A stretch of DNA of 64,000 bases from Luteibacter sp. UNC138MFCol5.1 (lineage in GTDB: Bacteria; Pseudomonadota; Gammaproteobacteria; Xanthomonadales; Rhodanobacteraceae): the NCBI RefSeq assembly GCF_900110505.1, contig NZ_FODZ01000002.1, forward strand, positions 424,113 to 488,112. Direction: 5' to 3'. Below are positions 1-64,000 of the stretch, piece after piece; position 1 is the stretch's first letter; each line of letters starts with the position of its first letter. The notes below the pieces were generated by a model. It saw only the letters and a program-made list of their open reading frames with translations. It did not search any database and was not told where the DNA came from. The position numbers and the translations under genes were made by a program.

Positions 1-185
1 TCGAGTCCGGCTTCGATCGCCAGCCGGCAACACTCCAGCGAGTAATGCGACTCCGTGCGCAGCGGCTCCCATGGCCGCAGGTGATCGCGATTCTCCACGC
101 GATAGCGCTGTAGCAGCGGTGCTTCGTCCGTGTCGAGCAGGCGCACGATCGTGCGCGCCGTGCGCATCCTGACCGGCTCGCTCAT
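1..185 (-). CDS. RimJ/RimL-type GNAT N-acetyltransferase, N-terminal part only (cut by window edge)
   Basis: Reading the minus strand from the ATG at 185 gives 61 open codons up to the window edge, beginning MSEPVRMRTARTIVRLLDTD and continuing through ENRDHLRPWEP. The 'N-x-x-H-L-x-P-W-x-P' pattern after an 'R-x-L-x-x-x-D' opening is typical of ribosomal-protein-alanine acetyltransferases of the RimJ type, which acetylate protein N-termini using acetyl-CoA. The ATG overlaps the TGA of the upstream fghA gene (ATGA), so the two are probably translationally coupled. The acetyl-CoA binding motif is outside the window, so the assignment rests on the N-terminus alone. Confidence 0.7.
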   Translation of the reverse strand, partial: MSEPVRMRTARTIVRLLDTDEAPLLQRYRVENRDHLRPWEPLRTESHYSLECCRLAIEAGL

Positions 186-1030
186 GCGAGCAGCGCTTTC
201 GCATGATGGCGAAGATGGTCTTCCACGAACGTCTGGATGAAGTAGTAGCTGTGGTCGTAGCCGGGCTGCATCCGCAGCTCGAGCGGTTGGCCCACCTCTT
301 CGCACGCGGCCTCGAACCGCTGCGGCTGCAGCTGGTTCACGAGGAAGCCATCCGCTTCGCCCTGATCGATGAGGATCGCGCCGTCGAAGCGCGCGCCGTC
401 CTTCACCAGTTCGGTGGCGTCGTACCTCGACCACGCCTTGCGATCGTCCCCGAGGTAACGCGGGAACGCCTTCTCGCCCCACGGCACGGCCGACGGCGCG
501 ACGATCGGGGCGAACGCCGAGACCGAGCGGAACCGTCCCGGGTTGCGCAGCGCGATCGTGAGCGCGCCGTGGCCGCCCATCGAGTGGCCGAAAATGCCCT
601 GGCGACCCATGTCCAGCGGGAACGCCCCGGACACGACGCGCGGCAGTTCGTCGACCACGTAGCTGTACATGCGGAACCGGTCGCTCCAAGGCTCCTCCGT
701 GGCGTCGAGGTAGAACCCGGCGCCTTCGCCGAACTCCCAGTCGCCCGTCGCGCCCGGCAGTCCGGTGTCGCGCGGACTCGTGTCGGGCATCGCGAGGGCG
801 AGACCGAGTTCGGCGGCGAGACGCTGCGCCCCGGCCTTGATCGTGAAGGTCTCGGCCGTGCAGGTCAGCCCCGCCAGGTACCACAGCACGGGGACGGGGC
901 CGTTCTCCGCAGCGGGGGGCAGGTAGACGGCGAAGCGCATCGGCCCGCCGCAGGCCTCCGAGCGATGCGTGAAGAAGCCCTGCACACCGCCGAAGCAGCG
1001 CTGTTCCGAAACCGTTTCGATATCCGACAT
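182..1030 (-). CDS. fghA: S-formylglutathione hydrolase
   Basis: A 282-residue esterase-D family protein that hydrolyses S-formylglutathione to formate and glutathione, the second step of glutathione-dependent formaldehyde detoxification in the cytoplasm. Visible motifs are GLTCTAETF with the conserved Cys57, the nucleophile elbow GHSMGGHG (Ser150), DQGEADGFL carrying the acid and YDHSYYF carrying the His. Length matches the family. The open frame extends further upstream, but the start at 1030 is preferred: it begins MSDIETV and has a purine-rich GGAAGGG just upstream. The usual partner, S-(hydroxymethyl)glutathione dehydrogenase, is not in the window. The gene overlaps the acetyltransferase downstream by ATGA and is divergent from the helicase gene. 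Confidence 0.95.
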   Translation of the reverse strand: MSDIETVSEQRCFGGVQGFFTHRSEACGGPMRFAVYLPPAAENGPVPVLWYLAGLTCTAETFTIKAGAQRLAAELGLALAMPDTSPRDTGLPGATGDWEFGEGAGFYLDATEEPWSDRFRMYSYVVDELPRVVSGAFPLDMGRQGIFGHSMGGHGALTIALRNPGRFRSVSAFAPIVAPSAVPWGEKAFPRYLGDDRKAWSRYDATELVKDGARFDGAILIDQGEADGFLVNQLQPQRFEAACEEVGQPLELRMQPGYDHSYYFIQTFVEDHLRHHAKALLA

Positions 1031-1114
1031 CCGCCCGACCCTTCCGAAAGCTGACCGAAGAGTGTAACGCGCACGCGACAGTAGCCCACGCTCACGGCGG
1101 AAAGGGCATATCGC

Positions 1115-1123
1115 TGCTACAAT
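1115..1123 (+). promoter_or_regulatory. Candidate extended -10 promoter of the DEAD-box helicase gene
   Basis: The sequence contains TGCTACAAT, an extended -10 element (TGn followed by TACAAT) about 50 bases before the helicase start in the 145-base divergent intergenic region. No good -35 is present, which is acceptable for extended -10 promoters. This is a pattern-based guess. Confidence 0.4.
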
Positions 1124-1175
1124 ACCGCTACTGCCCGGCGCCGAATGTCGCCGCCGCGCCCCTCCCGAGGTCGCC

Positions 1176-3005
1176 ATGTCATCCCCCGATACAGAAAACG
1201 CTCCGGCCCTGCCCGGTTTTAGCGCGCTTTCGCTCGACGCCAACGTCGTCCGCGCGCTGACCGAAGTCGGCTACGAGACCCCCTCCCCCATCCAGGCCGC
1301 CACGATCCCGGCGCTGCTCGAAGGCCGTGACGTCATCGGCCAGGCGCAGACCGGCACCGGCAAGACCGCGGCGTTCGCGCTGCCGGTGCTGTCGCGCATC
1401 GACCTGAAGCCGGGCAAGCCGCAGGCGCTCGTCCTCGCGCCCACGCGCGAACTGGCCATCCAGGTGGCCGAGGCCTTCCAGAAGTACGCGACGTACCTGC
1501 CGGGCTTCCAGGTCCTGCCGATCTACGGCGGCCAGAGCTACGGTCCGCAGTTGCAGGGCCTGAAGCGCGGCGCGCAGGTCGTGGTCGGCACGCCCGGTCG
1601 CGTCATCGACCACCTCGACAAGGGCACGCTCGATCTCTCGGGCCTGCGTTTCGTGGTGCTCGACGAAGCCGACGAGATGCTCCGCATGGGCTTCATCGAC
1701 GACGTCGAGAAGCTGCTCCAGGCGACGCCCGAGGGCCGCCAGGTGGCGCTGTTCTCCGCGACCATGCCGGCGCCCATCCGCCGCATCGCGCAGACCTACC
1801 TGAAGGATCCGGCCGAAGTCACGATCAAGAACAAGACCACCACCGCGGCGAACATCCGCCAGCGTTACTGGTGGGTCAGCGGCGTGCACAAGCTGGACGC
1901 GCTGACGCGCATCCTCGAGGCGGAAAGCTTCGACGCGATGATCGTCTTCGCGCGCACCAAGTCCGCCACCGAAGAACTCGCCAGCAAGCTGCAGGCGCGT
2001 GGCTTCGCCGCGGCCGCGATCAACGGCGACATCGCGCAGGCGCAGCGCGAGCGCGTGATCGACCAGCTGAAGACCGGCAAGCTCGACATCCTGATCGCCA
2101 CCGACGTGGCCGCCCGCGGCCTCGACGTCGAGCGCATCAGCCACGTGCTCAACTACGACATCCCGCACGACACCGAGTCGTACGTGCACCGCATCGGCCG
2201 TACCGGCCGCGCGGGCCGCAGCGGCGAGGCGATCCTGTTCGTCACGCCGCGCGAGCGCAACCTGCTCCGCCAGATCGAGCGCGCGACGCGTCAGCCGATC
2301 GAGCAGATGCAGCTGCCCACGATCGAAGCGGTCAACGACACGCGCGTGAGCAAGTTCAACCAGCGCATCACCGAAACGCTCGCCACCGGCGACCTCGGTC
2401 TCTTCCAGCAGCTGGTCGAGAAGTACGAGCAGGAACACAACGTGCCGGCGATCGAGATCGCCGCCGCGCTGGCCCGCATCGCCCAGGGCGATCAGCCGCT
2501 GCTGCTCGAGCCGCCGCCGAAGCGCGAATACACCGAGCGCCCGCCGCGCGAGTTCGACCGTGAGCGTCCGCCGCGCGACGGTGGCGACTTCAGCGACCGT
2601 CGTCCGGTGCGCGAAGGCATGCGCCAGCCGCGTCCGCACGTGACCGAGAACGGCAAGAAGACCTACCGCATCGAGGTCGGCCACGAGCACGGCGTGAAGC
2701 CCGGCAACATCGTCGGCGCCATCGCCAACGAGGGTGGTGTCGAGGCGAAGTTCATCGGCCGTGTCAGCATCCGCGACGACTACAGCCTGATCGATCTGCC
2801 GGACGGCATGCCGCCCGACGTGTTCAACCACCTCAAGAAGGTGTGGGTCGCGCAGCAGCAGCTGAAGATCAGCGAGTGGGACGGCACGGAATCGCCGCAG
2901 AGCGGCGCCCCGCACGGCGGCGCCCCGCGCCCGCGCGGCAACTTCCGCCCGACCGGCAATCGCCCGGGCGGCGGCAAGCCGCCGCGCAAGAAGCGCGACT
3001 TCTGA
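1176..3005 (+). CDS. deaD: ATP-dependent DEAD-box RNA helicase, DeaD/CsdA type
   Basis: A 609-residue RNA helicase that unwinds structured RNA in ribosome assembly, mRNA turnover and cold adaptation. Motifs in order are a Q-motif (GYETPSPIQ), AQTGTGKT, PTRELA, TPGR, the DEAD box, SAT and HRIGRTGRAG in the second RecA domain. After a charged linker (about residues 445-495) comes a DbpA-type RNA-binding domain (about 495-575), and then a basic Gly/Pro/Arg-rich tail ending in KKRDF. Length and architecture fit DeaD/CsdA rather than the shorter RhlB/RhlE helicases. Translation starts at the ATG after GAGGTCGCC, and a strong intrinsic terminator follows the stop. Confidence 0.95.
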   Translation: MSSPDTENAPALPGFSALSLDANVVRALTEVGYETPSPIQAATIPALLEGRDVIGQAQTGTGKTAAFALPVLSRIDLKPGKPQALVLAPTRELAIQVAEAFQKYATYLPGFQVLPIYGGQSYGPQLQGLKRGAQVVVGTPGRVIDHLDKGTLDLSGLRFVVLDEADEMLRMGFIDDVEKLLQATPEGRQVALFSATMPAPIRRIAQTYLKDPAEVTIKNKTTTAANIRQRYWWVSGVHKLDALTRILEAESFDAMIVFARTKSATEELASKLQARGFAAAAINGDIAQAQRERVIDQLKTGKLDILIATDVAARGLDVERISHVLNYDIPHDTESYVHRIGRTGRAGRSGEAILFVTPRERNLLRQIERATRQPIEQMQLPTIEAVNDTRVSKFNQRITETLATGDLGLFQQLVEKYEQEHNVPAIEIAAALARIAQGDQPLLLEPPPKREYTERPPREFDRERPPRDGGDFSDRRPVREGMRQPRPHVTENGKKTYRIEVGHEHGVKPGNIVGAIANEGGVEAKFIGRVSIRDDYSLIDLPDGMPPDVFNHLKKVWVAQQQLKISEWDGTESPQSGAPHGGAPRPRGNFRPTGNRPGGGKPPRKKRDF

Positions 3006-3013
3006 TCGAAGAA

Positions 3014-3041
3014 AGGCCCCGGAAACGGGGCCTTTTTTTTT
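3014..3041 (+). terminator. Rho-independent terminator of the helicase gene
   Basis: A 7-bp GC-rich stem (AGGCCCC / GGGGCCT) with a 6-base loop runs directly into eight or nine T residues, nine bases after the helicase stop. The converging YkgJ gene ends at 3046, so the hairpin could also slow transcription coming from the right, though the minus-strand T-run is weak. Confidence 0.92.
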
Positions 3042-3045
3042 GGAT

Positions 3046-3390
3046 TCAGGCCGCGAAGTCCGCCGGTGTCAGCGGTGGCATGCCATGGCGGATGCGCGCC
3101 TTGTCGCACTGCGGGCTGGGCTGGCCGTTTTCCCACGCGGGCTTGAGGTCGTGGCACGGCGAAGGCCGCACCTCGTACACGCCGCAATGCGCGGCGACGC
3201 CGACCTCGCCGACGAGCGAGCGGCAACGCGGCTCGTACGCGTTGGTGCCGTGCATGGCGACGCGATGCGGGTCGAGATGTTCGGTCAGCGCGGCCGGCGT
3301 GATGCCGCCGGCCAGATCCGTTTCCATCCAGTGGAAGGCGACGCGGTAGGTCGCGCAGCATGCGCCGCAGCGCAGGCAGGGGTGAGTCAT
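3046..3390 (-). CDS. YkgJ-family cysteine-cluster protein
   Basis: A 114-residue protein with the CxxCxxCC signature at its N-terminus (Cys5, 8, 11, 12) and further cysteines near 57, 69, 79 and 95. This is the pattern of the YkgJ/UPF0153 family, thought to bind a zinc or iron-sulfur cluster. The biochemical role of the family is not established. The ATG at 3390 lies four bases after the metallopeptidase stop, so the two genes probably share a transcript. No signal peptide or membrane segment is visible. Confidence 0.85.
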   Translation of the reverse strand: MTHPCLRCGACCATYRVAFHWMETDLAGGITPAALTEHLDPHRVAMHGTNAYEPRCRSLVGEVGVAAHCGVYEVRPSPCHDLKPAWENGQPSPQCDKARIRHGMPPLTPADFAA

Positions 3391-3394
3391 GGGT

Positions 3395-4261
3395 CTAGAT
3401 CGAGCCTGAAAAGGTGTTGCACTTGCCGACGTCGCCGGATTCGAAACCGGTGCGGAACCAGTGTACGCGCTGCGCCGAGGTGCCGTGGGTGAACGAGTCC
3501 GGTACCACCCTGCCCTGCGCCTGTTCCTGCAGCGTGTCGTCGCCGATCGCCGTGGCGGCGTTGAGCGCGGACTCGATGTCGCCGTCCTGCAGCCACTGCA
3601 GGCGCTGCTGCGATCGGTTCGCCCAGACACCCGCGAAACAGTCGGCCTGGAGCTCCTGGCGGACGGAGAGGCCGCTCGCACCTTCGAGGCGCGCTCCGCG
3701 ACGGCGGGCATCGTTGACCTTGTCGAACACGCCCGTGAGGTTCTGCACGTGGTGGCCGACCTCGTGGGCGATGACGTATGCCCGCGCGAAATCGCCCGCG
3801 GCGTGGAAGCGCGTCTGCATGTCCTGGAAGAAACCGAGGTCGAGGTAGACGCGGTGGTCGCCAGGGCAATAGAAGGGGCCGACGGCCGACGACGCCGAGC
3901 CGCATGCCGTGCGCACGCCGCCACGGAACAGCACCAGCTTCGGCTGCTCGTAGCTCTGCCCGTTCGCCGCGAAGATCTCGCCCCAGGTGTCCTCCGTCTC
4001 GCCGAGGACGGCACGGACGAAATCCACCTGCGGATCGTCGCCGGCGGCCTGCCGCGGGGCCTGCTGCGTCTGTGTGGGCGTTCCCGCGCCGGGGTCCCCC
4101 TGGCCGAGCAGGGCCGTGGGATCCTTGAAGAAGACGAGGCCGAGGATGGCCAGCACGATGATGCCGCCGATACCGAGCCCGCGGCCGCCGAACGACGGCC
4201 CGCCACCGCCCTCGCCCGCGTCCTCCACGTTGTCGCTTCTACGGCCTTTGTTCCACAGCAT
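3395..4261 (-). CDS. Neutral zinc metallopeptidase, YpfJ family, membrane anchored
   Basis: A 288-residue protein of the putative neutral zinc metallopeptidase family (YpfJ-like). It starts MLWNKGRRSDNVED, a hallmark N-terminus of the family. A Gly-rich stretch and one transmembrane segment (GIGGIIVLAILGLVFF, about residues 30-48) precede a periplasmic catalytic domain with HEVGHH at residues 166-171, a zinc-binding HExxH, followed by a conserved QELQADCFAG motif that supplies the third ligand region. The ATG at 4261 is chosen over upstream in-frame starts because GGAGGAA lies just before it and the family N-terminus begins there. The substrate is unknown. It is followed by the YkgJ gene with a four-base gap. 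Confidence 0.9.
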   Translation of the reverse strand: MLWNKGRRSDNVEDAGEGGGGPSFGGRGLGIGGIIVLAILGLVFFKDPTALLGQGDPGAGTPTQTQQAPRQAAGDDPQVDFVRAVLGETEDTWGEIFAANGQSYEQPKLVLFRGGVRTACGSASSAVGPFYCPGDHRVYLDLGFFQDMQTRFHAAGDFARAYVIAHEVGHHVQNLTGVFDKVNDARRRGARLEGASGLSVRQELQADCFAGVWANRSQQRLQWLQDGDIESALNAATAIGDDTLQEQAQGRVVPDSFTHGTSAQRVHWFRTGFESGDVGKCNTFSGSI

Positions 4262-4365
4262 GGCTGTTCCTCCCATGTAGGCGCCCTCTTTGGGACGCGC
4301 TCGGCATGATCGCACGGGCCGTTGCCGGTACACTCCGCGATCGATGACATCCCCCGGATCGTTTC

Positions 4366-4794
4366 ATGACCAGTCAGCTCCCCGCCGTCGTTACCCTGCT
4401 CACCCTGCTACTGATGTTCGCCACGGTCTGGATGGTAGGCCGTGCCCGTGAACGTTATGGCATCAAGGCGCCGTCCATCTCCGGGGACCCGGCGTTCGAG
4501 CGGGCTTGGCGGGTGCAGATGAATACGCTCGAGAACGCGGTGATGTTCATTCCCGCGCTCTGGCTGGCGGCCCAGTACGTCGATCCGCTGTGGGCGGGCA
4601 TCGCGGGGCTGGTCTGGCTGGCCGGTCGCGTGTGGTACGCCGTGGCCTACGTGCGCGACGCGAGCCGGCGCGGTCCCGGCTACATGGTCTCGATGCTGGC
4701 CTGGGCGGCGTTGATGCTGATGGCGGCCGGCGGCATGGGCATGGCCATCATGGAAAACGCCGCGACGCCGCCGGAAGACGCGGCGGCGCTCTGA
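4366..4794 (+). CDS. MAPEG-family membrane protein
   Basis: A 142-residue integral membrane protein with four predicted membrane segments. It contains the MAPEG-type core FERAWRVQMNTLENAVMFIP (the R-x-x-x-N-x-x-E pattern) followed by GRVWYAVAYVRD. Eukaryotic members are microsomal glutathione transferases and eicosanoid enzymes; the bacterial members are mostly uncharacterised, and glutathione-dependent detoxification is the usual guess. It is transcribed alone, divergent from the metallopeptidase and converging on the TerC-type gene with a gap of only six bases. Confidence 0.88.
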   Translation: MTSQLPAVVTLLTLLLMFATVWMVGRARERYGIKAPSISGDPAFERAWRVQMNTLENAVMFIPALWLAAQYVDPLWAGIAGLVWLAGRVWYAVAYVRDASRRGPGYMVSMLAWAALMLMAAGGMGMAIMENAATPPEDAAAL

Positions 4795-4800
4795 GTTCCG

Positions 4801-6378
4801 TCACTCGTCGTCGTTCGCCAGCGCCATCACGCGCACGCGCTGGATACGGGCGCCTTCCATCGCGGTGACCTCGAACTCCATGCCGTCGGTCTCGAAGCGG
4901 TCGCCGGCCGTGGGCAGGCGACCCAGCTGCTGCAGCACGAACCCTGCCAGCGTCGAGAAGTTACCGTCGGCCGCGCCCTGGAGGCGGTGACCAAGAAGGT
5001 GTTCCACGCGGCGCACGTCGAGGCTGGCGTCGAGCAGCCACGCGCCGTCCGGCTCGCTCACCGCCGAGGGATCGCCCTCGCGCGTCTCGTTCGGGAACTC
5101 GCCCGCGATCACTTCCAGCACGTCGGCCGGCGTGACGAGCCCGAGGATGCTGCCGTACTCGTCGACGACCAGCGCCATCTGCAACGGGGCGCGGCGGAAC
5201 TCGTCGATCAGGCGGAGCACGCTGAGCGACTCCAGCACCGTGACGGGCTTGCGGACCACGCCATCGGTGTCGAGCCGGCCGTGGTCGCCCAGGCTGGCGA
5301 GCAGGTCGCGCGAGGACACCACGCCCACCAGTTCGTCGAGGTCGCCGCGGGCGACCAGCATCCAGTGATGCGGCGATTCCCGGGCCTCGGCGAGGAGCGT
5401 CGCCGCGTCCTCGTCCGGATCCACCCAGACGATCTCCGTGCGCGGCGTCATGATCGAGCGCACGGGGCGCTGGGAGAGATCGAGCACGCCCTGCACCATT
5501 TCGAGTTCATCCTTGCCGAAGACCGACGTCTCGGCCACGGCCGGCACGGCCTCGCCCTTGCCCGTATCGCCTTCCTCGCCGTCCGGCTTGCCGCCGAGCA
5601 GGCGCAGCACCGCCTTCGCGGTGCGGTCGCGCATCACGCGGCCACCCACCAGCAGCGAGCGGCGGCGATTGCGCCGCATCGTCTGGTTGAAGACCTCGAT
5701 CATGATCGAGAAGCCGATCGCGGCGTAGAGGTAGCCCTTCGGGATATGGAACCCGAAGCCTTCGGCGATGAGGCTGAAGCCGATCATCAGCAGGAACGAG
5801 AGGCAGAGGATCACGACCGTCGGGCGGGCGTTGACGAAGGTCGTCAGCGGCTTGCTCGCGGTGATCATCAGCGCCATCGCGATCACCACGCCGATCATCA
5901 TGATGGAGAGGTGATCGACCATGCCGACGGCCGTGATCACCGAATCCAGCGAGAAGACGGCGTCGAGCACGACGATCTGCGCGACGACGAGCCAGAAGCT
6001 CGCGCGCCGGCCGGCCTTGCCGTCGTCGTGCTCCGAGGCCTCGAGGCGTTCGTGCAGTTCCAGCGTGGCCTTGAACAACAGGAACGCGCCGCCGACGATC
6101 AGGATGAGGTCGCGCCAGGAAAGCCCGAAGCCACGCCACTCGAAGAGCGGCTGCGTGAGCGTCACCAGCCAGGACATGGCGGCGAGCAGGCACAGGCGCA
6201 TCACCAGCGCGAGGCCGAGGCCCAGCAGGCGCGCGTGGTCGCGCTGGCGGGCATGGAGCTTGTCGGCGAGGATCGCGACGAAGACGAGATTGTCGATACC
6301 GAGCACGATCTCCAGCACGATCAGCGTGAGAAGACCTGCCCAGGCCGATGGGTCGGCTAACCAGTCGAATGCGAACAT
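4801..6378 (-). CDS. TerC-family membrane protein fused to CBS pair and CorC/HlyC transporter-associated domain
   Basis: A 525-residue protein with three parts. Residues about 1-240 form a TerC-type multi-pass membrane domain with the signature [12 protein letters not shown]. Residues about 300-420 form two CBS domains, beginning [15 protein letters not shown], that probably sense an adenine nucleotide. Residues about 435-520 form a CorC/HlyC-type domain with the typical [14 protein letters not shown] sequence. The architecture matches E. coli YegH/YoaE proteins, whose likely role is metal ion (Mn/Mg) export or homeostasis. This is family knowledge; nothing local identifies the metal. It is transcribed alone, facing away from the CPBP gene. 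Confidence 0.9.
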
Positions 6379-6499
6379 GGGTCGGCGCGTCGGGGCGCCC
6401 GTTTTCTTCCGTCAGGGGTGGACCACTATACAGGCCTCGCGTGACGGTCTGTGCCGGTCGTCGCGTTGCGGGTGGCGGGGGGCTTGGCTAGGCTGGCGC

Positions 6500-7276
6500 A
6501 TGGCTTACGACGACACCTCCGCTTTTCCACCGACCAACATCGCTCCCCCGCGCCGCGCTCCGGGCGTCATCGAGACGCTTCTGTGCATCGCCGCCTATTT
6601 CGCGATGCAGTTCGCCTTCGGCGGCCTGTTCGGCGGGCTCTCCATGCAGCTGACGCGCCTCTTCCCGGCGTCCGTGCCGGACGCGCCGGACCGCCTGATC
6701 GTGGTGGTCATCCTCACGCTGGCGTGCTCGGCCTCGCTCACCTACTGGCTGGTCCTGCGCCGCTGGGGACGGGCCCGGGCGCACGAGGCCGGTCCGGGCG
6801 GCCTCGGCTTCAACGCCCCGTCCGGCACGTACATCGCCGTCGGCACCGCGATGGGTATCGCCGCGCCCATCCTGGGCGGGCTGTTGACCCAGCTGCTGGC
6901 CGGCGGCCACGAGGTGAGCCAGGCCGTTTCCGACATCGCCGACAAGGCCCACATCGTCATGCGCGTCGCGCTGTTGCCCGTGGTGGTGCTCGTCGGCCCC
7001 GCCGTGGAGGAACTGCTGTTCCGCGGCGCCCTGCTCTCCCTCCTGCGCACGCGCCTGGGCGACGGCTGGGCCATGGCGATCTCGGCCGGCGTGTTCGGCG
7101 TCGTGCACCTGCCCGATCTGGGCTGGCTCTGGTACGCCGTGCCCAACCTGATCCTCGTGGGCGTGTTCTGCGCCTGGCTGCGGGTGCGCAGCGGCTCGAT
7201 CTGGCCGGCGTTCGTGACGCACGCGGCGAACAACGCCTTGGCCACCATCGCCTGGTTCACCGCCACGACGAGCTAG
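6500..7276 (+). CDS. CPBP-family intramembrane glutamic endopeptidase
   Basis: A 258-residue multi-pass membrane protein with the CPBP (CAAX protease / bacteriocin-processing, Abi) motifs: EELLFR with Glu170-Glu171 and Arg175, then FGVVHL with the second-motif His, and THAANNAL near the C-terminus. Eukaryotic relatives cleave prenylated CAAX proteins; bacterial members are linked to peptide processing or immunity, and the substrate here is unknown. The ATG at 6500 begins MAYDDTSAF. The gene is convergent with the methyltransferase gene and overlaps it by four bases. Confidence 0.9.
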   Translation: MAYDDTSAFPPTNIAPPRRAPGVIETLLCIAAYFAMQFAFGGLFGGLSMQLTRLFPASVPDAPDRLIVVVILTLACSASLTYWLVLRRWGRARAHEAGPGGLGFNAPSGTYIAVGTAMGIAAPILGGLLTQLLAGGHEVSQAVSDIADKAHIVMRVALLPVVVLVGPAVEELLFRGALLSLLRTRLGDGWAMAISAGVFGVVHLPDLGWLWYAVPNLILVGVFCAWLRVRSGSIWPAFVTHAANNALATIAWFTATTS

Positions 7277-7869
7277 AAGGTTTCCAGCGCCGCCACGTGC
7301 CTGGCCAGCCGGGGGCTCGCGTAGCACTGCGAGCCGACGGGGATCAGCCCCACCTCGGCGAAGGCCCGGCGATACCACGCGGCCGGGCGACCGATGAACC
7401 CGTCGCGATCGCCGCCGGGATCGTCCTCGCGGGTGTAGACCTCGAGGAACGCGAGCCCTTCGACCATCTCGCCGATGCCGATCAGCCCGTCGCGGATCTC
7501 CGCGGGCTTGAGGTAGTGCATGACGTCGGTGCAGACAATCAGGTCGAAGCGGGTGTCGAAGCGCAGGTGGGCCAGCTGGCCGAACCGCGCCAGGCCGATG
7601 TCGCGGGACCGGCCGTAGCGCGCCACCGCGTATTCGCTGGCCTCCAGGCCACGGTAGGCGATGCCGGGGCGCAGGCGCCGCAGGACGGCGCGCCAGGGGG
7701 CTTCGCCGCAGCCGACGTCCAGCACGTTGCGCACCGGACGGCCGAGATAGAACTCGGCCTGGCCGAGCACCATGGCCACCTTGCGCTGCAGCTCGGCGGG
7801 CGAGCGGACGGCGTGGTCCGCGCTGCGGTACCACTTGTCGAAATACGCCTGGTCGTAGGTCTTGGTCAT
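7273..7869 (-). CDS. SAM-dependent methyltransferase (class I)
   Basis: A 198-residue class I methyltransferase. The SAM-binding motif I is VLDVGCGEAPW; motif II-like FDLIVCTDVMHYL follows. The protein starts MTKTYDQAYFDKWYR, an opening often seen in this group, so the ATG at 7869 is preferred to the in-frame ATG at 7893. The substrate cannot be inferred: there is no pathway context, with a CPBP protease on one side and a small acidic protein divergent on the other. Confidence 0.85.
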   Translation of the reverse strand: MTKTYDQAYFDKWYRSADHAVRSPAELQRKVAMVLGQAEFYLGRPVRNVLDVGCGEAPWRAVLRRLRPGIAYRGLEASEYAVARYGRSRDIGLARFGQLAHLRFDTRFDLIVCTDVMHYLKPAEIRDGLIGIGEMVEGLAFLEVYTREDDPGGDRDGFIGRPAAWYRRAFAEVGLIPVGSQCYASPRLARHVAALETF

Positions 7870-7965
7870 GGGCGGTATCGGCAAAGCATGCATGGTAGCG
7901 GGGCGTACACTTCAGGCATACATGGCCCGCCGCAGCATCGAACGATATCGAACCAGGAGACCGTC

Positions 7966-8265
7966 ATGCCCCGTATCCAGCTCCGCATCACCGGCGACCG
8001 CGACGTCTTCGAGGACGTCCAGACCGCGATCCACGGCCTCGACCGGGTGGAGCGCGTCGAGGAGATCGACGATTTCATGAACGACTTCCGCGACGACTCG
8101 AGCTCGCAGAACCTGTCCGACGACATGAGCTCGCGGACGTACACGCTCGAAGTGGAAGTGCCCAACGAAAAGGTCGGCGAGCGCGTCCGCGAGGTCGCCG
8201 AGGAAACGGCGGGCACCCGCGAGGCCGCCATTGAGTTCGTCGACCCGGACGAGAACGAGATCTGA
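7966..8265 (+). CDS. Small acidic protein of unknown function
   Basis: A 99-residue, strongly acidic protein with a good ribosome-binding site (AGGAG) before the ATG at 7966. The N-terminus (PRIQLRITGDRDVFEDVQTA) and the C-terminal half look like alternating strand-helix-strand units, compatible with a small ferredoxin-like alpha/beta fold. The middle (DDFMNDFRDDSSSQNLSDDM) is acidic and probably flexible. No signal peptide, membrane segment or metal-binding motif is visible, and I do not recognise the family. It is a single gene, divergent from the methyltransferase and converging on the GH15 gene. Confidence 0.75.
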   Translation: MPRIQLRITGDRDVFEDVQTAIHGLDRVERVEEIDDFMNDFRDDSSSQNLSDDMSSRTYTLEVEVPNEKVGERVREVAEETAGTREAAIEFVDPDENEI

Positions 8266-8284
8266 TGCCGGGCGCGACGCGCGC

Positions 8285-10102
8285 CTAGGGTTGCCAGACC
8301 TGCCCCTGCGGGTTCGATAGCTGGCGATCGAGGTAGTACGCCGCGCTGATGAACGCCAGGTGCGTGAGGGCCTGCGGGAAATTGCCCAGCGGGTCCGACC
8401 GCAGGCTGAGTTCCTCGGAGAACAGGCCGAGGTGGTTCGCGTACACCACGCCACGCGCCATCACCTCGCGCGCCTCGTGCAGGCGTCCCGCCCGCGCCAG
8501 ACATTCCACGTACCAGAACGTGCAGGTCGTGAAGGCACCCTCCCCGCCGTCCAGCCCGTCCGCGTTGCGATAACGGAAGACCAGCCCGTCGTCCGTCAGG
8601 TGGTCCCGGATCGCGTCGAGCGTCTTCAGCCAGACTGGATCCGTCGCCGAGACGAAACGCACCAGCGGCATCATGAGCAGCGACGCGTCGAGATCCACGC
8701 CGCCACGCGTCTGCACGAAGTAGCCGTGCTCCGGATGGCGGAAGTTCGCCCAGATGTCTTCGGCGATCCGGTCGCGATCGGCGGCCCACTCGACGAGCGG
8801 CCCCGGTAGCGAACGCTTGATCGCCAGGCGCACCGCCCGGTCGAGCGCCACCCAACACATCAGGCGCGAGTGGAGGAAATGCCGCGACGCGTCGCGGATT
8901 TCCCAGATGCCTTCGTCGGGCTCGTTCCAGTGCGTGCGCACGTGGTCGACGAACCGCTTCACGTGCTCCCACTCCGCGTGGCTGATCGCGGTGCCGTACT
9001 TGTTGGAGAGGTACACGCTGTCCATCAGCTCGCCGTAGATGTCGAGCTGCGTCTGCGTGCGCGCGGCGTTGCCGATGCGCACGGGTCGCGATCCGGCATA
9101 GCCGGCGAGATGATCGAGCGTCGACTCCTCCTGCGCCTCCTCGCCGTCGAGCGCGTACATGATGCGCAGCGACGCTTCTTCGTCCAGGTCCATGATGCGT
9201 GCCGCCGTCCAGCGGCGGAAATGCTCGGCCTCCTCGATGTGACCGAGCCGCATGAAGGCGTAGACGGTGAACGACGCGTCGCGTATCCAGCTCGCGCGGT
9301 AATCCCAGTTGCGTTCCGCGCCCGTGGCCTCCGGCAGGCCGAACGTGGCCGCCGCCGCGATGGAGCCATGCTCGTGCGACGTCAGCAGCTTCAGCACCAG
9401 GGCCGAGCGCTCCACGCGTTCGCGCCAGCGGCCACGATAGGTGGACCGCCGGGTCCACGCGCGCCACGCGTCGGCGGTCGCCTCGAGTGCCGCCGCGCTC
9501 TCGGCGACGTCCGGCGGATCGATGGCCTCGTCGCAGAGCGCGAACCAGACCTCGTCGCCCGGCCGCAGCTCGAACTCCGCGGAGGCCTCGCCGTCGCCGG
9601 CGAGCAAGGGTACGCTCGCGCCAAGCCGCAGCGAATGCGCGCCGTCATGGAACACCACGGTATCGCCGTACGCCGCCGCTTCCGGCACGCAGCGCGCGTA
9701 ATCGAGCCGGGGGCGGCAGCAGGCCCGGATACGCACGGTACCGCGCTGCACGCGGATGCGGCGCATCAGGCTCCGCGGCACGCGGGCGTCCGCCTCGGGG
9801 TGCGGCATGAAATCGACGAGCTCCACGCTGCCCTCGTCGGCCATCCAGCGGGTCAGGAGGACGTTCGTCTCCGGGATGTAGAGCTGGATGTTCTTCGCGT
9901 CGCGCAATGCGGGCGAGATCGAGAACTCGCCGCCCTTGTCGGGATCCAGAAGCGACGCGAACACCGACGGGCTGTCCATGTGCGGCCAGCACATGAAGTC
10001 GATCGTGCCATCGAGCGCCACCAGCGCGGTGGTATCCAGGTTGCCGATGATGCCGTGATCGCCGATGGTCCGGCCCGGCATCGGATTGGCTCGGTGTGGC
10101 AC
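8285..10102 (-). CDS. Glycoside hydrolase family 15 protein (glucoamylase/trehalase-like)
   Basis: A 605-residue cytoplasmic GH15 protein. It opens with GDHGIIGNLDTTALV and IDFMCWPHMDSPSVF, the N-terminal signature of bacterial GH15 enzymes. The (alpha/alpha)6 barrel contains NWDYRASWIRDASFTVYAF, GIWEIR (general acid, Glu401) and LFSEEL (candidate base at Glu563/564). Family activities are glucoamylase, glucodextranase and acid trehalase; the sequence alone does not decide. The start is a GTG at 10102, chosen because AAGGAG lies six bases before it. No signal peptide is present, which favours an intracellular role in storage or stress sugar turnover. No otsA/otsB genes are nearby. Confidence 0.92.
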   Translation of the reverse strand: MPHRANPMPGRTIGDHGIIGNLDTTALVALDGTIDFMCWPHMDSPSVFASLLDPDKGGEFSISPALRDAKNIQLYIPETNVLLTRWMADEGSVELVDFMPHPEADARVPRSLMRRIRVQRGTVRIRACCRPRLDYARCVPEAAAYGDTVVFHDGAHSLRLGASVPLLAGDGEASAEFELRPGDEVWFALCDEAIDPPDVAESAAALEATADAWRAWTRRSTYRGRWRERVERSALVLKLLTSHEHGSIAAAATFGLPEATGAERNWDYRASWIRDASFTVYAFMRLGHIEEAEHFRRWTAARIMDLDEEASLRIMYALDGEEAQEESTLDHLAGYAGSRPVRIGNAARTQTQLDIYGELMDSVYLSNKYGTAISHAEWEHVKRFVDHVRTHWNEPDEGIWEIRDASRHFLHSRLMCWVALDRAVRLAIKRSLPGPLVEWAADRDRIAEDIWANFRHPEHGYFVQTRGGVDLDASLLMMPLVRFVSATDPVWLKTLDAIRDHLTDDGLVFRYRNADGLDGGEGAFTTCTFWYVECLARAGRLHEAREVMARGVVYANHLGLFSEELSLRSDPLGNFPQALTHLAFISAAYYLDRQLSNPQGQVWQP

Positions 10103-10185
10103 TGCGGTCTCCTTCGACCCTCGTCCGGCGAAGAAATGCCATAGGCCGCGTGAAGCCCGGCTCTACTCCCTGAACCGGTGGCGCG

Positions 10186-12411
10186 TCAGAACTCCAGGCG
10201 GTACGCCACCTTGACCAGCCCCTCGTTCACGTCCTTCAGGCTGAAGCCGTGGCGGAACTGCGATCCGACATCGTCGTCGGTGTCGTCGCGATAGCCACCA
10301 CGGTTGTACACGACGTAGAGATTGGACAACGGTGCGATCTCGTAGCGATAGCGGATCTGGAACCCCAGATTCGCCACGCCGAGCCCGTCGATCGGCTCGT
10401 CGCTCGTTACCGTGCCACCCGACGGCGTCACTTCGAGCCGCTGGCGCAGCGTCGCGCCCACGGCCAGCGTCTGCAGCTTGACCCGCAGCTCCTGCCGGTT
10501 GCCGAAGTTCCAGTTCACGCCGCTGTCGATGCCCACCGTGCGCCCGTCGAACGAGCCCACGAGGTTGTCGTGCTGCCAGATGAGCCAGTTCGGGTCCCAT
10601 TCGTAACTGGCCCCCGCGAAGACGCTGAAGGCGTCGGTGATGAAGTACGTGGGGGTGAACTTGAAGTAATAGCTCAGCCGGTGGTAACCGGTGAGCTGGT
10701 TGCCCATGAGGACGCCCTCGGCCTCCCACGCCCAGCGACCGATGCGCGGACGATCGCGCTCGTAGCTGAGCCGCGCGGTCGGCGGCGTGCGCAGCGGATG
10801 ATTGCCGCGCGTCAGCAGGTCGTCGTACGCGGCGGTGAAGGTGTCCAGCCGCCACAGCTCGTGTCCGCCGTCGCGGCGCTGGCTGTTGCGCTGGATGCGC
10901 AGCCGGCGGTTCACGGCACGGCCTTCGGTGTTGTGCAGCGCCGATATCCGGTAGCGCCACAGGTGCGACGTATAGGCGGAATCCTCCGGCAGACCCGTGA
11001 CGCGCCGACGCACCTCGTAATGCAGATACGTCATGTCGTTGCGCGGCAGATAGCCGAAATCGTCGATGTCCAGCCGCTTGCCGAAATACATGCCCAGCCA
11101 TTGCTGGCTCCAGACATCGTTCATCTCCCAGAACGCGACGCTGGTCGCACCCAGGCCCGACGTGCCGGCCCGTGGCTGGTCGATCTTGCTGCCGACGATG
11201 TTGCTCGTGATCGTGAAGGCGCCGTTCGGTTGCCAGCGGTGATCGAAGCCAAGGACGTTCGCGTCGCGGTCGAGGTAGGGATGGCCGACGTGCGTGGCGA
11301 GCAGGCCGAATGTCTGCGTTCCCGCGTTCTGGCTGAGCCGGAGCGCCCCGAACGACCGCCCCGCATCGCCCTTCTCCTGCGCGGTGAGGATGCCGTAACT
11401 GGTCGAGCCCACGCTGCCGTTGACCTTCACGGCCGCGGAGATGTCCGCGGCGCCGCGGCCGTCGTCGGAGGCGCCGCCCACGCGACGCGTATAGACCAGC
11501 TGCGAGTCGTCGTTGAGCAGGCTGAAGTCGAAGATGCCCTGGTTTTCGGTGAAGAACGGACGCTTGTCGGTGAAGAACGTTTCCTCCGGCGAGAAGTTCA
11601 CCACGAGGTCGTCGCTCTCCACCTGGCCGAAATCGGGATTGATCGTGGCGGTGAGCTGCGTCTGGCCGTTCGGCTTCCAGAGGATGTCCGCGCCTTCCTG
11701 GAACGACGCGCCGCCGTTCGCGCGGTCGACGCGTCCGACGACGTAGGGCGTCACGGCGAACAGCGACTGCGAATACGCCGGCAGCTCCACGCGCTGGAAG
11801 CTGGAGAGGAATCGCCCGCGATCGAAGCTGATCGCCGGCCACGCCATGCGCTCGCCCGTGCTGCCGATGACGCGGTCGATGTACAGCCCGATGGTGCGCG
11901 TTTCGCCGCCGGCCTTGCGCATCGGCGCGATGTACCAGGGGATCAGCACCTCGACCGAATAGCCCTCCGCGTCTTCGCTCACCGCATGGTCCCATCGCCC
12001 GTCCCAGTCGTAACTGAAGTCCGATTCGTTGGTGATCACCTCGTCGGCGATGCCACCCTGCGATTTGATCTCGAAGTCGTAACCGACCCGCCCGTCCGCG
12101 TCGAAATCGACCATTACGTTCACGCGGTCGACGCTGGCGTCTTCGTCGCGCCGGCTCTGCTGGCGCGATCGCGGGATGTCCGGCGACTGCGTGACGCGGA
12201 TCGCGACGGCGAGGCCCTTCGGCGTCGACAGCACCCAGGCTTCGGTCGGCTGGCTGCCCGGCTTGCCCGTCATGGGCTGGGTATCGCGGAAATCGGCGAT
12301 CCGCCGCGCACCGGCCCACTCGACGGGATCGATCCGGCCGTCGATCGTCACGTCCGCATGGACGGGCGCGGCGAGGCCGAGCAGGCAGGCAAGGAGGGCG
12401 CGACGGCGCAT
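10186..12411 (-). CDS. DUF5916 outer-membrane protein with N-terminal carbohydrate-binding (CBM9-like) domain
   Basis: A 741-residue exported protein. The signal peptide is MRRRALLACLLGLAAPVHA, with cleavage before DVTIDG. A family-9 carbohydrate-binding-like domain (about residues 20-220; IDGRIDPVEWAGA, VNVMVDFDADG) follows, then the DUF5916 signature LTATINPDFGQVESDD and ETFFTDKRPFF. The rest is amphipathic strands ending in YRLEF, a C-terminal aromatic typical of outer-membrane beta-barrels. The function of the family is unknown; a link to polysaccharide binding is inferred from the N-terminal domain. The start at 12411 is set by the signal peptide. It lies downstream of, and on the same strand as, the LysR gene, with an 82-base gap. 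Confidence 0.85.
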   Translation of the reverse strand: MRRRALLACLLGLAAPVHADVTIDGRIDPVEWAGARRIADFRDTQPMTGKPGSQPTEAWVLSTPKGLAVAIRVTQSPDIPRSRQQSRRDEDASVDRVNVMVDFDADGRVGYDFEIKSQGGIADEVITNESDFSYDWDGRWDHAVSEDAEGYSVEVLIPWYIAPMRKAGGETRTIGLYIDRVIGSTGERMAWPAISFDRGRFLSSFQRVELPAYSQSLFAVTPYVVGRVDRANGGASFQEGADILWKPNGQTQLTATINPDFGQVESDDLVVNFSPEETFFTDKRPFFTENQGIFDFSLLNDDSQLVYTRRVGGASDDGRGAADISAAVKVNGSVGSTSYGILTAQEKGDAGRSFGALRLSQNAGTQTFGLLATHVGHPYLDRDANVLGFDHRWQPNGAFTITSNIVGSKIDQPRAGTSGLGATSVAFWEMNDVWSQQWLGMYFGKRLDIDDFGYLPRNDMTYLHYEVRRRVTGLPEDSAYTSHLWRYRISALHNTEGRAVNRRLRIQRNSQRRDGGHELWRLDTFTAAYDDLLTRGNHPLRTPPTARLSYERDRPRIGRWAWEAEGVLMGNQLTGYHRLSYYFKFTPTYFITDAFSVFAGASYEWDPNWLIWQHDNLVGSFDGRTVGIDSGVNWNFGNRQELRVKLQTLAVGATLRQRLEVTPSGGTVTSDEPIDGLGVANLGFQIRYRYEIAPLSNLYVVYNRGGYRDDTDDDVGSQFRHGFSLKDVNEGLVKVAYRLEF

Positions 12412-12493
12412 GCAGGATCCGGGGCGTGAGAACTTGCGGGAAAGGATGCCTGTCGCGCCGCGAAGGTTTGCCATGACCCTTGGCACATGGCGC

Positions 12494-13381
12494 TCAGCCG
12501 GTCTCCCTGATGAGGTCGATCAACGCGCGGAGCGTCGCCGGCACGTGGCGGCGTCCCGGGTAGTACAGGCACAGCCGGTCGAACGACGGCGTCCAGTCGT
12601 CGAGCACGCGTTCCAGGCGTCCGGCCGCGAGCGAGTCGGCCACGTTGAATTCCTCGAGGTAGGTCAGCCCCAGCCCCGCTTCCGCGGCCGCGAGCATCAG
12701 CTCCGGCTCGTCGAGGGTCAGCGGACCGTCGACGTCCACGGCGATCGCGTCGCCACGTTTTTCGAATTCCCAGTGGTAGATGTGCCCGGCCGGCATGCGC
12801 GCGCGAACGCAGGCGTGCCTCGACAGATCCGCGGGGCTGCGTGGCCTGCCGTGTTCCGCGAAGTACCTGGGCGAGCCGACGACGGCGAACCGCACGGGCG
12901 CGCCGAAGGGCACCGCGACCATGTCGCCGGGCACCGTGTCCGCGGTGCGGAAGCCCGCGTCGAAGCCCTCGCGAACGATGTCGATCAGCCGGTCCTCGGT
13001 GACCAGATCCAGATGCACGCCCGGGAAACGTCGCATGTAGGGAATCAGGTACGGCCGCATCACGCGGCGCGCGGCGCCGGCGGAGGTGTTGATCCGCAGG
13101 GTGCCCGACGGCTCGCCCGCCTCGTCGCCGGCGCGCTCGATGGCGCCGTGGATGTCCGCGAGCGCCGGGCCGATCTCCGCGACGAAGCGCTCCCCCGCCT
13201 CCGTCAGCCGGACGCTACGCGTGGTGCGGTGGAAAAGGCGCGTCCCGATCCGCGTCTCCAGCGAAGCCACCGCCTGGCTGAGGGCCGACGTCGACATTTC
13301 CATCGCCGCCGCCGCCGCGCGGAAGCTGCCCTTCCGCGCCACCGCCAGCACGGCCTCCAGTTCGGTCAGTCCCGGTCGCAT
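12494..13381 (-). CDS. LysR-family transcriptional regulator
   Basis: A 295-residue LysR protein. The N-terminal winged helix-turn-helix spans about residues 1-65 (FRAAAAAMEMSTSALSQAVA, then LETRIGTRLFHRTTRSVRLT). The effector-binding domain begins near residue 92 (GTLRINTSAGAARRVM). The subgroup resembles regulators near oxidoreductases. It is divergent from an aldehyde dehydrogenase gene whose ATG is 213 bases away, the usual arrangement for a LysR protein and its target. The spacer, however, holds a long palindrome rather than an obvious T-N11-A site. Regulation of the aldehyde dehydrogenase is therefore inferred. Confidence 0.93.
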   Translation of the reverse strand: MRPGLTELEAVLAVARKGSFRAAAAAMEMSTSALSQAVASLETRIGTRLFHRTTRSVRLTEAGERFVAEIGPALADIHGAIERAGDEAGEPSGTLRINTSAGAARRVMRPYLIPYMRRFPGVHLDLVTEDRLIDIVREGFDAGFRTADTVPGDMVAVPFGAPVRFAVVGSPRYFAEHGRPRSPADLSRHACVRARMPAGHIYHWEFEKRGDAIAVDVDGPLTLDEPELMLAAAEAGLGLTYLEEFNVADSLAAGRLERVLDDWTPSFDRLCLYYPGRRHVPATLRALIDLIRETG

Positions 13382-13464
13382 TGTCCGCCCTCGCTTAACA
13401 GGTCATCCGGATTTGTCCGTCTTATCAGATTAATCGCGCGACTGCATCTTTGGGGAAACGGCAC

Positions 13465-13564
13465 GTAGGAGCGCGCCCTGCGCGCGACATGTTCCGGGGC
13501 GATAACCCGGAGCTGGCGCGCGGGACAGCGGCGAGAAGATCTCGCGCGCAGGGCGCGCTCCTAC
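13465..13564. repeat. Large inverted repeat (REP-like pair, GTAGGAGC class)
   Basis: Two perfect 23-base arms face each other: 13465-13487 begins GTAGGAGCGCGCCCTGCGCG, and 13542-13564 is its exact reverse complement ending GCGCGCTCCTAC. A 54-base spacer separates them. It lies between LysR and the aldehyde dehydrogenase gene. The GTAG head and paired inverted layout are those of REP/BIME-type elements of gamma-proteobacteria. No transposase is present. Confidence 0.9.
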
Positions 13565-13594
13565 CCCACCCACCTGTTCCGAGGAGTTCCCCAC

Positions 13595-15013
13595 ATGCAC
13601 ACCATCGACCACGTCTACATCGACGGCGCCTTCGTCGTCCCCCACGGCGAGGAGCGCTTCGAGCTCTTCAACCCAGCGACCGAGGAAGTCATCGGCACGG
13701 TGCGCCTCGCCGACGCCGAGGATGCCCGCCGCGCGATCGCCGCCGCGAAGCGCGCGTTCGCGAGCTTCGCGCGCAGCACCGTCGCGGAGCGCATCGCGTT
13801 GCTCCAGCGCATGCACGACGCGATCGCCGCGCGCGAGGACGACCTCTTCGAGGCGATCCGTCTCGAATACGGCGCCCCCGTGTCGCGCGGCAGCTGGATG
13901 GCGAAACACGCCTCGAGCGTCTTCCTCGACGCGATCGACACCCTGCGCCATTACGACTTCGAACGCCGCATGGGCATCGCCACCGTCGTCATGCAGCCGG
14001 TGGGCGTCGCGGGCCTGATCACGCCGTGGAACAGCAATGCCGGCTTCATCTGCGGCAAGCTCGCCACCGCCATCGCCGCCGGCTGCACGGTCGTCATCAA
14101 GCCCAGCGAGATGAGCGCGCTGCAGACGAAGATCGTGACCGAGGCGCTGCACGAGGCCGGCGCGCCCGCGGGTGTGTTCAACATCGTCACCGGTCGCGGC
14201 GACGTCGTCGGCGCGGAAATCGTCGGCAGCCCGGACGTCGCGAAGATCTCGTTCACCGGTTCCACGGCCGTGGGCAAGGGCATCGTCCGCGACGGCGCGG
14301 CGACGCTGAAACGCGTGACGCTGGAGCTCGGAGGCAAGTCGCCCAGCGTGATCCTCGACGACGCCGACTTCGGCAATGCCGTGCCGCTCGCCGTCATGGC
14401 GGGATTCAACAACAGCGGCCAGGCGTGCATCGCGGGCACGCGCATCCTCGTCCCCCGCGCGCGGCTGGCCGAGTTCGAGGCGATGGCGAAGGACGCCGTG
14501 GATGCCGTGGTGTCTGGGGATCCGAACGATCCGGCGACCACCGTGGGTCCCATGGTCAGCGCGAAGCAGTGGGAGCGCGTGCAGGGCTACATCCGCAAGG
14601 GCATGGACGAAGGCGCCCGGCTGCTCGCCGGTGGCGAAGGACGTCCGGACGGCCACGACCGCGGCTGGCTCGTGCGCCCGACCCTGTTCACGGACGTCAC
14701 CAACGACATGACGATCGCTCGCGAGGAAATCTTCGGCCCCGTCCTGTCCATCATCGCTTACGACGACGAGGAGGAAGCGATCGCCATCGCCAACGACACG
14801 CCTTACGGTCTGCAGGCGTACGTGCATTCGACCGACGACGCCCGCGCCCTTCGCGTCGCCTCGCGGATCGACGCCGGCCGCGTGCTGATCAACACGCTGG
14901 CGCACGAGCCCAAGGCGCCGTTCGGCGGGTTCAAGCAGTCGGGCCAGGGTCGCGAATACGGCGTTCTCGGGCTCGAAGCCTATCTGGAGCCAAAGGCGAT
15001 CCTGTCCGCCTGA
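13595..15013 (+). CDS. NAD(P)-dependent aldehyde dehydrogenase
   Basis: A 472-residue aldehyde dehydrogenase of the ALDH superfamily that oxidises an aldehyde to its carboxylic acid. Visible are LITPWNSNAG at the nucleotide site, IKPSEMSALQT, FTGSTAVGKG, the general base Glu244 in LELGGKSPS and the nucleophile Cys278 in SGQACIAGTR, followed by EEIFGPVL. Length is normal. A ribosome-binding GAGGAG lies about eight bases before the ATG at 13595. The divergent LysR gene upstream suggests inducible expression, and a cyclophilin gene follows 47 bases downstream. The physiological substrate is not evident. Confidence 0.92.
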   Translation: MHTIDHVYIDGAFVVPHGEERFELFNPATEEVIGTVRLADAEDARRAIAAAKRAFASFARSTVAERIALLQRMHDAIAAREDDLFEAIRLEYGAPVSRGSWMAKHASSVFLDAIDTLRHYDFERRMGIATVVMQPVGVAGLITPWNSNAGFICGKLATAIAAGCTVVIKPSEMSALQTKIVTEALHEAGAPAGVFNIVTGRGDVVGAEIVGSPDVAKISFTGSTAVGKGIVRDGAATLKRVTLELGGKSPSVILDDADFGNAVPLAVMAGFNNSGQACIAGTRILVPRARLAEFEAMAKDAVDAVVSGDPNDPATTVGPMVSAKQWERVQGYIRKGMDEGARLLAGGEGRPDGHDRGWLVRPTLFTDVTNDMTIAREEIFGPVLSIIAYDDEEEAIAIANDTPYGLQAYVHSTDDARALRVASRIDAGRVLINTLAHEPKAPFGGFKQSGQGREYGVLGLEAYLEPKAILSA

Positions 15014-15060
15014 GCGCCGCTCTGCTAACGTCCCCGGGGTCCATACACCCCGGGGATCCC

Positions 15061-15972
15061 ATGCTCGCACGCACCTGCCTTGCCCTCGCCATCGCGCTCG
15101 CCGCCCTGCCCTCCCTCGCGGACGAGGCCAAGACGCCCACCCCCAAGGAGCTGCTCGCGAAGGCCACGCCCGCCGAATGGCGGACGCCCGACCCGCAGAA
15201 CCTCGTCTACATGGACCTGCCGCAGGGACGTGTCGTCATCGAGCTCGCGCAGGAGTGGTCGCCGCTGCACGCGGCCAACATCCGCACGTTGATCCGCGAA
15301 CACTATTTCGACGGCACGCAGGTCATCCGCGTCCAGGACAACTTCGTCACCCAATGGGGCGATCCCGACGGCGACGACAAGAAGAAGGCCAAATCGCTGG
15401 GTACGGCAAAGGAAACCCTCGCGCCGGAATTCACACGCAAGGACGGCAAGGCCTATCCCTTCACGAAGCTGCCCGACGGTGACGTCTATGCCGCGGAAGT
15501 GGGCTTTTCGGACGGCTTCCCCGTCGCTCGCGACGGCCAGGGCGAGGCCTGGATAACGCATTGCTACGGCACCGTCGGCGTGGCGCGCGACACGGGCGCG
15601 GAAACCGGCAACGGCAGCTCGCTGTACGCGATCATCGGACAGGCGCCGCGCAACCTCGACCGCAACCTCGCGGTCGCCGGCAAGGTGATCAAGGGCATGG
15701 AGATCCTGTCGGCGTACCCGCGTGGCGGCGAGCCGATGGGCTTTTACGACAAGCCTGCGCAGCGCGTGACCATCTCTTCCGTTCGCCTCGCCGCGGACGT
15801 ACCGGAAGCACAGCGCACGCCGATCCAGGTCCTGCGGACCGACAGCAAGACGTTCGCCGCGCTGGTCGAGGCGAAGCGCAATCGCAGGGACGCGTTCTAC
15901 ACCCGCCCGGCCGGCAAGATCGACCTGTGCAACATCAACGTGCCGGTGCGCGACCCTTCGAAGAAATCCTGA
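15061..15972 (+). CDS. Periplasmic cyclophilin-type peptidyl-prolyl cis-trans isomerase
   Basis: A 303-residue exported protein with the signal peptide MLARTCLALAIALAALPSLA. The cyclophilin core runs from LPQGRVVIELAQEWSPLHA through HYFDGTQVIRVQDNFVTQWG and ends with the conserved QAPRNLDRNLAVAGKVIKGM region. It contains inserted charged stretches (DPDGDDKKKAKSLGTAKETL) and a C-terminal extension, so it is longer than a minimal cyclophilin of about 165-190 residues. It catalyses proline isomerisation during folding of envelope proteins. It sits 47 bases after the aldehyde dehydrogenase gene and is followed by a palindromic repeat. Confidence 0.9.
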   Translation: MLARTCLALAIALAALPSLADEAKTPTPKELLAKATPAEWRTPDPQNLVYMDLPQGRVVIELAQEWSPLHAANIRTLIREHYFDGTQVIRVQDNFVTQWGDPDGDDKKKAKSLGTAKETLAPEFTRKDGKAYPFTKLPDGDVYAAEVGFSDGFPVARDGQGEAWITHCYGTVGVARDTGAETGNGSSLYAIIGQAPRNLDRNLAVAGKVIKGMEILSAYPRGGEPMGFYDKPAQRVTISSVRLAADVPEAQRTPIQVLRTDSKTFAALVEAKRNRRDAFYTRPAGKIDLCNINVPVRDPSKKS

Positions 15973-15979
15973 CGGCTGT

Positions 15980-16059
15980 CGCCGCTGCGATCGGCTCCCA
16001 CCCTCCGGTAGCCATGCCTCGTGCCGGTGACCGAAGCGTGGGAGCCGATCGCAGCGGCG
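15980..16059. repeat. Inverted repeat pair, GTGGGAGCCGATCG class
   Basis: Arms 15980-16001 and 16038-16059 are perfect 22-base reverse complements; the right arm reads GTGGGAGCCGATCGCAGCGG plus two bases. The spacer is 36 bases. The element fills the gap between the convergent cyclophilin and DUF3014 genes, where a long hairpin could end transcription from both sides. Related single copies occur at 23406 and 42576. Confidence 0.9.
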
Positions 16060-16063
16060 GTCT

Positions 16064-16894
16064 TCACTCCGCCACGATCGCCTCGCGCAACGCACGCAGC
16101 TTCGCCTTGAGCTTCGCCTCGTTCTCCGCGCCCACGCGGATCATGAACTTCTGCCCGACGGACAGCTGCTCGTACGTCGGGTTCGCGTAGACGTAGCCCA
16201 CCTTCGCCGGAATCAGCTGCAGCGCGCCCTTCGGCTCCGGCGCGTCGAGCAGGTGGTCGATCACCTGCACCAGTCGGTTGTTGAAGTAACCGCCGGTGCC
16301 GAGGTCCGCGTAGGCCTTCTGGAACAGCGGATAGTGGCGTTTGTACCAGGCCGCCGCGGCCTCTGGACTCACGCGATCGGCCACGTACATGTAGGTGCCG
16401 TAGCGTTCGACGTTCTTCTTCGACTCGACGAACATGCCGTCGTCGGACTGCACCTGGAACCGCCCCGTCGGCGTCCGCAGCGGAAGCACGTTCATGCCGA
16501 TCGTCTGCTTCGGCAGCGCGTCGATGGTGGCGACCATGCGCGAGACGATCGCATCGCCACGCAGCAGCGATTTCAGCGCGTCGTCGCTCGTCAGTCCCAG
16601 CAGCCCGGCGAGGATCGCGTCGTCGCTCTGATCGAGCGACGGCAACGCGGCGGTCGACGCATGCGCGGGATCGACCGGATGCAACGGCGGCGACGCGCCC
16701 TGGGCGCCTTGCGCCGGCCCGCCCGTGGAGGAACTGGCCACCGGAAGCGGCGGCGCGGACGCGCCGTCGCGCGCCTGTTTCTCGCGATAGACGAACACAC
16801 CGACCACCACCGCGATGGCCACGACGAGAACTCCCGCGACCCACTTCGAACCCGACGACTGACTGCTCAACCTGCTGCTCCCACGAAAAACCAA
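16064..16894 (-). CDS. DUF3014 family membrane-anchored protein
   Basis: A 276-residue protein with one N-terminal transmembrane segment (about residues 18-36, WVAGVLVVAIAVVVGVFVY), a Pro/Ala/Ser-rich linker to about residue 85, and a C-terminal domain containing VSRMVATIDALPKQ, YKRHYPLFQKAYADLG and NNRLVQVIDHLL. These match the proteobacterial DUF3014 family, whose function is unknown. The topology puts the domain in the periplasm. It is divergent from exbD, with a 151-base spacer. Confidence 0.85.
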   Translation of the reverse strand: MVFRGSSRLSSQSSGSKWVAGVLVVAIAVVVGVFVYREKQARDGASAPPLPVASSSTGGPAQGAQGASPPLHPVDPAHASTAALPSLDQSDDAILAGLLGLTSDDALKSLLRGDAIVSRMVATIDALPKQTIGMNVLPLRTPTGRFQVQSDDGMFVESKKNVERYGTYMYVADRVSPEAAAAWYKRHYPLFQKAYADLGTGGYFNNRLVQVIDHLLDAPEPKGALQLIPAKVGYVYANPTYEQLSVGQKFMIRVGAENEAKLKAKLRALREAIVAE

Positions 16895-17045
16895 GCTTCC
16901 ATGGGACTACGAATGGGTGGTCGAGTTCAAATCGCCTCTCCTTGCAAACCGCGCCGGAACGGGCATAACCTGCATCCGTCGGGCAATCCCCCTTCGGCCC
17001 GGCTCCCCCAGGGAACAATCCGCATCGCCGCACAGGAGGAAGAAC

Positions 17046-17444
17046 ATGGCTTTCTCTGCAAGGCACGATCAGGCCCCGATCTCGGGCATCAACGTCACGC
17101 CGCTCGTCGACGTCCTGCTGGTGTTGCTGATCATCTTCATGATCTCGGCTCCCGTGATCGCTCATAAATCGTCACTGTCGTTTTCGTCCGCCGGACTGCC
17201 GACGGATACGACGCCGCCGAAACCGATCCGCGTGGCCATCGATGCCGATGGATCCACGTTCTGGAACGGTGTTCTGGTCACGGACGCGACGCTGGTGGAA
17301 CAGATGCGCCTCGCGGCGGCCGGGACGACGCGGCCCGTCCTCGACGTCGCGGCTGCCGATGGCGCGTCGTACGAAGATGTCGCCCGCGTGCTCGCCGAGG
17401 CGAAAGTGCAAGGCCTGGCGAAGGTGGAATTCGTCGAACGCTGA
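17046..17444 (+). CDS. exbD: ExbD/TolR-family biopolymer transport protein
   Basis: A 132-residue ExbD-type protein. After a short cytoplasmic N-terminus with ISGINVTPLVDVLLVLLIIF, the transmembrane helix carries the conserved proton-path Asp (PLVDVLLVLL). A periplasmic domain of about 90 residues follows. ExbD works with ExbB to pass proton-motive force to TonB at the inner membrane. The ATG at 17046 is preceded by CAGGAGGAAGAAC, a strong ribosome-binding site. No exbB or tonB lies next to it, so it is an orphan in this window. The giant autotransporter downstream does not need TonB energy. Confidence 0.92.
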   Translation: MAFSARHDQAPISGINVTPLVDVLLVLLIIFMISAPVIAHKSSLSFSSAGLPTDTTPPKPIRVAIDADGSTFWNGVLVTDATLVEQMRLAAAGTTRPVLDVAAADGASYEDVARVLAEAKVQGLAKVEFVER

Positions 17445-17465
17445 GGGCCAGGCCGTTTGCTAACG

Positions 17466-17495
17466 ACGAGCTCCTGCCCGTGGGCAGGAGCTCGT
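17466..17495. repeat. Perfect hairpin after exbD
   Basis: Two 14-base arms (ACGAGCTCCTGCCC and its exact reverse complement) with a two-base centre, 21 bases after the exbD stop. No T-run follows, so it is not a classic intrinsic terminator. It may stop or stabilise the exbD transcript. Confidence 0.7.
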
Positions 17496-17933
17496 TCGTA
17501 TGCGCGTTATTCGCCAGCGCGTCGCGAACCACTGGATCATCGATGTCTCGCGGCGTGAGCGCGCGATGCACCGGCTGCGAACAACGTTAGCCAAATAACC
17601 GATAAGCGCGTCACACAATTCGCCTCTGCTAACGATGCCGGGCAATCGCGCGCGGTGTCTCCCGCACGGTGCGCCGCAATGGATGCGCCCGGGATGTCGA
17701 AAAACATTGCACGTATTCGGCAAGATTCTGCACGTCGGGTTCATGAATCGCCCTTTATACCGATTCGCGACCGGCCTGACTTTGCGCTGACGCGTTGGTG
17801 GGGTCATCGCTAAGCATGGCGCCCCGGGAAGGGCACGTTGCGGTGGGCCCCTGTGTTCGCGGCATCGGGAAAGGGATCACCGGCCGTGCCTCATGGCACC
17901 CGCATTCGGTGCCCGACCGGACAAACGAACACG
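17496..17933. other. Gene-free 438-base leader region upstream of the autotransporter
   Basis: No credible gene was found on either strand. The sequence is less GC-rich around 17585-17620 and 17700-17765 than its surroundings. A TTTATA at 17754-17759 could be a -10 element for the autotransporter gene, but no matching -35 is clear. This would leave a leader of about 170 bases before the ATG. Confidence 0.4.
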
Positions 17934-20900
17934 ATGAGCTTTCCCATCGCACCATGCCGCGTCTCCAGCGGCAGGCGTCGACGCGCCACCCTCTTCCTCG
18001 CCGTCGCCGCGGCGCTCTCCTCCGGAACCCATCGCGCCGACGCGCAGACGGTGACGCTCGGCGCCTACGATCCGTCGATCAACGACAACCAGTCCGGCGC
18101 GGCCGTCGTCGATCCGGGCGCCACGCTCACTCTGACCGGACCGCAGCGCTTCGCCGCCGGCGACACCGGTACGCGCAACACGACCATCGCATCGCTGCAG
18201 GAACGCGGCCGCATCCTCTCCGGCTCACAGTGGATCGGTGCGCCACGCCTGAATCCCGGCACACGCAACGTCGGCGTGAGCGTGCCCGATCCGATCACGG
18301 GCGGTCGTCGCGTCGTATCGGCCTACGACACGGCCAACCTCGTCGGCCTGAATGCCGTGGACGGCGGCACCACGGTACCGGACGTCGTCAACGTCAATGG
18401 CCAGCAGTACCTCGACGTCCGCGTCGGCACGGTCACGCGCGCGGGTGGAACGCTGAAGGTGAACATAGGCAGCGGCGGTGTCCCCACCGATTCGGCGACC
18501 AATGGCTGGACGATGGCGGCCAAGCAAAGCTCGCTCTTCTACGCCGACGGCAGCGGCACCGCGACGAGTGCCATCGACTGGACGTCGCGCAACCGCATCA
18601 CGTTCACCGGCGAGGTCGCCGACCCCACGCTGCCGCGCAACCTCTACGTCAGCTACGTCGCCCAGTACGGCGGCACGTTCGACGTGACCACCTCCGATGG
18701 AACGACCTCGTCGCACACCGTCACCAACGCTGCGGAACTGCGCGACTACAACGACTTCCTCATCGCCAACCTGCGAACGGGCAACCTGGATCCCGCGCGC
18801 TACGGCGCGCTTTTCGCCCAGGGCTACACCAGCACCAGCGAACAGATCGGCTACGCCATCAGCGCGGACCGGCCGACGGACGAGGTCGCCCAGGCGATCG
18901 GTAACCGCGTGGTGATGCATCTCGTCGGTCCCTCGGCGGTCGGCGACATCGCGTCGGGCGCGACGCTCGAAGCCGTCAACAGCAACGGCGGCGCGGTCCG
19001 AGGCGAGGCAGGTGCGCGCGTGGTGAACAACGGCACGCTGGCCGCCACGCACAATACCGGCGACGGCTCGGCGCTGGTACTCACGGGCGCCGGTACCACA
19101 GGCAGCAACAACGGCGTCATCAACGGGAATTTCTTCCGCAACGCCAACAACACCATCACCAACGGCGCGGTCGGTTCCACCGTCGTGGATCTTCAATCAG
19201 GCAGCCGTTTCGCCAACGCGAGCGGCGGCGTCATCAATCTCGCGACGGGCTCGGCGAACGGTGCCGGCAAATCCATCGGCATCCGCGTCGGCACCAACGC
19301 GCGCGCGACGAATGCCGGCGTGCTGAACGTCGGCGTCACCGGTTCCCGGTCGAACGGTTCGATGGACGGCGTGGCGCTCGGCGATTCGTCGTCGGCGTTC
19401 ACCAACGCCGCCACCGGGACGATCTACGTCGGGCGGGGACCGCAGACATCGACCGGGTCGCCGGCGGCCGACATCGCCGTCAACCAGGGCACGATGACGA
19501 CGGGCATCTATGTTCCGTACGCCGCGTCCGTGCGCAACCGCGGCACGATCACCCTCGGCTCCCTCACGCAGAACGCCGCGGGCATCTACGTGACGGCGGC
19601 CGGTGCCAACGTCGACAGTTCGGGGACGATCGATGTGAACGGCCGGGCCGCGGCCGTACCGCGGGAGAACGTCGGCATCCTCGCGCAGAACGCCGGTGCC
19701 GCGGGCAACGTCGTCAACAGCGGCAGGATCCGCCTCAACGGCGTGAACGGCACGGGCCTGAAGTCGCTCTCCACGAGCGCAACGGAGTCGCTGGTCACCA
19801 ACACCGGCATCATCGACGTGGCAGGCGGTGCCGATCCCGCGAGCGGCACCCGCAACTATGGCGTGTGGGCCGAAGGCCAGGGCAGCGCGACCGCCCGCGC
19901 CAACGTCCGCGGCGCCGTGAACCTGCTGGGCGACGGCGCGATCGGGATCCACGCACGCGGGCGGGCGACCGTCGACGTCGCGACGGGCGCCGCCCCGCGG
20001 TTCGCCTCCGGTTCCCGGCAGATCGGTTTCTACGCGTTCGGTAACGACGCGCGAATCAACGTCGCGGGTGGCAATGCGCTCGACGTGTCCACCGCGCAGT
20101 CGACGCTGTTCCGCCTCGATGGCGGCGCGGACTTCGACGCAAGCGGACTCGCGATCACGGCGTCCGGCAGCGAATCCATCGGCATCCTCGGCAGCGGCAC
20201 CGGTTCGCTCGTCGACACGCGCGGTGCCGACATCACCGTGTCCGGCAACGGTGCGCGGGGCGTGGTCGCGGAAGGCGGCTCCATGGCGGCGATGGACGCC
20301 TCGACGCGCGTCACGCTCACCGCAAGCGGCGCCATCGCCGGTGTCGCCGATGGGCAGAAGCACAGCCTCACCGGCGATGCGACGGGGGCGCCGTTGGCGA
20401 GCACGTCACTGACGAGCCAGGCGAACCTCACGTCGTCGGCGAGCGACGTCGTCGGTTACGTCGCCCGGAACGGTGCGAGCCTCACCAGTACCGGTGTCGT
20501 CGCGTTTTCCGGCGCGCGCGCGACCGGCTTCGTCGTCGAGGACCAGGGACGTGGTATCAACGGCGGCGGCGTCGATCTCGGCGGACCGGATGGGACCGGT
20601 GCCCTCCTGCGCACCGGTGGCACGTTCGCGAACAACGGCACGATCCATGTCGCCAACGGCACGGGTGTGCGCGTCGAAGGCACCGGCACGCAGCGACTGA
20701 ACCCGGCCGGCACGATCGCCGTCGACGACGGTATCGCGGGCGTCCACCTCGTGGACGGTGCCGGCCTGATGCTCGGCGCCGGCCAGTCGGCGATCACGGC
20801 TGGCGGTCGCGCGCACGGCGTCCTGCTCGGTACAGGCGCCTCGTCCCTCGACGTGCGCGGCACGACGATCGTCACGAACGGCTCCGGCAACGCCATCGAG

Positions 20901-23378
20901 AACGCGGCCGGGACCGGCGCGATCACGTTGACCGACGCCACGCTGCGGGTACGAGACGGTGCCGCCCTGCGCACGGCGACGCCCATCGATGCGGCTTCGA
21001 CGGCCACGTTCGAGGTGGACGGGGCTGGCACCGGATACGCGTTCCGATCGGCGGATGGAGGCGCGACGCGCGGCGACCTCGCCGTCGGCAGCGGCTTCAC
21101 GATCCACGGGAACGGGGCGGGCGCGACCGGTATCCAGGCCCTGACCACGGGCAGCGTCGCGACCGCGGCGAACGTCGACATCGCCTCGGCCGCCGGCGGT
21201 TCCGCACTGGTGGCCGGCACGGCCGCGTCGGTGCTTCAGTCGGGCATGCTGACTTCGGCATCGGCATCGGCGCCCGTCGTGGACCTCGCCAACGGTAGCG
21301 GCACGTCGTTCGTCAACCGCGGCACGATCGCGGGCGCCTCGCCCCGGGCGCAGGCGATACGCGCAAGCGCCGGGAACGACGCGGTCACCCTCGAGGGCGG
21401 GCTGGTCCGTGGCGACATCGCGACAGGCGCGGGCAGCGACACCTTCACCTGGACCGGCGGTGCGCTCGACGGTGGGCTGACGATGGGCGATGGATCGAGC
21501 AACCGCGCGACGCTGGGCGACGTCGACACGTCGACCACCTATCACCTCGTCGCGGGATCGGGCGGCGGCAACGCCCTCACGTTCGATGGCACGACCGTGC
21601 GTGGCGGCTCGTTCGGCACCGACGACCTCGCCAAGGGCGTCAACCTGGTGAGCGGCTGGAGCACGGTCGCGGTGACCAACGGTGCCAAGTTCACGCTCAC
21701 CGACAACCTGCGCCTCGCCGGCGGCGACCTCCTCATCGGCCCCGCCTCCACCGTTTTCGGCGGCGACGGCGTGCACCCGGTCGTCGCCGGTTCCGCGGAC
21801 GGCAGCGCGCGTGTGATCAACGCGGGAACGATCGATCTCACGAACGGTGCGGGCTCGCCGGGCAACCGCCTGATGATCGATGGCGACTATAGCGGCGACG
21901 CCGGGCACCTGAATCTGGCGAGCACGCTCGACGCCGGTGGGCCGCTGGCGGCGCAGCACACGGATCGCCTGCTGGTGAACGGCGATGCCGCAGGCGAGAC
22001 CGTGCTGCACGTGACGCCATCCATCGCCAGTACCGGCGCCCTGACGGACCGCAACAGGAACGGCTTCGTCGGCCGCGACGAAGGCATCTCCGTCGTGCAG
22101 GTGGCCGGCGCGTCTTCCGGTGGCGCGTTCCGCCTCGACGGCGGCTATGTCGCCGCGGGCCCGTGGCAGTACGGCCTGTACGCGTTCCAGCCCGGCAGCA
22201 GCGACGCGTCGCAGCGCGTCGTCGGCGGCGCCGGCAACGCGTACTGGGATTACCGGCTCGCGAACGTCCTCGTCTGCGACGGCCCCTGCCCCACGCCCAC
22301 CGCCGACACACCGGCGCCGACGCCGGCGCCCGGACAGGCCTATGGCGCACCGCAGGCCGCCTCCGCCGGCGGAACCACGCCCATCGCGGCAGGCAACGTG
22401 CGGCCCGCCGTCGTGCCGCAGCTGCCGTCGTACATCGCCTCGCCGTCGGCACTCGCGCTTTCCGGTTACCGCAGCCTGGACAACCTCCATCGGCGCCTCG
22501 GCGAAACGCGCGACATGGCCGACATGGGCGAAGGCCTCGGCGGCGAACCCTTCGTCCGCTACATCGGCGGCAACTACAACTACACCACCGACCGCTCGTT
22601 CAGCCAATACGGCTACGACGCCGACATCGACACCCATGCGGTACAGCTCGGCATCAACATCTTCGCGCTCGATGCCGACCGCTCGGTCCTGCGCACCGGT
22701 GTCGCCTACACGCACGGCACGACACGCGTGGCCCCCAGAGCCGCCGACGGGTACAGCCATGCGACGTTCGATACCAACTCCATCGCGATGTTCGTCACCT
22801 GGCAGCACGCCGACGGCTTCTACATCGACGCCATCGCCCAGGGCGATCGCCACGCCGGCGACGTCGATACCGCCAGATCGAAGGACACCGCGCGCATCCG
22901 CGGCTCCGGCTGGAGCGCATCCGTCGAAACCGGCTACCCCTTCCAGCTCGGCAAGGGCTGGCAGATCGAGCCGCAGCTGCAGCTGACGCGCCAGCACATC
23001 GCCCTGCGCGACCAGACGGACGTCGACGGCTCGACGACGCACTTCCGGCCCTATGCCCAGACCATCGGGCGAGCGGGCATGCGCGTCGACCGGGACTGGA
23101 CCACGGAAAGTGGCGCCAAGGCCACGCCTTACGCCCGGGTCAACTACGTCAGGGGCTGGGGCGGCCGCGCATCCGTCGAGGTCGGCGCCGAAGGCTACGA
23201 TCTGTCGCAACGCTTCACGGGTGGCTCCTTCGGCCGCATGGTCGAGGTGGGCCTCGGCGGAACGTATGCGTTCACGAACCGACTATCGCTCTACGGAGAA
23301 GCCGACTGGCAGAAGCGGCTGGGTGATGCGGGCGCACGAGGCTGGGGATTCAACCTGGGCGCGCGCTGGGATTTCTAG
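17934..23378 (+). CDS. Giant type Va autotransporter (adhesin-like)
   Basis: A 1,814-residue secreted protein. The signal peptide (RRRRATLFLAVAAALSSG, then THRADA) is cleaved before QTVTL. Residues about 40-1,490 form a passenger rich in Gly, Ala, Thr and Asn with repeated short strand motifs such as VNNGTLAA, VNSGRIRLNG and NNGTIHVANG, typical of a right-handed beta-helix. A Pro/Ala linker (PTADTPAPTPAPG) leads to a C-terminal beta-barrel of about 275 residues (GEPFVRYIGGNYNYTTDRSF to GARWDF), ending in the Phe used for BAM recognition. No protease or lipase motif is visible in the passenger, so adhesion or aggregation is the likely role. The ATG at 17934 is chosen for the signal peptide. 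Confidence 0.92.
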   Translation: MSFPIAPCRVSSGRRRRATLFLAVAAALSSGTHRADAQTVTLGAYDPSINDNQSGAAVVDPGATLTLTGPQRFAAGDTGTRNTTIASLQERGRILSGSQWIGAPRLNPGTRNVGVSVPDPITGGRRVVSAYDTANLVGLNAVDGGTTVPDVVNVNGQQYLDVRVGTVTRAGGTLKVNIGSGGVPTDSATNGWTMAAKQSSLFYADGSGTATSAIDWTSRNRITFTGEVADPTLPRNLYVSYVAQYGGTFDVTTSDGTTSSHTVTNAAELRDYNDFLIANLRTGNLDPARYGALFAQGYTSTSEQIGYAISADRPTDEVAQAIGNRVVMHLVGPSAVGDIASGATLEAVNSNGGAVRGEAGARVVNNGTLAATHNTGDGSALVLTGAGTTGSNNGVINGNFFRNANNTITNGAVGSTVVDLQSGSRFANASGGVINLATGSANGAGKSIGIRVGTNARATNAGVLNVGVTGSRSNGSMDGVALGDSSSAFTNAATGTIYVGRGPQTSTGSPAADIAVNQGTMTTGIYVPYAASVRNRGTITLGSLTQNAAGIYVTAAGANVDSSGTIDVNGRAAAVPRENVGILAQNAGAAGNVVNSGRIRLNGVNGTGLKSLSTSATESLVTNTGIIDVAGGADPASGTRNYGVWAEGQGSATARANVRGAVNLLGDGAIGIHARGRATVDVATGAAPRFASGSRQIGFYAFGNDARINVAGGNALDVSTAQSTLFRLDGGADFDASGLAITASGSESIGILGSGTGSLVDTRGADITVSGNGARGVVAEGGSMAAMDASTRVTLTASGAIAGVADGQKHSLTGDATGAPLASTSLTSQANLTSSASDVVGYVARNGASLTSTGVVAFSGARATGFVVEDQGRGINGGGVDLGGPDGTGALLRTGGTFANNGTIHVANGTGVRVEGTGTQRLNPAGTIAVDDGIAGVHLVDGAGLMLGAGQSAITAGGRAHGVLLGTGASSLDVRGTTIVTNGSGNAIENAAGTGAITLTDATLRVRDGAALRTATPIDAASTATFEVDGAGTGYAFRSADGGATRGDLAVGSGFTIHGNGAGATGIQALTTGSVATAANVDIASAAGGSALVAGTAASVLQSGMLTSASASAPVVDLANGSGTSFVNRGTIAGASPRAQAIRASAGNDAVTLEGGLVRGDIATGAGSDTFTWTGGALDGGLTMGDGSSNRATLGDVDTSTTYHLVAGSGGGNALTFDGTTVRGGSFGTDDLAKGVNLVSGWSTVAVTNGAKFTLTDNLRLAGGDLLIGPASTVFGGDGVHPVVAGSADGSARVINAGTIDLTNGAGSPGNRLMIDGDYSGDAGHLNLASTLDAGGPLAAQHTDRLLVNGDAAGETVLHVTPSIASTGALTDRNRNGFVGRDEGISVVQVAGASSGGAFRLDGGYVAAGPWQYGLYAFQPGSSDASQRVVGGAGNAYWDYRLANVLVCDGPCPTPTADTPAPTPAPGQAYGAPQAASAGGTTPIAAGNVRPAVVPQLPSYIASPSALALSGYRSLDNLHRRLGETRDMADMGEGLGGEPFVRYIGGNYNYTTDRSFSQYGYDADIDTHAVQLGINIFALDADRSVLRTGVAYTHGTTRVAPRAADGYSHATFDTNSIAMFVTWQHADGFYIDAIAQGDRHAGDVDTARSKDTARIRGSGWSASVETGYPFQLGKGWQIEPQLQLTRQHIALRDQTDVDGSTTHFRPYAQTIGRAGMRVDRDWTTESGAKATPYARVNYVRGWGGRASVEVGAEGYDLSQRFTGGSFGRMVEVGLGGTYAFTNRLSLYGEADWQKRLGDAGARGWGFNLGARWDF

Positions 23379-23405
23379 AGCAGGACCTGTGAACCACCCG
23401 CTGCC

Positions 23406-23490
23406 GTGGGAGCCGATCGTATCGGCGATCCCGCGGCGGCGGGCGACCTTGTGGCGAGCACCCATTCGCGCGCGAGCGCGCTTCCCACAG
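23406..23490. repeat. REP-like element, GTGGGAGCCGATCG copy with a GCTTCCCAC partner
   Basis: The 24 bases at 23406-23429 start GTGGGAGCCGATCGTATCGG and are identical to those at 42576-42599. Near the other end, at 23476-23489, GCGCGCTTCCCACA faces it as a half-site of a second class of palindrome (compare 45991-46020). The element sits between the convergent autotransporter and IcmF genes. Confidence 0.8.
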
Positions 23491-23502
23491 GGGGCGGCAC
23501 GG

Positions 23503-26500
23503 TCACATGTTGCGACGATACTCGCCACCCACGTCGTAGAGCGCGTGGCTGATCTGGCCGAGCGAGTTGTGCTGCACGGCTTCCATCAGCTGCTCGAAGA
23601 CGTTGCGGCGTTCGCGGGCGGTGGCCTGCAGGACCTTCAGGCTGTCGGGCGCGAGGCCGTTGCGGGCGCGGCCGTAGCGCTGCACGTTCTCGATCTGCTG
23701 GCCCTTCTCTTCCGGCGTCGAGCGGATCAGCTCGATCTCGGTGGCGATCTCGCCGCCGTGGTCCTTCGGCAGGAACGTGTTGACGCCGATGAGCGGCAGC
23801 GAGCCGTCGTGCTTCTTGTGCTCGTAGTACATCGACTCTTCCTGGATCTTGCCGCGCTGGTACATCGTGTCCATCGCGCCGAGCACGCCACCGCGCTCGC
23901 TGATCGCCTCGAACTCCTTGTAGACCGCTTCTTCCACGAGGTCGGTGAGCTCGTCGACCACGTAGCTTCCCTGCCAGGGATTCTCGTTGAAGTTCAGGCC
24001 CAGCTCGCGGTTGATGATGAGCTGGATCGCCACGGCGCGACGCACGCTCTCCTCGGTCGGCGTGGTGATCGCCTCGTCGTACGCGTTCGTGTGCAGGCTG
24101 TTGCAGTTGTCGAACAGCGCGTAGAGGGCCTGCAGCGTGGTGCGGATGTCGTTGAACTGGATCTCCTGCGCGTGCAGCGAACGGCCGGAGGTCTGGATGT
24201 GGTACTTCAGCATCTGGCTGCGCGCGCTGGCGCCGTAGCGCTCGCGCATCGCACGGGCCCAGATGCGCCGGGCCACGCGGCCGATCACGGTGTACTCCGG
24301 ATCCATGCCGTTGGAGAAGAAGAACGACAGGTTCGGCGCGAAGTCGTCGATCTTCATGCCGCGCGCGAGGTAGTACTCGACGATCGTGAAGCCGTTCGAC
24401 AGCGTGAAGGCGAGCTGGCTGATCGGATTCGCGCCCGCTTCGGCGATGTGATAACCCGAGATCGACACCGAATAGAAGTTGCGCACCTTGTGGTCGACGA
24501 AGTACTGCTGGATGTCGCCCATCATGCGCAGCGCGAACTCGGTGCTGAAGATGCACGTGTTCTGCGCCTGGTCTTCCTTCAGGATGTCCGCCTGCACCGT
24601 GCCACGCACGATGGCCAGCGTGTATGCCTTGATCCTCGCGTACGTCTCGGCGTCGACGACCTCTTCGCCCGAGACGCCGAGCAGGCCGAGCCCCAGGCCG
24701 TCGTTGCCCTGCGGCAGTTCGCCGTTGTAGCGCGGACGGTCGCCGTCGGGGTAGAGCTCGGCGATGCGCGCGTTCGCGGCCTCCCAGCGCGAGGGTTCCT
24801 CGTTGAGGTACTTCTCGACGTTCTGGTCGATCGCCGTGTTCATGAACATGGCCAGGATGATCGGTGCCGGGCCGTTGATCGTCATCGAGACCGACGTCGA
24901 CGGGGCCGAGAGGTCGAAGCCCGAATAGAGCTTCTTCATGTCGTCGAGCGTGGCGATCGAGACGCCGGAGTTGCCGATCTTGCCGTAGATGTCCGGGCGC
25001 GGCGCCGGATCCTCGCCGTAGAGCGTGACCGAGTCGAAGGCCGTCGACAGGCGCGCGGCGCCGCCGCCGAGCGACAGGTAATGGAAGCGGCGATTGGTGC
25101 GCTCCGGCGTGCCCTCGCCCGCGAACATGCGGGTGGGATCCTCGCCGGCGCGGCGATACGGAAAGACGCCGCCGGTGTAGGGATAGTGACCCGGCAGGTT
25201 CTCGCGCATGAGGAACGACAGCAGTTCGCCCCAGTCCTTCGTCTTCGGCGGCGATACCTTCGGAATCTTCTGGTGACTCAGCGATTCGCGGTAGTTCTCG
25301 ACGCGGATCACCTTGTCGCGCACCTGGTACTCGTTGAATTCCGCCGTCACCGACTGGAATCGCGCCGGCCACTCGCGCAGCAGGTGGATCGCCTCGCTCG
25401 ATAGCTCGCGCACGGCCGAGTTGTAGCGCTGGCGGAGCACGGCGAGCGAGCGGTCGCCGTGGATGGCCAGGAGCTCGTGGTCGTAGAGGTCGAACGCGCG
25501 CGGGAGGTCTTCGTCGCCGATGTCCCGGAGCGACTCGTAATAGTGCTGGGCCTTGCTCGCCGCTTCCGCCTGCTTCGCGATGCCTGCGTTGACGCCACGC
25601 CCCTGCTCCGCGATCTCGGCGAGATAACGCACGCGACTACCGGGGATGAGCACCGTGGCGCGCGGCTCGCGGAGGCTCGTGTCGACGTCGGGCGTCCACT
25701 CCGCCGCGGGCAGCGCGAGCTTTTCGCGCATAAGGCGGCACAGGTTCGCGAACATCCAGGTGACGCCCGGGTCGTTGAACTGGCTGGCGATGCTCGGGTA
25801 CACCGGCACCGCGTCGTCGGCGAGCTGGAACGCCGTCCGGTTGCGCTTCCACTGCTTGCGCACGTCGCGCAGGGCGTCTTCCGCGCCACGCTTGTCGAAC
25901 TTGTTCAGCACCACCAGCTCGGCGAAATCGAGCATGTCGATCTTCTCGAGCTGGCTGGCGGCGCCGTATTCGCTGGTCATCACGTAGACGGGGAAGTCGA
26001 CGAGATCGACGATCTCCGAATCGCTCTGGCCGATGCCGGCGGTCTCGACGATCACGAGGTCGTACGCCTGCGCCTTGAGGAAATCGATGCAGTCGTGCAA
26101 CACGACGGAGGTCGCCGCGTGCTGCCGGCGCGTCGCCATGGAACGCATGTAGACGCGCGGGCTGCGCAGCGAGTTCATGCGGATGCGATCGCCCAGCAGG
26201 GCGCCACCACTGCGACGGCGCGTCGGGTCGACCGCCAGCACGGCGATGCGCATCCGCGGGAACGCATGCAGGAAGCGCAGCAGCAGCTCGTCGACGACCG
26301 ACGACTTGCCCGCGCCGCCGGTGCCGGTGAGGCCGAGCACCGGCGTCTTGCCGCCGGCGAGCTTCCACGCCTTGCGCAGTCGAGCGAGGTCGTCCGCGGA
26401 GAGCTGGTCTTCCTCGATCGCCGAAAGCATGGCGCCGATCGAGATCTCGTCGTCGACGGAGGCCGTCGCCCGCACGGCGGTGCCGCGCTCTTTCACGGCG

Positions 26501-26955
26501 GCGCGCGTGCGCGCCATGACGTCCTCGATCATCTCGGTGAGGCCAAGCTTCATGCCGTCGTTCGGATGGTAGATGCGCTCGACGCCGTACGCCTGGAGCT
26601 CCTTGATCTCCTCGGGCGTGATCGTGCCGCCGCCGCCGCCGAACACGCGTAGGTGTCCCGCGCCGCGCTCGCGCAGCATGTCGACCATGTACTTGAAGTA
26701 TTCGACGTGGCCGCCCTGGTACGAGGACAGCGCGATGGCGTCCGCGTCTTCCTGCAGGGCCGCGCGCACGACGTCCTCCACCGAGCGGTTGTGCCCGAGG
26801 TGGATCACCTCGGCGCCCTGGCTCTGGATGATCCGGCGCATGATGTTGATGGCCGCGTCGTGGCCGTCGAACAGGCTCGCCGCCGTGACGAAGCGCAGCG
26901 GCGTCGTCTCCGCGTCGGTGTGGCTGGCGGGAATGTGCTTGGGCTGCGAGCTCAT
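23503..26955 (-). CDS. icmF: IcmF: fused isobutyryl-CoA (acyl-CoA) mutase with G-protein chaperone
   Basis: A 1,150-residue fusion that rearranges isobutyryl-CoA and n-butyryl-CoA using adenosylcobalamin. Domains in order: B12-binding (about 18-150, DGHDAA with the cobalt-ligand His32), a MeaB-like GTPase (about 190-520, [11 protein letters not shown]-loop at 211-219), and the mutase TIM barrel (about 560-1,150). The substrate pocket shows [10 protein letters not shown] and [10 protein letters not shown], carrying the Phe and Gln that mark IcmF rather than the Tyr/Arg of methylmalonyl-CoA mutase. The ATG at 26955 follows GGAG. The neighbours are a hydrolase and leucine dehydrogenase, fitting a role in branched-chain acyl-CoA metabolism. 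Some IcmF proteins also interconvert isovaleryl- and pivalyl-CoA. Confidence 0.95.
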
Positions 26956-27045
26956 GGAAACTCCGGGTACGACCGACGACGGGGATGGGAACCGGTCGAT
27001 TCTACTGCCGGGGTGCCCGGACCCCTTGCTGCGCCGCAACGTGCG

Positions 27046-27924
27046 TTAGCGGAACTCCGTGCCGCTCAGGAACGACAGCGCCGCGGCCATGACGGCTTCG
27101 TCGTCGACGATGCGGCGATGGCCGAGGTGGCGGGTCTTCAGCAGCGTGGCGCCGGGCCAGTGCTCCGCGTACTGCTCGCCCTCCTCCACCGGCACGTCCC
27201 GGTCGAAGATGTCGTGCAGGACCAGCACCGGCTGCCTGCGGGCTGGCGCGTGGTGCCGGATATGCAACGTGTCGATGGCGATGCCGGTGCGTTCCGCCAG
27301 CGCGTCGTGCAATGAACCACGAAGGTGTTCGCTCAGACGGACGAACCGGGCGAACCGTCGCGTCGCCGCCTGCGGGTCCGCCGCCGGAGCGATGAGCACC
27401 ACGCGTTTCGCCGTCCACCCGTCGTCCAGCGCCAGGGTCACCGCGGCACCGCCGAGCGAATGCGCGACCACGCCCTCGGCATCGCCGTAATGCCGTCCGA
27501 TCGCGGCGACGGTGCGGACGAAGTCCGGCAACGTGCAGAGCCCGCCGCCGCTGTGGCCATGCGCCGGCTGGTCGAACGCCACGGCGGCCCAGCCTTTCGC
27601 AAGAAGCTGCGGGGCCCAGCTCTCCCAGCGCAGTCCCATGCTCGACCACCCGTGCGCGAGCAACACGTACGGCTGCGTCGACGGATCGCCCCAGACGTAC
27701 GTGGCGACCGCTTCGCCGTCGACCTGCACCGTCTCGCGGCGCGCCGTCATGGTCGCGAGCGCATGCGCCGCGCGTTCGCGGCTGCTCGGCAGCGGCGTAT
27801 GGAAGACACGTGCGGCGTGGCCGATCGTCCTGGCGGGCGCGAACCGGCTGCCGAACCGGTAGGCGACGCGGATACCGAGCAGGGTCGCGACGGAGCGTAC
27901 ACCGAATCGGCGGGGTGGCTTCAT
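27046..27924 (-). CDS. Alpha/beta-fold hydrolase
   Basis: A 292-residue alpha/beta hydrolase. Visible are LLAHGWSSMGLRW (oxyanion region), the nucleophile elbow AHSLGG, an acid in LHDIFDRDVP and the catalytic His in RHLGH. The basic, hydrophobic N-terminus (RFGVRSVATLLGIRVAYRFG) could associate with the membrane but has no clean signal peptide. Family members are esterases, lipases or haloperoxidases; the substrate is unknown. It lies upstream of icmF on the same strand with a 90-base gap, so co-transcription is possible. Confidence 0.87.
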   Translation of the reverse strand: MKPPRRFGVRSVATLLGIRVAYRFGSRFAPARTIGHAARVFHTPLPSSRERAAHALATMTARRETVQVDGEAVATYVWGDPSTQPYVLLAHGWSSMGLRWESWAPQLLAKGWAAVAFDQPAHGHSGGGLCTLPDFVRTVAAIGRHYGDAEGVVAHSLGGAAVTLALDDGWTAKRVVLIAPAADPQAATRRFARFVRLSEHLRGSLHDALAERTGIAIDTLHIRHHAPARRQPVLVLHDIFDRDVPVEEGEQYAEHWPGATLLKTRHLGHRRIVDDEAVMAAALSFLSGTEFR

Positions 27925-28111
27925 GCGGGAACCGGTAGTGGATACGGAAGTCGTGCGGCTTGGAGCGCGGAAGCGTGCCTCGGGTTCCCCTGCGCCAGGC
28001 TTTCACGAAGCTGAACATTCCCGATGGCCCGCGGTCAACCCGGTGCACCGGCCGGCGTTCTCCCTCGCGAGAACCCGCGCGTCGCGGGCTTACGAGCGAA
28101 GGAGATATTCC

Positions 28112-28456
28112 ATGGCCTCCCTGACCCGCACCCTCGCCGCCGTCGCCGCCCTCGGCCTGGCCGTCGGCGCCGCGAGCTACACCCCGCCCGCGGCCGCGCG
28201 GGAATACGTCTCCGTCACCGTCGGCACGCGCCCGCCGCCGCCGCGCTTCGAACGCGTCCCGGGGCCGCGAGCCGGCTACGTCTGGGCACCCGGCTACTGG
28301 AACTGGGCCGGTGGTCGCTACGTCTGGGTCGGCGGCCATTGGTACGCGGCGCGTCCGGGCTACGTGTACCGTCCGCCCGTCTGGCGCCCCTACGGCCGCG
28401 GCTGGCGCATCGAGCGCGAGACCTGGCACCGCGACCCGTACTGGCGTCACCGCTGA
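28112..28456 (+). CDS. YXWGXW repeat-containing exported protein
   Basis: A 114-residue protein with the signal peptide SLTRTLAAVAALGLAVGAAS and a mature part full of aromatic-Gly motifs (GYVWAPGYWNWAGGRYVWVG, then GHWY) of the YXWGXW/BcpO family. These are small envelope proteins of unknown function. A strong ribosome-binding GAAGGAGAT precedes the ATG at 28112. It is divergent from the hydrolase; an intrinsic terminator about 65 bases downstream separates it from leucine dehydrogenase. Confidence 0.88.
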   Translation: MASLTRTLAAVAALGLAVGAASYTPPAAAREYVSVTVGTRPPPPRFERVPGPRAGYVWAPGYWNWAGGRYVWVGGHWYAARPGYVYRPPVWRPYGRGWRIERETWHRDPYWRHR

Positions 28457-28521
28457 GCCCGTGCTGCGGCGCACCCACACGGACGCCCGCAACGGTTTAA
28501 ACTAGGCAGCTGACACGACAT

Positions 28522-28557
28522 ATCGCCCCCTCCTGCCAAGGTCGGGGCGATTTTTTT
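28522..28557 (+). terminator. Intrinsic terminator between YXWGXW gene and leucine dehydrogenase
   Basis: An 8-bp stem ATCGCCCC / GGGGCGAT with a 14-base loop is followed by seven T residues (28551-28557). It ends the upstream transcript. The leucine dehydrogenase gene must therefore use its own promoter between here and 28641, or an attenuator-like read-through. Confidence 0.88.
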
Positions 28558-28640
28558 GGACCGTCACGTCCCACCGGGTCCATGCCGGTTTTCACCTCGA
28601 GGGCGGTGCTGCTGCCGCTTGTAACTGGAGTTTTCGTTCG

Positions 28641-29744
28641 ATGATTTTCGAAACCATCGCCAACACGGGCCACGAAGAAGTCGTCTTCTGCCATAACAAG
28701 GACGCGGGCCTGAAGGCCATCATCGCGATCCACAACACCGTGCTTGGCCCGTCCCTGGGCGGCCTGCGCATGTGGCCGTACAAGAGCGAGCAGGATGCCG
28801 TGAACGACGTCCTGCGCCTGTCGCGCGGCATGACGTACAAGAACGCGGTCGCCGGCCTCAACCTCGGCGGCGGCAAGGCCGTGATCATCGGCGATCCCTC
28901 CAAGGACAAGTCCGAAGCGCTGTTCCGCGCCTTCGGCCGCTTCGTCAACTCGCTCAACGGCCGTTACATCACGGCCGAGGACGTCGGCATCGACGTCAAC
29001 GACATGGAATACGTCTACCGAGAGACCGAATACGTCACGGGCGTGCACCAGGTGCACGGTGGCTCCGGCGACCCGTCGCCGTTCACCGCGTTCGGCACCC
29101 TGCAGGGCCTGATGGCCGCGCTGCAGGCGAAGCACGGTAACGAGGACGTGGGCAAGTACAGCTATGCCGTGCAGGGCTGCGGCCACGTCGGCAGCGAATT
29201 CATCAAGCTGCTCCGCGAGCAGGGCGCCAAGGTGTTCGTCACCGACATCAACAAGGACGCGGTGCAGCGTTGCGTCGACGAACTCGGCTGCGAGGCCGTC
29301 GGTCTCGACGAGATCTACGACGTCGACGCCGACGTCTACAGCCCCTGCGCCCTCGGCGGCACGGTCAACGAGCAGACGATCGACCGCATCAAGGCGAAGA
29401 TCATCTGCGGCGCGGCCAACAACCAGCTCGCCACCGACGCCATCGGCGACGAGCTGGCCCGTCGCGGCGTGCTCTACGCGCCGGACTACGCGGTGAACGC
29501 CGGCGGCGTGATGAACGTGTCGCTGGAAATCGACGGCTACAACCGCGAGCGCGCCATGCGCATGATGCGCACGATCTACTACAACGTCGGCCGCATCTTC
29601 GAGATCTCCTCGCGCGACAACATCCCGACCTACAAGGCCGCGGATCGCATGGCCGAAGAGCGCATCAACGCGATCGGCAAGATCCGCCTGCCCCACATGG
29701 GCAACGGCGCGCCGCGTTTCCAGGGCCGCATGCGCGGTCAGTAA
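28641..29744 (+). CDS. Leucine dehydrogenase (Glu/Leu/Phe/Val dehydrogenase family)
   Basis: A 367-residue NAD-dependent amino acid dehydrogenase that reversibly deaminates leucine, and usually valine and isoleucine, to the 2-oxo acids. The substrate site shows GPSLGGLRMWPY and the catalytic-Lys motif GGGKAVI; the Rossmann motif is VQGCGHVGSEF with an acidic residue after strand 2 (VTDINKD) indicating NAD. ICGAANNQLA and YAPDYAVNAGGVMNV are typical of the family. TGGAG lies about nine bases before the ATG. A terminator follows the stop. It feeds branched-chain catabolism together with isovaleryl-CoA dehydrogenase (44.8 kb) and the carboxylase subunit (54 kb). Confidence 0.94.
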   Translation: MIFETIANTGHEEVVFCHNKDAGLKAIIAIHNTVLGPSLGGLRMWPYKSEQDAVNDVLRLSRGMTYKNAVAGLNLGGGKAVIIGDPSKDKSEALFRAFGRFVNSLNGRYITAEDVGIDVNDMEYVYRETEYVTGVHQVHGGSGDPSPFTAFGTLQGLMAALQAKHGNEDVGKYSYAVQGCGHVGSEFIKLLREQGAKVFVTDINKDAVQRCVDELGCEAVGLDEIYDVDADVYSPCALGGTVNEQTIDRIKAKIICGAANNQLATDAIGDELARRGVLYAPDYAVNAGGVMNVSLEIDGYNRERAMRMMRTIYYNVGRIFEISSRDNIPTYKAADRMAEERINAIGKIRLPHMGNGAPRFQGRMRGQ

Positions 29745-29767
29745 GCGTCGCTTCGTCGCACCGAAAA

Positions 29768-29796
29768 GGCCGCCCGCGAAAGCCGGCGGCCTTTTT
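29768..29796 (+). terminator. Intrinsic terminator after leucine dehydrogenase
   Basis: A 7-bp stem GGCCGCC / GGCGGCC with a 10-base loop is followed by five T residues, 23 bases after the stop codon. Confidence 0.9.
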
Positions 29797-29903
29797 CTTG
29801 CCTGAAACGGGCTTCCGCTCCTACACCCGATGGGAGATCGCGGAGCGAACCGTCCAAGCGTACGGTGGGCACCGGATACGAACCCACGACGAGGGCGAGC
29901 GCC

Positions 29904-30101
29904 ATGATCGGCAAAGTAAAGTTCTTCAACCCTGAAAAGGGATTCGGCTTCATCTCTCCCGACGGTGGCGGAGCCGACGTGTTCGCGCATCACACCGCGA
30001 TTGTTGGTTCGTCCAAAGATCTGGCCGAAGGTCAACGTGTGGAGTTCGAAATCGTCGACAGCACGCAAGGGCCCAGAGCCAGCAATATTCGACTGATCTG
30101 A
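29904..30101 (+). CDS. Cold-shock domain protein (first of three)
   Basis: A 65-residue single cold-shock domain, an OB-fold that binds single-stranded RNA/DNA. RNP1 is [11 protein letters not shown]2 is DVFAHHTAI, where the usual VFVH-F/Y has become VFAHH, so one aromatic stacking residue is missing. The ATG at 29904 follows GAGGGCGAGC. The long upstream open frame is discounted because the domain starts right at MIGKVKFFN. Two further cold-shock genes follow on the same strand. Confidence 0.93.
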
Positions 30102-30184
30102 ACGATAGCGGCACGGCAGGCCAGTCACATAACACCAAGATGGCATGGAGCCATCGCTAAACGACCAGGGAGTGGAGCTGAACG

Positions 30185-30442
30185 ATGAAAGGCAAGGTGA
30201 AGTGGTTCAATGCGGGAAAGGGGTATGGGTTCATAGCGCCCGACGATGGAGAGAACGACGTCTTCGTCCATTACAGCGCCATCCAGGCATCGGGATTCAA
30301 GTCGCTGAATGAGCACGAGGAAGTCGAGTTCGACCTCGACCATGGCCCCAAAGGCCCGCAAGCCGTCAACGTGAGACTGTGCGGGCGTGCCGGCGAGAGC
30401 CGCACACGCGCTGCGGATCAAGCACCCAATCGGCACCGGTGA
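30185..30442 (+). CDS. Cold-shock domain protein (second of three)
   Basis: An 85-residue protein: a complete cold-shock domain ([23 protein letters not shown]2 DVFVHYSAI) and an extra basic tail of about 18 residues ([20 protein letters not shown]) not seen in CspA. GGGAGTGGAG precedes the ATG. It lies 83 bases after the first copy. The 295 bases that follow, up to the third copy, contain no gene I can support and may be the leader of that gene. Confidence 0.93.
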
Positions 30443-30737
30443 CTGCAGCACATGACGATCGCGGCTTCACATGCGTCGACGGCCCTGGCGCCTGCCTGAA
30501 TAGGGGGGATCGCCCGCCTGCATCGTCAGCGAAAAGGGCGCCGATCGTTCGACGATGCCTAAGCGAAATCGGAACGGCTCACGCGATGATGCTGATGTGT
30601 CATCGCGTTTCGCCCTGCCCCTACGACGCATGGCCGATGCCCGGCGATGCGCGGAATCGGCGTGACCGACATACGCTGTCGGTGACGGCAATGTTAAGCC
30701 GTCGCAGGCTGCACCACATCAAGGAGTGGATACGGTC

Positions 30738-30977
30738 ATGAGCATCCCAAAGAAAGCGCCGAAACATGCCGATGGCACACAGACAGGCAAGGTGAAGTGG
30801 TTCAACGATCAGAAGGGGTACGGCTTCATCACAAGTGACGACGGAGTGGATCTCTTCGTGCACCACTCCGACATCCGCATCGAGGGCTTCAGAACACTCG
30901 CCGAGCGGCAGGCGGTCACGTTCCAGTCCGTCGTCGGCCCGAAGGGGCCCGCCGCAAAGGATGTCGAGCCCGCTTGA
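30738..30977 (+). CDS. Cold-shock domain protein (third of three)
   Basis: A 79-residue protein with a 15-residue polar, basic N-terminal extension ([15 protein letters not shown]) before the cold-shock domain ([22 protein letters not shown]2 DLFVHHSDI, again with His in place of the aromatic). The ATG at 30738 is preferred to the GTG at 30726 because AAGGAG at 30721-30726 is then correctly spaced. It probably acts as an RNA chaperone; cold induction is not shown. Confidence 0.9.
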
Positions 30978-31026
30978 TTCGCTGGCGGCGTCCGCCCGCT
31001 CGTGCGGCGGGCGGACGCCCACCTCT

Positions 31027-31155
31027 TCATCGCGCGGCCGCGACCAGGTTCGCGGCCGACGGCACGGGCGCGGTCACCATCGCGCCGAACGTCAGGGCGC
31101 AGGTCAGGACGGCGACGACGAAGAAGGTCTTCAGGATGGCGGTTTCGAATTTCAT
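31027..31155 (-). CDS. Small membrane or secreted peptide (42 residues)
   Basis: A 42-codon frame starting MKFETAILKTFFVVAVLTC. It has a single hydrophobic segment (FFVVAVLTCALTFGAMV) that would serve as a signal anchor or signal peptide, followed by a short Ala/Pro-rich tail. GAGGA lies nine bases before the ATG. The frame is open further upstream, but the preceding residues look non-coding. No family is recognised. Its support is the ribosome-binding site plus a sensible membrane-peptide composition. Confidence 0.5.
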   Translation of the reverse strand: MKFETAILKTFFVVAVLTCALTFGAMVTAPVPSAANLVAAAR

Positions 31156-31575
31156 GGGGATCGTCCTCGGGCAGTGGTGGGTCAGGCTCTCGCGAGGTGT
31201 GTCGCAAGAGGCGTGCCAACTGCGGAAAAGGCCTGCGGACCGCATTCCCGCGCGGTCCGGCGCGCCGCGCGCCATCGCGCGCCGGTGTCCGCGGACGCTG
31301 TGTCCGGGACGACCGGACAAGCCCGGGCGGGGGATGAGCTGAGATTTTTCGTAAGTCCGATTGTCATGGACTGCGATCTGGTACACTTTCCCGGCCTTGG
31401 CGATCTTGTAAGGCTTTGCCTGCACGACGCTTTTAGGTCAGGGGACGCCATCCGGCGGATGGCAACAACCAGAGCATTCCGATCACCTTCGTCGCCTCGG
31501 CGGTGGCGCGGAACCGTTCGCCCTCGCAGGGCACGGTACCGGCGCGACCCGGGGATGAAATGGACTTACCGAGCT
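31156..31575. other. Gene-free region (about 420 bases) before the polyene cluster
   Basis: No convincing gene on either strand. It contains the candidate promoter at 31361-31387 and, in the presumed leader, a short hairpin GCCATCC-GGC-GGATGGC at 31447-31463. An in-frame ATG at 31555 could be an alternative start for the first carrier protein. The leader of about 180 bases is long enough for regulation, but no known riboswitch was recognised. Confidence 0.4.
31361..31387 (+). promoter_or_regulatory. Candidate promoter of the polyene-type biosynthetic operon
   Basis: TTGTCA at 31361-31366 and TACACT at 31382-31387, 15 bases apart, with TGG just before TACACT making an extended -10. It is the best promoter-like match ahead of the 14-gene run. 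Spacing is short, so confidence is modest. Confidence 0.4.
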
Positions 31576-31845
31576 ATGAGCGCGATCCCAGCTGAAACCT
31601 TCACCTCCGACGATGTCCTCGCGCGCCTGCGGTCCGTCCTGCACGAGACGTTCGAGATCGACCCGGCCCGGGTGACGCCCGATGCCAACCTGTTCACCGA
31701 TCTGGAACTCGACAGCATCGATGCCATCGACCTGGCGATCCAGGTGCAGGACATGACCGGCACGCGCATCAAGCCGGAGGACTTCAAGAGCGTCCGGACG
31801 GTCGGCGACGTCGTCGCGACCGTGCAGGCGCTCGTCGCGCGCTGA
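31576..31845 (+). CDS. Acyl carrier protein (first of the polyene cluster)
   Basis: An 89-residue carrier protein with the phosphopantetheine attachment site LELDSIDAIDLAI (Ser47). It carries growing acyl chains as thioesters. It opens a run of 14 same-strand genes, nearly all overlapping or within a few bases of each other. In aryl-polyene clusters of E. coli type there are two carrier proteins (ApeE, ApeF); the other one here is at 36621. The start at 31576 is chosen to fit the domain; the ATG at 31555 is an alternative with a GGGG just before it. Confidence 0.88.
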   Translation: MSAIPAETFTSDDVLARLRSVLHETFEIDPARVTPDANLFTDLELDSIDAIDLAIQVQDMTGTRIKPEDFKSVRTVGDVVATVQALVAR

Positions 31846-31853
31846 ACGATCCG

Positions 31854-32642
31854 ATGCCGGGCAGCAGCGGGCCGCGCGATTCCGCGGCGGGAACCTTCGC
31901 GCCCTGCGCGGTCGTTCCGATCTACAACCATGGCGGCACCATCGCGGCGACCGCGAACGCGCTCGCCGCGCACGGCCTTCCGGTCATCATCGTCGACGAC
32001 GGTTCCGACGCGGTCACGCGCGACATCCTCGACGCGCTGGTCGCCGGACGCGACGATCTGCGCCTGATCCGGCTACCTCGCAATGGCGGCAAGGGCGCCG
32101 CCCTCACGGCCGGCTTCCTCGCCGCGCACGACGCCGGACACTCGCATGTGCTGCAGATCGACGCGGATGGTCAGCACGACACGGCGGACGTGCCGCGCTT
32201 CCTCGCCGAAGCCAGAAACGCGCCCGACGCCATGATCTGCGGTCGCCCCGTGTACGACGATTCGGTGCCGAAGGCACGCCTGTACGGCCGCTACCTGACG
32301 CACGCGTGCGTGTGGCTCGAGACGCTGTCGTTCGCCATCGACGATTCGATGTGCGGGTACCGGCTCTATCCGCTGGCCGCCACCCGCGCCGAGATCGCGC
32401 GCAAACCCCTCCCCGCCCGCATGGATTTCGACACCGAGATCGCCGTGCGACTGCACTGGCGGGGCGTGCCGGTGCGCAACGTCCCGACGCGCGTCACCTA
32501 TCCGGAAGGCGGGCTTTCGCATTTCCGCATGTGGCGCGACAACGTCCGCATCACCGCCATGCACACCCGCCTGATCCTCGGCATGCTCCCGCGCGCGCCT
32601 CGCCTGCTCGCGCGCAGGCTCGGCCGTGCCGGCCAACGATGA
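31854..32642 (+). CDS. Family 2 glycosyltransferase of the polyene cluster
   Basis: A 262-residue GT-A fold enzyme: CAVVPIYNHGGTI, VIIVDDGSDAVT, NGGKGAALTAGF and the DxD-like QIDADGQHD metal site, resembling dolichol-phosphate-mannose synthase-like transferases. No membrane segments follow. In E. coli-type aryl-polyene clusters a GT2 domain is fused in front of an LpxL-type acyltransferase; here the two are separate genes, the acyltransferase being at 38043. It probably helps attach the polyene to a lipid carrier or head group. It overlaps the region of the first ketosynthase start closely (10-base gap). Confidence 0.87.
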   Translation: MPGSSGPRDSAAGTFAPCAVVPIYNHGGTIAATANALAAHGLPVIIVDDGSDAVTRDILDALVAGRDDLRLIRLPRNGGKGAALTAGFLAAHDAGHSHVLQIDADGQHDTADVPRFLAEARNAPDAMICGRPVYDDSVPKARLYGRYLTHACVWLETLSFAIDDSMCGYRLYPLAATRAEIARKPLPARMDFDTEIAVRLHWRGVPVRNVPTRVTYPEGGLSHFRMWRDNVRITAMHTRLILGMLPRAPRLLARRLGRAGQR

Positions 32643-32652
32643 ACATCAGCAC

Positions 32653-33915
32653 ATGAACGCACCGCAGCACCCTACCCCGGGCCGCGCGCCGAAGCGCGTC
32701 GTCGTCACCGGCATCGGTGGCATCACGGCCCTCGGCAACGACTGGCCGACGATCGAGGCGCGCCTGCGCCAGTTCCGCAACGCCGTGCGCCGCATGGGCG
32801 AGTGGGACTACTTCGACAAGCTCAACGGCCGCCTCGGCGCGCCGGTCGACACTTTCACGCAACCGGCGCACTGGTCCCGCAAGCACGTCCGCTCGATGGG
32901 ACGCGTCGCCCAGCTCGCCGTCGCGGCAAGTGAACGCGCGCTCGACGACGCCGGCCTCCTCGGCGACGAACGCATCGCCGACGGACGGATGGGCGTCGCG
33001 TACGGCTCGTCGGGCGGCAGCATCGAACCCGCGCGCACGGTCGGCCGCATGCTCGAGACGGGCTCGATGCAGGGCGTCACGGCCACGAGCTACATCCAGA
33101 TGATGGCGCACACGACGGCCGTGAACGTCGGCGTGTTCTTCGGACTGAAGGGCCGTGTCGTCACCACGTCCAGCGCGTGCACGTCCGGCAGCCAGGCGAT
33201 CGGTTACGGCTACGAGGCGATCCAGCAGGGCAAGCAGCTCCTGATGCTCTGCGGTGGCGCCGAGGAACTCTCCGGTCCCGGCGCGGCCGTGTTCGATACC
33301 CTCTTCGCCACGAGCACGCGCAACGACGAACCCGCGCTGACGCCGCGTCCGTTCGATGCGCGTCGCGACGGCCTGGTCGTCGGCGAAGGCGCCACGACGC
33401 TCGTGCTCGAGGAATACGAGCACGCGGTGGCCCGCGGTGCGCGCGTCTACGCCGAGGTCGTCGGCTTCGGCACCAATTCCGACGGCGCGCACATCACGCA
33501 GCCGACGCGCGAGACCATGGCCGCCGCGATGCGCATGGCGCTCGACGACGCGGGCCTCGCCGCCGCGGACATCGGCTACGTCAGCGCGCACGGTACGGCC
33601 ACCGATCGCGGCGATGTCGCGGAGAGCCACGCGACCGCCGACGTGCTCGGCGGCGGCGTGCCGATCAGCTCGATGAAGAGCTACGTGGGCCACACGCTCG
33701 GCGCCTGCGGCGCCCTGGAAGCATGGTGGGCCATCGAGATGATGCGCGGTGGGTGGTTCGCGCCGACGATCAACCTCGACACGCCGGATCCGGAATGCGC
33801 GGCCCTCGACTACGTCACCGGCGAGGGGCGCGACATCCGCACCGATCACGTGATGAACAACAACTTCGCGTTCGGCGGCATCAACACGTCGCTGATCTTC
33901 CGGGCGCACCGCTGA
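32653..33915 (+). CDS. Beta-ketoacyl-ACP synthase, ApeR-like (KS1)
   Basis: A 420-residue FabF-type ketosynthase that condenses malonyl-ACP with an acyl chain. The triad is complete: Cys176 in TSSACTSGSQ, His in SAHGTATDRGD and His in VGHTLGACGA. The sequence VVTTSSACTSGSQAIGYGYE is characteristic of the aryl-polyene ketosynthases. Its TGA overlaps the ATG of the next ketosynthase by one base. The ATG at 32653 is preferred to the in-frame GTG at 32626, which would overlap the glycosyltransferase. Confidence 0.92.
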   Translation: MNAPQHPTPGRAPKRVVVTGIGGITALGNDWPTIEARLRQFRNAVRRMGEWDYFDKLNGRLGAPVDTFTQPAHWSRKHVRSMGRVAQLAVAASERALDDAGLLGDERIADGRMGVAYGSSGGSIEPARTVGRMLETGSMQGVTATSYIQMMAHTTAVNVGVFFGLKGRVVTTSSACTSGSQAIGYGYEAIQQGKQLLMLCGGAEELSGPGAAVFDTLFATSTRNDEPALTPRPFDARRDGLVVGEGATTLVLEEYEHAVARGARVYAEVVGFGTNSDGAHITQPTRETMAAAMRMALDDAGLAAADIGYVSAHGTATDRGDVAESHATADVLGGGVPISSMKSYVGHTLGACGALEAWWAIEMMRGGWFAPTINLDTPDPECAALDYVTGEGRDIRTDHVMNNNFAFGGINTSLIFRAHR

Positions 33916-35141
33916 TGCGGCGAGTGGTCGTCACCGGCATGGGCGCGGTGTCCTGCCTCGGCGCGGGTCGCGCCACCCTCTTCGACGGCCTGCGCGCCGG
34001 TCGCGCGGGTTTTCGCGCGATGCCCGACTTCGCCGCGCTCGGCATGCGCTGCCAGGTCGCGGCGCCGGCCGACCTTTCGGCGCTGGAACCTCCGCCGCGC
34101 AAGCTGCGCCGCTATCTGCCGCAGGCCGCCGAGCACGCGTGGCACGCCACGCGCGAAGCGCTCGGCGAAGCCGGCCTCGACGCGTCGCGCGTGCGCGAAC
34201 GCGACGTCGGCATCGTCATGGGGGGCGCCGCGGCGCTCAGCGAATACGAGGCCGGCCTCGACGCCTTCCATGCGAAGGGGATCTCGCGCCTGTCGCCCTT
34301 CATCGTGCCGCGAAGCATGGGCAGCGCCGTCTCCGCGACGCTCACCCAGGCGTTCGGCTTCGGTGGTCGCGGTTTCACGGTGGGTTCGGCGTGCACCAGC
34401 GCCACGCACGCGATCGGCCAGGCGATGGAGCTCATCCAGCTCGGCCGGCAGGAGATCGTGATCTGCGGCGGCGCCGAGGAGTTGCACGACAAGGCCGCCA
34501 TGTGCTTCGACGTGATGAACGCGCTGTCGACCGCGAGCGTGGCCGGCGAGCGTGTGTCCACGCCGTACGCCGCGGATCGCGACGGCATCCTGCTCGGCGG
34601 CGGCGCCGGCGTGCTGGTGCTGGAATCGCTGGATTCGGCGCTCGCGCGAGGCGCGACGATCCTCGCCGAGATGGCCGGGTACGGCGCCGCATCCGATCCC
34701 GACGGCATGATCAGCCCCGCCGCCGACGGCATGGCCGAGGCCATGCATCAGGCGATCGATCTGGCGGGGACCTTGCCCGGTTACGTCAATACCCACGCCT
34801 GCGCCACGGTGGCGGGCGATCTCGCCGAATGGCAGGCGCTGCGCCGCGTCTTCGGCGATCGCGGGCACCCCGTGCCGCCGATGTCCTCGATCAAAGGCCT
34901 CATCGGCCACGCGCCCGCGGCCGCGGGCGCCCTCGACGCCATCGCGGCCATCGGCATGATGGAGAACGACATCCTGCTGGGCCCGGCCTCCACGGGCGAG
35001 CGCGATCCGGCGTTCATCGATGCGCCGCTGGTCGAGGGCGAACTCGCGGCATCCGTGGACAGCGTGCTCTCCAACACCTTCGGCTTCGGCGGCAGCTGCG
35101 CCGCGCTGATGATCCGCCGCTACCACGGGGCCGGCGCATGA
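33915..35141 (+). CDS. Beta-ketoacyl-ACP synthase (KS2)
   Basis: A 408-residue ketosynthase starting MRRVVVTGMGAVSCLG. The nucleophile is Cys160 in VGSACTSATHAIG. The first His lies in NTHACATVAGD instead of the usual NxHGTxT, and the second in LIGHAPAAAGA, so the triad is kept while the surrounding loop has diverged. It is translationally coupled to KS1 (1-base overlap) and to the chain-length-factor-like gene (ATGA overlap). KS1 and KS2 may form a heterodimer, but this is inference. Confidence 0.9.
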   Translation: MRRVVVTGMGAVSCLGAGRATLFDGLRAGRAGFRAMPDFAALGMRCQVAAPADLSALEPPPRKLRRYLPQAAEHAWHATREALGEAGLDASRVRERDVGIVMGGAAALSEYEAGLDAFHAKGISRLSPFIVPRSMGSAVSATLTQAFGFGGRGFTVGSACTSATHAIGQAMELIQLGRQEIVICGGAEELHDKAAMCFDVMNALSTASVAGERVSTPYAADRDGILLGGGAGVLVLESLDSALARGATILAEMAGYGAASDPDGMISPAADGMAEAMHQAIDLAGTLPGYVNTHACATVAGDLAEWQALRRVFGDRGHPVPPMSSIKGLIGHAPAAAGALDAIAAIGMMENDILLGPASTGERDPAFIDAPLVEGELAASVDSVLSNTFGFGGSCAALMIRRYHGAGA

Positions 35142-35863
35142 TCGCGCTCAGCGTCGACGCGTGGCGTGCCTGGGCCCCGGGAATCGACGATGCCGCCGGC
35201 TGGGCGGCATGGGCCGCGGCGCCGCACGCGATCGTCGACCACGGCGAGCAACCGGCCTGCGAGTTCGTGCCACCGATGCAGCGGCGCCGCCTCAGCCGGC
35301 TGGCGCGCATCGTCATGCATGCCGCGTGGCCCCTGTGCGGCGACGACGAGCAGCTCCCGTTCGTCTTCGCGTCGCGGCATGGCGAGACGACCCGCACGTT
35401 CGCGATGCTCGACGAGATCGGCCGCGAGGCGCCGCTGTCGCCCACACAGTTCGGACTGTCGGTGCACAACGCGATCGCCGGCCAGTGGTCGATCCTCCGC
35501 GGCCAGCGTGGCGAGTCCGTCGCGATCGCCGGCGAAGCGGACACCTTCGAGCACGCGATCGTGGAGGCGGCCGCACTGCTCGACGAGGGTGCCCCGGCCG
35601 TGGTCGCCGTCGTCGCGGAAGAAGTGCCTGCCACCGCTTACGACGGATGGATCGACGACGTGCCGTTCTCGTATACGCTGGCACTGCGCCTCTCGCACGC
35701 GGCGGATGGACAGGGCTGGCATCTCTCGCTCGACGCGAACGAGGGCGCGGCACCCGTCCGGGACTTCCCGCATGCGCTGCGTTTCGTGCGCGCCCTGCAC
35801 GATCGTGCCACCCTCGATCACCCGTGGAAGACGCGACGATGGACCTGGCAGCCGACAGCGTGA
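35138..35863 (+). CDS. Beta-ketoacyl synthase-like chain-length-factor protein (ApeC-like)
   Basis: A 241-residue protein of the Ketoacyl-synt_2 type: only the N-terminal half of a thiolase fold, with FVFASRHGETTRTFAMLDEI and LSVHNAIAGQWSILRGQ. There is no catalytic Cys motif. In E. coli-type aryl-polyene synthesis the corresponding ApeC pairs with a full ketosynthase and acts like a chain-length factor. It starts on ATGA overlapping KS2 and overlaps the following acyltransferase by about 25 bases. Confidence 0.85.
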   Translation: MIALSVDAWRAWAPGIDDAAGWAAWAAAPHAIVDHGEQPACEFVPPMQRRRLSRLARIVMHAAWPLCGDDEQLPFVFASRHGETTRTFAMLDEIGREAPLSPTQFGLSVHNAIAGQWSILRGQRGESVAIAGEADTFEHAIVEAAALLDEGAPAVVAVVAEEVPATAYDGWIDDVPFSYTLALRLSHAADGQGWHLSLDANEGAAPVRDFPHALRFVRALHDRATLDHPWKTRRWTWQPTA

Positions 35864-36624
35864 CCCGCCGCGACGCCTGGGCCTGGCGCTTCGTCGGCAC
35901 CGCGCTCAGTTTCGCCCTGTTCGGCATCGGGGGCCTGTTGCTGCGCGTGCTGATCCTCCCCGCGGTGCTGCACTGGCCCGGACCGCCCGCCCTGCGCCGC
36001 CGCCGCGCGCGACGCACCGTCGGACGCGCCTTCTGGCTGCACTCGCAATTCATGTATCGGGTGGGCGTACTCGATTACCGCTTCGACGGCCTCGAGCGGC
36101 TCGGCCGGCCGGGTCAGCTGATCGTCGCCAACCATCCCTCGCTGATCGACGTGGTCTTCCTGCTCGGGCACGTGCCCGACGCGAACTGCGTCGTGAAGCA
36201 CAGCCTCTGGCGGAATCCTTTCATGCGCGGCCCGGTCCGCGTCGCGCAGTACATCAGCAACGACGGCAGCGCCGACATGCTCGACCGCGCGGCGGACGTG
36301 CTTCGCGAGGGCCAGACGTTGATCGTCTTTCCGGAAGGCACGCGCACCACGCCCGGCGAGCCGCCGGTGTTCCATCGCGGCGCGGCCGCGATCGCGGTGC
36401 GGGGTGCCCGGGTGGTGACGCCGGTGTACATCACCGTGCGCCCGACGACGTTGACCAAGGCGGAACCCTGGTACCGCGTGCCGCATCGTCGCGTGCGCAT
36501 GGAGCTGCGGGTGGGCGACGATATCCCCGTCGCGACCTTCAGCGACGGCGTGCCGGCGCCGATAGCCTCGCGCCGCCTCAACGAACATCTCCACGCCCTT
36601 TACGCCAGGGAACTGAAGGCATGA
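35839..36624 (+). CDS. 1-acyl-glycerol-3-phosphate acyltransferase-like protein (PlsC type)
   Basis: A 261-residue acyltransferase with an N-terminal membrane segment (FVGTALSFALFGIGGLLLRV). The catalytic block is VANHPSLIDVVF (HX4D) and the substrate-binding block is IVFPEGTRTTPG. It is the counterpart of the PlsC-like ApeD, expected to move the polyene acyl chain onto a glycerol-type acceptor at the inner membrane. The ATG at 35839 is used; a GTG at 35824 in frame is possible. It overlaps its neighbours on both sides. Confidence 0.88.
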   Translation: MDLAADSVTRRDAWAWRFVGTALSFALFGIGGLLLRVLILPAVLHWPGPPALRRRRARRTVGRAFWLHSQFMYRVGVLDYRFDGLERLGRPGQLIVANHPSLIDVVFLLGHVPDANCVVKHSLWRNPFMRGPVRVAQYISNDGSADMLDRAADVLREGQTLIVFPEGTRTTPGEPPVFHRGAAAIAVRGARVVTPVYITVRPTTLTKAEPWYRVPHRRVRMELRVGDDIPVATFSDGVPAPIASRRLNEHLHALYARELKA

Positions 36625-36890
36625 ACGAACTGGAACGCGACATCGCCCGGCTGATCGTCGACACGCTCGCGCTCGACCACCTCCGCCCGGAAGACATCGC
36701 GGCCGACCAGCCGCTGTTCGGCCAGGGCCTCGGCCTCGACTCGGTCGACGCGCTCGAGCTTGCGCTCGCCCTGCAGAACCGTTACGGCCTGCGCATCGCG
36801 GCGGATTCGCGCGATGCGCGCGCGCATTTCGAAACCGTGCGCAGCCTCGCCCTCTACGTGCAAGCGAGCGGTAGCCCATGCGCCGGTTGA
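36621..36890 (+). CDS. Acyl carrier protein (second of the polyene cluster)
   Basis: An 89-residue carrier protein with the attachment site GLGLDSVDALELA (Ser41). The ATG overlaps the acyltransferase stop (ATGA), and the next gene begins 13 bases before its stop. Two carrier proteins are normal for aryl-polyene clusters, where one is thought to serve starter loading or a distinct stage. Confidence 0.92.
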   Translation: MNELERDIARLIVDTLALDHLRPEDIAADQPLFGQGLGLDSVDALELALALQNRYGLRIAADSRDARAHFETVRSLALYVQASGSPCAG

Positions 36891-38050
36891 GCAACCTCGT
36901 CCTCGTGGTGATCGGGATCCTCTACCCGTTCATCGTCTACTTCGGCATGGACCACGTGTCGACGCCGCTCTTCGGGCTCATCCTCGGTGCCCTGTGGCTG
37001 GTTCGGGCGCCCGCCCTGCTGCGCCAGCCCGGCGGTCGCTGGATGCTCGGCATCACGCTCGTGTACTGCGCCGTGCTCGGCTTCGGCGGCGAGGACCACC
37101 TGCTGCGCTGGTATCCCAGCCTGATCTGCGCCCTGCTCCTCGCGGCGTTCGGCCTCAGCCTCAAGTTCGGCCCGCCGATGATCGAGCGGATCGCGCGCGT
37201 GACGGAGCCCGACCTTCCGCCCGTCGCCGTGCGCTACACGCGACGCGTCACCTGGGTGTGGGTGGCCTTCTTCGCGCTCAACGGCACGGCGTCCGGCCTC
37301 CTCGCCGCATGGGGTCCGTTGTCGTGGTGGACGTTCTACAACGGCATCCTGGCCTATTCCGTCATGGGCGCGCTGTTCGTCGGCGAATGGATCCTGCGCC
37401 AGCGGCTGCGTCGCCGCATCAACAAGGCGCCGATGGACGGCGCGGCGCTCAGGCTGCGGACGCATCCCTGGGTCGCCGACGCCGCCGGCGGCTACGCGGG
37501 CAAGCTCGGCCCGGGCATGGTCGTGGCGCTGTCCCCTTCGGGACGTCTTGCGCTGCTGCGTCATGGCCGCGCCGGACTGATCAACGAGCTCGGCCAGGAG
37601 GCCGCCGGCGACGACGCGTTGTCCACACCGCTCGTCTGGCGCTTCGTCGACACCCTGCCGGAGCGGACGCAGGTCGACGCTACGCTCCAGGCACCGCTGC
37701 CCGCGCTGCCCGACGTGCTCGGCGAGCGACGCGACGGCGATACGTGGCTGGTCGACCTGGCGTTGCCGCTCGATCTGGCCTGCTTCGCGGAGCATTTCCC
37801 CGACGCGCCGGTGCTTCCCGGCGTCCTCCAGGTGGAATGGGCGCTGGCCATGGCGGCGACCCGCCTCGGCACGCCTGCCGCATGCCGTGCGATCGACGCG
37901 CTGAAGTTCCAGCGCCTGCTGCGCCCGGGCGACCGCGTGCAGCTCGCGCTGCGCCACGATGTCGCGCGCGGCCGCGTGCAGTTCAGCTGGCGGGTCGACG
38001 ACGACGCCGTGTCGTCCGGATTCCTGCACGTCGATGGCGCCCATGCTTAA
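36878..38050 (+). CDS. Membrane protein (COG4648-like) fused to a FabZ/ApeI-type dehydratase
   Basis: A 390-residue protein. Residues about 1-195 are a multi-pass membrane domain of the COG4648 type (VLVVIGILYPFIVYFGM; FFALNGTASGLLAAWGPLSW). Residues about 255-390 are a hotdog dehydratase with EHFPDAPVLPGVLQVEWAL, where His306 is the expected catalytic residue. In the E. coli-type cluster these are separate proteins (ApeG membrane protein and ApeI dehydratase) with an AMP-ligase gene (ApeH) between them. Here the ligase is absent and the two are joined in one frame. The dehydratase would thus be anchored to the inner membrane. There is no stop or frameshift at the junction. Confidence 0.87.
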   Translation: MRRLSNLVLVVIGILYPFIVYFGMDHVSTPLFGLILGALWLVRAPALLRQPGGRWMLGITLVYCAVLGFGGEDHLLRWYPSLICALLLAAFGLSLKFGPPMIERIARVTEPDLPPVAVRYTRRVTWVWVAFFALNGTASGLLAAWGPLSWWTFYNGILAYSVMGALFVGEWILRQRLRRRINKAPMDGAALRLRTHPWVADAAGGYAGKLGPGMVVALSPSGRLALLRHGRAGLINELGQEAAGDDALSTPLVWRFVDTLPERTQVDATLQAPLPALPDVLGERRDGDTWLVDLALPLDLACFAEHFPDAPVLPGVLQVEWALAMAATRLGTPAACRAIDALKFQRLLRPGDRVQLALRHDVARGRVQFSWRVDDDAVSSGFLHVDGAHA

Positions 38051-38993
38051 GGCGGCGACGTCGCACTGGGCTGCGCAGAAGGAGCGTGGCAGCTTCGTCG
38101 GCATGAAGCTCACGGCGATCGCGGTGAAGCTGCTCGGCCGCCGCATGGTCACGCCGGTGATCCACCTGATCGTGCTCTACTTCTTCGCCACTGGACGGCA
38201 GGCGCGGAACAACGTCCGTCACTACCAGCGACGCCTGGCCGCGTGGAGCGGCCGCACGGACCTCTTCCCCCACTCGCGCGCCGTCTTCGCGCAATACGTC
38301 GCCTTCGGCGAGTGCATGCTGGACCGCTTCGACGTATGGCGCGGCAGGCTGAAGCTCTCGTCGATCGACATGGACGATCCGGACGGCGTGCGCGACGCGC
38401 TGCTTTCGGGCGCCCGTGGCCAGCTGCTCGTCTGCACGCACCTGGGCAATCTCGATGTCTGCCGCGCGATGGCGGAGGTCGGCGAAGGCGTGGCGCTGAA
38501 CGTGCTGATGCACCTGCCGAAGGCCGCCCACTTCAATCGCCTGCTCGGCGAATCGGGCGACCGGCGCCTGCGCCTCATGCACGTAGGCGACCTCGACACC
38601 GCGGCGATGCTCGACCTCGCCCAGCGCGTTGATCGCGGCGAATGGATCGCCATCGCGGGCGACCGCGTGCCGGAGCACGGCGGCCGCGCCATCGACGTCG
38701 ACTTCCTCGGGGCCGCGGCTGCCTTTCCGCAAGGCCCGTGGCTGATGGCCGCGATGCTGCGTTGCCCCGTGAACGTCGTCTGCTGCCTGAAGCACGACGG
38801 CCGATATCGCATCCACCTGCGCCGTTTCGACGACGCGGCGACATGGGAGCGGGGACGGCGCGACGCCTTCATCGCCGCGTCCATCTCACGCTATGCGGCG
38901 TGGCTCGCGCAGCACTGCCTCGCGGCACCGTTGCAATGGTTCAACTTCCACCCGTACTGGCAAGGTACGAACGGAGCTTCCGATGCGCGCTAA
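38043..38993 (+). CDS. LpxL/LpxM-type acyltransferase
   Basis: A 316-residue lipid A-type acyltransferase with a membrane segment near the N-terminus (VTPVIHLIVLYFFATG), the HX4D motif CTHLGNLDVC, and IAGDRVPEHGGRAIDVDFLG, which matches the family's second motif. It corresponds to the acyltransferase half of ApeJ-type proteins. It probably adds an acyl group to the polyene lipid. The ATG at 38043 overlaps the previous stop; an ATG nine bases upstream is also possible. Confidence 0.88.
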   Translation: MLKAATSHWAAQKERGSFVGMKLTAIAVKLLGRRMVTPVIHLIVLYFFATGRQARNNVRHYQRRLAAWSGRTDLFPHSRAVFAQYVAFGECMLDRFDVWRGRLKLSSIDMDDPDGVRDALLSGARGQLLVCTHLGNLDVCRAMAEVGEGVALNVLMHLPKAAHFNRLLGESGDRRLRLMHVGDLDTAAMLDLAQRVDRGEWIAIAGDRVPEHGGRAIDVDFLGAAAAFPQGPWLMAAMLRCPVNVVCCLKHDGRYRIHLRRFDDAATWERGRRDAFIAASISRYAAWLAQHCLAAPLQWFNFHPYWQGTNGASDAR

Positions 38994-39444
38994 GGGTGTG
39001 CACGCCACGCGGGTCGACATCACGGTCCCGTTCTTCGACGTGGATTCCATGGACGTCGTCTGGCACGGCCATTACGTGAAGTACCTCGAGATCGCGCGCT
39101 GCGCGCTGCTCGACGAGCTCGGCCACAACTACACGCGGATGAAGGACACCGGCTACGTCTGGCCGATCATCGACATCCAGCTGCGCTATGCGCGCGCCGC
39201 CCGTTTCGGCCAGGTGCTGGCCGTGCGCGCGGAACTGGTCGAGTGGGAGAATCGCCTGAAGATCCACTACACCGTCAGCGATGCCGCCAGCGGTGAACGG
39301 CTGACCCGCGCCAGCACCATCCAGGTCGCCGTCCGCGTCGCCGACGGCGAGATGCAGCTGGTCTCGCCCGGCGTGTTCATCGCCGACATCGAACGCGGCC
39401 TGGCGCAGCACGACGCCCGCCGCAGCAACGGAACGCCCCCATGA
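38983..39444 (+). CDS. Acyl-CoA/ACP thioesterase, 4HBT hotdog family (ApeK-like)
   Basis: A 153-residue hotdog thioesterase: PFFDVDSMDVVWHGHYVKYL carries the catalytic Asp in the pattern of 4-hydroxybenzoyl-CoA thioesterases. In polyene clusters it is thought to release or edit stalled acyl chains. It overlaps the acyltransferase by 11 bases and the methyltransferase by 4 bases. Confidence 0.9.
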   Translation: MRAKGVHATRVDITVPFFDVDSMDVVWHGHYVKYLEIARCALLDELGHNYTRMKDTGYVWPIIDIQLRYARAARFGQVLAVRAELVEWENRLKIHYTVSDAASGERLTRASTIQVAVRVADGEMQLVSPGVFIADIERGLAQHDARRSNGTPP

Positions 39445-40163
39445 AGTACGCCAGCGCCACCTACGTCGAAGAAACCCGGATCGGGTTCGTCTTCCTGCGC
39501 ACGCATACGTGGCAGCACCACGTGCTGCGCGTCGCCATCGACGACCTGAAACGCCTGATCGGCGAGCCGCTGCAACGGGGCGGCACGTTGCTGGACGTCG
39601 GCTGCGGTCAGGGCCGCTCCTTCCGCCTGCTGCGCGACGCGTTCGCGCCGCAGCGGCTCATCGGGCTCGACGCGGACCCGCACAGCATCGCGATGTCGCA
39701 CGCCGAAGCGCGGCGCGAGGGCATCGAGGCGACGCTCCTGCTTGGCGACTGCGCCAGCATCGACCTGCCCGACGCATCGGTCGACGTCCTGTTCTGCCAC
39801 CAGACCTTCCACCATCTCGTGGAACAGGAGCGCGCGCTCGATGAGTTCTGGCGCGTGCTCAAGCCCGGCGGCCTGCTGCTCTTCGCCGAATCGACCAGGG
39901 CGTACATCGACACGTGGGTGATCCGCTGGTTCTTCCGCCATCCGATGCACGTGCAGAAGAGCGCCGACGAATACCTCGCGATGCTGCGCGGCCGCGGCTT
40001 CGCTTTCGACGACGCCCACGTATCGCTGCCCTACCTCTGGTGGAGCCGATCGAAGGATTTCGGCCTGCTGGAGCGCTGGGGCATCAAGGCGCCGCCACCG
40101 CCGGGCAAGCGCGACGAAACGCTGGTCAACGTGGCCGCGCGAAAGCCTCGCGTCGACGCATGA
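39441..40163 (+). CDS. SAM-dependent methyltransferase of the polyene cluster
   Basis: A 240-residue class I methyltransferase (Methyltransf_11-like): LLDVGCGQGRSFRLLRDAF is motif I, IGLDADPHS motif II and FCHQTFHHLVEQERALDEFW the later motif. It probably methylates the aromatic head or the ring hydroxyl, since aryl polyenes are often O- or C-methylated. Substrate identity is inferred from context. It has ATGA overlaps at both ends. Confidence 0.88.
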   Translation: MKYASATYVEETRIGFVFLRTHTWQHHVLRVAIDDLKRLIGEPLQRGGTLLDVGCGQGRSFRLLRDAFAPQRLIGLDADPHSIAMSHAEARREGIEATLLLGDCASIDLPDASVDVLFCHQTFHHLVEQERALDEFWRVLKPGGLLLFAESTRAYIDTWVIRWFFRHPMHVQKSADEYLAMLRGRGFAFDDAHVSLPYLWWSRSKDFGLLERWGIKAPPPPGKRDETLVNVAARKPRVDA

Positions 40164-41341
40164 GGACGTACCTGAACGCCCTCGGCGTGGCCTGCTCGCT
40201 CGGCGTCGGCAAGGCGGCGGTCGCCGAAGCGCTGTTCGCGGCGGCCGCGCACGGCCTGCGACCGCGCGACGGCTGGGTGCCGTCGCGCGCGCTGCCGGTG
40301 GGCGCCGTGGACGCGGACCTCCCGCCGATGCCGGCCGGGCTTGAGCATCGGGACACCCGGAACAACCGGCTGCTCCTGCTCGCCGCGCAAGAAATCGAAT
40401 CCGACGTGCGGGCAGCGATCGCGCGCTTCGGCGCTACCCGCGTGGGCATCGTCGTCGGCACCAGCACCACCGGCATCGAGGAAGCCACGCGCGGCATCGC
40501 CACGCGCGGCGTCACCGGCACGTGGCCGGACGGCTATCGCTATGCCGACCAGGAGCTCGGTGCCCCGGCCGCCTTCCTCGCCGAGTGGCTCGGTGCCTCC
40601 GGTCCCGCGTACGGCATCTCCACGGCATGCACGTCGGGCGCACGCGCGCTGCTCAGCGCGCGGCGCCTCCTGCGCATGGGCCTCTGCGACGCCGTGATCT
40701 GCGGCGGCGCCGACACGCTGTGCCGCCTCGCCACCCACGGCTTCCACGCCCTCGAAGCGACGGCGGCGGAGCGCTGCGCGCCGTTCTCGCGCTCGCGGCG
40801 GGGCATCAACATCGGAGAGGCCGCCGCGCTGTTCCTGATGACGCGGGAGGATGCGCCGATCGCGTTCCTCGGCGGCGGCGCGAGCTCGGACGCGTACCAT
40901 ATGTCGTCCCCCGACCCGGACGGCCTCGGCGCCACCGACGCGATGCGTCGCGCGCTCGACGCCGCGGGCATCGCCGCATCGAGCATCGATTACGTGAACC
41001 TCCACGGTACCGCCACCGAGCACAACGACGCGATGGAAAGCCGCGCCATGGCTGCCGTCTTCGGCGCCTCCGCGGTCGCCTGCTCGTCGACCAAGGCGCT
41101 CACCGGCCATACGCTCGGCGCCGCCGGTGCCCTGGAAGCGGCGTTCTGCTGGCTCGCGCTCGGCGACGTGCGACGCCGCCTGCCGCCCCATGCGTGGGAT
41201 GGGGAAGCCGATCCCACCCTTCCGTCTCTCGCCTTCACGCGGGTGGGCGACGCGCTGCCGGCGGGCCGGCGCCACCTCATGAGCAATTCGTTCGCGTTCG
41301 GCGGCAACAACGCGAGCGTGATCCTGGCGGGTGGCGCATGA
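40160..41341 (+). CDS. Beta-ketoacyl-ACP synthase, ApeO-like (KS3)
   Basis: A 393-residue ketosynthase with the complete triad: Cys157 in STACTSGARALL, His in NLHGTATEHND and His in LTGHTLGAAGA. In E. coli-type systems ApeO pairs with the truncated ApeC protein; the equivalent here is at 35138. It is followed by dehydratase and ketoreductase genes in the order KS-DH-KR typical of aryl-polyene clusters (ApeO-ApeP-ApeQ). Confidence 0.92.
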   Translation: MRTYLNALGVACSLGVGKAAVAEALFAAAAHGLRPRDGWVPSRALPVGAVDADLPPMPAGLEHRDTRNNRLLLLAAQEIESDVRAAIARFGATRVGIVVGTSTTGIEEATRGIATRGVTGTWPDGYRYADQELGAPAAFLAEWLGASGPAYGISTACTSGARALLSARRLLRMGLCDAVICGGADTLCRLATHGFHALEATAAERCAPFSRSRRGINIGEAAALFLMTREDAPIAFLGGGASSDAYHMSSPDPDGLGATDAMRRALDAAGIAASSIDYVNLHGTATEHNDAMESRAMAAVFGASAVACSSTKALTGHTLGAAGALEAAFCWLALGDVRRRLPPHAWDGEADPTLPSLAFTRVGDALPAGRRHLMSNSFAFGGNNASVILAGGA

Positions 41342-41811
41342 CGACCTGGTCCATCGACGAACTCCTGCCGCACGCCGGCCGCATGATCCTGCTCGACCGC
41401 GTGGTCGCCTGGGACGCCGAGCGCATCGTCTGCGAACGCGTGGTGCGGGCCGGCGACGCCTTCGTCGACGCGCACGGTTTCCCGGCCTGGGCCGGCGTGG
41501 AGCTGATGGCGCAGACCATCGCCGCATGGAACGGCTGCCAGGTGCTCGCCGCGGGTGGCGCCGTGCGCCCGGGTTTCCTTCTCGGCACGCGCGCCTACCG
41601 CGCCGACACGGACACGTTCCCCACCGGCACGAAACTCACCGTCGAAGCCGTGCGCCAGTTCCACGACGACGACGGGATGGGCGCGTTCGCCTGTCGCATC
41701 GACGCGCCGGGCATGCACGCCGAGGCGCGCCTCACCGTTTTCAGTCCGCCGGATCCCACGCCATTCCTCGATCCGCGCAACCCACTCGATTCCCGGGGTA
41801 CCCCACCATGA
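41338..41811 (+). CDS. 3-hydroxyacyl-ACP dehydratase, ApeP-like
   Basis: A 157-residue hotdog protein: IDELLPHAGRMILLDRV and AWAGVELMAQTIAAW are the two conserved blocks, with the acidic Glu in VELMAQ. In the E. coli system this subunit associates with a second dehydratase (ApeI), here fused to the membrane protein at 36878. It has ATGA overlap with KS3 and with the ketoreductase. Confidence 0.88.
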   Translation: MTTWSIDELLPHAGRMILLDRVVAWDAERIVCERVVRAGDAFVDAHGFPAWAGVELMAQTIAAWNGCQVLAAGGAVRPGFLLGTRAYRADTDTFPTGTKLTVEAVRQFHDDDGMGAFACRIDAPGMHAEARLTVFSPPDPTPFLDPRNPLDSRGTPP

Positions 41812-42536
41812 CCGACACCGTCCTCGTCACCGGCTCCAGCCGCGGCATCGGCCGCGCGATCGCGCTGAACCTCGCCGACGCCGGCTACGACCTCGTGCTG
41901 CACTGCCGTTCGCGGCGCGATGAGGCGGAGGCCGTGCAACAGGCGATCGAGGCGAAAGGCCGCGCCGCGCGCGTCCTCCAGTTCGACATCTCCGACCGCG
42001 CGGCATGCGCCCAGGCCCTCGAGGCCGATGTCGCCGCGCACGGCGCGTACTACGGCGTGGTCTGCAACGCCGGCCTCACGCGCGATGGCGCGTTCCCCGG
42101 CCTCACGTCCGACGACTGGGACCAGGTGCTGCGCACGAATCTCGACGGCTTCTACAACGTGCTGCATCCGCTGGCGATGCCGATGATCCGTCGCCGCGCC
42201 GCGGGGCGCATCGTCTGCATCACGTCGGTGTCGGGACTGATCGGCAATCGTGGGCAGGTCAATTACAGCGCCTCGAAGGCCGGCGTGATCGGCGCCGCCA
42301 AGGCGCTGGCCGTCGAACTGGCCAAACGCCGGATCACCGTGAACTGCGTCGCGCCCGGACTGATCGATACCGACATGCTCGATCCCGACGTGCCGGTGGA
42401 GCAGATCCTGAAAGCCATCCCGATGGAGCGCACCGGCACGCCGGAGGAAGTCGCCGCGGCCGTCCGCTTCCTGATGAGCCCGGAAGCGGGTTACATCACG
42501 CGGCAGGTGCTCGCCGTGAACGGCGGACTCTGCTGA
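41808..42536 (+). CDS. 3-oxoacyl-ACP reductase, FabG/ApeQ-like
   Basis: A 242-residue short-chain dehydrogenase: NADPH motif TGSSRGIGRA, structural CNAGL, active-site Ser in SVSGLIG and Tyr/Lys in VNYSASKAG. It reduces 3-oxoacyl-ACP in each extension round. It is the last gene of the overlapping run, followed by a REP-like element at 42576 and then a FUSC gene. Confidence 0.93.
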   Translation: MTDTVLVTGSSRGIGRAIALNLADAGYDLVLHCRSRRDEAEAVQQAIEAKGRAARVLQFDISDRAACAQALEADVAAHGAYYGVVCNAGLTRDGAFPGLTSDDWDQVLRTNLDGFYNVLHPLAMPMIRRRAAGRIVCITSVSGLIGNRGQVNYSASKAGVIGAAKALAVELAKRRITVNCVAPGLIDTDMLDPDVPVEQILKAIPMERTGTPEEVAAAVRFLMSPEAGYITRQVLAVNGGLC

Positions 42537-42575
42537 CGGATCGTCATGACCCGCGCGGGGACCCGCAACCGAAGG

Positions 42576-42599
42576 GTGGGAGCCGATCGTATCGGCGAT
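42576..42599. repeat. REP-like copy (GTGGGAGCCGATCG class)
   Basis: The 24 bases starting GTGGGAGCCGATCGTATCGG are identical to those at 23406-23429 and share their first 14 bases with the paired element at 16038-16059. It lies in the 99-base gap after the ketoreductase. The internal CCGATCGTATCGG is itself a short dyad. Confidence 0.85.
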
Positions 42600-42635
42600 G
42601 CGTCCGTCGCGGCGCCGGTCGCCTAAGCTAGGCCC

Positions 42636-44726
42636 ATGCGCTTCCTTCGCTCCCTCGCCGAATCCGATCGCTTCGCCGACGTCGTCCGCGTCGCCCTCGC
42701 GCTGACGGGCATCGTGGTCTGGTGCGCCACGCGCGGACCGGCGACGGCGATCGTTCCCGCGCTGCTCGGCGCCATCGCCTGCGCGCTCGCCGAAACCGAC
42801 GACGCGTGGCGCGGCCGGCTGCGCGGCCTCGCGGTCACGCTGCTGTGCTTCGCCGCCGCGGCCGCGCTGGTCGAAGCCACCATCGCGACACCGCTGCTCT
42901 TCGCCCTGGTGCTCGGCCTCGGCACGTTTCTTCTCGTGATGCTCGGGGCCGCGAGCGGCCGCTACGCCACCATCGCGACCGCCACCCTGATCCTCTCGGT
43001 CTACGCGATGATCGCGTCCGACGCCGCGGGGGACGGGCGCGAGGTGCTCGCCATCCTCGCCGGCGCGGCCTGGTATGGCCTGCTCTCGCTGCTGTGGAGC
43101 GTCATGGCGCCGCACCGTGCCGTGCGCCACGCGCTCGCCCGACTGTTCGGCTCGCTGGCGAACCTGATGGAGGCGCGCGCCGCGCTCTTCGAACCCGTGC
43201 ACGGCCTCGACCGGCATGGCCTCGCGGTGACCTTCGCGCGCCGCAACCGCGAGACGGTCGACGCGCTGGCGACGGCGCGCGGCGCGCTGGTCGACCGCAT
43301 CGGCCGCCGCCAGCCGCGCGGGCGCGCCGCGGCGCGACTGGCCATGTTCTTCGTCGCCCAGGACATCCACGAGCGGATCAGTTCGTCGCACCACCCGTAC
43401 GATGAACTCGCGGCGGCGCTCTACCACAGCGACGTCATGTTCCGGTTCGGACGGCTGCTGCGCCTGCAGGCCATCGCCTGCCGCGACCGCGCGGAAGCGA
43501 TCCGCCGCGGCGCCCCGATCGCTTCCATCGCCCTGCCCGACTCCGCGCTCGCCGACGTGCGCGATGCGATCGCCTGGCACCGTGCACGCGCACGCGACGA
43601 CCGTGCCGTCGACGACGCCCTTTCCGCGCTGCTCACGAACATGGAGCGACTGCAGGCCGAGCTCGGCAACGACGGCAGCCTGCGCGCGGACGCGGACAAC
43701 GCATTGCACGACGGCGAACCTGCCTCGCCGCGCGAAGCGCTCGCGCGCATCCGCGTCCGGCTCAACCGGCGCTCGATGCATTTCCGCCACGCCGTCCGCC
43801 TCACGACCGGCATGCTCGCCGGCTATGCGCTGGTGCAGGCGCTGCATCCCGGCCATGGATTCTGGGTGCTGCTGACCACGCTCTTCGTCTGCCAGCCCAG
43901 CTACGGCGCCACGCGTCGGCGCACCCTCCAGCGCATCGCGGGAACGACGATCGGCCTCGTCGTCGGCTGGGCACTCCTGCGCCTGCTACCGGGAGGAGAA
44001 TGGCGGCTGCCGGTCATCGTCGCCGCCGGCGCGGCGTTCTTCGCGTTCCGGTTGCGCCGCTATACCGCGGCGACAGCGGTGATCACGCTGTTCGTCCTGC
44101 TCTGCTTCGATCTCGTCGGCGCGGGTTACGCGGCCATCGGCCCGCGCCTGCTGGACACGCTCCTCGGGGCGCTCGTCGCCGTCGCGGTCCTCCACTACGT
44201 GCTGCCCGACTGGCGCGTCCGCCGGCTCGACGACATCGTCGCCGACGCGCTACTGGCGTACGCTCGTTACCTGCAGGCCATCGCGACACAGTACGTGGAC
44301 GGCCGCGCGGACGACCTGCCCTACCGCGTCGCGCGGCGCGACGCCCATGCCGCCCAGGCAGCCGTCGCGGGAAACGTCGCGGAACTGCTCGCCGAACCGG
44401 GCCATCCGCGCGAGCGGGGCGAGCGGGGGTTGCGCCTCGTGGCCGAGCTCCAGGCCGGGCTCTCGCACCTGTCGACGCTCGGCGCGCACCGGCAGGCGCT
44501 GCCCGCGGCGGACGCCGCGACGGCCACGGCGCTCGCCACCGCGATCGCCCATCGGTTCGATGCCCTGGCGGAACACGTGCGGGCGGGCACGCCCGAGGCT
44601 CCGATGGATGGCGCCAGCGTCGCCGATGAGGGTACCGACGCTCCCGACGCGCTGCGACTGTTCACCGCTCAATGCCGCCTGCTGACCCAGGTACACGACC
44701 GGATCGCCGCCCTCCCGCCCGTCTGA
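42636..44726 (+). CDS. FUSC-family (YccS/AaeB-like) inner-membrane protein
   Basis: A 696-residue protein with two blocks of about six membrane segments (residues about 15-155 and 385-515) separated by a cytoplasmic region, and a C-terminal soluble part. This is the FUSC arrangement of YccS/YhfK proteins. Key blocks are SVMAPHRAVRHALARLFGSL and RRSMHFRHAVRLTTGMLAGY followed by GHGFWVLLTTLFVCQPSYGA. The related AaeB exports aromatic acids such as p-hydroxybenzoate in E. coli. It lies 99 bases after the polyene operon on the same strand, so it could be co-expressed and might move aromatic precursors; this is inference. Confidence 0.87.
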   Translation: MRFLRSLAESDRFADVVRVALALTGIVVWCATRGPATAIVPALLGAIACALAETDDAWRGRLRGLAVTLLCFAAAAALVEATIATPLLFALVLGLGTFLLVMLGAASGRYATIATATLILSVYAMIASDAAGDGREVLAILAGAAWYGLLSLLWSVMAPHRAVRHALARLFGSLANLMEARAALFEPVHGLDRHGLAVTFARRNRETVDALATARGALVDRIGRRQPRGRAAARLAMFFVAQDIHERISSSHHPYDELAAALYHSDVMFRFGRLLRLQAIACRDRAEAIRRGAPIASIALPDSALADVRDAIAWHRARARDDRAVDDALSALLTNMERLQAELGNDGSLRADADNALHDGEPASPREALARIRVRLNRRSMHFRHAVRLTTGMLAGYALVQALHPGHGFWVLLTTLFVCQPSYGATRRRTLQRIAGTTIGLVVGWALLRLLPGGEWRLPVIVAAGAAFFAFRLRRYTAATAVITLFVLLCFDLVGAGYAAIGPRLLDTLLGALVAVAVLHYVLPDWRVRRLDDIVADALLAYARYLQAIATQYVDGRADDLPYRVARRDAHAAQAAVAGNVAELLAEPGHPRERGERGLRLVAELQAGLSHLSTLGAHRQALPAADAATATALATAIAHRFDALAEHVRAGTPEAPMDGASVADEGTDAPDALRLFTAQCRLLTQVHDRIAALPPV

Positions 44727-44745
44727 TGCTGCGACGCGCCGTGGC

Positions 44746-44774
44746 TTGACGGCCGCCCCACGCTACGATGGGTA
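44746..44774 (+). promoter_or_regulatory. Candidate promoter of isovaleryl-CoA dehydrogenase gene
   Basis: TTGACG at 44746-44751 is a near-consensus -35; 17 bases later TGGGTA (44769-44774) is only a weak -10. Its position, about 33 bases before the start codon, is sensible. Evidence is limited. Confidence 0.3.
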
Positions 44775-44806
44775 GCTTTTTCCACGCTTACCCCGGAGTT
44801 GCACCC

Positions 44807-45964
44807 ATGCGTCCGTTCTCCCTCGGTGAAGACCTCGACCTCCTGCGCGAAAGCGTGCACGCCTTCGCGGAGAAGGAGATCGCGCCGCGCGCCGACCGCA
44901 TCGACCGCGAGAACGTGTTTCCGGAAGACCTCTGGCGCAAGTTCGGCGACATGGGCCTTCTTGGCGTGACCATTCCCGAAGAGTTCGGCGGTTCCGGTCT
45001 CGGCTTCCTGGCCCACATGATCGCGATGGAGGAGATCTCGCGCGCGTCCGCGTCCGTGGGTCTTTCCTATGGCGCGCACTCGAATCTGTGCGTGCAGAAC
45101 ATCTACCACAACGGCAACGACGCGCAGCGGCGCAAATACCTGCCGAAACTCGCCAGCGGCGAGTGGGTGGGCGCGCTGGCGATGAGCGAGCCGGGCGCCG
45201 GGTCGGACGTGGTCGGCTCGATGAGCTGCCACGCGGAACTCGTCGGCGACGTGTGGGTGGCGAACGGCAGCAAGATGTGGATCACGAACGGCCCCGACGC
45301 CGACGTGCTGCTCGTGTACATGCGCACGGCGCCGCGTCCCGCGGGCAGCCGCTGCATGACCGCCTTCATCGTCGAGAAAGGCATGAAGGGCTTCTCCACC
45401 GCCCAGAAGCTCGACAAGCTCGGCATGCGCGGTTCGAACACCTGCGAACTGGTGTTCGACAACTGCGAGATTCCCGCCGAGAACATCGTCGGGGAGGTCA
45501 ACGAGGGCGTGCGCGTGCTTATGGGCGGCCTCGACACCGAGCGCCTCGTGCTCTCCGGCGGCCCGATCGGCATCATGCAGTCGGCCATGGATCTGGTGCT
45601 GCCCTACGTGCGCGAGCGCAAGCAGTTCAACGCGCCGATCGGCACGTTCGGCATGATGCAGGCGAAGGTCGCGGACATGTACACCGCGCTGCAATCGTCG
45701 CGTGGCTTCGCTTACATGGTGGCCCAGCAGTTCGACAACGGCGTGAAGTCGCGCATCGATCCCGCCGCCTGCCTGCTCAACGCGTCGACCAACGCGGTGC
45801 AGGTCGCGCTCGAGGCCATCCAGGCGCTCGGCGGCAACGGCTACATCAATGAATTCCCGGCCGGCCGGCTGCTCCGCGACGCGAAGCTCTACGAGATCGG
45901 CGCCGGCACCAACGAGATCCGCCGCATGCTGATCGGCCGCGAGTTGTTCCACGGCAAGTCCTGA
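44807..45964 (+). CDS. ivd: Isovaleryl-CoA dehydrogenase
   Basis: A 385-residue FAD-dependent acyl-CoA dehydrogenase that oxidises isovaleryl-CoA to 3-methylcrotonyl-CoA in leucine breakdown. [25 protein letters not shown] and [11 protein letters not shown] mark the family. The catalytic base is in the isovaleryl-type position: Glu245 in [12 protein letters not shown]. The C-terminal motif is [12 protein letters not shown], lacking the Glu that serves as base in most other acyl-CoA dehydrogenases. The ATG at 44807 follows CCGGAG. The downstream leucine genes resume at 52 kb after two opposite-strand autotransporters. Confidence 0.93.
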
Positions 45965-45990
45965 AGCGACCGATGCGATAACCGATGTCC

Positions 45991-46020
45991 TGTGGGAAGC
46001 CCGCTCGCGGGCTTCCCACA
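45991..46020. repeat. Perfect palindrome (TGTGGGAAGC class)
   Basis: Two 14-base arms (TGTGGGAAGCCCGC and its reverse complement) with a two-base centre, between the convergent isovaleryl-CoA dehydrogenase and autotransporter genes. It is likely to form a hairpin in either transcript and may act as a bidirectional terminator. A half-site of the same kind is at 23476-23489. Confidence 0.85.
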
Positions 46021-46033
46021 ACCGATTCTCGAC

Positions 46034-48886
46034 TTACCACTTCATCCGGAACGTCGCGCTCGCCGAGCGCGCGTGATCGCGATCCGCGAAGCGCTGGTCC
46101 ACGTCGAACCCGATCTGCGTCCGGTCGCTCACGTCCCATCCGAGCGTCATGCCCGCCGTGCCGGCGCGACGCGACAGACCGATGCCGTCCACCGGTGCCC
46201 ACTGGGCGATGCCGGTGTAGCGCGCGGAGAACACTTCGCCCTTCGTCGCGAACGCGTTCTGCCAGCCGAGTTTCGCATCGAGGTGCAGCTTGCCCATCGA
46301 CGTGAACCACGACGCACCGGCGCGCAGGCCGAAGCCGGCCTGCCAGCGCGAGGTCGTCTGCCCGTTCGCGCTGAGGCCGAAGCCCTGGCCGCCCGTTTCC
46401 TCGAAGGCGTCGCGACGGATGCTGGCGTGCTGCACGTTGGCGAACGGCGTCAGCGAGAACGCGCCTGCATCCGTACGATAACCGACCTCGCCGTAAGCGA
46501 CGTTGTAGTGCCCGGTGTTGTCGCCGCCGGCGAACGCGGCCTGGTCGCCGAAGCGCAGCAGGCGTTGCGTGTTCCCGCGGAAGTTGCCGAAGCCGAGCCG
46601 GCCGACGCCGTACCAGTTGGCGCCACGCGAGCCGGCGTAGAGCATGCTTTCGGTCGAACGGTTGCGCTGGCGATCGAAGTTGCCCGACAGCTGCCCGTTG
46701 CTCTGCATCTGCGCGAACGCGACGCCCGCGAAACCGTTGCTGCCGATGCGGATGTCGTTACCCGCCAGGCCACCGTTGAGCTGGAAGCCGACGTTGCCGA
46801 AGCCCGATCGGCTGAGGCCGCCCTGCCCGTCCAGCGACTGCATCCACGCGCCGCCGGCACCCTGGCTGTCCAGGTGGCTCATCAGCGCGTCGTTACCGGC
46901 CTCGATGCCGGCGAGGGTCACCGCCGTGCTCGCGGCGTAGAGCTGGCCCGAGAGCGATTCGAGCGATGCGCGCGCCGTCGCCGTGTCGCGCGACTGCTGG
47001 ATGCCGCCGGCCGCCACGAGCGTGCCCTGCGCCACCGCGCCCGCCGCGGAAGGCGACGTGAGCACCTGGTCGAGCTTTTCGAACGCGCCATCGAGACGCT
47101 TCGCCGACGAAACCGCCGCGGCCGAATCGGCCATGGTCGTCGTCGCGACGTTGATGACCTTGATCTGCGACGTGTCGACCCAGACTTCGCTCGCGCCGTA
47201 CTGCAGCGTCGTCGCCAGGAAGATGTTCGGCTCCGTCGTGAAGCTGGTGAAGCTGCCGTGCACCGCGCTCGCCGTCAGCACCTGCTGGTGCATCGTCGGC
47301 ACGTAGCCGTCCGTCACCCCGGCGACGTGGAACTCGCCCGCGAGCGTCGCGATACCGTGCACGACGAGTGGCGCGCCGAGTGTCTGCACCAGCGTGCCGG
47401 TGCTGGTCTGGGTGAAATCGCCGTCGATGCGCGCGCCCGCCGCGGTCGTCTGCACGCGGCCGCTGTTGGACACGGTGCCACCGATGTTGCGGCGCGCGAT
47501 CAGCGACCCACCTTGTTTCACCGTGGCGCTACCCGGGAAATCCCAGAGCGCGTCGAGCGTCGCAGCCGCGTTGATCGTCGACGTGCCCGTGAACGTGTTG
47601 TTGTTGCTGGCGAGCACCAGCTTGCCGGTTTTCGCCCCGTTGCCGGCGCTGTTGCCGTTGACGAGGAATCCGCCCGTTCCCGCGATGTCGTTATAGAACG
47701 TGACATCGCTCTCGCCGAGATCGACGGCCATCTGGCCCCAGTCGAGACGGCCAGGGCCACGGATGGCCTTGCCCACGTTGAGCCGGCCGTAGCCGAAGAC
47801 GGGATCGACGCCCGGATCGCCGAGGTCGTCCGCCGTACCAAGGAGGATCTCGCGCACCGTCGACATGGAGAACGTGGGGAACACGCCCTTGACCACGGCG
47901 GCCGCGCCGGACACCTGCGGCGCGGCGAACGACGTGCCCGACGCCGTCACGTAGGCCGGCTTATCCGCCGTCGAAGTGGCCGCGAGGGCCACGACATCGC
48001 CAGGGGCGGCGAGGCAGTAGTTCATCGCCTTGCCGCAGTGGTTCGAGTACGAAGCCAGCTGGTCGGGCTTGTTGCCATCCAGCGCCACCACCGCAAGCCA
48101 TCCCTGCTCGAGCGCCGGCACGCGGAACGGCAGGGCCGCGAGGTCGGAGGGGTCAGCCTTGCTCTTGTTGCCGGCGGCGAACACATAAAGCGCACCGCCG
48201 GCCGCGGCACCGTAGGCGTTGGCGAAGCTGTTCGTGGTGTCGGTGGAACCGGCATCCCAGTAGAGCCCGTCCCACGAATTGTTGATGATCTTCGCACCCG
48301 CCGCGATCACGTCGCTGTTGATCGAGCCCAACGGGTTGGCGGAGGTGACGACATTACCGTTGCCCGAACCGTCGTCGGTCGGCGCCTTGTCGGCGATGAT
48401 GCGGGCGGACACGATCTTCGCACCGGTCGCGATGCCGCCGGTGAACGTGCCCGACGCCGCGCCCGCGGCGAGTTCGGCGACGACGGTGCCGTGACCCACC
48501 GCGTCCGGCACCGAAACATTGTTCGCCACGGGATCGACGTAGGTCAGGTTCGCCGCGACGCGACCGGCGAGCGCGGGGTTGGCGCCGTTCACGCCGGAAT
48601 CGACGATACCGATGACGACATCGGCGCCGGTCGCGCCCGCCGCGTGCGCGGCCGCGCTGTTCGTGGCCGTGATCTGCACGTCCACCGGGAAGGCGTAGGT
48701 AGGGGCGGCCGGGGTCGACGGGGTGGTCGTGGCCGGCGGGGCGGCCGGTGTCGTCGGCGCGACGACGGCCGGGACGTTGTAGCTGTTCTTGCTACCACCA
48801 CCGCCGCCGCCACAGGCGGTCAGGCCCACACTCACGGCAATGGCCAGCGCGAGGTCGCGCTGACGCAGCTGAATGATCGTATTCAC
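46034..48886 (-). CDS. Subtilase (S8) autotransporter lipoprotein, catalytically intact
   Basis: A 950-residue surface protease. The signal peptide ends in a lipobox (VGLTAC, Cys25) followed by six Gly. The S8 domain (about 75-400) has the full triad: Asp96 in GIVDSGVNG, His132 in GHGTVVAE and Ser319 in SGTSFAAPQVSG. The oxyanion Asn240 is in FAAGNK. A short beta-strand stalk (about 400-640) leads to a C-terminal autotransporter barrel (about 680-950) ending FRMKW. The layout is that of lipidated NalP/AspA-type proteases, which process other surface proteins. The GTG at 48886 is chosen because the signal peptide starts there and AGGGGA precedes it. A paralogue follows upstream at 49060. Confidence 0.92.
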   Translation of the reverse strand: MNTIIQLRQRDLALAIAVSVGLTACGGGGGGSKNSYNVPAVVAPTTPAAPPATTTPSTPAAPTYAFPVDVQITATNSAAAHAAGATGADVVIGIVDSGVNGANPALAGRVAANLTYVDPVANNVSVPDAVGHGTVVAELAAGAASGTFTGGIATGAKIVSARIIADKAPTDDGSGNGNVVTSANPLGSINSDVIAAGAKIINNSWDGLYWDAGSTDTTNSFANAYGAAAGGALYVFAAGNKSKADPSDLAALPFRVPALEQGWLAVVALDGNKPDQLASYSNHCGKAMNYCLAAPGDVVALAATSTADKPAYVTASGTSFAAPQVSGAAAVVKGVFPTFSMSTVREILLGTADDLGDPGVDPVFGYGRLNVGKAIRGPGRLDWGQMAVDLGESDVTFYNDIAGTGGFLVNGNSAGNGAKTGKLVLASNNNTFTGTSTINAAATLDALWDFPGSATVKQGGSLIARRNIGGTVSNSGRVQTTAAGARIDGDFTQTSTGTLVQTLGAPLVVHGIATLAGEFHVAGVTDGYVPTMHQQVLTASAVHGSFTSFTTEPNIFLATTLQYGASEVWVDTSQIKVINVATTTMADSAAAVSSAKRLDGAFEKLDQVLTSPSAAGAVAQGTLVAAGGIQQSRDTATARASLESLSGQLYAASTAVTLAGIEAGNDALMSHLDSQGAGGAWMQSLDGQGGLSRSGFGNVGFQLNGGLAGNDIRIGSNGFAGVAFAQMQSNGQLSGNFDRQRNRSTESMLYAGSRGANWYGVGRLGFGNFRGNTQRLLRFGDQAAFAGGDNTGHYNVAYGEVGYRTDAGAFSLTPFANVQHASIRRDAFEETGGQGFGLSANGQTTSRWQAGFGLRAGASWFTSMGKLHLDAKLGWQNAFATKGEVFSARYTGIAQWAPVDGIGLSRRAGTAGMTLGWDVSDRTQIGFDVDQRFADRDHARSASATFRMKW

Positions 48887-49059
48887 GTTGTCCCCTGGTC
48901 TTGACGTCAATGTCGTGCACCGCGATCCGTGGTGCCCCTGGCGCGGATAGTGCCACATTTTTTTAAGAAAAAACTCAACGATCATGTCACGTTTTCGCGG
49001 TCCTGCCGTTTTTTCTCGATAGGCCCTTTCCAGCGGGCGGCAGCGCGCGGCAACGCCCG

Positions 49060-51873
49060 CTACCACGCCTTCCGATAGCTCAATCTGCCGGACCGCGACC
49101 TGTCCCGGTCAGCGAAGCGCTGATCGAGGTCCAGCGCCAGCTGGCTGCGTTCATCCATATCCCAGGCCAGGGCCATGCCAGCGGTGGTGGCGTGGCGCGA
49201 CAGGCCGATGCCCTCGACCGGCGCCCATTCGGCCAGCCCCGTATAGCGCGCCGAAAACACCTCGCCACGGGTGACGAACGCGCCCTGCCACGCGAGCTTG
49301 CCAACGAGCCGCAGGCGCCCCGCCGATGTCAGCCACGTGGCGCCTCCGCGCACACCGAATCCCGCCTGCCAGCGCGAGGTCGTCTGGCCGACGCTGCTGA
49401 GGCCGAAGCCGGCACCGCCGGACTCCTCGAACCCGGACCGGCGGATGGACGCGAACTGGACGCTGGCGAATGGCGTCACGGAGAACGCACCGGCGTGCGT
49501 GCGATAGCCGGTTTCGCCATAGACGACGTTGTAGCGTCCTGTGCCTTCGCTGCCCGCGAAGGCTGCCTGTTCGCCGAAACGGAGCAAGCGCCGCATGTCG
49601 CCCCGGAAGCTGCCGTAGCCGAACCGCCCGACGCCGTACCAGCGGTCGCCACGCGATCCGGCATAGAACATGCCTTCGGTCGCGCGGTTGCGCTGACGGT
49701 CCACGTTGTCCGACAGCTGGCCGCTGCTGCGCATCTGCGCGATCGCGACACCGGCGAAACCCATCTGCCCGAGCCGTACGTCGGCGCCAACGAGGCTGCC
49801 GCCGACACTGAAGCCGACGCTGCCGAAGCCGCCGCGGCTGAGGCTGCCCTGCGTCCCGAGCGACTGGGTCCACGCACCCGTGGCTTCCTGGGCATCGAGG
49901 TGCTCGATGAGCGCGTCGTTGCCCGCATCGATACCGGCCAGCGTGACCGCCGTACCCGCCGCGTAAAGCTGGCCCGAGAGCGACTCGAGCGAACGTCGCA
50001 CCACCTGCGTACTGCCCGACTGCTGGACGTTGCCCGCCGCGACCAGCATCGAAAGGTTCTGCATCGACGGGTCGATCGTCCCGTCCGCGAGGCCGCGATC
50101 GATCCGTGCGAACGCGCCGTCGAGCCGGCGCGCCGACGACTGCGCCGCTACCGATTGCGGCATCGTTGTGGCGGCGACGTTCGCCACGCTGAGGGTACGC
50201 GTGTCGAGCCACGCTTCCGTCGGCGTGTACTGCAGCGTCGCCGAGAGCAGCACGCCGGTACCCAGCGTCATGGTCTGGAACGCACCGTCGATGCCACCGG
50301 CCTGCACCACGGTCTGGTGCGAGGTGGGCACGTAGCCGGGCACCGCTCCGGCGATGGTGAGATCGCCGGTCAGGTGCGCGGTGCCGGCGACGATCAGGGG
50401 CGCGCCGAGCTTCACGGTGAGTTTCCCGAAGTCGGGCGTCGGCCAGAAATCCTTACCAACGTGGACCGTCGTGTCGCCGGTCACCAGCTCATGATCGATA
50501 AAGAGGTTCCCGCCGATGTCGCCATGCGTGACGACCCTTCCGCCCGCATAGAGGTCGGCGGGAAAACCGTGGAGACTTTCGACGTTCCCGTAGACGCTGG
50601 TCCGGCCTTTATAGGTATTGGTGCCGGCGAGGATGATCGTCGTGTCGGCATCGGTCTGCAGGCGCAAGGCACCCTTGCCACCGATATCGTTGCGGAAGGT
50701 GACCGAGTGCCTGCCGGTCGCCGTCAGGTCGAGGAGCTCGTCGTCGATGCTCGCCGGTCCGCGAATGGCCCGCGCCACGTTCAGGCGACCATTGCCGAAT
50801 ACCGGATCGATGCCGGGCGCGCCCAGATCGTCGGCGGTAGACAGCAGCACCTGCCGCAGCGAGTCGTAATTCATCTCGGGAAACGCCTCCAGCACGAGCG
50901 CGGCGGCTGCGCCCACCTGCGCGGCGGCGATACCCGTTCCGCTACGGACTTCGTACACAGGACGGTCTTTCGTCGACGTCGCGGCGAGCGTGATCACGCT
51001 GCCAGGCGCGGCGAGGCAATAGTTCGCGGTCGCGCCGCACTGATTCGAATCCGCCGCCAGCTTCGTCGGGTCCGTGCCGTCGAGCGCCACGACCGTCGTC
51101 CAACGCCTCCAGACACCGGTGTTCCGATAGGCCGGTAGCGTCGGAAGCGCCGCGACGTTGTTCGGATCCAGCTTTCCCGCGTCGCCTGCGGCGAACAGAT
51201 ATAGCGCGTTGCCACCGTAGAGCGAGGAATACCATTTCTGCGTCAGGCTCGTATCGGATGTATCCCAGTCGGCTCCGCCCCAGGAATGAACGTCGACGCG
51301 CGAATACAGGTTGCCCGACGAACCGTTCTTTACGTTCGTCAGCATCTCGGGAGTCACCGTCGACGTGGGCAGGCCGACGGGAGCCTTGTCCGGCACGATA
51401 CGCGCGGAGCGGATGCGTGAGCCCGGCGCGATACCACCGCCGAAATCGCCCAGCGCGGATCCCGCGATGATCTGGGCGACCGCGGTGCCGTGGCCCGAGA
51501 CGTCGCCCTTGCTCGTGTCGTTGGTCGACGGGTCCACGATCGACGTCTGATAGGCGATCTTCCCCGTGAGCGCGGGGTTGGTCGCATCGACGCCGGTGTC
51601 GTAGATCGTGACGTCGAAACCGGTACCGGTGAAGCCGGCGGCATGGGCCGCGTCGGCGTGGGTCAGCGAAAGGTGCGCGTTCAGGCGTGGATCGACGGTG
51701 GGCGTGGCCGGCGGCGTGACGGGCGGCGGCGTCGTGGGCGGAGCTACGACAACCCCGGAGCCTCCGCCTCCTTTCGTCCCACCACCACCGCCACCACCGC
51801 ATGCGGTCAGTACCATGCACACGCACACCGCCAGCGCAAGCTCGCGCCTGCGCGGAAAAGCCACGTACTTCAT
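49060..51873 (-). CDS. Subtilase-like autotransporter lipoprotein with lost active site (pseudoprotease)
   Basis: A 937-residue paralogue of the neighbouring subtilase autotransporter with the same layout: lipobox MVLTAC (Cys25), poly-Gly, Pro-rich spacer, S8 domain, stalk and barrel ending YRKAW. Asp92 (IYDTGVDA) and His128 (GHGTAVAQ) are kept. The catalytic Ser is replaced by Gly314 in SGTGIAAAQVG (codon at 50932-50934, GGT), and the oxyanion Asn by Asp231 in FAAGDAG. The reading frame is otherwise intact and the barrel well conserved, so it is expressed as a probable non-proteolytic protein rather than a decayed pseudogene. The ATG at 51873 follows AAGGGGAT. It is divergent from the thiolase gene. 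Confidence 0.9.
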   Translation of the reverse strand: MKYVAFPRRRELALAVCVCMVLTACGGGGGGGTKGGGGSGVVVAPPTTPPPVTPPATPTVDPRLNAHLSLTHADAAHAAGFTGTGFDVTIYDTGVDATNPALTGKIAYQTSIVDPSTNDTSKGDVSGHGTAVAQIIAGSALGDFGGGIAPGSRIRSARIVPDKAPVGLPTSTVTPEMLTNVKNGSSGNLYSRVDVHSWGGADWDTSDTSLTQKWYSSLYGGNALYLFAAGDAGKLDPNNVAALPTLPAYRNTGVWRRWTTVVALDGTDPTKLAADSNQCGATANYCLAAPGSVITLAATSTKDRPVYEVRSGTGIAAAQVGAAAALVLEAFPEMNYDSLRQVLLSTADDLGAPGIDPVFGNGRLNVARAIRGPASIDDELLDLTATGRHSVTFRNDIGGKGALRLQTDADTTIILAGTNTYKGRTSVYGNVESLHGFPADLYAGGRVVTHGDIGGNLFIDHELVTGDTTVHVGKDFWPTPDFGKLTVKLGAPLIVAGTAHLTGDLTIAGAVPGYVPTSHQTVVQAGGIDGAFQTMTLGTGVLLSATLQYTPTEAWLDTRTLSVANVAATTMPQSVAAQSSARRLDGAFARIDRGLADGTIDPSMQNLSMLVAAGNVQQSGSTQVVRRSLESLSGQLYAAGTAVTLAGIDAGNDALIEHLDAQEATGAWTQSLGTQGSLSRGGFGSVGFSVGGSLVGADVRLGQMGFAGVAIAQMRSSGQLSDNVDRQRNRATEGMFYAGSRGDRWYGVGRFGYGSFRGDMRRLLRFGEQAAFAGSEGTGRYNVVYGETGYRTHAGAFSVTPFASVQFASIRRSGFEESGGAGFGLSSVGQTTSRWQAGFGVRGGATWLTSAGRLRLVGKLAWQGAFVTRGEVFSARYTGLAEWAPVEGIGLSRHATTAGMALAWDMDERSQLALDLDQRFADRDRSRSGRLSYRKAW

Positions 51874-52059
51874 CCGGATCCCCTTGTCGACGTCATTGTC
51901 GGGCCGGCGCCCCCGCGCGGCCTCCCCTCGCAAGATCTTGGCACAGGCGTGAGGATCCCCGCCATGCCGCGGCGCAGATTGCCCCGCCACCGGCCGGCTT
52001 GCGATACTCGAACGGTTTTCCGCCCGATCGGGCGGCCTTCCGAGCATCACGGAGTCACC

Positions 52060-53235
52060 ATGTCCGACATCGTCATCGCGGGTGCCAAGCGCACCGCCAT
52101 CGGTTCCTTCCTTGGCCAGTTCACGGGCGTCCCCACCCCCAAGCTGGGCTCCATCGCGATCAAGGCCGCGCTCGAACAGTCCGGCATCGCGCCCGCCGAC
52201 GTCAGCGAAGTGATCATGGGCTGCGTGCTGCCGGCCAACCTCGGCCAGGCGCCCGCCCGCCAGGCCTCGCTCGAAGCCGGTCTGCCGACCGCCACCGGAT
52301 GCACCACCATCAACAAGGTGTGCGGATCCGGCATGAAGGCCCTGATGCTCGGCCACGACCTGATCAAGGCCGGTTCGGCCAGCATCGTCGTCGCCGGCGG
52401 CATGGAGTCGATGACCAACGCGCCGCACATGATCGCGGCGCGCACGGGCATTCGCTACGGCGACGGCCAGCTCGTCGATCACATGGCGTGGGACGGACTC
52501 ACCAATCCGTACGACGGCAAGGCCATGGGCATCTTCGGCGAGCAGTGCGCCGACAAGTACCACTTCACCCGCGAAGAACAGGACGCCTACGCGATCGCGT
52601 CGGTCGAGCGCGCGCAGGCGGCGCAGAAGGCGAACGCCTTCGCCAACGAGATCGTTCCCGTGACCGTGCAGGGCCGCAAGGGCGCGCAGGACTTCGCCGA
52701 GGACGAGCAGCCCGGCCGCTCCGACGTCGCCAAGATTCCCACGCTGCGCGCCGCCTTCCGCAAGGAAAACGGCACGATCACCGCGGCGAGCTCGTCGTCG
52801 ATCTCCGATGGTGCCGCGGCGCTCGTCCTGCTTTCCGCGGACGACGCGAAGGCGCGGGGCGTCACCCCCCTCGCCCGCATCGTCGCCCACGCCACGCACT
52901 CGCAGGAGCCGGAGTGGTTCACCACCGCGCCGGTCGGCGCCATTTCGAAGGTGCTCGACAAGGCCGGCTGGAAGGCTGGCGACGTGGATCTGTTCGAGAT
53001 CAACGAAGCGTTCGCCGTGGTGCCGATGGCCGTCATGCGCGAACTCGGCGTGCCGCACGACAAGGTCAACGTGCACGGCGGCGCCTGCGCGCTGGGTCAT
53101 CCGATCGGCGCCAGCGGCGCCCGGATCGTGGTGACCCTTCTCAATGCGTTGACGGCACGTGGGGCAAAAAGGGGTGTCGCCGCGCTGTGCATCGGTGGCG
53201 GCGAGGCAACGGCGATCGCCATCGAATTGGTGTGA
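52060..53235 (+). CDS. Acetyl-CoA C-acetyltransferase (thiolase)
   Basis: A 391-residue thiolase. The acyl-accepting Cys88 is in NKVCGSGMKAL, His347 in GGACALGHPIGASGA and Cys377 in LCIGGGEATA. It catalyses the interconversion of acetyl-CoA and acetoacetyl-CoA, and in this setting would complete breakdown of leucine-derived acetoacetate. The ATG at 52060 is preceded by GGAGTCACC. The autotransporter pair separates it from isovaleryl-CoA dehydrogenase. Confidence 0.94.
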   Translation: MSDIVIAGAKRTAIGSFLGQFTGVPTPKLGSIAIKAALEQSGIAPADVSEVIMGCVLPANLGQAPARQASLEAGLPTATGCTTINKVCGSGMKALMLGHDLIKAGSASIVVAGGMESMTNAPHMIAARTGIRYGDGQLVDHMAWDGLTNPYDGKAMGIFGEQCADKYHFTREEQDAYAIASVERAQAAQKANAFANEIVPVTVQGRKGAQDFAEDEQPGRSDVAKIPTLRAAFRKENGTITAASSSSISDGAAALVLLSADDAKARGVTPLARIVAHATHSQEPEWFTTAPVGAISKVLDKAGWKAGDVDLFEINEAFAVVPMAVMRELGVPHDKVNVHGGACALGHPIGASGARIVVTLLNALTARGAKRGVAALCIGGGEATAIAIELV

Positions 53236-53401
53236 ACCGGATGTCTACGACATAAGGCGGAACGTTTCAGGAAAAGGATCACGCCATGTGCATGGGCTTT
53301 AATGCCCCCTGAAGCGACACGGCCCCTCATATAGCTAAGCAATTAGAACTGAGCTATTAATACGCCCGCCTAACGGCATTCCACGGCTAAGGAGAACCAC
53401 A

Positions 53402-53785
53402 ATGAATTTGACGCGTACCCTTCTCGCCTCTGCGCTCGTCGCGCTTCTGGCAGCTTGCAGCAACGGCGCGCAGGATTCCGCGCAAGACGCCCAGAAGTCG
53501 GCTGCAGATGCCCAGCAGCAGGCGGACAAGGCCCAGCAGGCCGCCGACCAGTCGGCCAACGCCGCGACCAACCAGGCTGCCGACCAGGCTCAGCAGTCGG
53601 CTGAGCAGGCCAAGGACGCCGCTTCGCAGGCCCAGGCCGCCGCTTCGGCTTCGACCGCCGGTGGCGCTTCCGACGCCGCGAAGGACGCCGCTTCCAACGC
53701 CGCCGACCAGGCTGAAAAGTCGGCCGACCAGGCGAAGGACGCTGCCGACAACGCCAAGAGCGCTGCGGACGATTCCAAGAAGTAA
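53402..53785 (+). CDS. Small Ala/Gln-rich coiled-coil lipoprotein
   Basis: A 127-residue lipoprotein with lipobox LLAAC (Cys19). The mature part is almost entirely Ala, Gln, Asp, Lys and Ser in a repeating pattern ([20 protein letters not shown]) that favours a long helix or coiled coil. It may be an Lpp-like or LEA-like envelope spacer; no family is certain. TAAGGAGAACC gives a strong ribosome-binding site. The 166-base upstream gap is unusually AT-rich around 53325-53360, with a TATTAAT at 53355-53361 that could be a -10. A terminator follows the stop. Confidence 0.88.
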
Positions 53786-53811
53786 GCCCTCGCGCTTGCA
53801 TGTTGGATCAG

Positions 53812-53843
53812 GAAACGGCCACCTTCGGGTGGCCGTTTCTTTT
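53812..53843 (+). terminator. Intrinsic terminator after the coiled-coil lipoprotein gene
   Basis: A perfect 12-bp stem GAAACGGCCACC / GGTGGCCGTTTC with a TTCG tetraloop is followed by TTTT (53840-53843). The UUCG loop and long stem make it one of the strongest terminators in the window. Confidence 0.93.
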
Positions 53844-53958
53844 GCAATCTCCAGCTCCCACCTCCCATCTCCCATCCCCCGGGCATTGCCGCGCCGCAAC
53901 GTTCTCCATTAGCCGCCGCCCGCTATCATTCGCGTTTCGTCCTCGCGCGAACGCCTCC

Positions 53959-55566
53959 ATGCCCATCATCACCTCGCAGCTCGACACCCGCTCGGCCGAT
54001 TACCATGCGGCGAGCCAGCGCCTTCGTAGCCTGACCGACGATCTTCGCGAAACGCTCCGGCGCACGGCCGAAGGCGGCGGTGCGAAAGCGCGCGAAAAGC
54101 ACGTCGCCCGTGGGAAGCTGCTGCCGCGCGAGCGCATCCGCGCGCTGCTCGACCCGGGCTCGCCGTTCCTGGAAATCGCGCCGCTCGCCGCGCACGACAT
54201 GTACGACGGCGCGGCGCCCGCCGCTGGCGTCATCGCGGGCATCGGCCGCGTGATGGGCCAGGAGGTCGTGGTGCTGGCGAACGACGCCACGGTCAAGGGC
54301 GGTACGTATTTCCCCATGACGGTGAAGAAGCATCTTCGCGCGCAGGAAGTCGCGATGGAGAATCGCCTGCCCTGCATCTACCTCGTGGACTCCGGCGGCG
54401 CATTCCTGCCGCTGCAGGACGAGGTGTTTCCCGACCGCGAGCACTTCGGCCGCATTTTCTACAACCAGGCGCGCATGAGCGCGCAGGGCATTCCGCAGAT
54501 CGCCGTGGTGATGGGCTCGTGTACCGCGGGGGGCGCCTACGTGCCGGCGATGAGCGACGAGACGATCATCGTCCGCGAGCAGGGCACCATCTTCCTAGGG
54601 GGGCCGCCGCTGGTGAAGGCCGCGACGGGCGAGGTCGTCGATGCCGAGGCGCTGGGCGGCGCGGACGTCCACACGTCGGTCTCGGGTGTCGCCGACCATT
54701 TCGCCGAGAACGACGCGCACGCGCTGTCGATCGCGCGCGACATCGTCGGCTCGCTCAACCACGTCAAGAAACAGCCGCTGGCGGTGCGTGCGCCCGTGGA
54801 GCCGCGCTACGCGGCGGAAGAACTCTACGGCGTGATTCCCGAGGACACCCGCCGCCCGTTCGACATCCGCGAGGTGATCGCGCGCCTGGTCGACGACTCC
54901 GAGTTCCACGAATTCAAGGCGCGCTACGGCAAGACGCTCGTCACCGGCTTCGCGCACATCCACGGCTACCCCGTCGGCATCGTGGCGAACAACGGCATCC
55001 TCTTCGGCGAATCGGCGCAGAAAGGGGCGCACTTCATCGAACTGTGCAACCAGCGCAACGTGCCGCTCGTGTTCCTGCAGAACATCACCGGCTTCATGGT
55101 CGGCCGCAAGTACGAGAACGGCGGCATCGCGAAGGACGGCGCAAAGATGGTCACCGCCGTCGCCTGCTCCCACGTGCCCAAGTTCACGGTCGTCATCGGC
55201 GGCAGTTTCGGCGCCGGCAATTACGCCATGTGCGGACGCGCGTACGGCGCGCGCTTCCTGTGGATGTGGCCCAACGCGCGCATCAGCGTGATGGGCGGCG
55301 AGCAGGCCGCGTCGGTGCTGGCCACCGTCCGCCGCGACGGCATCGAGGCCGGTGGTGGTTCGTGGAGCAAGGAAGACGAAGAAGCCTTCAAGGCGCCGGT
55401 GCGCGAGCAGTACGAGAAGCAGGGCCATCCGTACTACGCGAGCGCCCGCTTGTGGGACGACGGGATCATCGATCCGGCCGATACCCGCCGCGTGCTCGGC
55501 CTGGCGATTTCGGCGTCGCTCAACGCGCCGATCGAACAGGGACGCTTCGGTGTGTTCCGGATGTAG
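53959..55566 (+). CDS. mccB: 3-methylcrotonyl-CoA carboxylase, beta (carboxyltransferase) subunit
   Basis: A 535-residue biotin-dependent carboxyltransferase that passes carboxyl from biotin to 3-methylcrotonyl-CoA in leucine breakdown. Visible are [53 protein letters not shown] (the last typical of this subunit rather than propionyl-CoA carboxylase) and [16 protein letters not shown]; it ends [15 protein letters not shown]. The ATG at 53959 begins [12 protein letters not shown], a common start of the family. The biotin-carrying alpha subunit and hydratase are not within the window. Confidence 0.93.
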
Positions 55567-55640
55567 CCGACACCTGAGGAATGTCACCTAAGTCCCCGCC
55601 CCATCGACATTCCCTCCGGCCGTGATACCCTCGTCGACCC

Positions 55641-56987
55641 ATGTCCGCCTTCGACGACCGCGCGCCCGCTGAGATCTTCACGCCCTCCGGCCTGAACCGG
55701 CTGGTGCGCGATCTGCTGGAGCACGCCCTGCCGATGGGCGTCTGGATCGAAGGCGAGCTCTCCAACGTGGCGCGCCCCGCGTCGGGACACGTGTACTTCA
55801 CCCTGAAAGACGCCAACGCGCAGGTACGCTGCGCGATGTTCCGCACGGCCGCCTCGCGGCTGCGCTTCCGTCCGGTCGACGGCATGCACGTGCTGATGCG
55901 CGCGAAAGTCGGCCTTTACGAAGCGCGCGGCGAGTTCCAGCTGGTGGCCGACCACATGGAGCCGGCCGGCGAAGGCGCGCTGCAGCGCGAGTTCGAGCAG
56001 CTCAAGGCACGCCTCGGTGCCGAGGGCCTGTTCGCGCCCGAGCGCAAACGCGCCCTGCCCGCCTTCCCGCGCCGTATCGGCGTCGTCACCTCGCCTTCCG
56101 GCGCGGCGATCCGCGACGTGCTGAGCGTGCTCGCCCGGCGCTGCCCGCTCGCCGAGGTCGAGGTACTGCCCGTGCCGGTGCAAGGACGCGAGGCACCGCC
56201 GGCGATCGCCGCGATGTTGCGACGCGCGTCGGCGAGCGATCGCTACGACGTGCTGCTGGTGACCCGTGGCGGCGGCTCGCTCGAAGACCTCTGGGCGTTC
56301 AACGACGAGACCGTCGCCCGGGCGATCCATGCGAGCGCGGTCGCCGTAGTCTCCGCCGTGGGCCACGAGGTGGATTTCACCATCGCGGACTTCGTCGCCG
56401 ATCTTCGCGCCGCCACGCCTTCCGCCGCCGCGGAACTGCTCGTGCCCGACCGCGCCGACCTGCAGCGCCGGCTCGACCGCCTGCGCCAGCGCATGGCCAC
56501 CGTCATGTCGCGTCGCCTGCAGGCCGCCGCGCAGCGTGCCGATCAATGGCAGGCGCGTCTTTCGGCGCAGCGTCCGCAGGCGCGGCTCGCGCGCGATGCG
56601 CAGCGCCTCGTGGCGTTGCGACGCCGGCTCGAGCTCTCCATCGGCCAGTCGAACCATCTCCGCCGCGCGCGCCTGGAACGTTTGCAGGCACGCCTCGCCG
56701 CGCAGCATCCGCGCCTGCGCCTGACCCCGTCGCGCGTGCGCCTCGCCGAACTGCGGCAGCGCCTCGCGACCACCATCGAACGCCGCCTGGAACGCGACCG
56801 GCTGCGCCTCGCGCAGCAGGCACGCACGATGCACGCCGTGAGCCCGCTCGCGACGCTGGAACGCGGCTACGCGATCGTGTTCGATCAGCGCGACGCCGTG
56901 GTCCGTCGTGCCGGCGACGTCGCCGTCGGCGACCGCCTGCGGGTCATGCTGGGCAGCGGCGAGATCCAGGTCCGCCGCGAGGACTGA
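55641..56987 (+). CDS. xseA: Exodeoxyribonuclease VII large subunit
   Basis: A 448-residue nuclease subunit. An N-terminal OB-fold (about 8-105, WIEGELSNVARPASGHVYFT) is followed by the catalytic domain with RIGVVTSPSGAAIRDVL, LLVTRGGGSLEDLWAFNDE and VVSAVGHEVDFTIADF, and by long Arg/Gln-rich helices and a C-terminal LERGYAIVFD segment. With XseB it degrades single-stranded DNA in both directions in mismatch repair and DNA damage responses. The small subunit gene is not adjacent. Confidence 0.96.
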   Translation: MSAFDDRAPAEIFTPSGLNRLVRDLLEHALPMGVWIEGELSNVARPASGHVYFTLKDANAQVRCAMFRTAASRLRFRPVDGMHVLMRAKVGLYEARGEFQLVADHMEPAGEGALQREFEQLKARLGAEGLFAPERKRALPAFPRRIGVVTSPSGAAIRDVLSVLARRCPLAEVEVLPVPVQGREAPPAIAAMLRRASASDRYDVLLVTRGGGSLEDLWAFNDETVARAIHASAVAVVSAVGHEVDFTIADFVADLRAATPSAAAELLVPDRADLQRRLDRLRQRMATVMSRRLQAAAQRADQWQARLSAQRPQARLARDAQRLVALRRRLELSIGQSNHLRRARLERLQARLAAQHPRLRLTPSRVRLAELRQRLATTIERRLERDRLRLAQQARTMHAVSPLATLERGYAIVFDQRDAVVRRAGDVAVGDRLRVMLGSGEIQVRRED

Positions 56988-57060
56988 TATCCCGCGTCGA
57001 CGGCGGATGAACGTCGCAGGCGCGACACTCCGGCCATACCGACCCCATCGAGGCATCGCC

Positions 57061-58491
57061 ATGCTCGACAAGAGCTACCCCTATTACCTCGCCAACCGCG
57101 CGGTGAAGTCGACCCGCAAGGTCGACGTCGTCGACAAGTACACGGGCAAGATCGCGACTCGTGTGGCGCTCCCCGACGAGGGAGCCCTCGACAAGGCGAT
57201 CGCCGCCGCGCACGCCGCCGCGCCAGCGATGAAGCGGTTCCGTCCGTACGAACGCCAGGCGGTGCTCGAGCACTGCGTCACGCGCTTCACGCAGCGCCGC
57301 GACGAACTCGCCTACGCCCTCTGCGTCGAGGCCGGCAAGCCGATCAACGACGCGAAGGGTGAGGTGACTCGCCTCGTCGAGACGTTCAAGATCGCGGCCG
57401 AGGAATCGGTGCGGATCAACGGCGAAACGATCAACCTCGAACTCTCGCAGCGATCGGCGGGATACCACGGTTATACGCGCCGCGTGCCGCTCGGACCCGT
57501 CGGTTTCATCACGCCCTTCAATTTCCCGCTGAACCTCGTCGCGCACAAAGTGGCACCGGCGATCGCCGCGGGCTGTCCGTTCGTGCTCAAACCGTCGGAG
57601 CGCACGCCGCTCGGCGCGTTGATCATCGGCGACGTGCTCGCCGAGACGGACCTGCCGCGCGGCGCGTTCTCGATCCTCCCGCTGGACGGCAAGCACGCCG
57701 ATCCCCTGGTGACCGATCCGCGACTGAAGCTCCTGTCGTTCACCGGCGGCCTGGTCGGCTGGGACCTGAAGGCCCGCGCGGGACACAAGAAGGTGACGCT
57801 GGAGCTTGGCGGCAACGCCGCCTGCATCGTCGATGCCGACCAGGGCGATCGTCTCGATGCCGTCGTCGACCGCCTCGTCTTCGGCGCGTTCTATCAGTCG
57901 GGCCAGAGCTGCATCAGCGTGCAGCGCATCCTCGTCCACGACGACGTCTACGACGCGCTGCGGCGCAAGCTGGTCGCGAAGGTGAAGGCGCTGAAGGCGG
58001 GCGATCCGAAGAAGAAGTCGACCTTCCTCGGGCCCATGATCGACGAGACGGCGGCCGAGCGGCTGGAAGGCTGGATTCGCGAGGCGAGGAAGGCCGGCGC
58101 GCGCGTGCTCTGTGGCGGCGGGCGCAAGGGCAGCATGCTCGAAGCCACGCTGCTGGAGAACGTGCCGCGCGACGCGAAGCTGCAGCGCATGGAGGCCTTC
58201 GGTCCCGTGGCGCTCCTGCAACGCTTCATGACTTTCGACGAGGCGCTCGCGATCGCCAACGACTCGGATTTCGGCCTGCAGGCCGGGGTGTTCACCAACG
58301 ACCTGCGCCACGCCATGCGCGCATGGGACGAACTGGAACAGGGGGGCGTCATCGTCAACGACGTCCCGAGTTTCCGCGTGGACAACATGCCCTACGGCGG
58401 CGCCAAGTCGTCGGGCATCGGCCTCGAAGGCGTGCGTTACGCCATCGAGGACATGACCGAGCTCCGGCTCATGGTGATGCGGGAGGCCTGA
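57061..58491 (+). CDS. NAD(P)-dependent aldehyde dehydrogenase (second)
   Basis: A 476-residue aldehyde dehydrogenase. Active-site Glu248 is in LELGGNAACI and nucleophile Cys284 in SGQSCISVQR; FITPFNFPLNLVAHKVAPAI and KPSERTPLGAL line the cofactor site. It most resembles the lactaldehyde/glyceraldehyde-3-phosphate/succinate-semialdehyde branch of the superfamily, but the substrate is uncertain. It starts 73 bases after xseA, and its end overlaps the convergent flavoprotein gene by 23 bases. Confidence 0.92.
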   Translation: MLDKSYPYYLANRAVKSTRKVDVVDKYTGKIATRVALPDEGALDKAIAAAHAAAPAMKRFRPYERQAVLEHCVTRFTQRRDELAYALCVEAGKPINDAKGEVTRLVETFKIAAEESVRINGETINLELSQRSAGYHGYTRRVPLGPVGFITPFNFPLNLVAHKVAPAIAAGCPFVLKPSERTPLGALIIGDVLAETDLPRGAFSILPLDGKHADPLVTDPRLKLLSFTGGLVGWDLKARAGHKKVTLELGGNAACIVDADQGDRLDAVVDRLVFGAFYQSGQSCISVQRILVHDDVYDALRRKLVAKVKALKAGDPKKKSTFLGPMIDETAAERLEGWIREARKAGARVLCGGGRKGSMLEATLLENVPRDAKLQRMEAFGPVALLQRFMTFDEALAIANDSDFGLQAGVFTNDLRHAMRAWDELEQGGVIVNDVPSFRVDNMPYGGAKSSGIGLEGVRYAIEDMTELRLMVMREA

Positions 58492-59851
58492 GGTCGCCGA
58501 TGACGGTCGGGATCAGCTCCGACACCGTCGGATGGATCGGCACCGCCCATTGCAGGGTGTCGATCGGGGCATCGGCGTTCATCATGTCGAGGATGCCGTG
58601 GATCGCTTCGTCACCGCCGGTACCCAGGATCGCGGCGCCAAGGATGCGCTTCGTTTCCGCATCGGCGACGATCTTCATGAAGCCGTACGTCTCGCCTTTC
58701 TCGACCGCGCGCCCGATGCGCTTCATCGGGCGCTTCGACACCAGCAACTGCCGCCCGCTCGCACGCGCCTGCGTTTCGGTCATGCCGACCCGCCCGAGCG
58801 GCGGGTCCACGTAAAGCGCGTAACCGAGGATGCGGTCGCTCACCTTGCGATCGCCACCGTCGAGCAGGTTCGCGGCCACGATCTCGTAGTCGTTCCACGC
58901 CGTGTGCGTGAACGCGCCCTTACCGTTGCAGTCGCCCATCGCCCAGACCCCTTCCGCGGTCGTCGCCAGATGGTCGTCGGTGACGATGTAGCCATGCTTG
59001 TCCACCTCGACGCCCGCCTTGTCCAGGCCGAGATCGTCGGTGTTCGGCACGCGGCCGACGGCGAGCAGCACGTGCGAGCCGGTGACGACGGGCGCGCCTT
59101 CGGTACAGTCGACGCCCACCGCGACGCCATCGGCGTGCTTCGCGAGCGTGATGCAACAGGCGCCCGTACGCACCGCGATGCCCTCGTCCTCGAGGAAGGC
59201 GCGGATCTCGGCGGAGACGTCCTCGTCCTCCCGCTGAACGAGGCGCGGTCCCTGCTCGACCACCGTCACCTTCGCACCGAACCGGCGGTACATCTGGGCG
59301 AACTCGAGCCCGATGTAGCTACCGCCGACGACGATCAGGTGCTCCGGCACCGACTCGAGCGGAATGATCGTGCTGTTGGTGAGGTAATCGACCTCGTCGA
59401 CACCCGGGAAATCGGGAACGCGTGCGCGGCCGCCGACGTTGAGGAAAACCTGTGAAGCCTCGAGCGTCTCGCCATCGACCTCGATCCGGCGCGGTCCGGT
59501 GAACCGCGCGTGCCCACGGATCAGCGTGAGACCCGGCATGCCCGCGAGCCAGTCCTCGTTGCCCTTGCGCGAATCGAGGATCACCTTCCGGGCGCGCGCC
59601 GCGACGGTCGGCATGTCGATCGTGATCGTCCCGACACCGACGCCGTACTCGGCACCGCGCTGCGCGAGGCGCGCGGCGTAGGCGCTGGCGACGAGCGTCT
59701 TGGTGGGCTTGCAGCCGGTGTTCACGCAGGTACCGCCGACGAGGTGGCGCTCGATGAGGGCGACGGTTTTCCCGGCTCCGGTGAGGCGGTTGGCCAGCGC
59801 GGGCCCGGCCTGGCCGGCTCCCACGATGATGGCGTCGAACGTACGGGCCAC
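58469..59851 (-). CDS. FAD-dependent pyridine nucleotide-disulfide oxidoreductase (mercuric reductase/RclA-like)
   Basis: A 460-residue flavoprotein. The FAD motif is IIVGAGQAGPALANRL, the redox-active disulfide is GGTCVNTGCKPTK (Cys42, Cys47), the NAD(P) motif is VVGGSYIGLEFAQM, and the C-terminal base is His in AVPIHPTVSEL. There is no heavy-metal domain and no C-terminal Cys pair as in mercuric reductase. The E. coli relative RclA responds to hypochlorous acid and acts on metals; the role here is inferred. The GTG at 59851 is chosen because GGAG precedes it by eight bases and the FAD motif follows at once. Confidence 0.9.
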   Translation of the reverse strand: MARTFDAIIVGAGQAGPALANRLTGAGKTVALIERHLVGGTCVNTGCKPTKTLVASAYAARLAQRGAEYGVGVGTITIDMPTVAARARKVILDSRKGNEDWLAGMPGLTLIRGHARFTGPRRIEVDGETLEASQVFLNVGGRARVPDFPGVDEVDYLTNSTIIPLESVPEHLIVVGGSYIGLEFAQMYRRFGAKVTVVEQGPRLVQREDEDVSAEIRAFLEDEGIAVRTGACCITLAKHADGVAVGVDCTEGAPVVTGSHVLLAVGRVPNTDDLGLDKAGVEVDKHGYIVTDDHLATTAEGVWAMGDCNGKGAFTHTAWNDYEIVAANLLDGGDRKVSDRILGYALYVDPPLGRVGMTETQARASGRQLLVSKRPMKRIGRAVEKGETYGFMKIVADAETKRILGAAILGTGGDEAIHGILDMMNADAPIDTLQWAVPIHPTVSELIPTVIGDLRPPASP

Positions 59852-59932
59852 TGTGCTTTCTCCGGAGGCGATGACCCGCCCATCGTAACGGATGGCGGGA
59901 AATATGCCTTGCACGAAGCCGCGATGCGGGAA

Positions 59933-60009
59933 TGGTGACCCCGGCCCGATTCGAACGGGCGACCTTCCCCTTAGGAGGGGGACGCTCTATCCAGCTGAGC
60001 TACGGGGCC
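59933..60009 (-). tRNA. tRNA-Arg (anticodon CCU)
   Basis: A 77-base cloverleaf including an encoded CCA 3' end. The acceptor stem GGCCCCG pairs with CGGGGTC, with one G-T pair; the D arm GCTC/GAGC, the anticodon stem TCCCC/GGGGA with loop CTCCTAA, and the T arm GCCCG-TTCGAAT-CGGGC are all intact. The anticodon reads AGG. Its 3' end faces the flavoprotein gene. Confidence 0.96.
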
Positions 60010-60230
60010 TCGGCATGCCTGCCCGGCCGAGATGGCCTTCGTGCATATGCTACCGGATGCCCCCCGGGAGGACAAAACCCGAGCGTCGGCATGGCGATGC
60101 AACAGGCAAGCTCCGCACGTTCCGGATCCGCCTATCGAATAGGGTACCGCCCGTCGTTGGCTCGGTGTAGCGTGGGATCCACACAGGCCCGACACGGCCA
60201 ACCACACCTCAAGGACGAGGGGATATCCGG

Positions 60231-61646
60231 ATGAATCAGCCGTCAGATCTGCGTGACTTCGATAAGATCGTTTATTTTCGGATCAGAAAGGAAAATCCGG
60301 ACCAGGACACAACGCAGCACCACACGACCGTTGTCTTCAAAAATCACTTCCAGATGTGTCCGATCATCATCGAGGTCCTTGCCTACAAGGGGGATCAGCC
60401 GGTCGAGATCGACCCCTCGCTCATCTCGATCATCGACATGGGCACCCGCGAAGACCTCCTCGTATACGACGAGGGGGGGCTCTGGCCTCTGGACAAATGG
60501 CACTGGTCCAGGAAGCGTCGATACGAAGGAACGATCCTTTACGACGAGAGCTTCATACATAGGGTCGACAAACTCGTCCTGGACGCTCGGCTTGCCATCG
60601 AGCACCCCGCCCTGCCGATGACGGTCCGGGGCGGTCGTTACGAGTCGCTGACGTCCCCTGGAACGACGTGGGAAAAGCAGTGGTTCGATGGCCTTGTCGA
60701 CTACCATCGGACGCACAAGACCGGCCACGGAAGCCTCAGTTCGTTCGAAACGACCGACGAACAACGCAAGCGCCTGAACGCATGGGCGCGACGGGCGGGA
60801 GCAGCAGACGATATGTCTCGAGACGAGGCGCTGCATACGATCGTCAAGGACGAAGACACGCAGGTCGTCGGTGCACAAGTCTTCCGGTTCTATGTCTCCT
60901 GTCCCGGCAGAGCGCCTGATGACCCAATCACGATCGCGGCGGGCGTGCGCACCTCTGTCGGCGATACAGTCTACAAATCGACGACCGCGAACAAAGACAT
61001 CGAAGATGAAGATGGTCAGGGCGACGGTTCGGGCCGATTCTATTCGACCGTGACGATCAACGCGGTAACCATGCCACACCTGGGACTGGCGTCGTATGGG
61101 GTGAAAATGACGGGATCGGTAAGCACGCTTCACTACTCGCACACGGGAATCACGGATGACACAGCGCGGTCATTCTGGCACCACCTCAACGTATCTTTCG
61201 ACGCCATACCCATTCCGCTATGGAAGCTGTGCGCCGTCGACGATCCCTACGCCGACTTCCCGCCGGCCGGTGGTGGGCTTCTGCGGCACACCGGCAAGGA
61301 CAATGGCGCCGAATGGTCCACCGTCATGACCCAGTCTCCCGATTCAGGCACCGACTGGGAGCGCGACGCGGCCGGTATGGAAGCCGTCGGGGGAGGAGAA
61401 AGCCTCTCGATGCTGGAACTGCGCCAGCGCTACATCAAGAATGATTACAGCGGCCCTACGGCCGCTGGCCTGGTCATGATCATGGGAGGGAAGCACTGTC
61501 AGTTCCGCACCGAAAACCATGTCACTCTCGACGACTCCAGGTACCGCAGCAGGTTATTCGCTCTTCTGGATGTCCATGGCAACAGCAACCTGATACGCGT
61601 CAGCATCGACACGATGAACTTCATCGACATCCATGATCCCTGGTAA
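60231..61646 (+). CDS. Protein of unknown function, upstream partner of RHS gene
   Basis: A 471-residue soluble protein with no signal peptide or membrane helix. It has strand-rich stretches early (VVFKNHFQMCPIIIEVLAYK, then IDPSLISIID) and an ending IRVSIDTMNFIDIHDPW. The centre contains a charged, probably flexible segment (about 185-215). The N- and C-terminal blocks resemble the next protein, so the two look like diverged paralogues. I do not recognise the family. GAGGGGAT precedes the ATG. The codon usage is visibly less GC-biased than that of the neighbours to the left, suggesting acquired DNA. The upstream 221 bases after the tRNA contain no gene. Confidence 0.8.
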   Translation: MNQPSDLRDFDKIVYFRIRKENPDQDTTQHHTTVVFKNHFQMCPIIIEVLAYKGDQPVEIDPSLISIIDMGTREDLLVYDEGGLWPLDKWHWSRKRRYEGTILYDESFIHRVDKLVLDARLAIEHPALPMTVRGGRYESLTSPGTTWEKQWFDGLVDYHRTHKTGHGSLSSFETTDEQRKRLNAWARRAGAADDMSRDEALHTIVKDEDTQVVGAQVFRFYVSCPGRAPDDPITIAAGVRTSVGDTVYKSTTANKDIEDEDGQGDGSGRFYSTVTINAVTMPHLGLASYGVKMTGSVSTLHYSHTGITDDTARSFWHHLNVSFDAIPIPLWKLCAVDDPYADFPPAGGGLLRHTGKDNGAEWSTVMTQSPDSGTDWERDAAGMEAVGGGESLSMLELRQRYIKNDYSGPTAAGLVMIMGGKHCQFRTENHVTLDDSRYRSRLFALLDVHGNSNLIRVSIDTMNFIDIHDPW

Positions 61647-61736
61647 CCACGACGAACGTTTTCGCAGCGCCTGACGTCAGCGTTCCGATCGCATCAGGCG
61701 ACCGGATCCAATCAATTCGCCGCACAAGGACGTGCC

Positions 61737-62873
61737 ATGAAGCAGCCCGCAAGTCGCCCATCGACCGTGCGTACCGAGACGTACGTTGAAACCCGCCTCG
61801 AAGCGCGCAAGGAGACGCGTGTCGAAGTCAGGGAAGCGGCGCCCGATCGATCCGCGTCGCCTCCGCCGCGTGACGAAGGTCCTGCGGCCATCCCGACGAA
61901 CCGCATCACTTTCATGGACATCCATCTTGCAACCGTCGCCGTCTTCGCGAACGGCAGGCAGCAGATCCAGGTCGACCTCGAAGTCTGGGCCGTCGATGAG
62001 TTGGGCTTTGAAACCCATCTCACCGATGAGGAAAAGAAGTCGATCAGGCTGATCGACTACCGATACCCGGACCAGATCGTCCCTGATAGCTCGCAAGTCC
62101 CCCCGAGTGATTATCGGGGATGGGCCTCGCAGACCTTCTCGCTTGGGTACGCCCCGTTCCCCGGGCCTGCGCCCGAGGCCGACCGCGACCGACACAGGGA
62201 CGGACTCCCGCGCGAGATAAAGGACTTCGAGACCCGCTACCTGACGTCGAACGGCAGATCCATGGAGTCGCTCGTGGTCGCGTTTTCGGTGCTTGGCCAG
62301 GACGGCGTCACGTATCGCAGCAACGGTACGAAGCTGGTTGACGGGCACGAGTACAACTTGACCGGCTGCGATGCAAAGGACCGGATCGTCAGCCCCCAGG
62401 CGCCGGAGCATTTCGCGTCGGATCGATTCGTTCTGACAGGCCTCGCCGAAGGCGAAAGCAACTGGTTCGACCGCAAGCTGAAGCTGTGGATAGGCGATTA
62501 CGCGGGGCCATCGCTCGGCATCCGCTCCGGGGAATGCAGACCGGGAGGCATCCTCCTGTGGGACGACTTCTCGGATAGCCATGCCCAGTTCACCGGGTAC
62601 GCGGGCCCTGCGTCCAGCGCGCTGCAGTGGCATCCATCGATAGCGTATCCCGAAGATCTGCGCCTTCCCGAACTCGTCACCGAGCCGGGCGACGAACGTA
62701 TCTGCGTGATCGAGCTGTGCGGACGCGACAACTTCTACCCGAAACCCGTTCTTCCCGGTGGCGAGCCCCTGCCAAGCGAGATGACGGTCCACATGATCGA
62801 CATCTACGGCACCGACCAGTCGTGCCGTCTTCGTCTGGTCAAGCGGAAGTGGGGATTCCTGGAAATCTACTGA
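61737..62873 (+). CDS. Protein of unknown function, second partner of RHS gene
   Basis: A 378-residue soluble protein. Residues about 1-55 are polar and disordered (TETYVETRLEARKETRVEVR). A strand-rich domain follows (VAVFANGRQQIQVDLEVWAV; SIRLIDYRYPDQ) and the end reads MIDIYGTDQSCRLRLVKRKW. The blocks 'VFANGRQQIQVDLEVWAV..IRLID' and 'VFKNHFQMCPIIIEVLAY..ISIID' of the preceding protein align, as do the C-terminal 'MIDIYGTDQSCRLRL' and 'LLDVHGNSNLIRVSI'. No signal peptide is seen. It lies 90 bases after the first protein and nine bases before the RHS gene, so it is very likely in one operon. Confidence 0.8.
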   Translation: MKQPASRPSTVRTETYVETRLEARKETRVEVREAAPDRSASPPPRDEGPAAIPTNRITFMDIHLATVAVFANGRQQIQVDLEVWAVDELGFETHLTDEEKKSIRLIDYRYPDQIVPDSSQVPPSDYRGWASQTFSLGYAPFPGPAPEADRDRHRDGLPREIKDFETRYLTSNGRSMESLVVAFSVLGQDGVTYRSNGTKLVDGHEYNLTGCDAKDRIVSPQAPEHFASDRFVLTGLAEGESNWFDRKLKLWIGDYAGPSLGIRSGECRPGGILLWDDFSDSHAQFTGYAGPASSALQWHPSIAYPEDLRLPELVTEPGDERICVIELCGRDNFYPKPVLPGGEPLPSEMTVHMIDIYGTDQSCRLRLVKRKWGFLEIY

Positions 62874-62882
62874 GGACGAGCC

Positions 62883-64000
62883 ATGGATCGGCAGACTTAC
62901 GCATCAGGGCCCGGCGGCGAGGACATGTACTCGACCGCGTACAATTTCTACAGCCACATCTCTGCCAACGTGGACACGCGCACGGGCACCTACACGGCCA
63001 GCGTCGAGCTGACGACGGGCGAGGGCAACCTGTTGCGTGGACCGCACTTCGTGTTCCGGCTCGTTTTCAACCCCTTCAGCGCGCGAAACGACGGCTTCGG
63101 CGCCGGCTGGGAGCTCGACGTCAGCCGGATGGATCGCGAGCCGACCATTACGTTGCTGAGCGTCGGCGGCGGCGAGGTTCATAGAGTCGAAACCCTCGAC
63201 GGCGGGCAACCGGCGAGGTTCCCGGACCGGAAGCTCGACAGTTTCCGGATGACACCCAGCGCCGATTCGAGCACGGCGACGATAGAGCACGTGACAGGCA
63301 TGGTCGAAGAGCTGCGCTCCGTCGTCGGCGAACCCGGGAGGGTTTTGCGGCTTCACCGCATCGCGCAACCGAATGGCGATGCCCTCGAACTGAAATGGGC
63401 CATCCCTCCGTCCACAGGCATAGTGAGCCTGGTCAGTGTCGTCGATGCCGATCAGACGGAACTCCTCAACATCCAGTACCCGAACAGTCGCGATATCGTT
63501 CTTACGTTGCGCCGCGGGGGAGGCGATTCGCTCGAACTACATTTCATGCGCGAAGGTCCTCTGCTGACCAGGATCAGCATGCCGACCCTGTATGCACTGA
63601 ATGCGCGAACGGTCGCCGCGGAGGAGCAGGCCTCCTGGGAGTTCGGATATACCCAGATCGGCTCGCCGCCGCTGACGCTGCTCAGATCCGTGACGACTCC
63701 GAACGGCGTGATCGAGACGGTGACCTACGACCAGGACGGACTCACGCTGCCCCCTCGCGGCCCCCGCGCAACGGTTCCTTGCGTCGACGGGAAGATACAG
63801 CGCCTCGCGTCGAACCCGGCCGTGGTGCTGACCTCCCATCAGTATTCCCTCGACCGCAACCACAACCATTACGGATACGGTGTGGTCGGCGACTGGCAAG
63901 ACCGAACGGACCAGCTTCTTCACATGCCCCTGGGGCGATACGACTACGGTTCCCGGGAAATCCAACTGGACGACAACGGTGGGTATGCCGTCATTCGCGA
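62883..64000 (+). CDS. RHS/Tc-toxin-like protein, N-terminal part (runs off window)
   Basis: An open frame of 372 codons with no stop before the window end. The start DMYSTAYNFYSHISANVDTR, TGTYTASVELTTGEGNLLRG and LVFNPFSARNDGFGAGWELD match the N-terminal region of stand-alone RHS proteins of Pseudomonas-type bacteria, related to TcC/SpvB-like toxin shells. These fold into a beta-strand cocoon enclosing a C-terminal toxin. No PAAR domain or signal peptide precedes it. The toxin tip and any immunity gene lie outside the window. The initiator ATG follows GAGGACGAGCC. Confidence 0.85.
   Translation, partial: MDRQTYASGPGGEDMYSTAYNFYSHISANVDTRTGTYTASVELTTGEGNLLRGPHFVFRLVFNPFSARNDGFGAGWELDVSRMDREPTITLLSVGGGEVHRVETLDGGQPARFPDRKLDSFRMTPSADSSTATIEHVTGMVEELRSVVGEPGRVLRLHRIAQPNGDALELKWAIPPSTGIVSLVSVVDADQTELLNIQYPNSRDIVLTLRRGGGDSLELHFMREGPLLTRISMPTLYALNARTVAAEEQASWEFGYTQIGSPPLTLLRSVTTPNGVIETVTYDQDGLTLPPRGPRATVPCVDGKIQRLASNPAVVLTSHQYSLDRNHNHYGYGVVGDWQDRTDQLLHMPLGRYDYGSREIQLDDNGGYAVIR

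What the first reader, a model, noticed from the sequence alone, without database searches (positions are those of the whole stretch)
46034..51873. Paired lipidated subtilase autotransporters: one active, one with a destroyed active site
The upstream protein keeps Asp92 and His128, but the catalytic Ser is Gly314 and the oxyanion Asn is Asp231, while the downstream protein keeps Asp96, His132, Asn240 and Ser319. Both frames are intact over about 940 residues, with matching lipobox, stalk and barrel. Loss of exactly the nucleophile and the oxyanion residue in an otherwise conserved protein suggests selection for a non-catalytic role: a decoy, a regulator, a substrate-binding partner or a chaperone of the active protease.
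Basis: partly seen in the sequence, partly recalled or inferred. Interest (0 to 1): 0.75.

Follow-up and report, generated by a model that had tools for sequence, protein, structure and literature searches.

The report
Dead twin of a surface protease
A bacterium carries, beside a normal surface-anchored protease gene, a twin whose cutting machinery is lost but whose protein sequence has been kept by selection, which suggests the twin is used for something other than cutting.

Summary
In a Luteibacter genome two lipidated subtilase autotransporters lie in tandem on the minus strand. The downstream one (950 aa) has Asp96/His132/Asn240/Ser319; the upstream one (937 aa) keeps Asp92/His128 but has Asp231 and Gly314.

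The locus is conserved in the family, usually single and active (144 of 149 sequences examined have D-H-N-S). The four dead copies are all extra copies in genomes that keep an intact-triad copy, and need at least two inactivations. All 12 tandem loci examined in another genus (g13) have two intact sites.

The window's dead lineage is shared with one other species (Luteibacter sp. UNCMF331Sha3.1). Between the two, dN/dS is about 0.06 (0.08 in the comparable part of the dead domain), so it was under purifying selection after Ser became Gly. In that second species it is now broken by a 322-base deletion with frame change, so the role is dispensable.

Best reading: a selected, non-catalytic, surface-displayed pseudoprotease, more likely a repurposed binding or adhesion module than a substrate decoy. 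New variant of a known kind; the molecular role is inferred.

The parts
49060..51873 (-). upstream gene: lipidated subtilase autotransporter with a dead active site (937 aa; D92, H128, D231, G314)
50788..51627 (-). degenerate Peptidase_S8 domain of the upstream gene (aa 83-362)
   Evidence: Pfam PF00082, 100 bits
50932..50934 (-). codon for Gly314, at the place of the catalytic Ser
   Evidence: family alignment; codon read
51181..51183 (-). codon for Asp231, at the place of the oxyanion Asn
   Evidence: family alignment; codon read
51373..51378 (-). junction Val166-Gly167, where the DDGSG segment of the active family is missing
49126..49875 (-). autotransporter beta-barrel of the upstream gene (aa 667-916)
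   Evidence: Pfam PF03797, 113.6 bits
46034..48886 (-). downstream gene: active-type lipidated subtilase autotransporter (950 aa; D96, H132, N240, S319)
47786..48628 (-). intact Peptidase_S8 domain of the downstream gene (aa 87-367)
   Evidence: Pfam PF00082, 148.1 bits
46097..46849 (-). autotransporter beta-barrel of the downstream gene (aa 680-930)
   Evidence: Pfam PF03797, 124.3 bits
51874..51945 (-). leader of the upstream gene: -10-like TGTGCCAAGATCT, GC-rich predicted hairpin, GACAATGACGTC, GGGG before ATG
48887..48957 (-). leader of the downstream gene: TGTGGCACTATCC, predicted hairpin, GACATTGACGTC, GGGG before GTG
52060..53232 (+). thiolase, conserved flanking gene
44768..45964 (+). 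acyl-CoA dehydrogenase, conserved flanking gene

Best explanation
The upstream protein is a selected pseudoprotease. It is a lipid-anchored autotransporter that still displays a subtilase-fold passenger on the cell surface but cannot cut peptides. Shown by sequence: nucleophile and oxyanion Asn lost, one substrate-strand segment lost, fold predicted intact, purifying selection after the loss, a leader of the same type as the active gene's. Inferred: because it cannot cut itself free as NalP-type proteases can (recalled), it stays anchored and acts through binding, as a surface binding or adhesion module or as a partner of the active protease beside it. Loss in the second species shows the role is useful in some lineages and dispensable in others. 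The selection part is well supported; the exact role is not.
For: Ser-to-Gly, Asn-Asn to Val-His and Pro to Ala are shared with the orthologue, so inactivation predates the split of the two species. After that, dN/dS is 0.062 (2dlnL against 1 = 614.8) over 821 codons; subtilase part 0.079 (169 codons, 2dlnL 104.6), stalk 0.045, barrel 0.067. Codon-position differences are 0.161/0.133/0.453, a coding-gene pattern that does not rest on saturated dS. The comparable dead subtilase part is 80% identical between the two species, within the 76-87% of four active pairs compared. AlphaFold2 gives the dead protein mean pLDDT 82.0 against 84.7 for the active one, and both find the autotransporter Ssp (8e7f) first in the PDB. 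A leader element found in 24 of 26 genus genes and 0 of 116 other family genes is kept by the dead gene in both species. The dead lineage does not look like a young duplicate: grouping it with the active copies of its own species clade is rejected (p-AU 0.0048).
Against: The orthologue in Luteibacter sp. UNCMF331Sha3.1 is broken by a 322-nt deletion. The lineage is known from only 2 of 23 genus genomes. Synonymous sites are near saturation (dS 2.26), so the dN/dS value is rough. The dead barrel (75%) is less conserved than in four active pairs (87-92%), a sign of some relaxation. About 107 residues around the site cannot be compared because the orthologue lacks them. Nothing here shows expression, surface display or a partner. 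No precedent turned up in the paper listings seen.
Confidence: 0.55

Rival explanations
1. Slow decay of a redundant duplicate: the upstream copy lost activity and is on its way out, still looking intact in the window's species.
For: The orthologue carries a deletion with frame change; 16 of 69 near-invariant positions changed; long stem branch, 0.61-0.67; barrel less conserved than in four active pairs.
Against: dN/dS about 0.06 after inactivation, with no stop and, apart from the one large deletion, only two internal gaps of 3 nt; leader kept.
Confidence: 0.2
2. Substrate decoy or substrate-capturing partner: the dead passenger binds the peptides the active one cuts and regulates or feeds it.
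For: Tandem with the active gene and the same leader type; no terminator-like site on the minus strand between the two genes; SWGG, recalled as one wall of the substrate cleft, is kept in the window's copy.
Against: The DDGSG segment, recalled as the other wall, is missing; in the two dead copies of G011 the SWGG strand is altered or gone.
Confidence: 0.15
3. Silent reservoir of passenger sequence that recombines into the active gene.
For: Passenger and barrel trees disagree for the window's active gene; in G011 the dead tandem copy's barrel is 96% identical to the active one's while the passengers differ.
Against: The window's dead passenger is at most 50% identical to any active one in the tree, so it has not been a recent donor; a reservoir need not keep low dN/dS.
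Confidence: 0.06
4. Still an enzyme, by another nucleophile or another chemistry.
For: Asp92 and His128 are kept.
Against: No Ser, Thr or Cys stands at the nucleophile column; Ser311, three residues before, lies at a column that varies in active members; the oxyanion Asn and a substrate-strand segment are lost too.
Confidence: 0.04

Closest known systems
Subtilisin-like autotransporters (NalP, SphB1, EprS, Ssp, fusolisin; 'Group 15' in PMC9289746)
   Same: S8 domain, beta-helix stalk, PF03797 barrel; NalP and SphB1 are described as lipidated (passages of PMC9289746); Ssp 8e7f and fusolisin 8axg are the first PDB hits of both proteins.
   Different: The upstream protein lacks the nucleophile, the oxyanion Asn and a substrate-strand segment. 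The review's main text does not hold the word 'inactive'.
CspC and CspA pseudoproteases with active CspB (Clostridioides difficile)
   Same: Subtilase-fold pseudoproteases beside one active paralogue; CspC has Gly485 at the Ser position, Thr170 at the His position and Asp105 kept; other bacterial families keep Csp proteins with intact triads (passages of PMC6636752).
   Different: Spore proteins with prodomain and jelly-roll domain, not autotransporters; His is lost in CspC and kept here; CspC's proposed role is germinant sensing.
Catalytically inactive serine protease homologues in a 2008 prokaryote survey (PMC2605481)
   Same: 42 of 966 serine proteases in that survey lacked essential residues (passages).
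   Different: Whether any was a subtilase autotransporter was not seen in the passages read.

Membership tests
Subtilisin-like (type Va) autotransporter | N-terminal signal with lipobox (lipidated subgroup) | tested here: met
   LTAC at Cys25 in both, followed by poly-Gly; lipidation itself not testable
Subtilisin-like (type Va) autotransporter | Peptidase_S8 domain | tested here: met
   100.0 and 148.1 bits, cut-off 21.8
Subtilisin-like (type Va) autotransporter | C-terminal Autotransporter barrel | tested here: met
   113.6 and 124.3 bits, cut-off 26
Subtilisin-like (type Va) autotransporter | Asp-His-Ser triad and oxyanion Asn, downstream protein | tested here: met
   D96 H132 N240 S319
Subtilisin-like (type Va) autotransporter | Asp-His-Ser triad and oxyanion Asn, upstream protein | tested here: not met
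   D92 H128 D231 G314: by architecture a member, by function not a protease
Pseudoprotease (inactive homologue kept by selection) | Essential residues lost | tested here: met
Pseudoprotease (inactive homologue kept by selection) | Purifying selection after the loss | tested here: met
   dN/dS 0.062 between two species that share Ser-to-Gly; one of them later broken
Pseudoprotease (inactive homologue kept by selection) | Demonstrated non-catalytic function | not testable with these tools
   needs experiment
Csp pseudoproteases | Prodomain plus jelly-roll insertion, spore protein | tested here: not met
   Pfam finds only S8 and Autotransporter; Csp domains as read in passages of PMC6636752

The most novel reading that the evidence does not exclude
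Extra copies of a subtilase autotransporter in Luteibacter have turned at least twice into surface-displayed pseudoproteases. They lose the nucleophile, the His or the oxyanion Asn, the Pro after the nucleophile motif and part of the substrate cleft, and gain a non-catalytic surface role beside the active copy: a first class of autotransporter pseudoproteases.
Probability: 0.35. Interest if true: 0.65.

Novelty: new variant of a known kind. Interest (0 to 1): 0.45.

Why it matters
Inactive relatives of enzymes often become regulators or binders, but no case among autotransporter proteases turned up in the paper listings seen here. In these related bacteria an active copy, a dead copy kept by selection, a later-broken dead copy, and tandem pairs with both copies intact all exist. 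This offers a natural series for asking why a cell would display a protease that cannot cut.

Tried and rejected
Random decay as the whole story: rejected for the window's lineage by dN/dS, though decay is real in the second species. A young duplication inside the window's own species clade: rejected by AU tests, p 0.0048, 0.0328 and 0.0053 for three groupings; part of that signal may come from passenger exchange among active genes. One single origin for all dead copies: rejected for WIN_up + L040_2 + L062_1 together (p 0.0013), not for WIN_up + L062_1 (p 0.056) nor L040_2 + L062_1 (p 0.136), hence 'at least two'. Comparing rates of dead and active passengers between the same two species (subtilase 80% dead against 62% active) was set aside, because the active passengers are not orthologous. 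Region-wise dS of several pairs is saturated or did not converge and was not used. The first genome-contig scan, with the dead protein alone, found no relative. The sigma-70 consensus scan found no promoter (0 found, 0.4 expected) and no terminator-like site on the minus strand between the two genes, so the '-10-like' element rests on conservation only.

Limits and dropped rows: the survey kept sequences over 600 aa and left out L041_2 by name; the fragments L039_2 and L041_1 fell below that length. Not all of the 161 matching genomes were fetched, its match list was cut, and it scored only three candidates per genome, so further copies may exist outside the genus. In one search the three distant paralogues L090-L092, L061_1 and L039_1 were left out of the active and dead rows. 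Papers: searches gave listings only (20 of 26 papers shown, 12 of 2,959; the one paper, on host cell exit, and the one were not opened); passages were seen of PMC9289746, PMC2605481 and PMC6636752. The library lacks most subscription journals, so absence from print is not shown.

Full report
WHAT IS THERE. The window (G000, contig 6) holds two tandem minus-strand genes between a thiolase and an acyl-CoA dehydrogenase on the plus strand. Each encodes a lipobox signal (LTAC, Cys25), a Gly/Pro linker, a Peptidase_S8 domain, a stalk and an autotransporter barrel. The downstream protein has the full D96/H132/N240/S319 set; the upstream one has D92/H128 but D231 and G314. Nine S8 matches were found in this genome; of the eight whose loci were held, a simple motif check found the upstream gene to be the only one without a GTS motif.

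WHERE IT BELONGS. Named records of the nearest relatives are Luteibacter, with Dyella, Rhodanobacter, Frateuria, Fulvimonas and others further out; the window's own record is not named. All 23 genomes held for the genus have a match to the dead protein at E up to 1e-50, and 161 of 233 genomes of the family have one to the active protein. Of the 55 loci compared for neighbours (the window included), 50 have the thiolase and 43 the acyl-CoA dehydrogenase nearby; 4 of the 5 without thiolase are unlinked or distant paralogues and one is cut by a contig end. Most hold a single copy.

HOW UNUSUAL THE DEAD SITE IS. Of 149 family sequences over 600 aa from the loci I fetched, 144 have D-H-N-S at the four positions. 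One (L061_1) is cut by a contig end and keeps N and S. The four others are dead: the window's upstream copy (D-H-D-G); its orthologue in Luteibacter sp. UNCMF331Sha3.1 (G012, L039; Gly at Ser, the Asn region deleted); the downstream copy of a tandem pair in G011 (L040_2, Ser to Ala); and an unlinked third copy in G011 (L062_1, His to Arg and Asn to Ser, Ser kept). These three genomes each also hold a copy with an intact triad at the locus. In another genus of the family (g13; several of its records are named Dyella), 12 of 12 tandem loci examined have two intact sites, so duplication alone does not lead to inactivation.

HOW WIDE THE LOSS IS. Of 69 subtilase positions at least 97% conserved among 144 active members, 16 differ in the window's copy, 13 in L040_2 and 24 in L062_1; the leave-one-out median for active members is 0, and values of 11 to 18 occur only in three distant paralogues. 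Pro323, after the nucleophile motif, is P in 141 of 141 active members (distant paralogues left out) and A in the three full-length dead copies; the fourth reads GTGIAAAQ. Gly173 of the DDGSG segment is kept in 138 of 141 and in none of the three. In the window's copy that segment is a gap, and its orthologue reads the same way. It aligns with ADGSGQYS of subtilisin, which I recall as the strand that holds P2-P4 of the substrate. SWGG, recalled as the opposite wall, is kept in the window's copy but altered in L040_2 and missing in L062_1.

HISTORY. The flanking genes make the window's species and G012 sisters (SH-aLRT 99.8, bootstrap 100). Their dead copies form a 100/100 clade on a long stem, with shared Ser-to-Gly, Asn-Asn to Val-His and Pro-to-Ala changes, so inactivation predates the split. 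Holding the dead pair inside its own species clade is rejected (p-AU 0.0048), which points to an old paralogue lost elsewhere or one gained from an unsampled relative. At least two separate inactivations are needed.

SELECTION. Between the two dead orthologues dN/dS is 0.062 over 821 codons (dN 0.139, dS 2.26); 0.079 in the comparable subtilase part (169 codons), 0.045 in the stalk and 0.067 in the barrel; a value of 1 is rejected by 2dlnL 614.8, 104.6, 214.4 and 234.4. Differences by codon position are 0.161/0.133/0.453. Six active pairs give 0.034 to 0.086 overall; one of these has passengers that are not orthologous, and one is the C-terminal part of the frameshifted L041 gene. The dead subtilase part (80% identical) lies within the 76-87% of four active pairs, while the dead barrel (75%) is less conserved than theirs (87-92%). 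The pairs are not matched for species distance.

DECAY IN ONE SPECIES. In G012 the orthologue has a 322-nt deletion after codon 201 with a change of frame; its only other internal gaps against the window's gene are two of 3 nt, so the break looks recent. Only one assembly was seen, so an assembly error cannot be excluded.

EXPRESSION SIGNS. Genus members share a leader: a -10-like TGTGGCANNATC, a GC-rich predicted hairpin and GACATTGAYGTC just before the ribosome site. With one edit allowed the last element is found in 24 of 26 genus genes, 0 of 116 other family genes (two of these, L090 and L092, are distant paralogues from genus genomes) and 1 of 2,840 mononucleotide shuffles. Both dead orthologues keep it; the two misses in the genus are the dead L040_2 and the active L060_1. 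The strict pattern followed by GGGG occurs once in the whole genome, before the active gene. No terminator-like site lies on the minus strand between the genes, so read-through is also possible.

STRUCTURE. AlphaFold2 predicts the same architecture for both (mean pLDDT 82.0 and 84.7; pTM 0.60 and 0.64), and the first PDB hit of both is Ssp (8e7f), then fusolisin (8axg). In the dead model confidence falls over aa 161-190 (block means 52-61), where the DDGSG segment was lost.

MECHANISM. Shown: essential residues are gone, the sequence was kept by selection after the loss, and the display architecture is intact. Inferred: the passenger stays attached, since NalP-type self-release (recalled) needs catalysis, and works by binding. 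The loss of one substrate wall makes a classic decoy less likely. The nearest working precedent is CspC/CspA with CspB in C. difficile, where CspC also carries Gly at the Ser position (passages of PMC6636752). That is a likeness of principle, not of family.

VERDICT. A real and fairly unusual pseudoprotease of the autotransporter class, narrow in distribution (2 of 23 genus genomes for this lineage) and without a known role.

Noticed in passing
window 48887-48957 and 51874-51945; genus loci: Conserved leader (-10-like element, predicted hairpin, GACATTGAYGTC) before the subtilase autotransporter genes: 24 of 26 genus genes, 0 of 116 other family genes. Function unknown; covariation of the hairpin not tested.
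   Followed up: partly
window 46034-48886; L039, L040: Passenger and barrel of the active gene have different histories: the window's barrel groups with G012, its passenger with G002/G004/G022; in G011 the two tandem barrels are 96% identical while subtilase and stalk are 52% and 44%. Suggests passenger exchange or barrel gene conversion.
   Followed up: partly
L041 (G018) 5496-8305: The locus copy in this genome is split into two frames close to the catalytic serine: a broken copy or a sequencing error.
   Followed up: no
L044 (G019) 2360-4563: Between the autotransporter and the acyl-CoA dehydrogenase lies an extra pair: a peptidoglycan-binding protein with an X-Tfes XVIPCD domain (PF20410, 93.8 bits) and a DUF4189 protein; looks like an antibacterial type IV secretion effector with a partner (recalled reading).
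   Followed up: partly
L042, L093-L101, L104, L105 (genus g13): Twelve tandem pairs of the same autotransporter in another genus of the family, with intact active sites in both copies of each.
   Followed up: partly
L062 (G011) 4978-7899: Unlinked third copy with His to Arg, Asn to Ser and the NNSWGG strand missing, while Ser is kept.
   Followed up: partly
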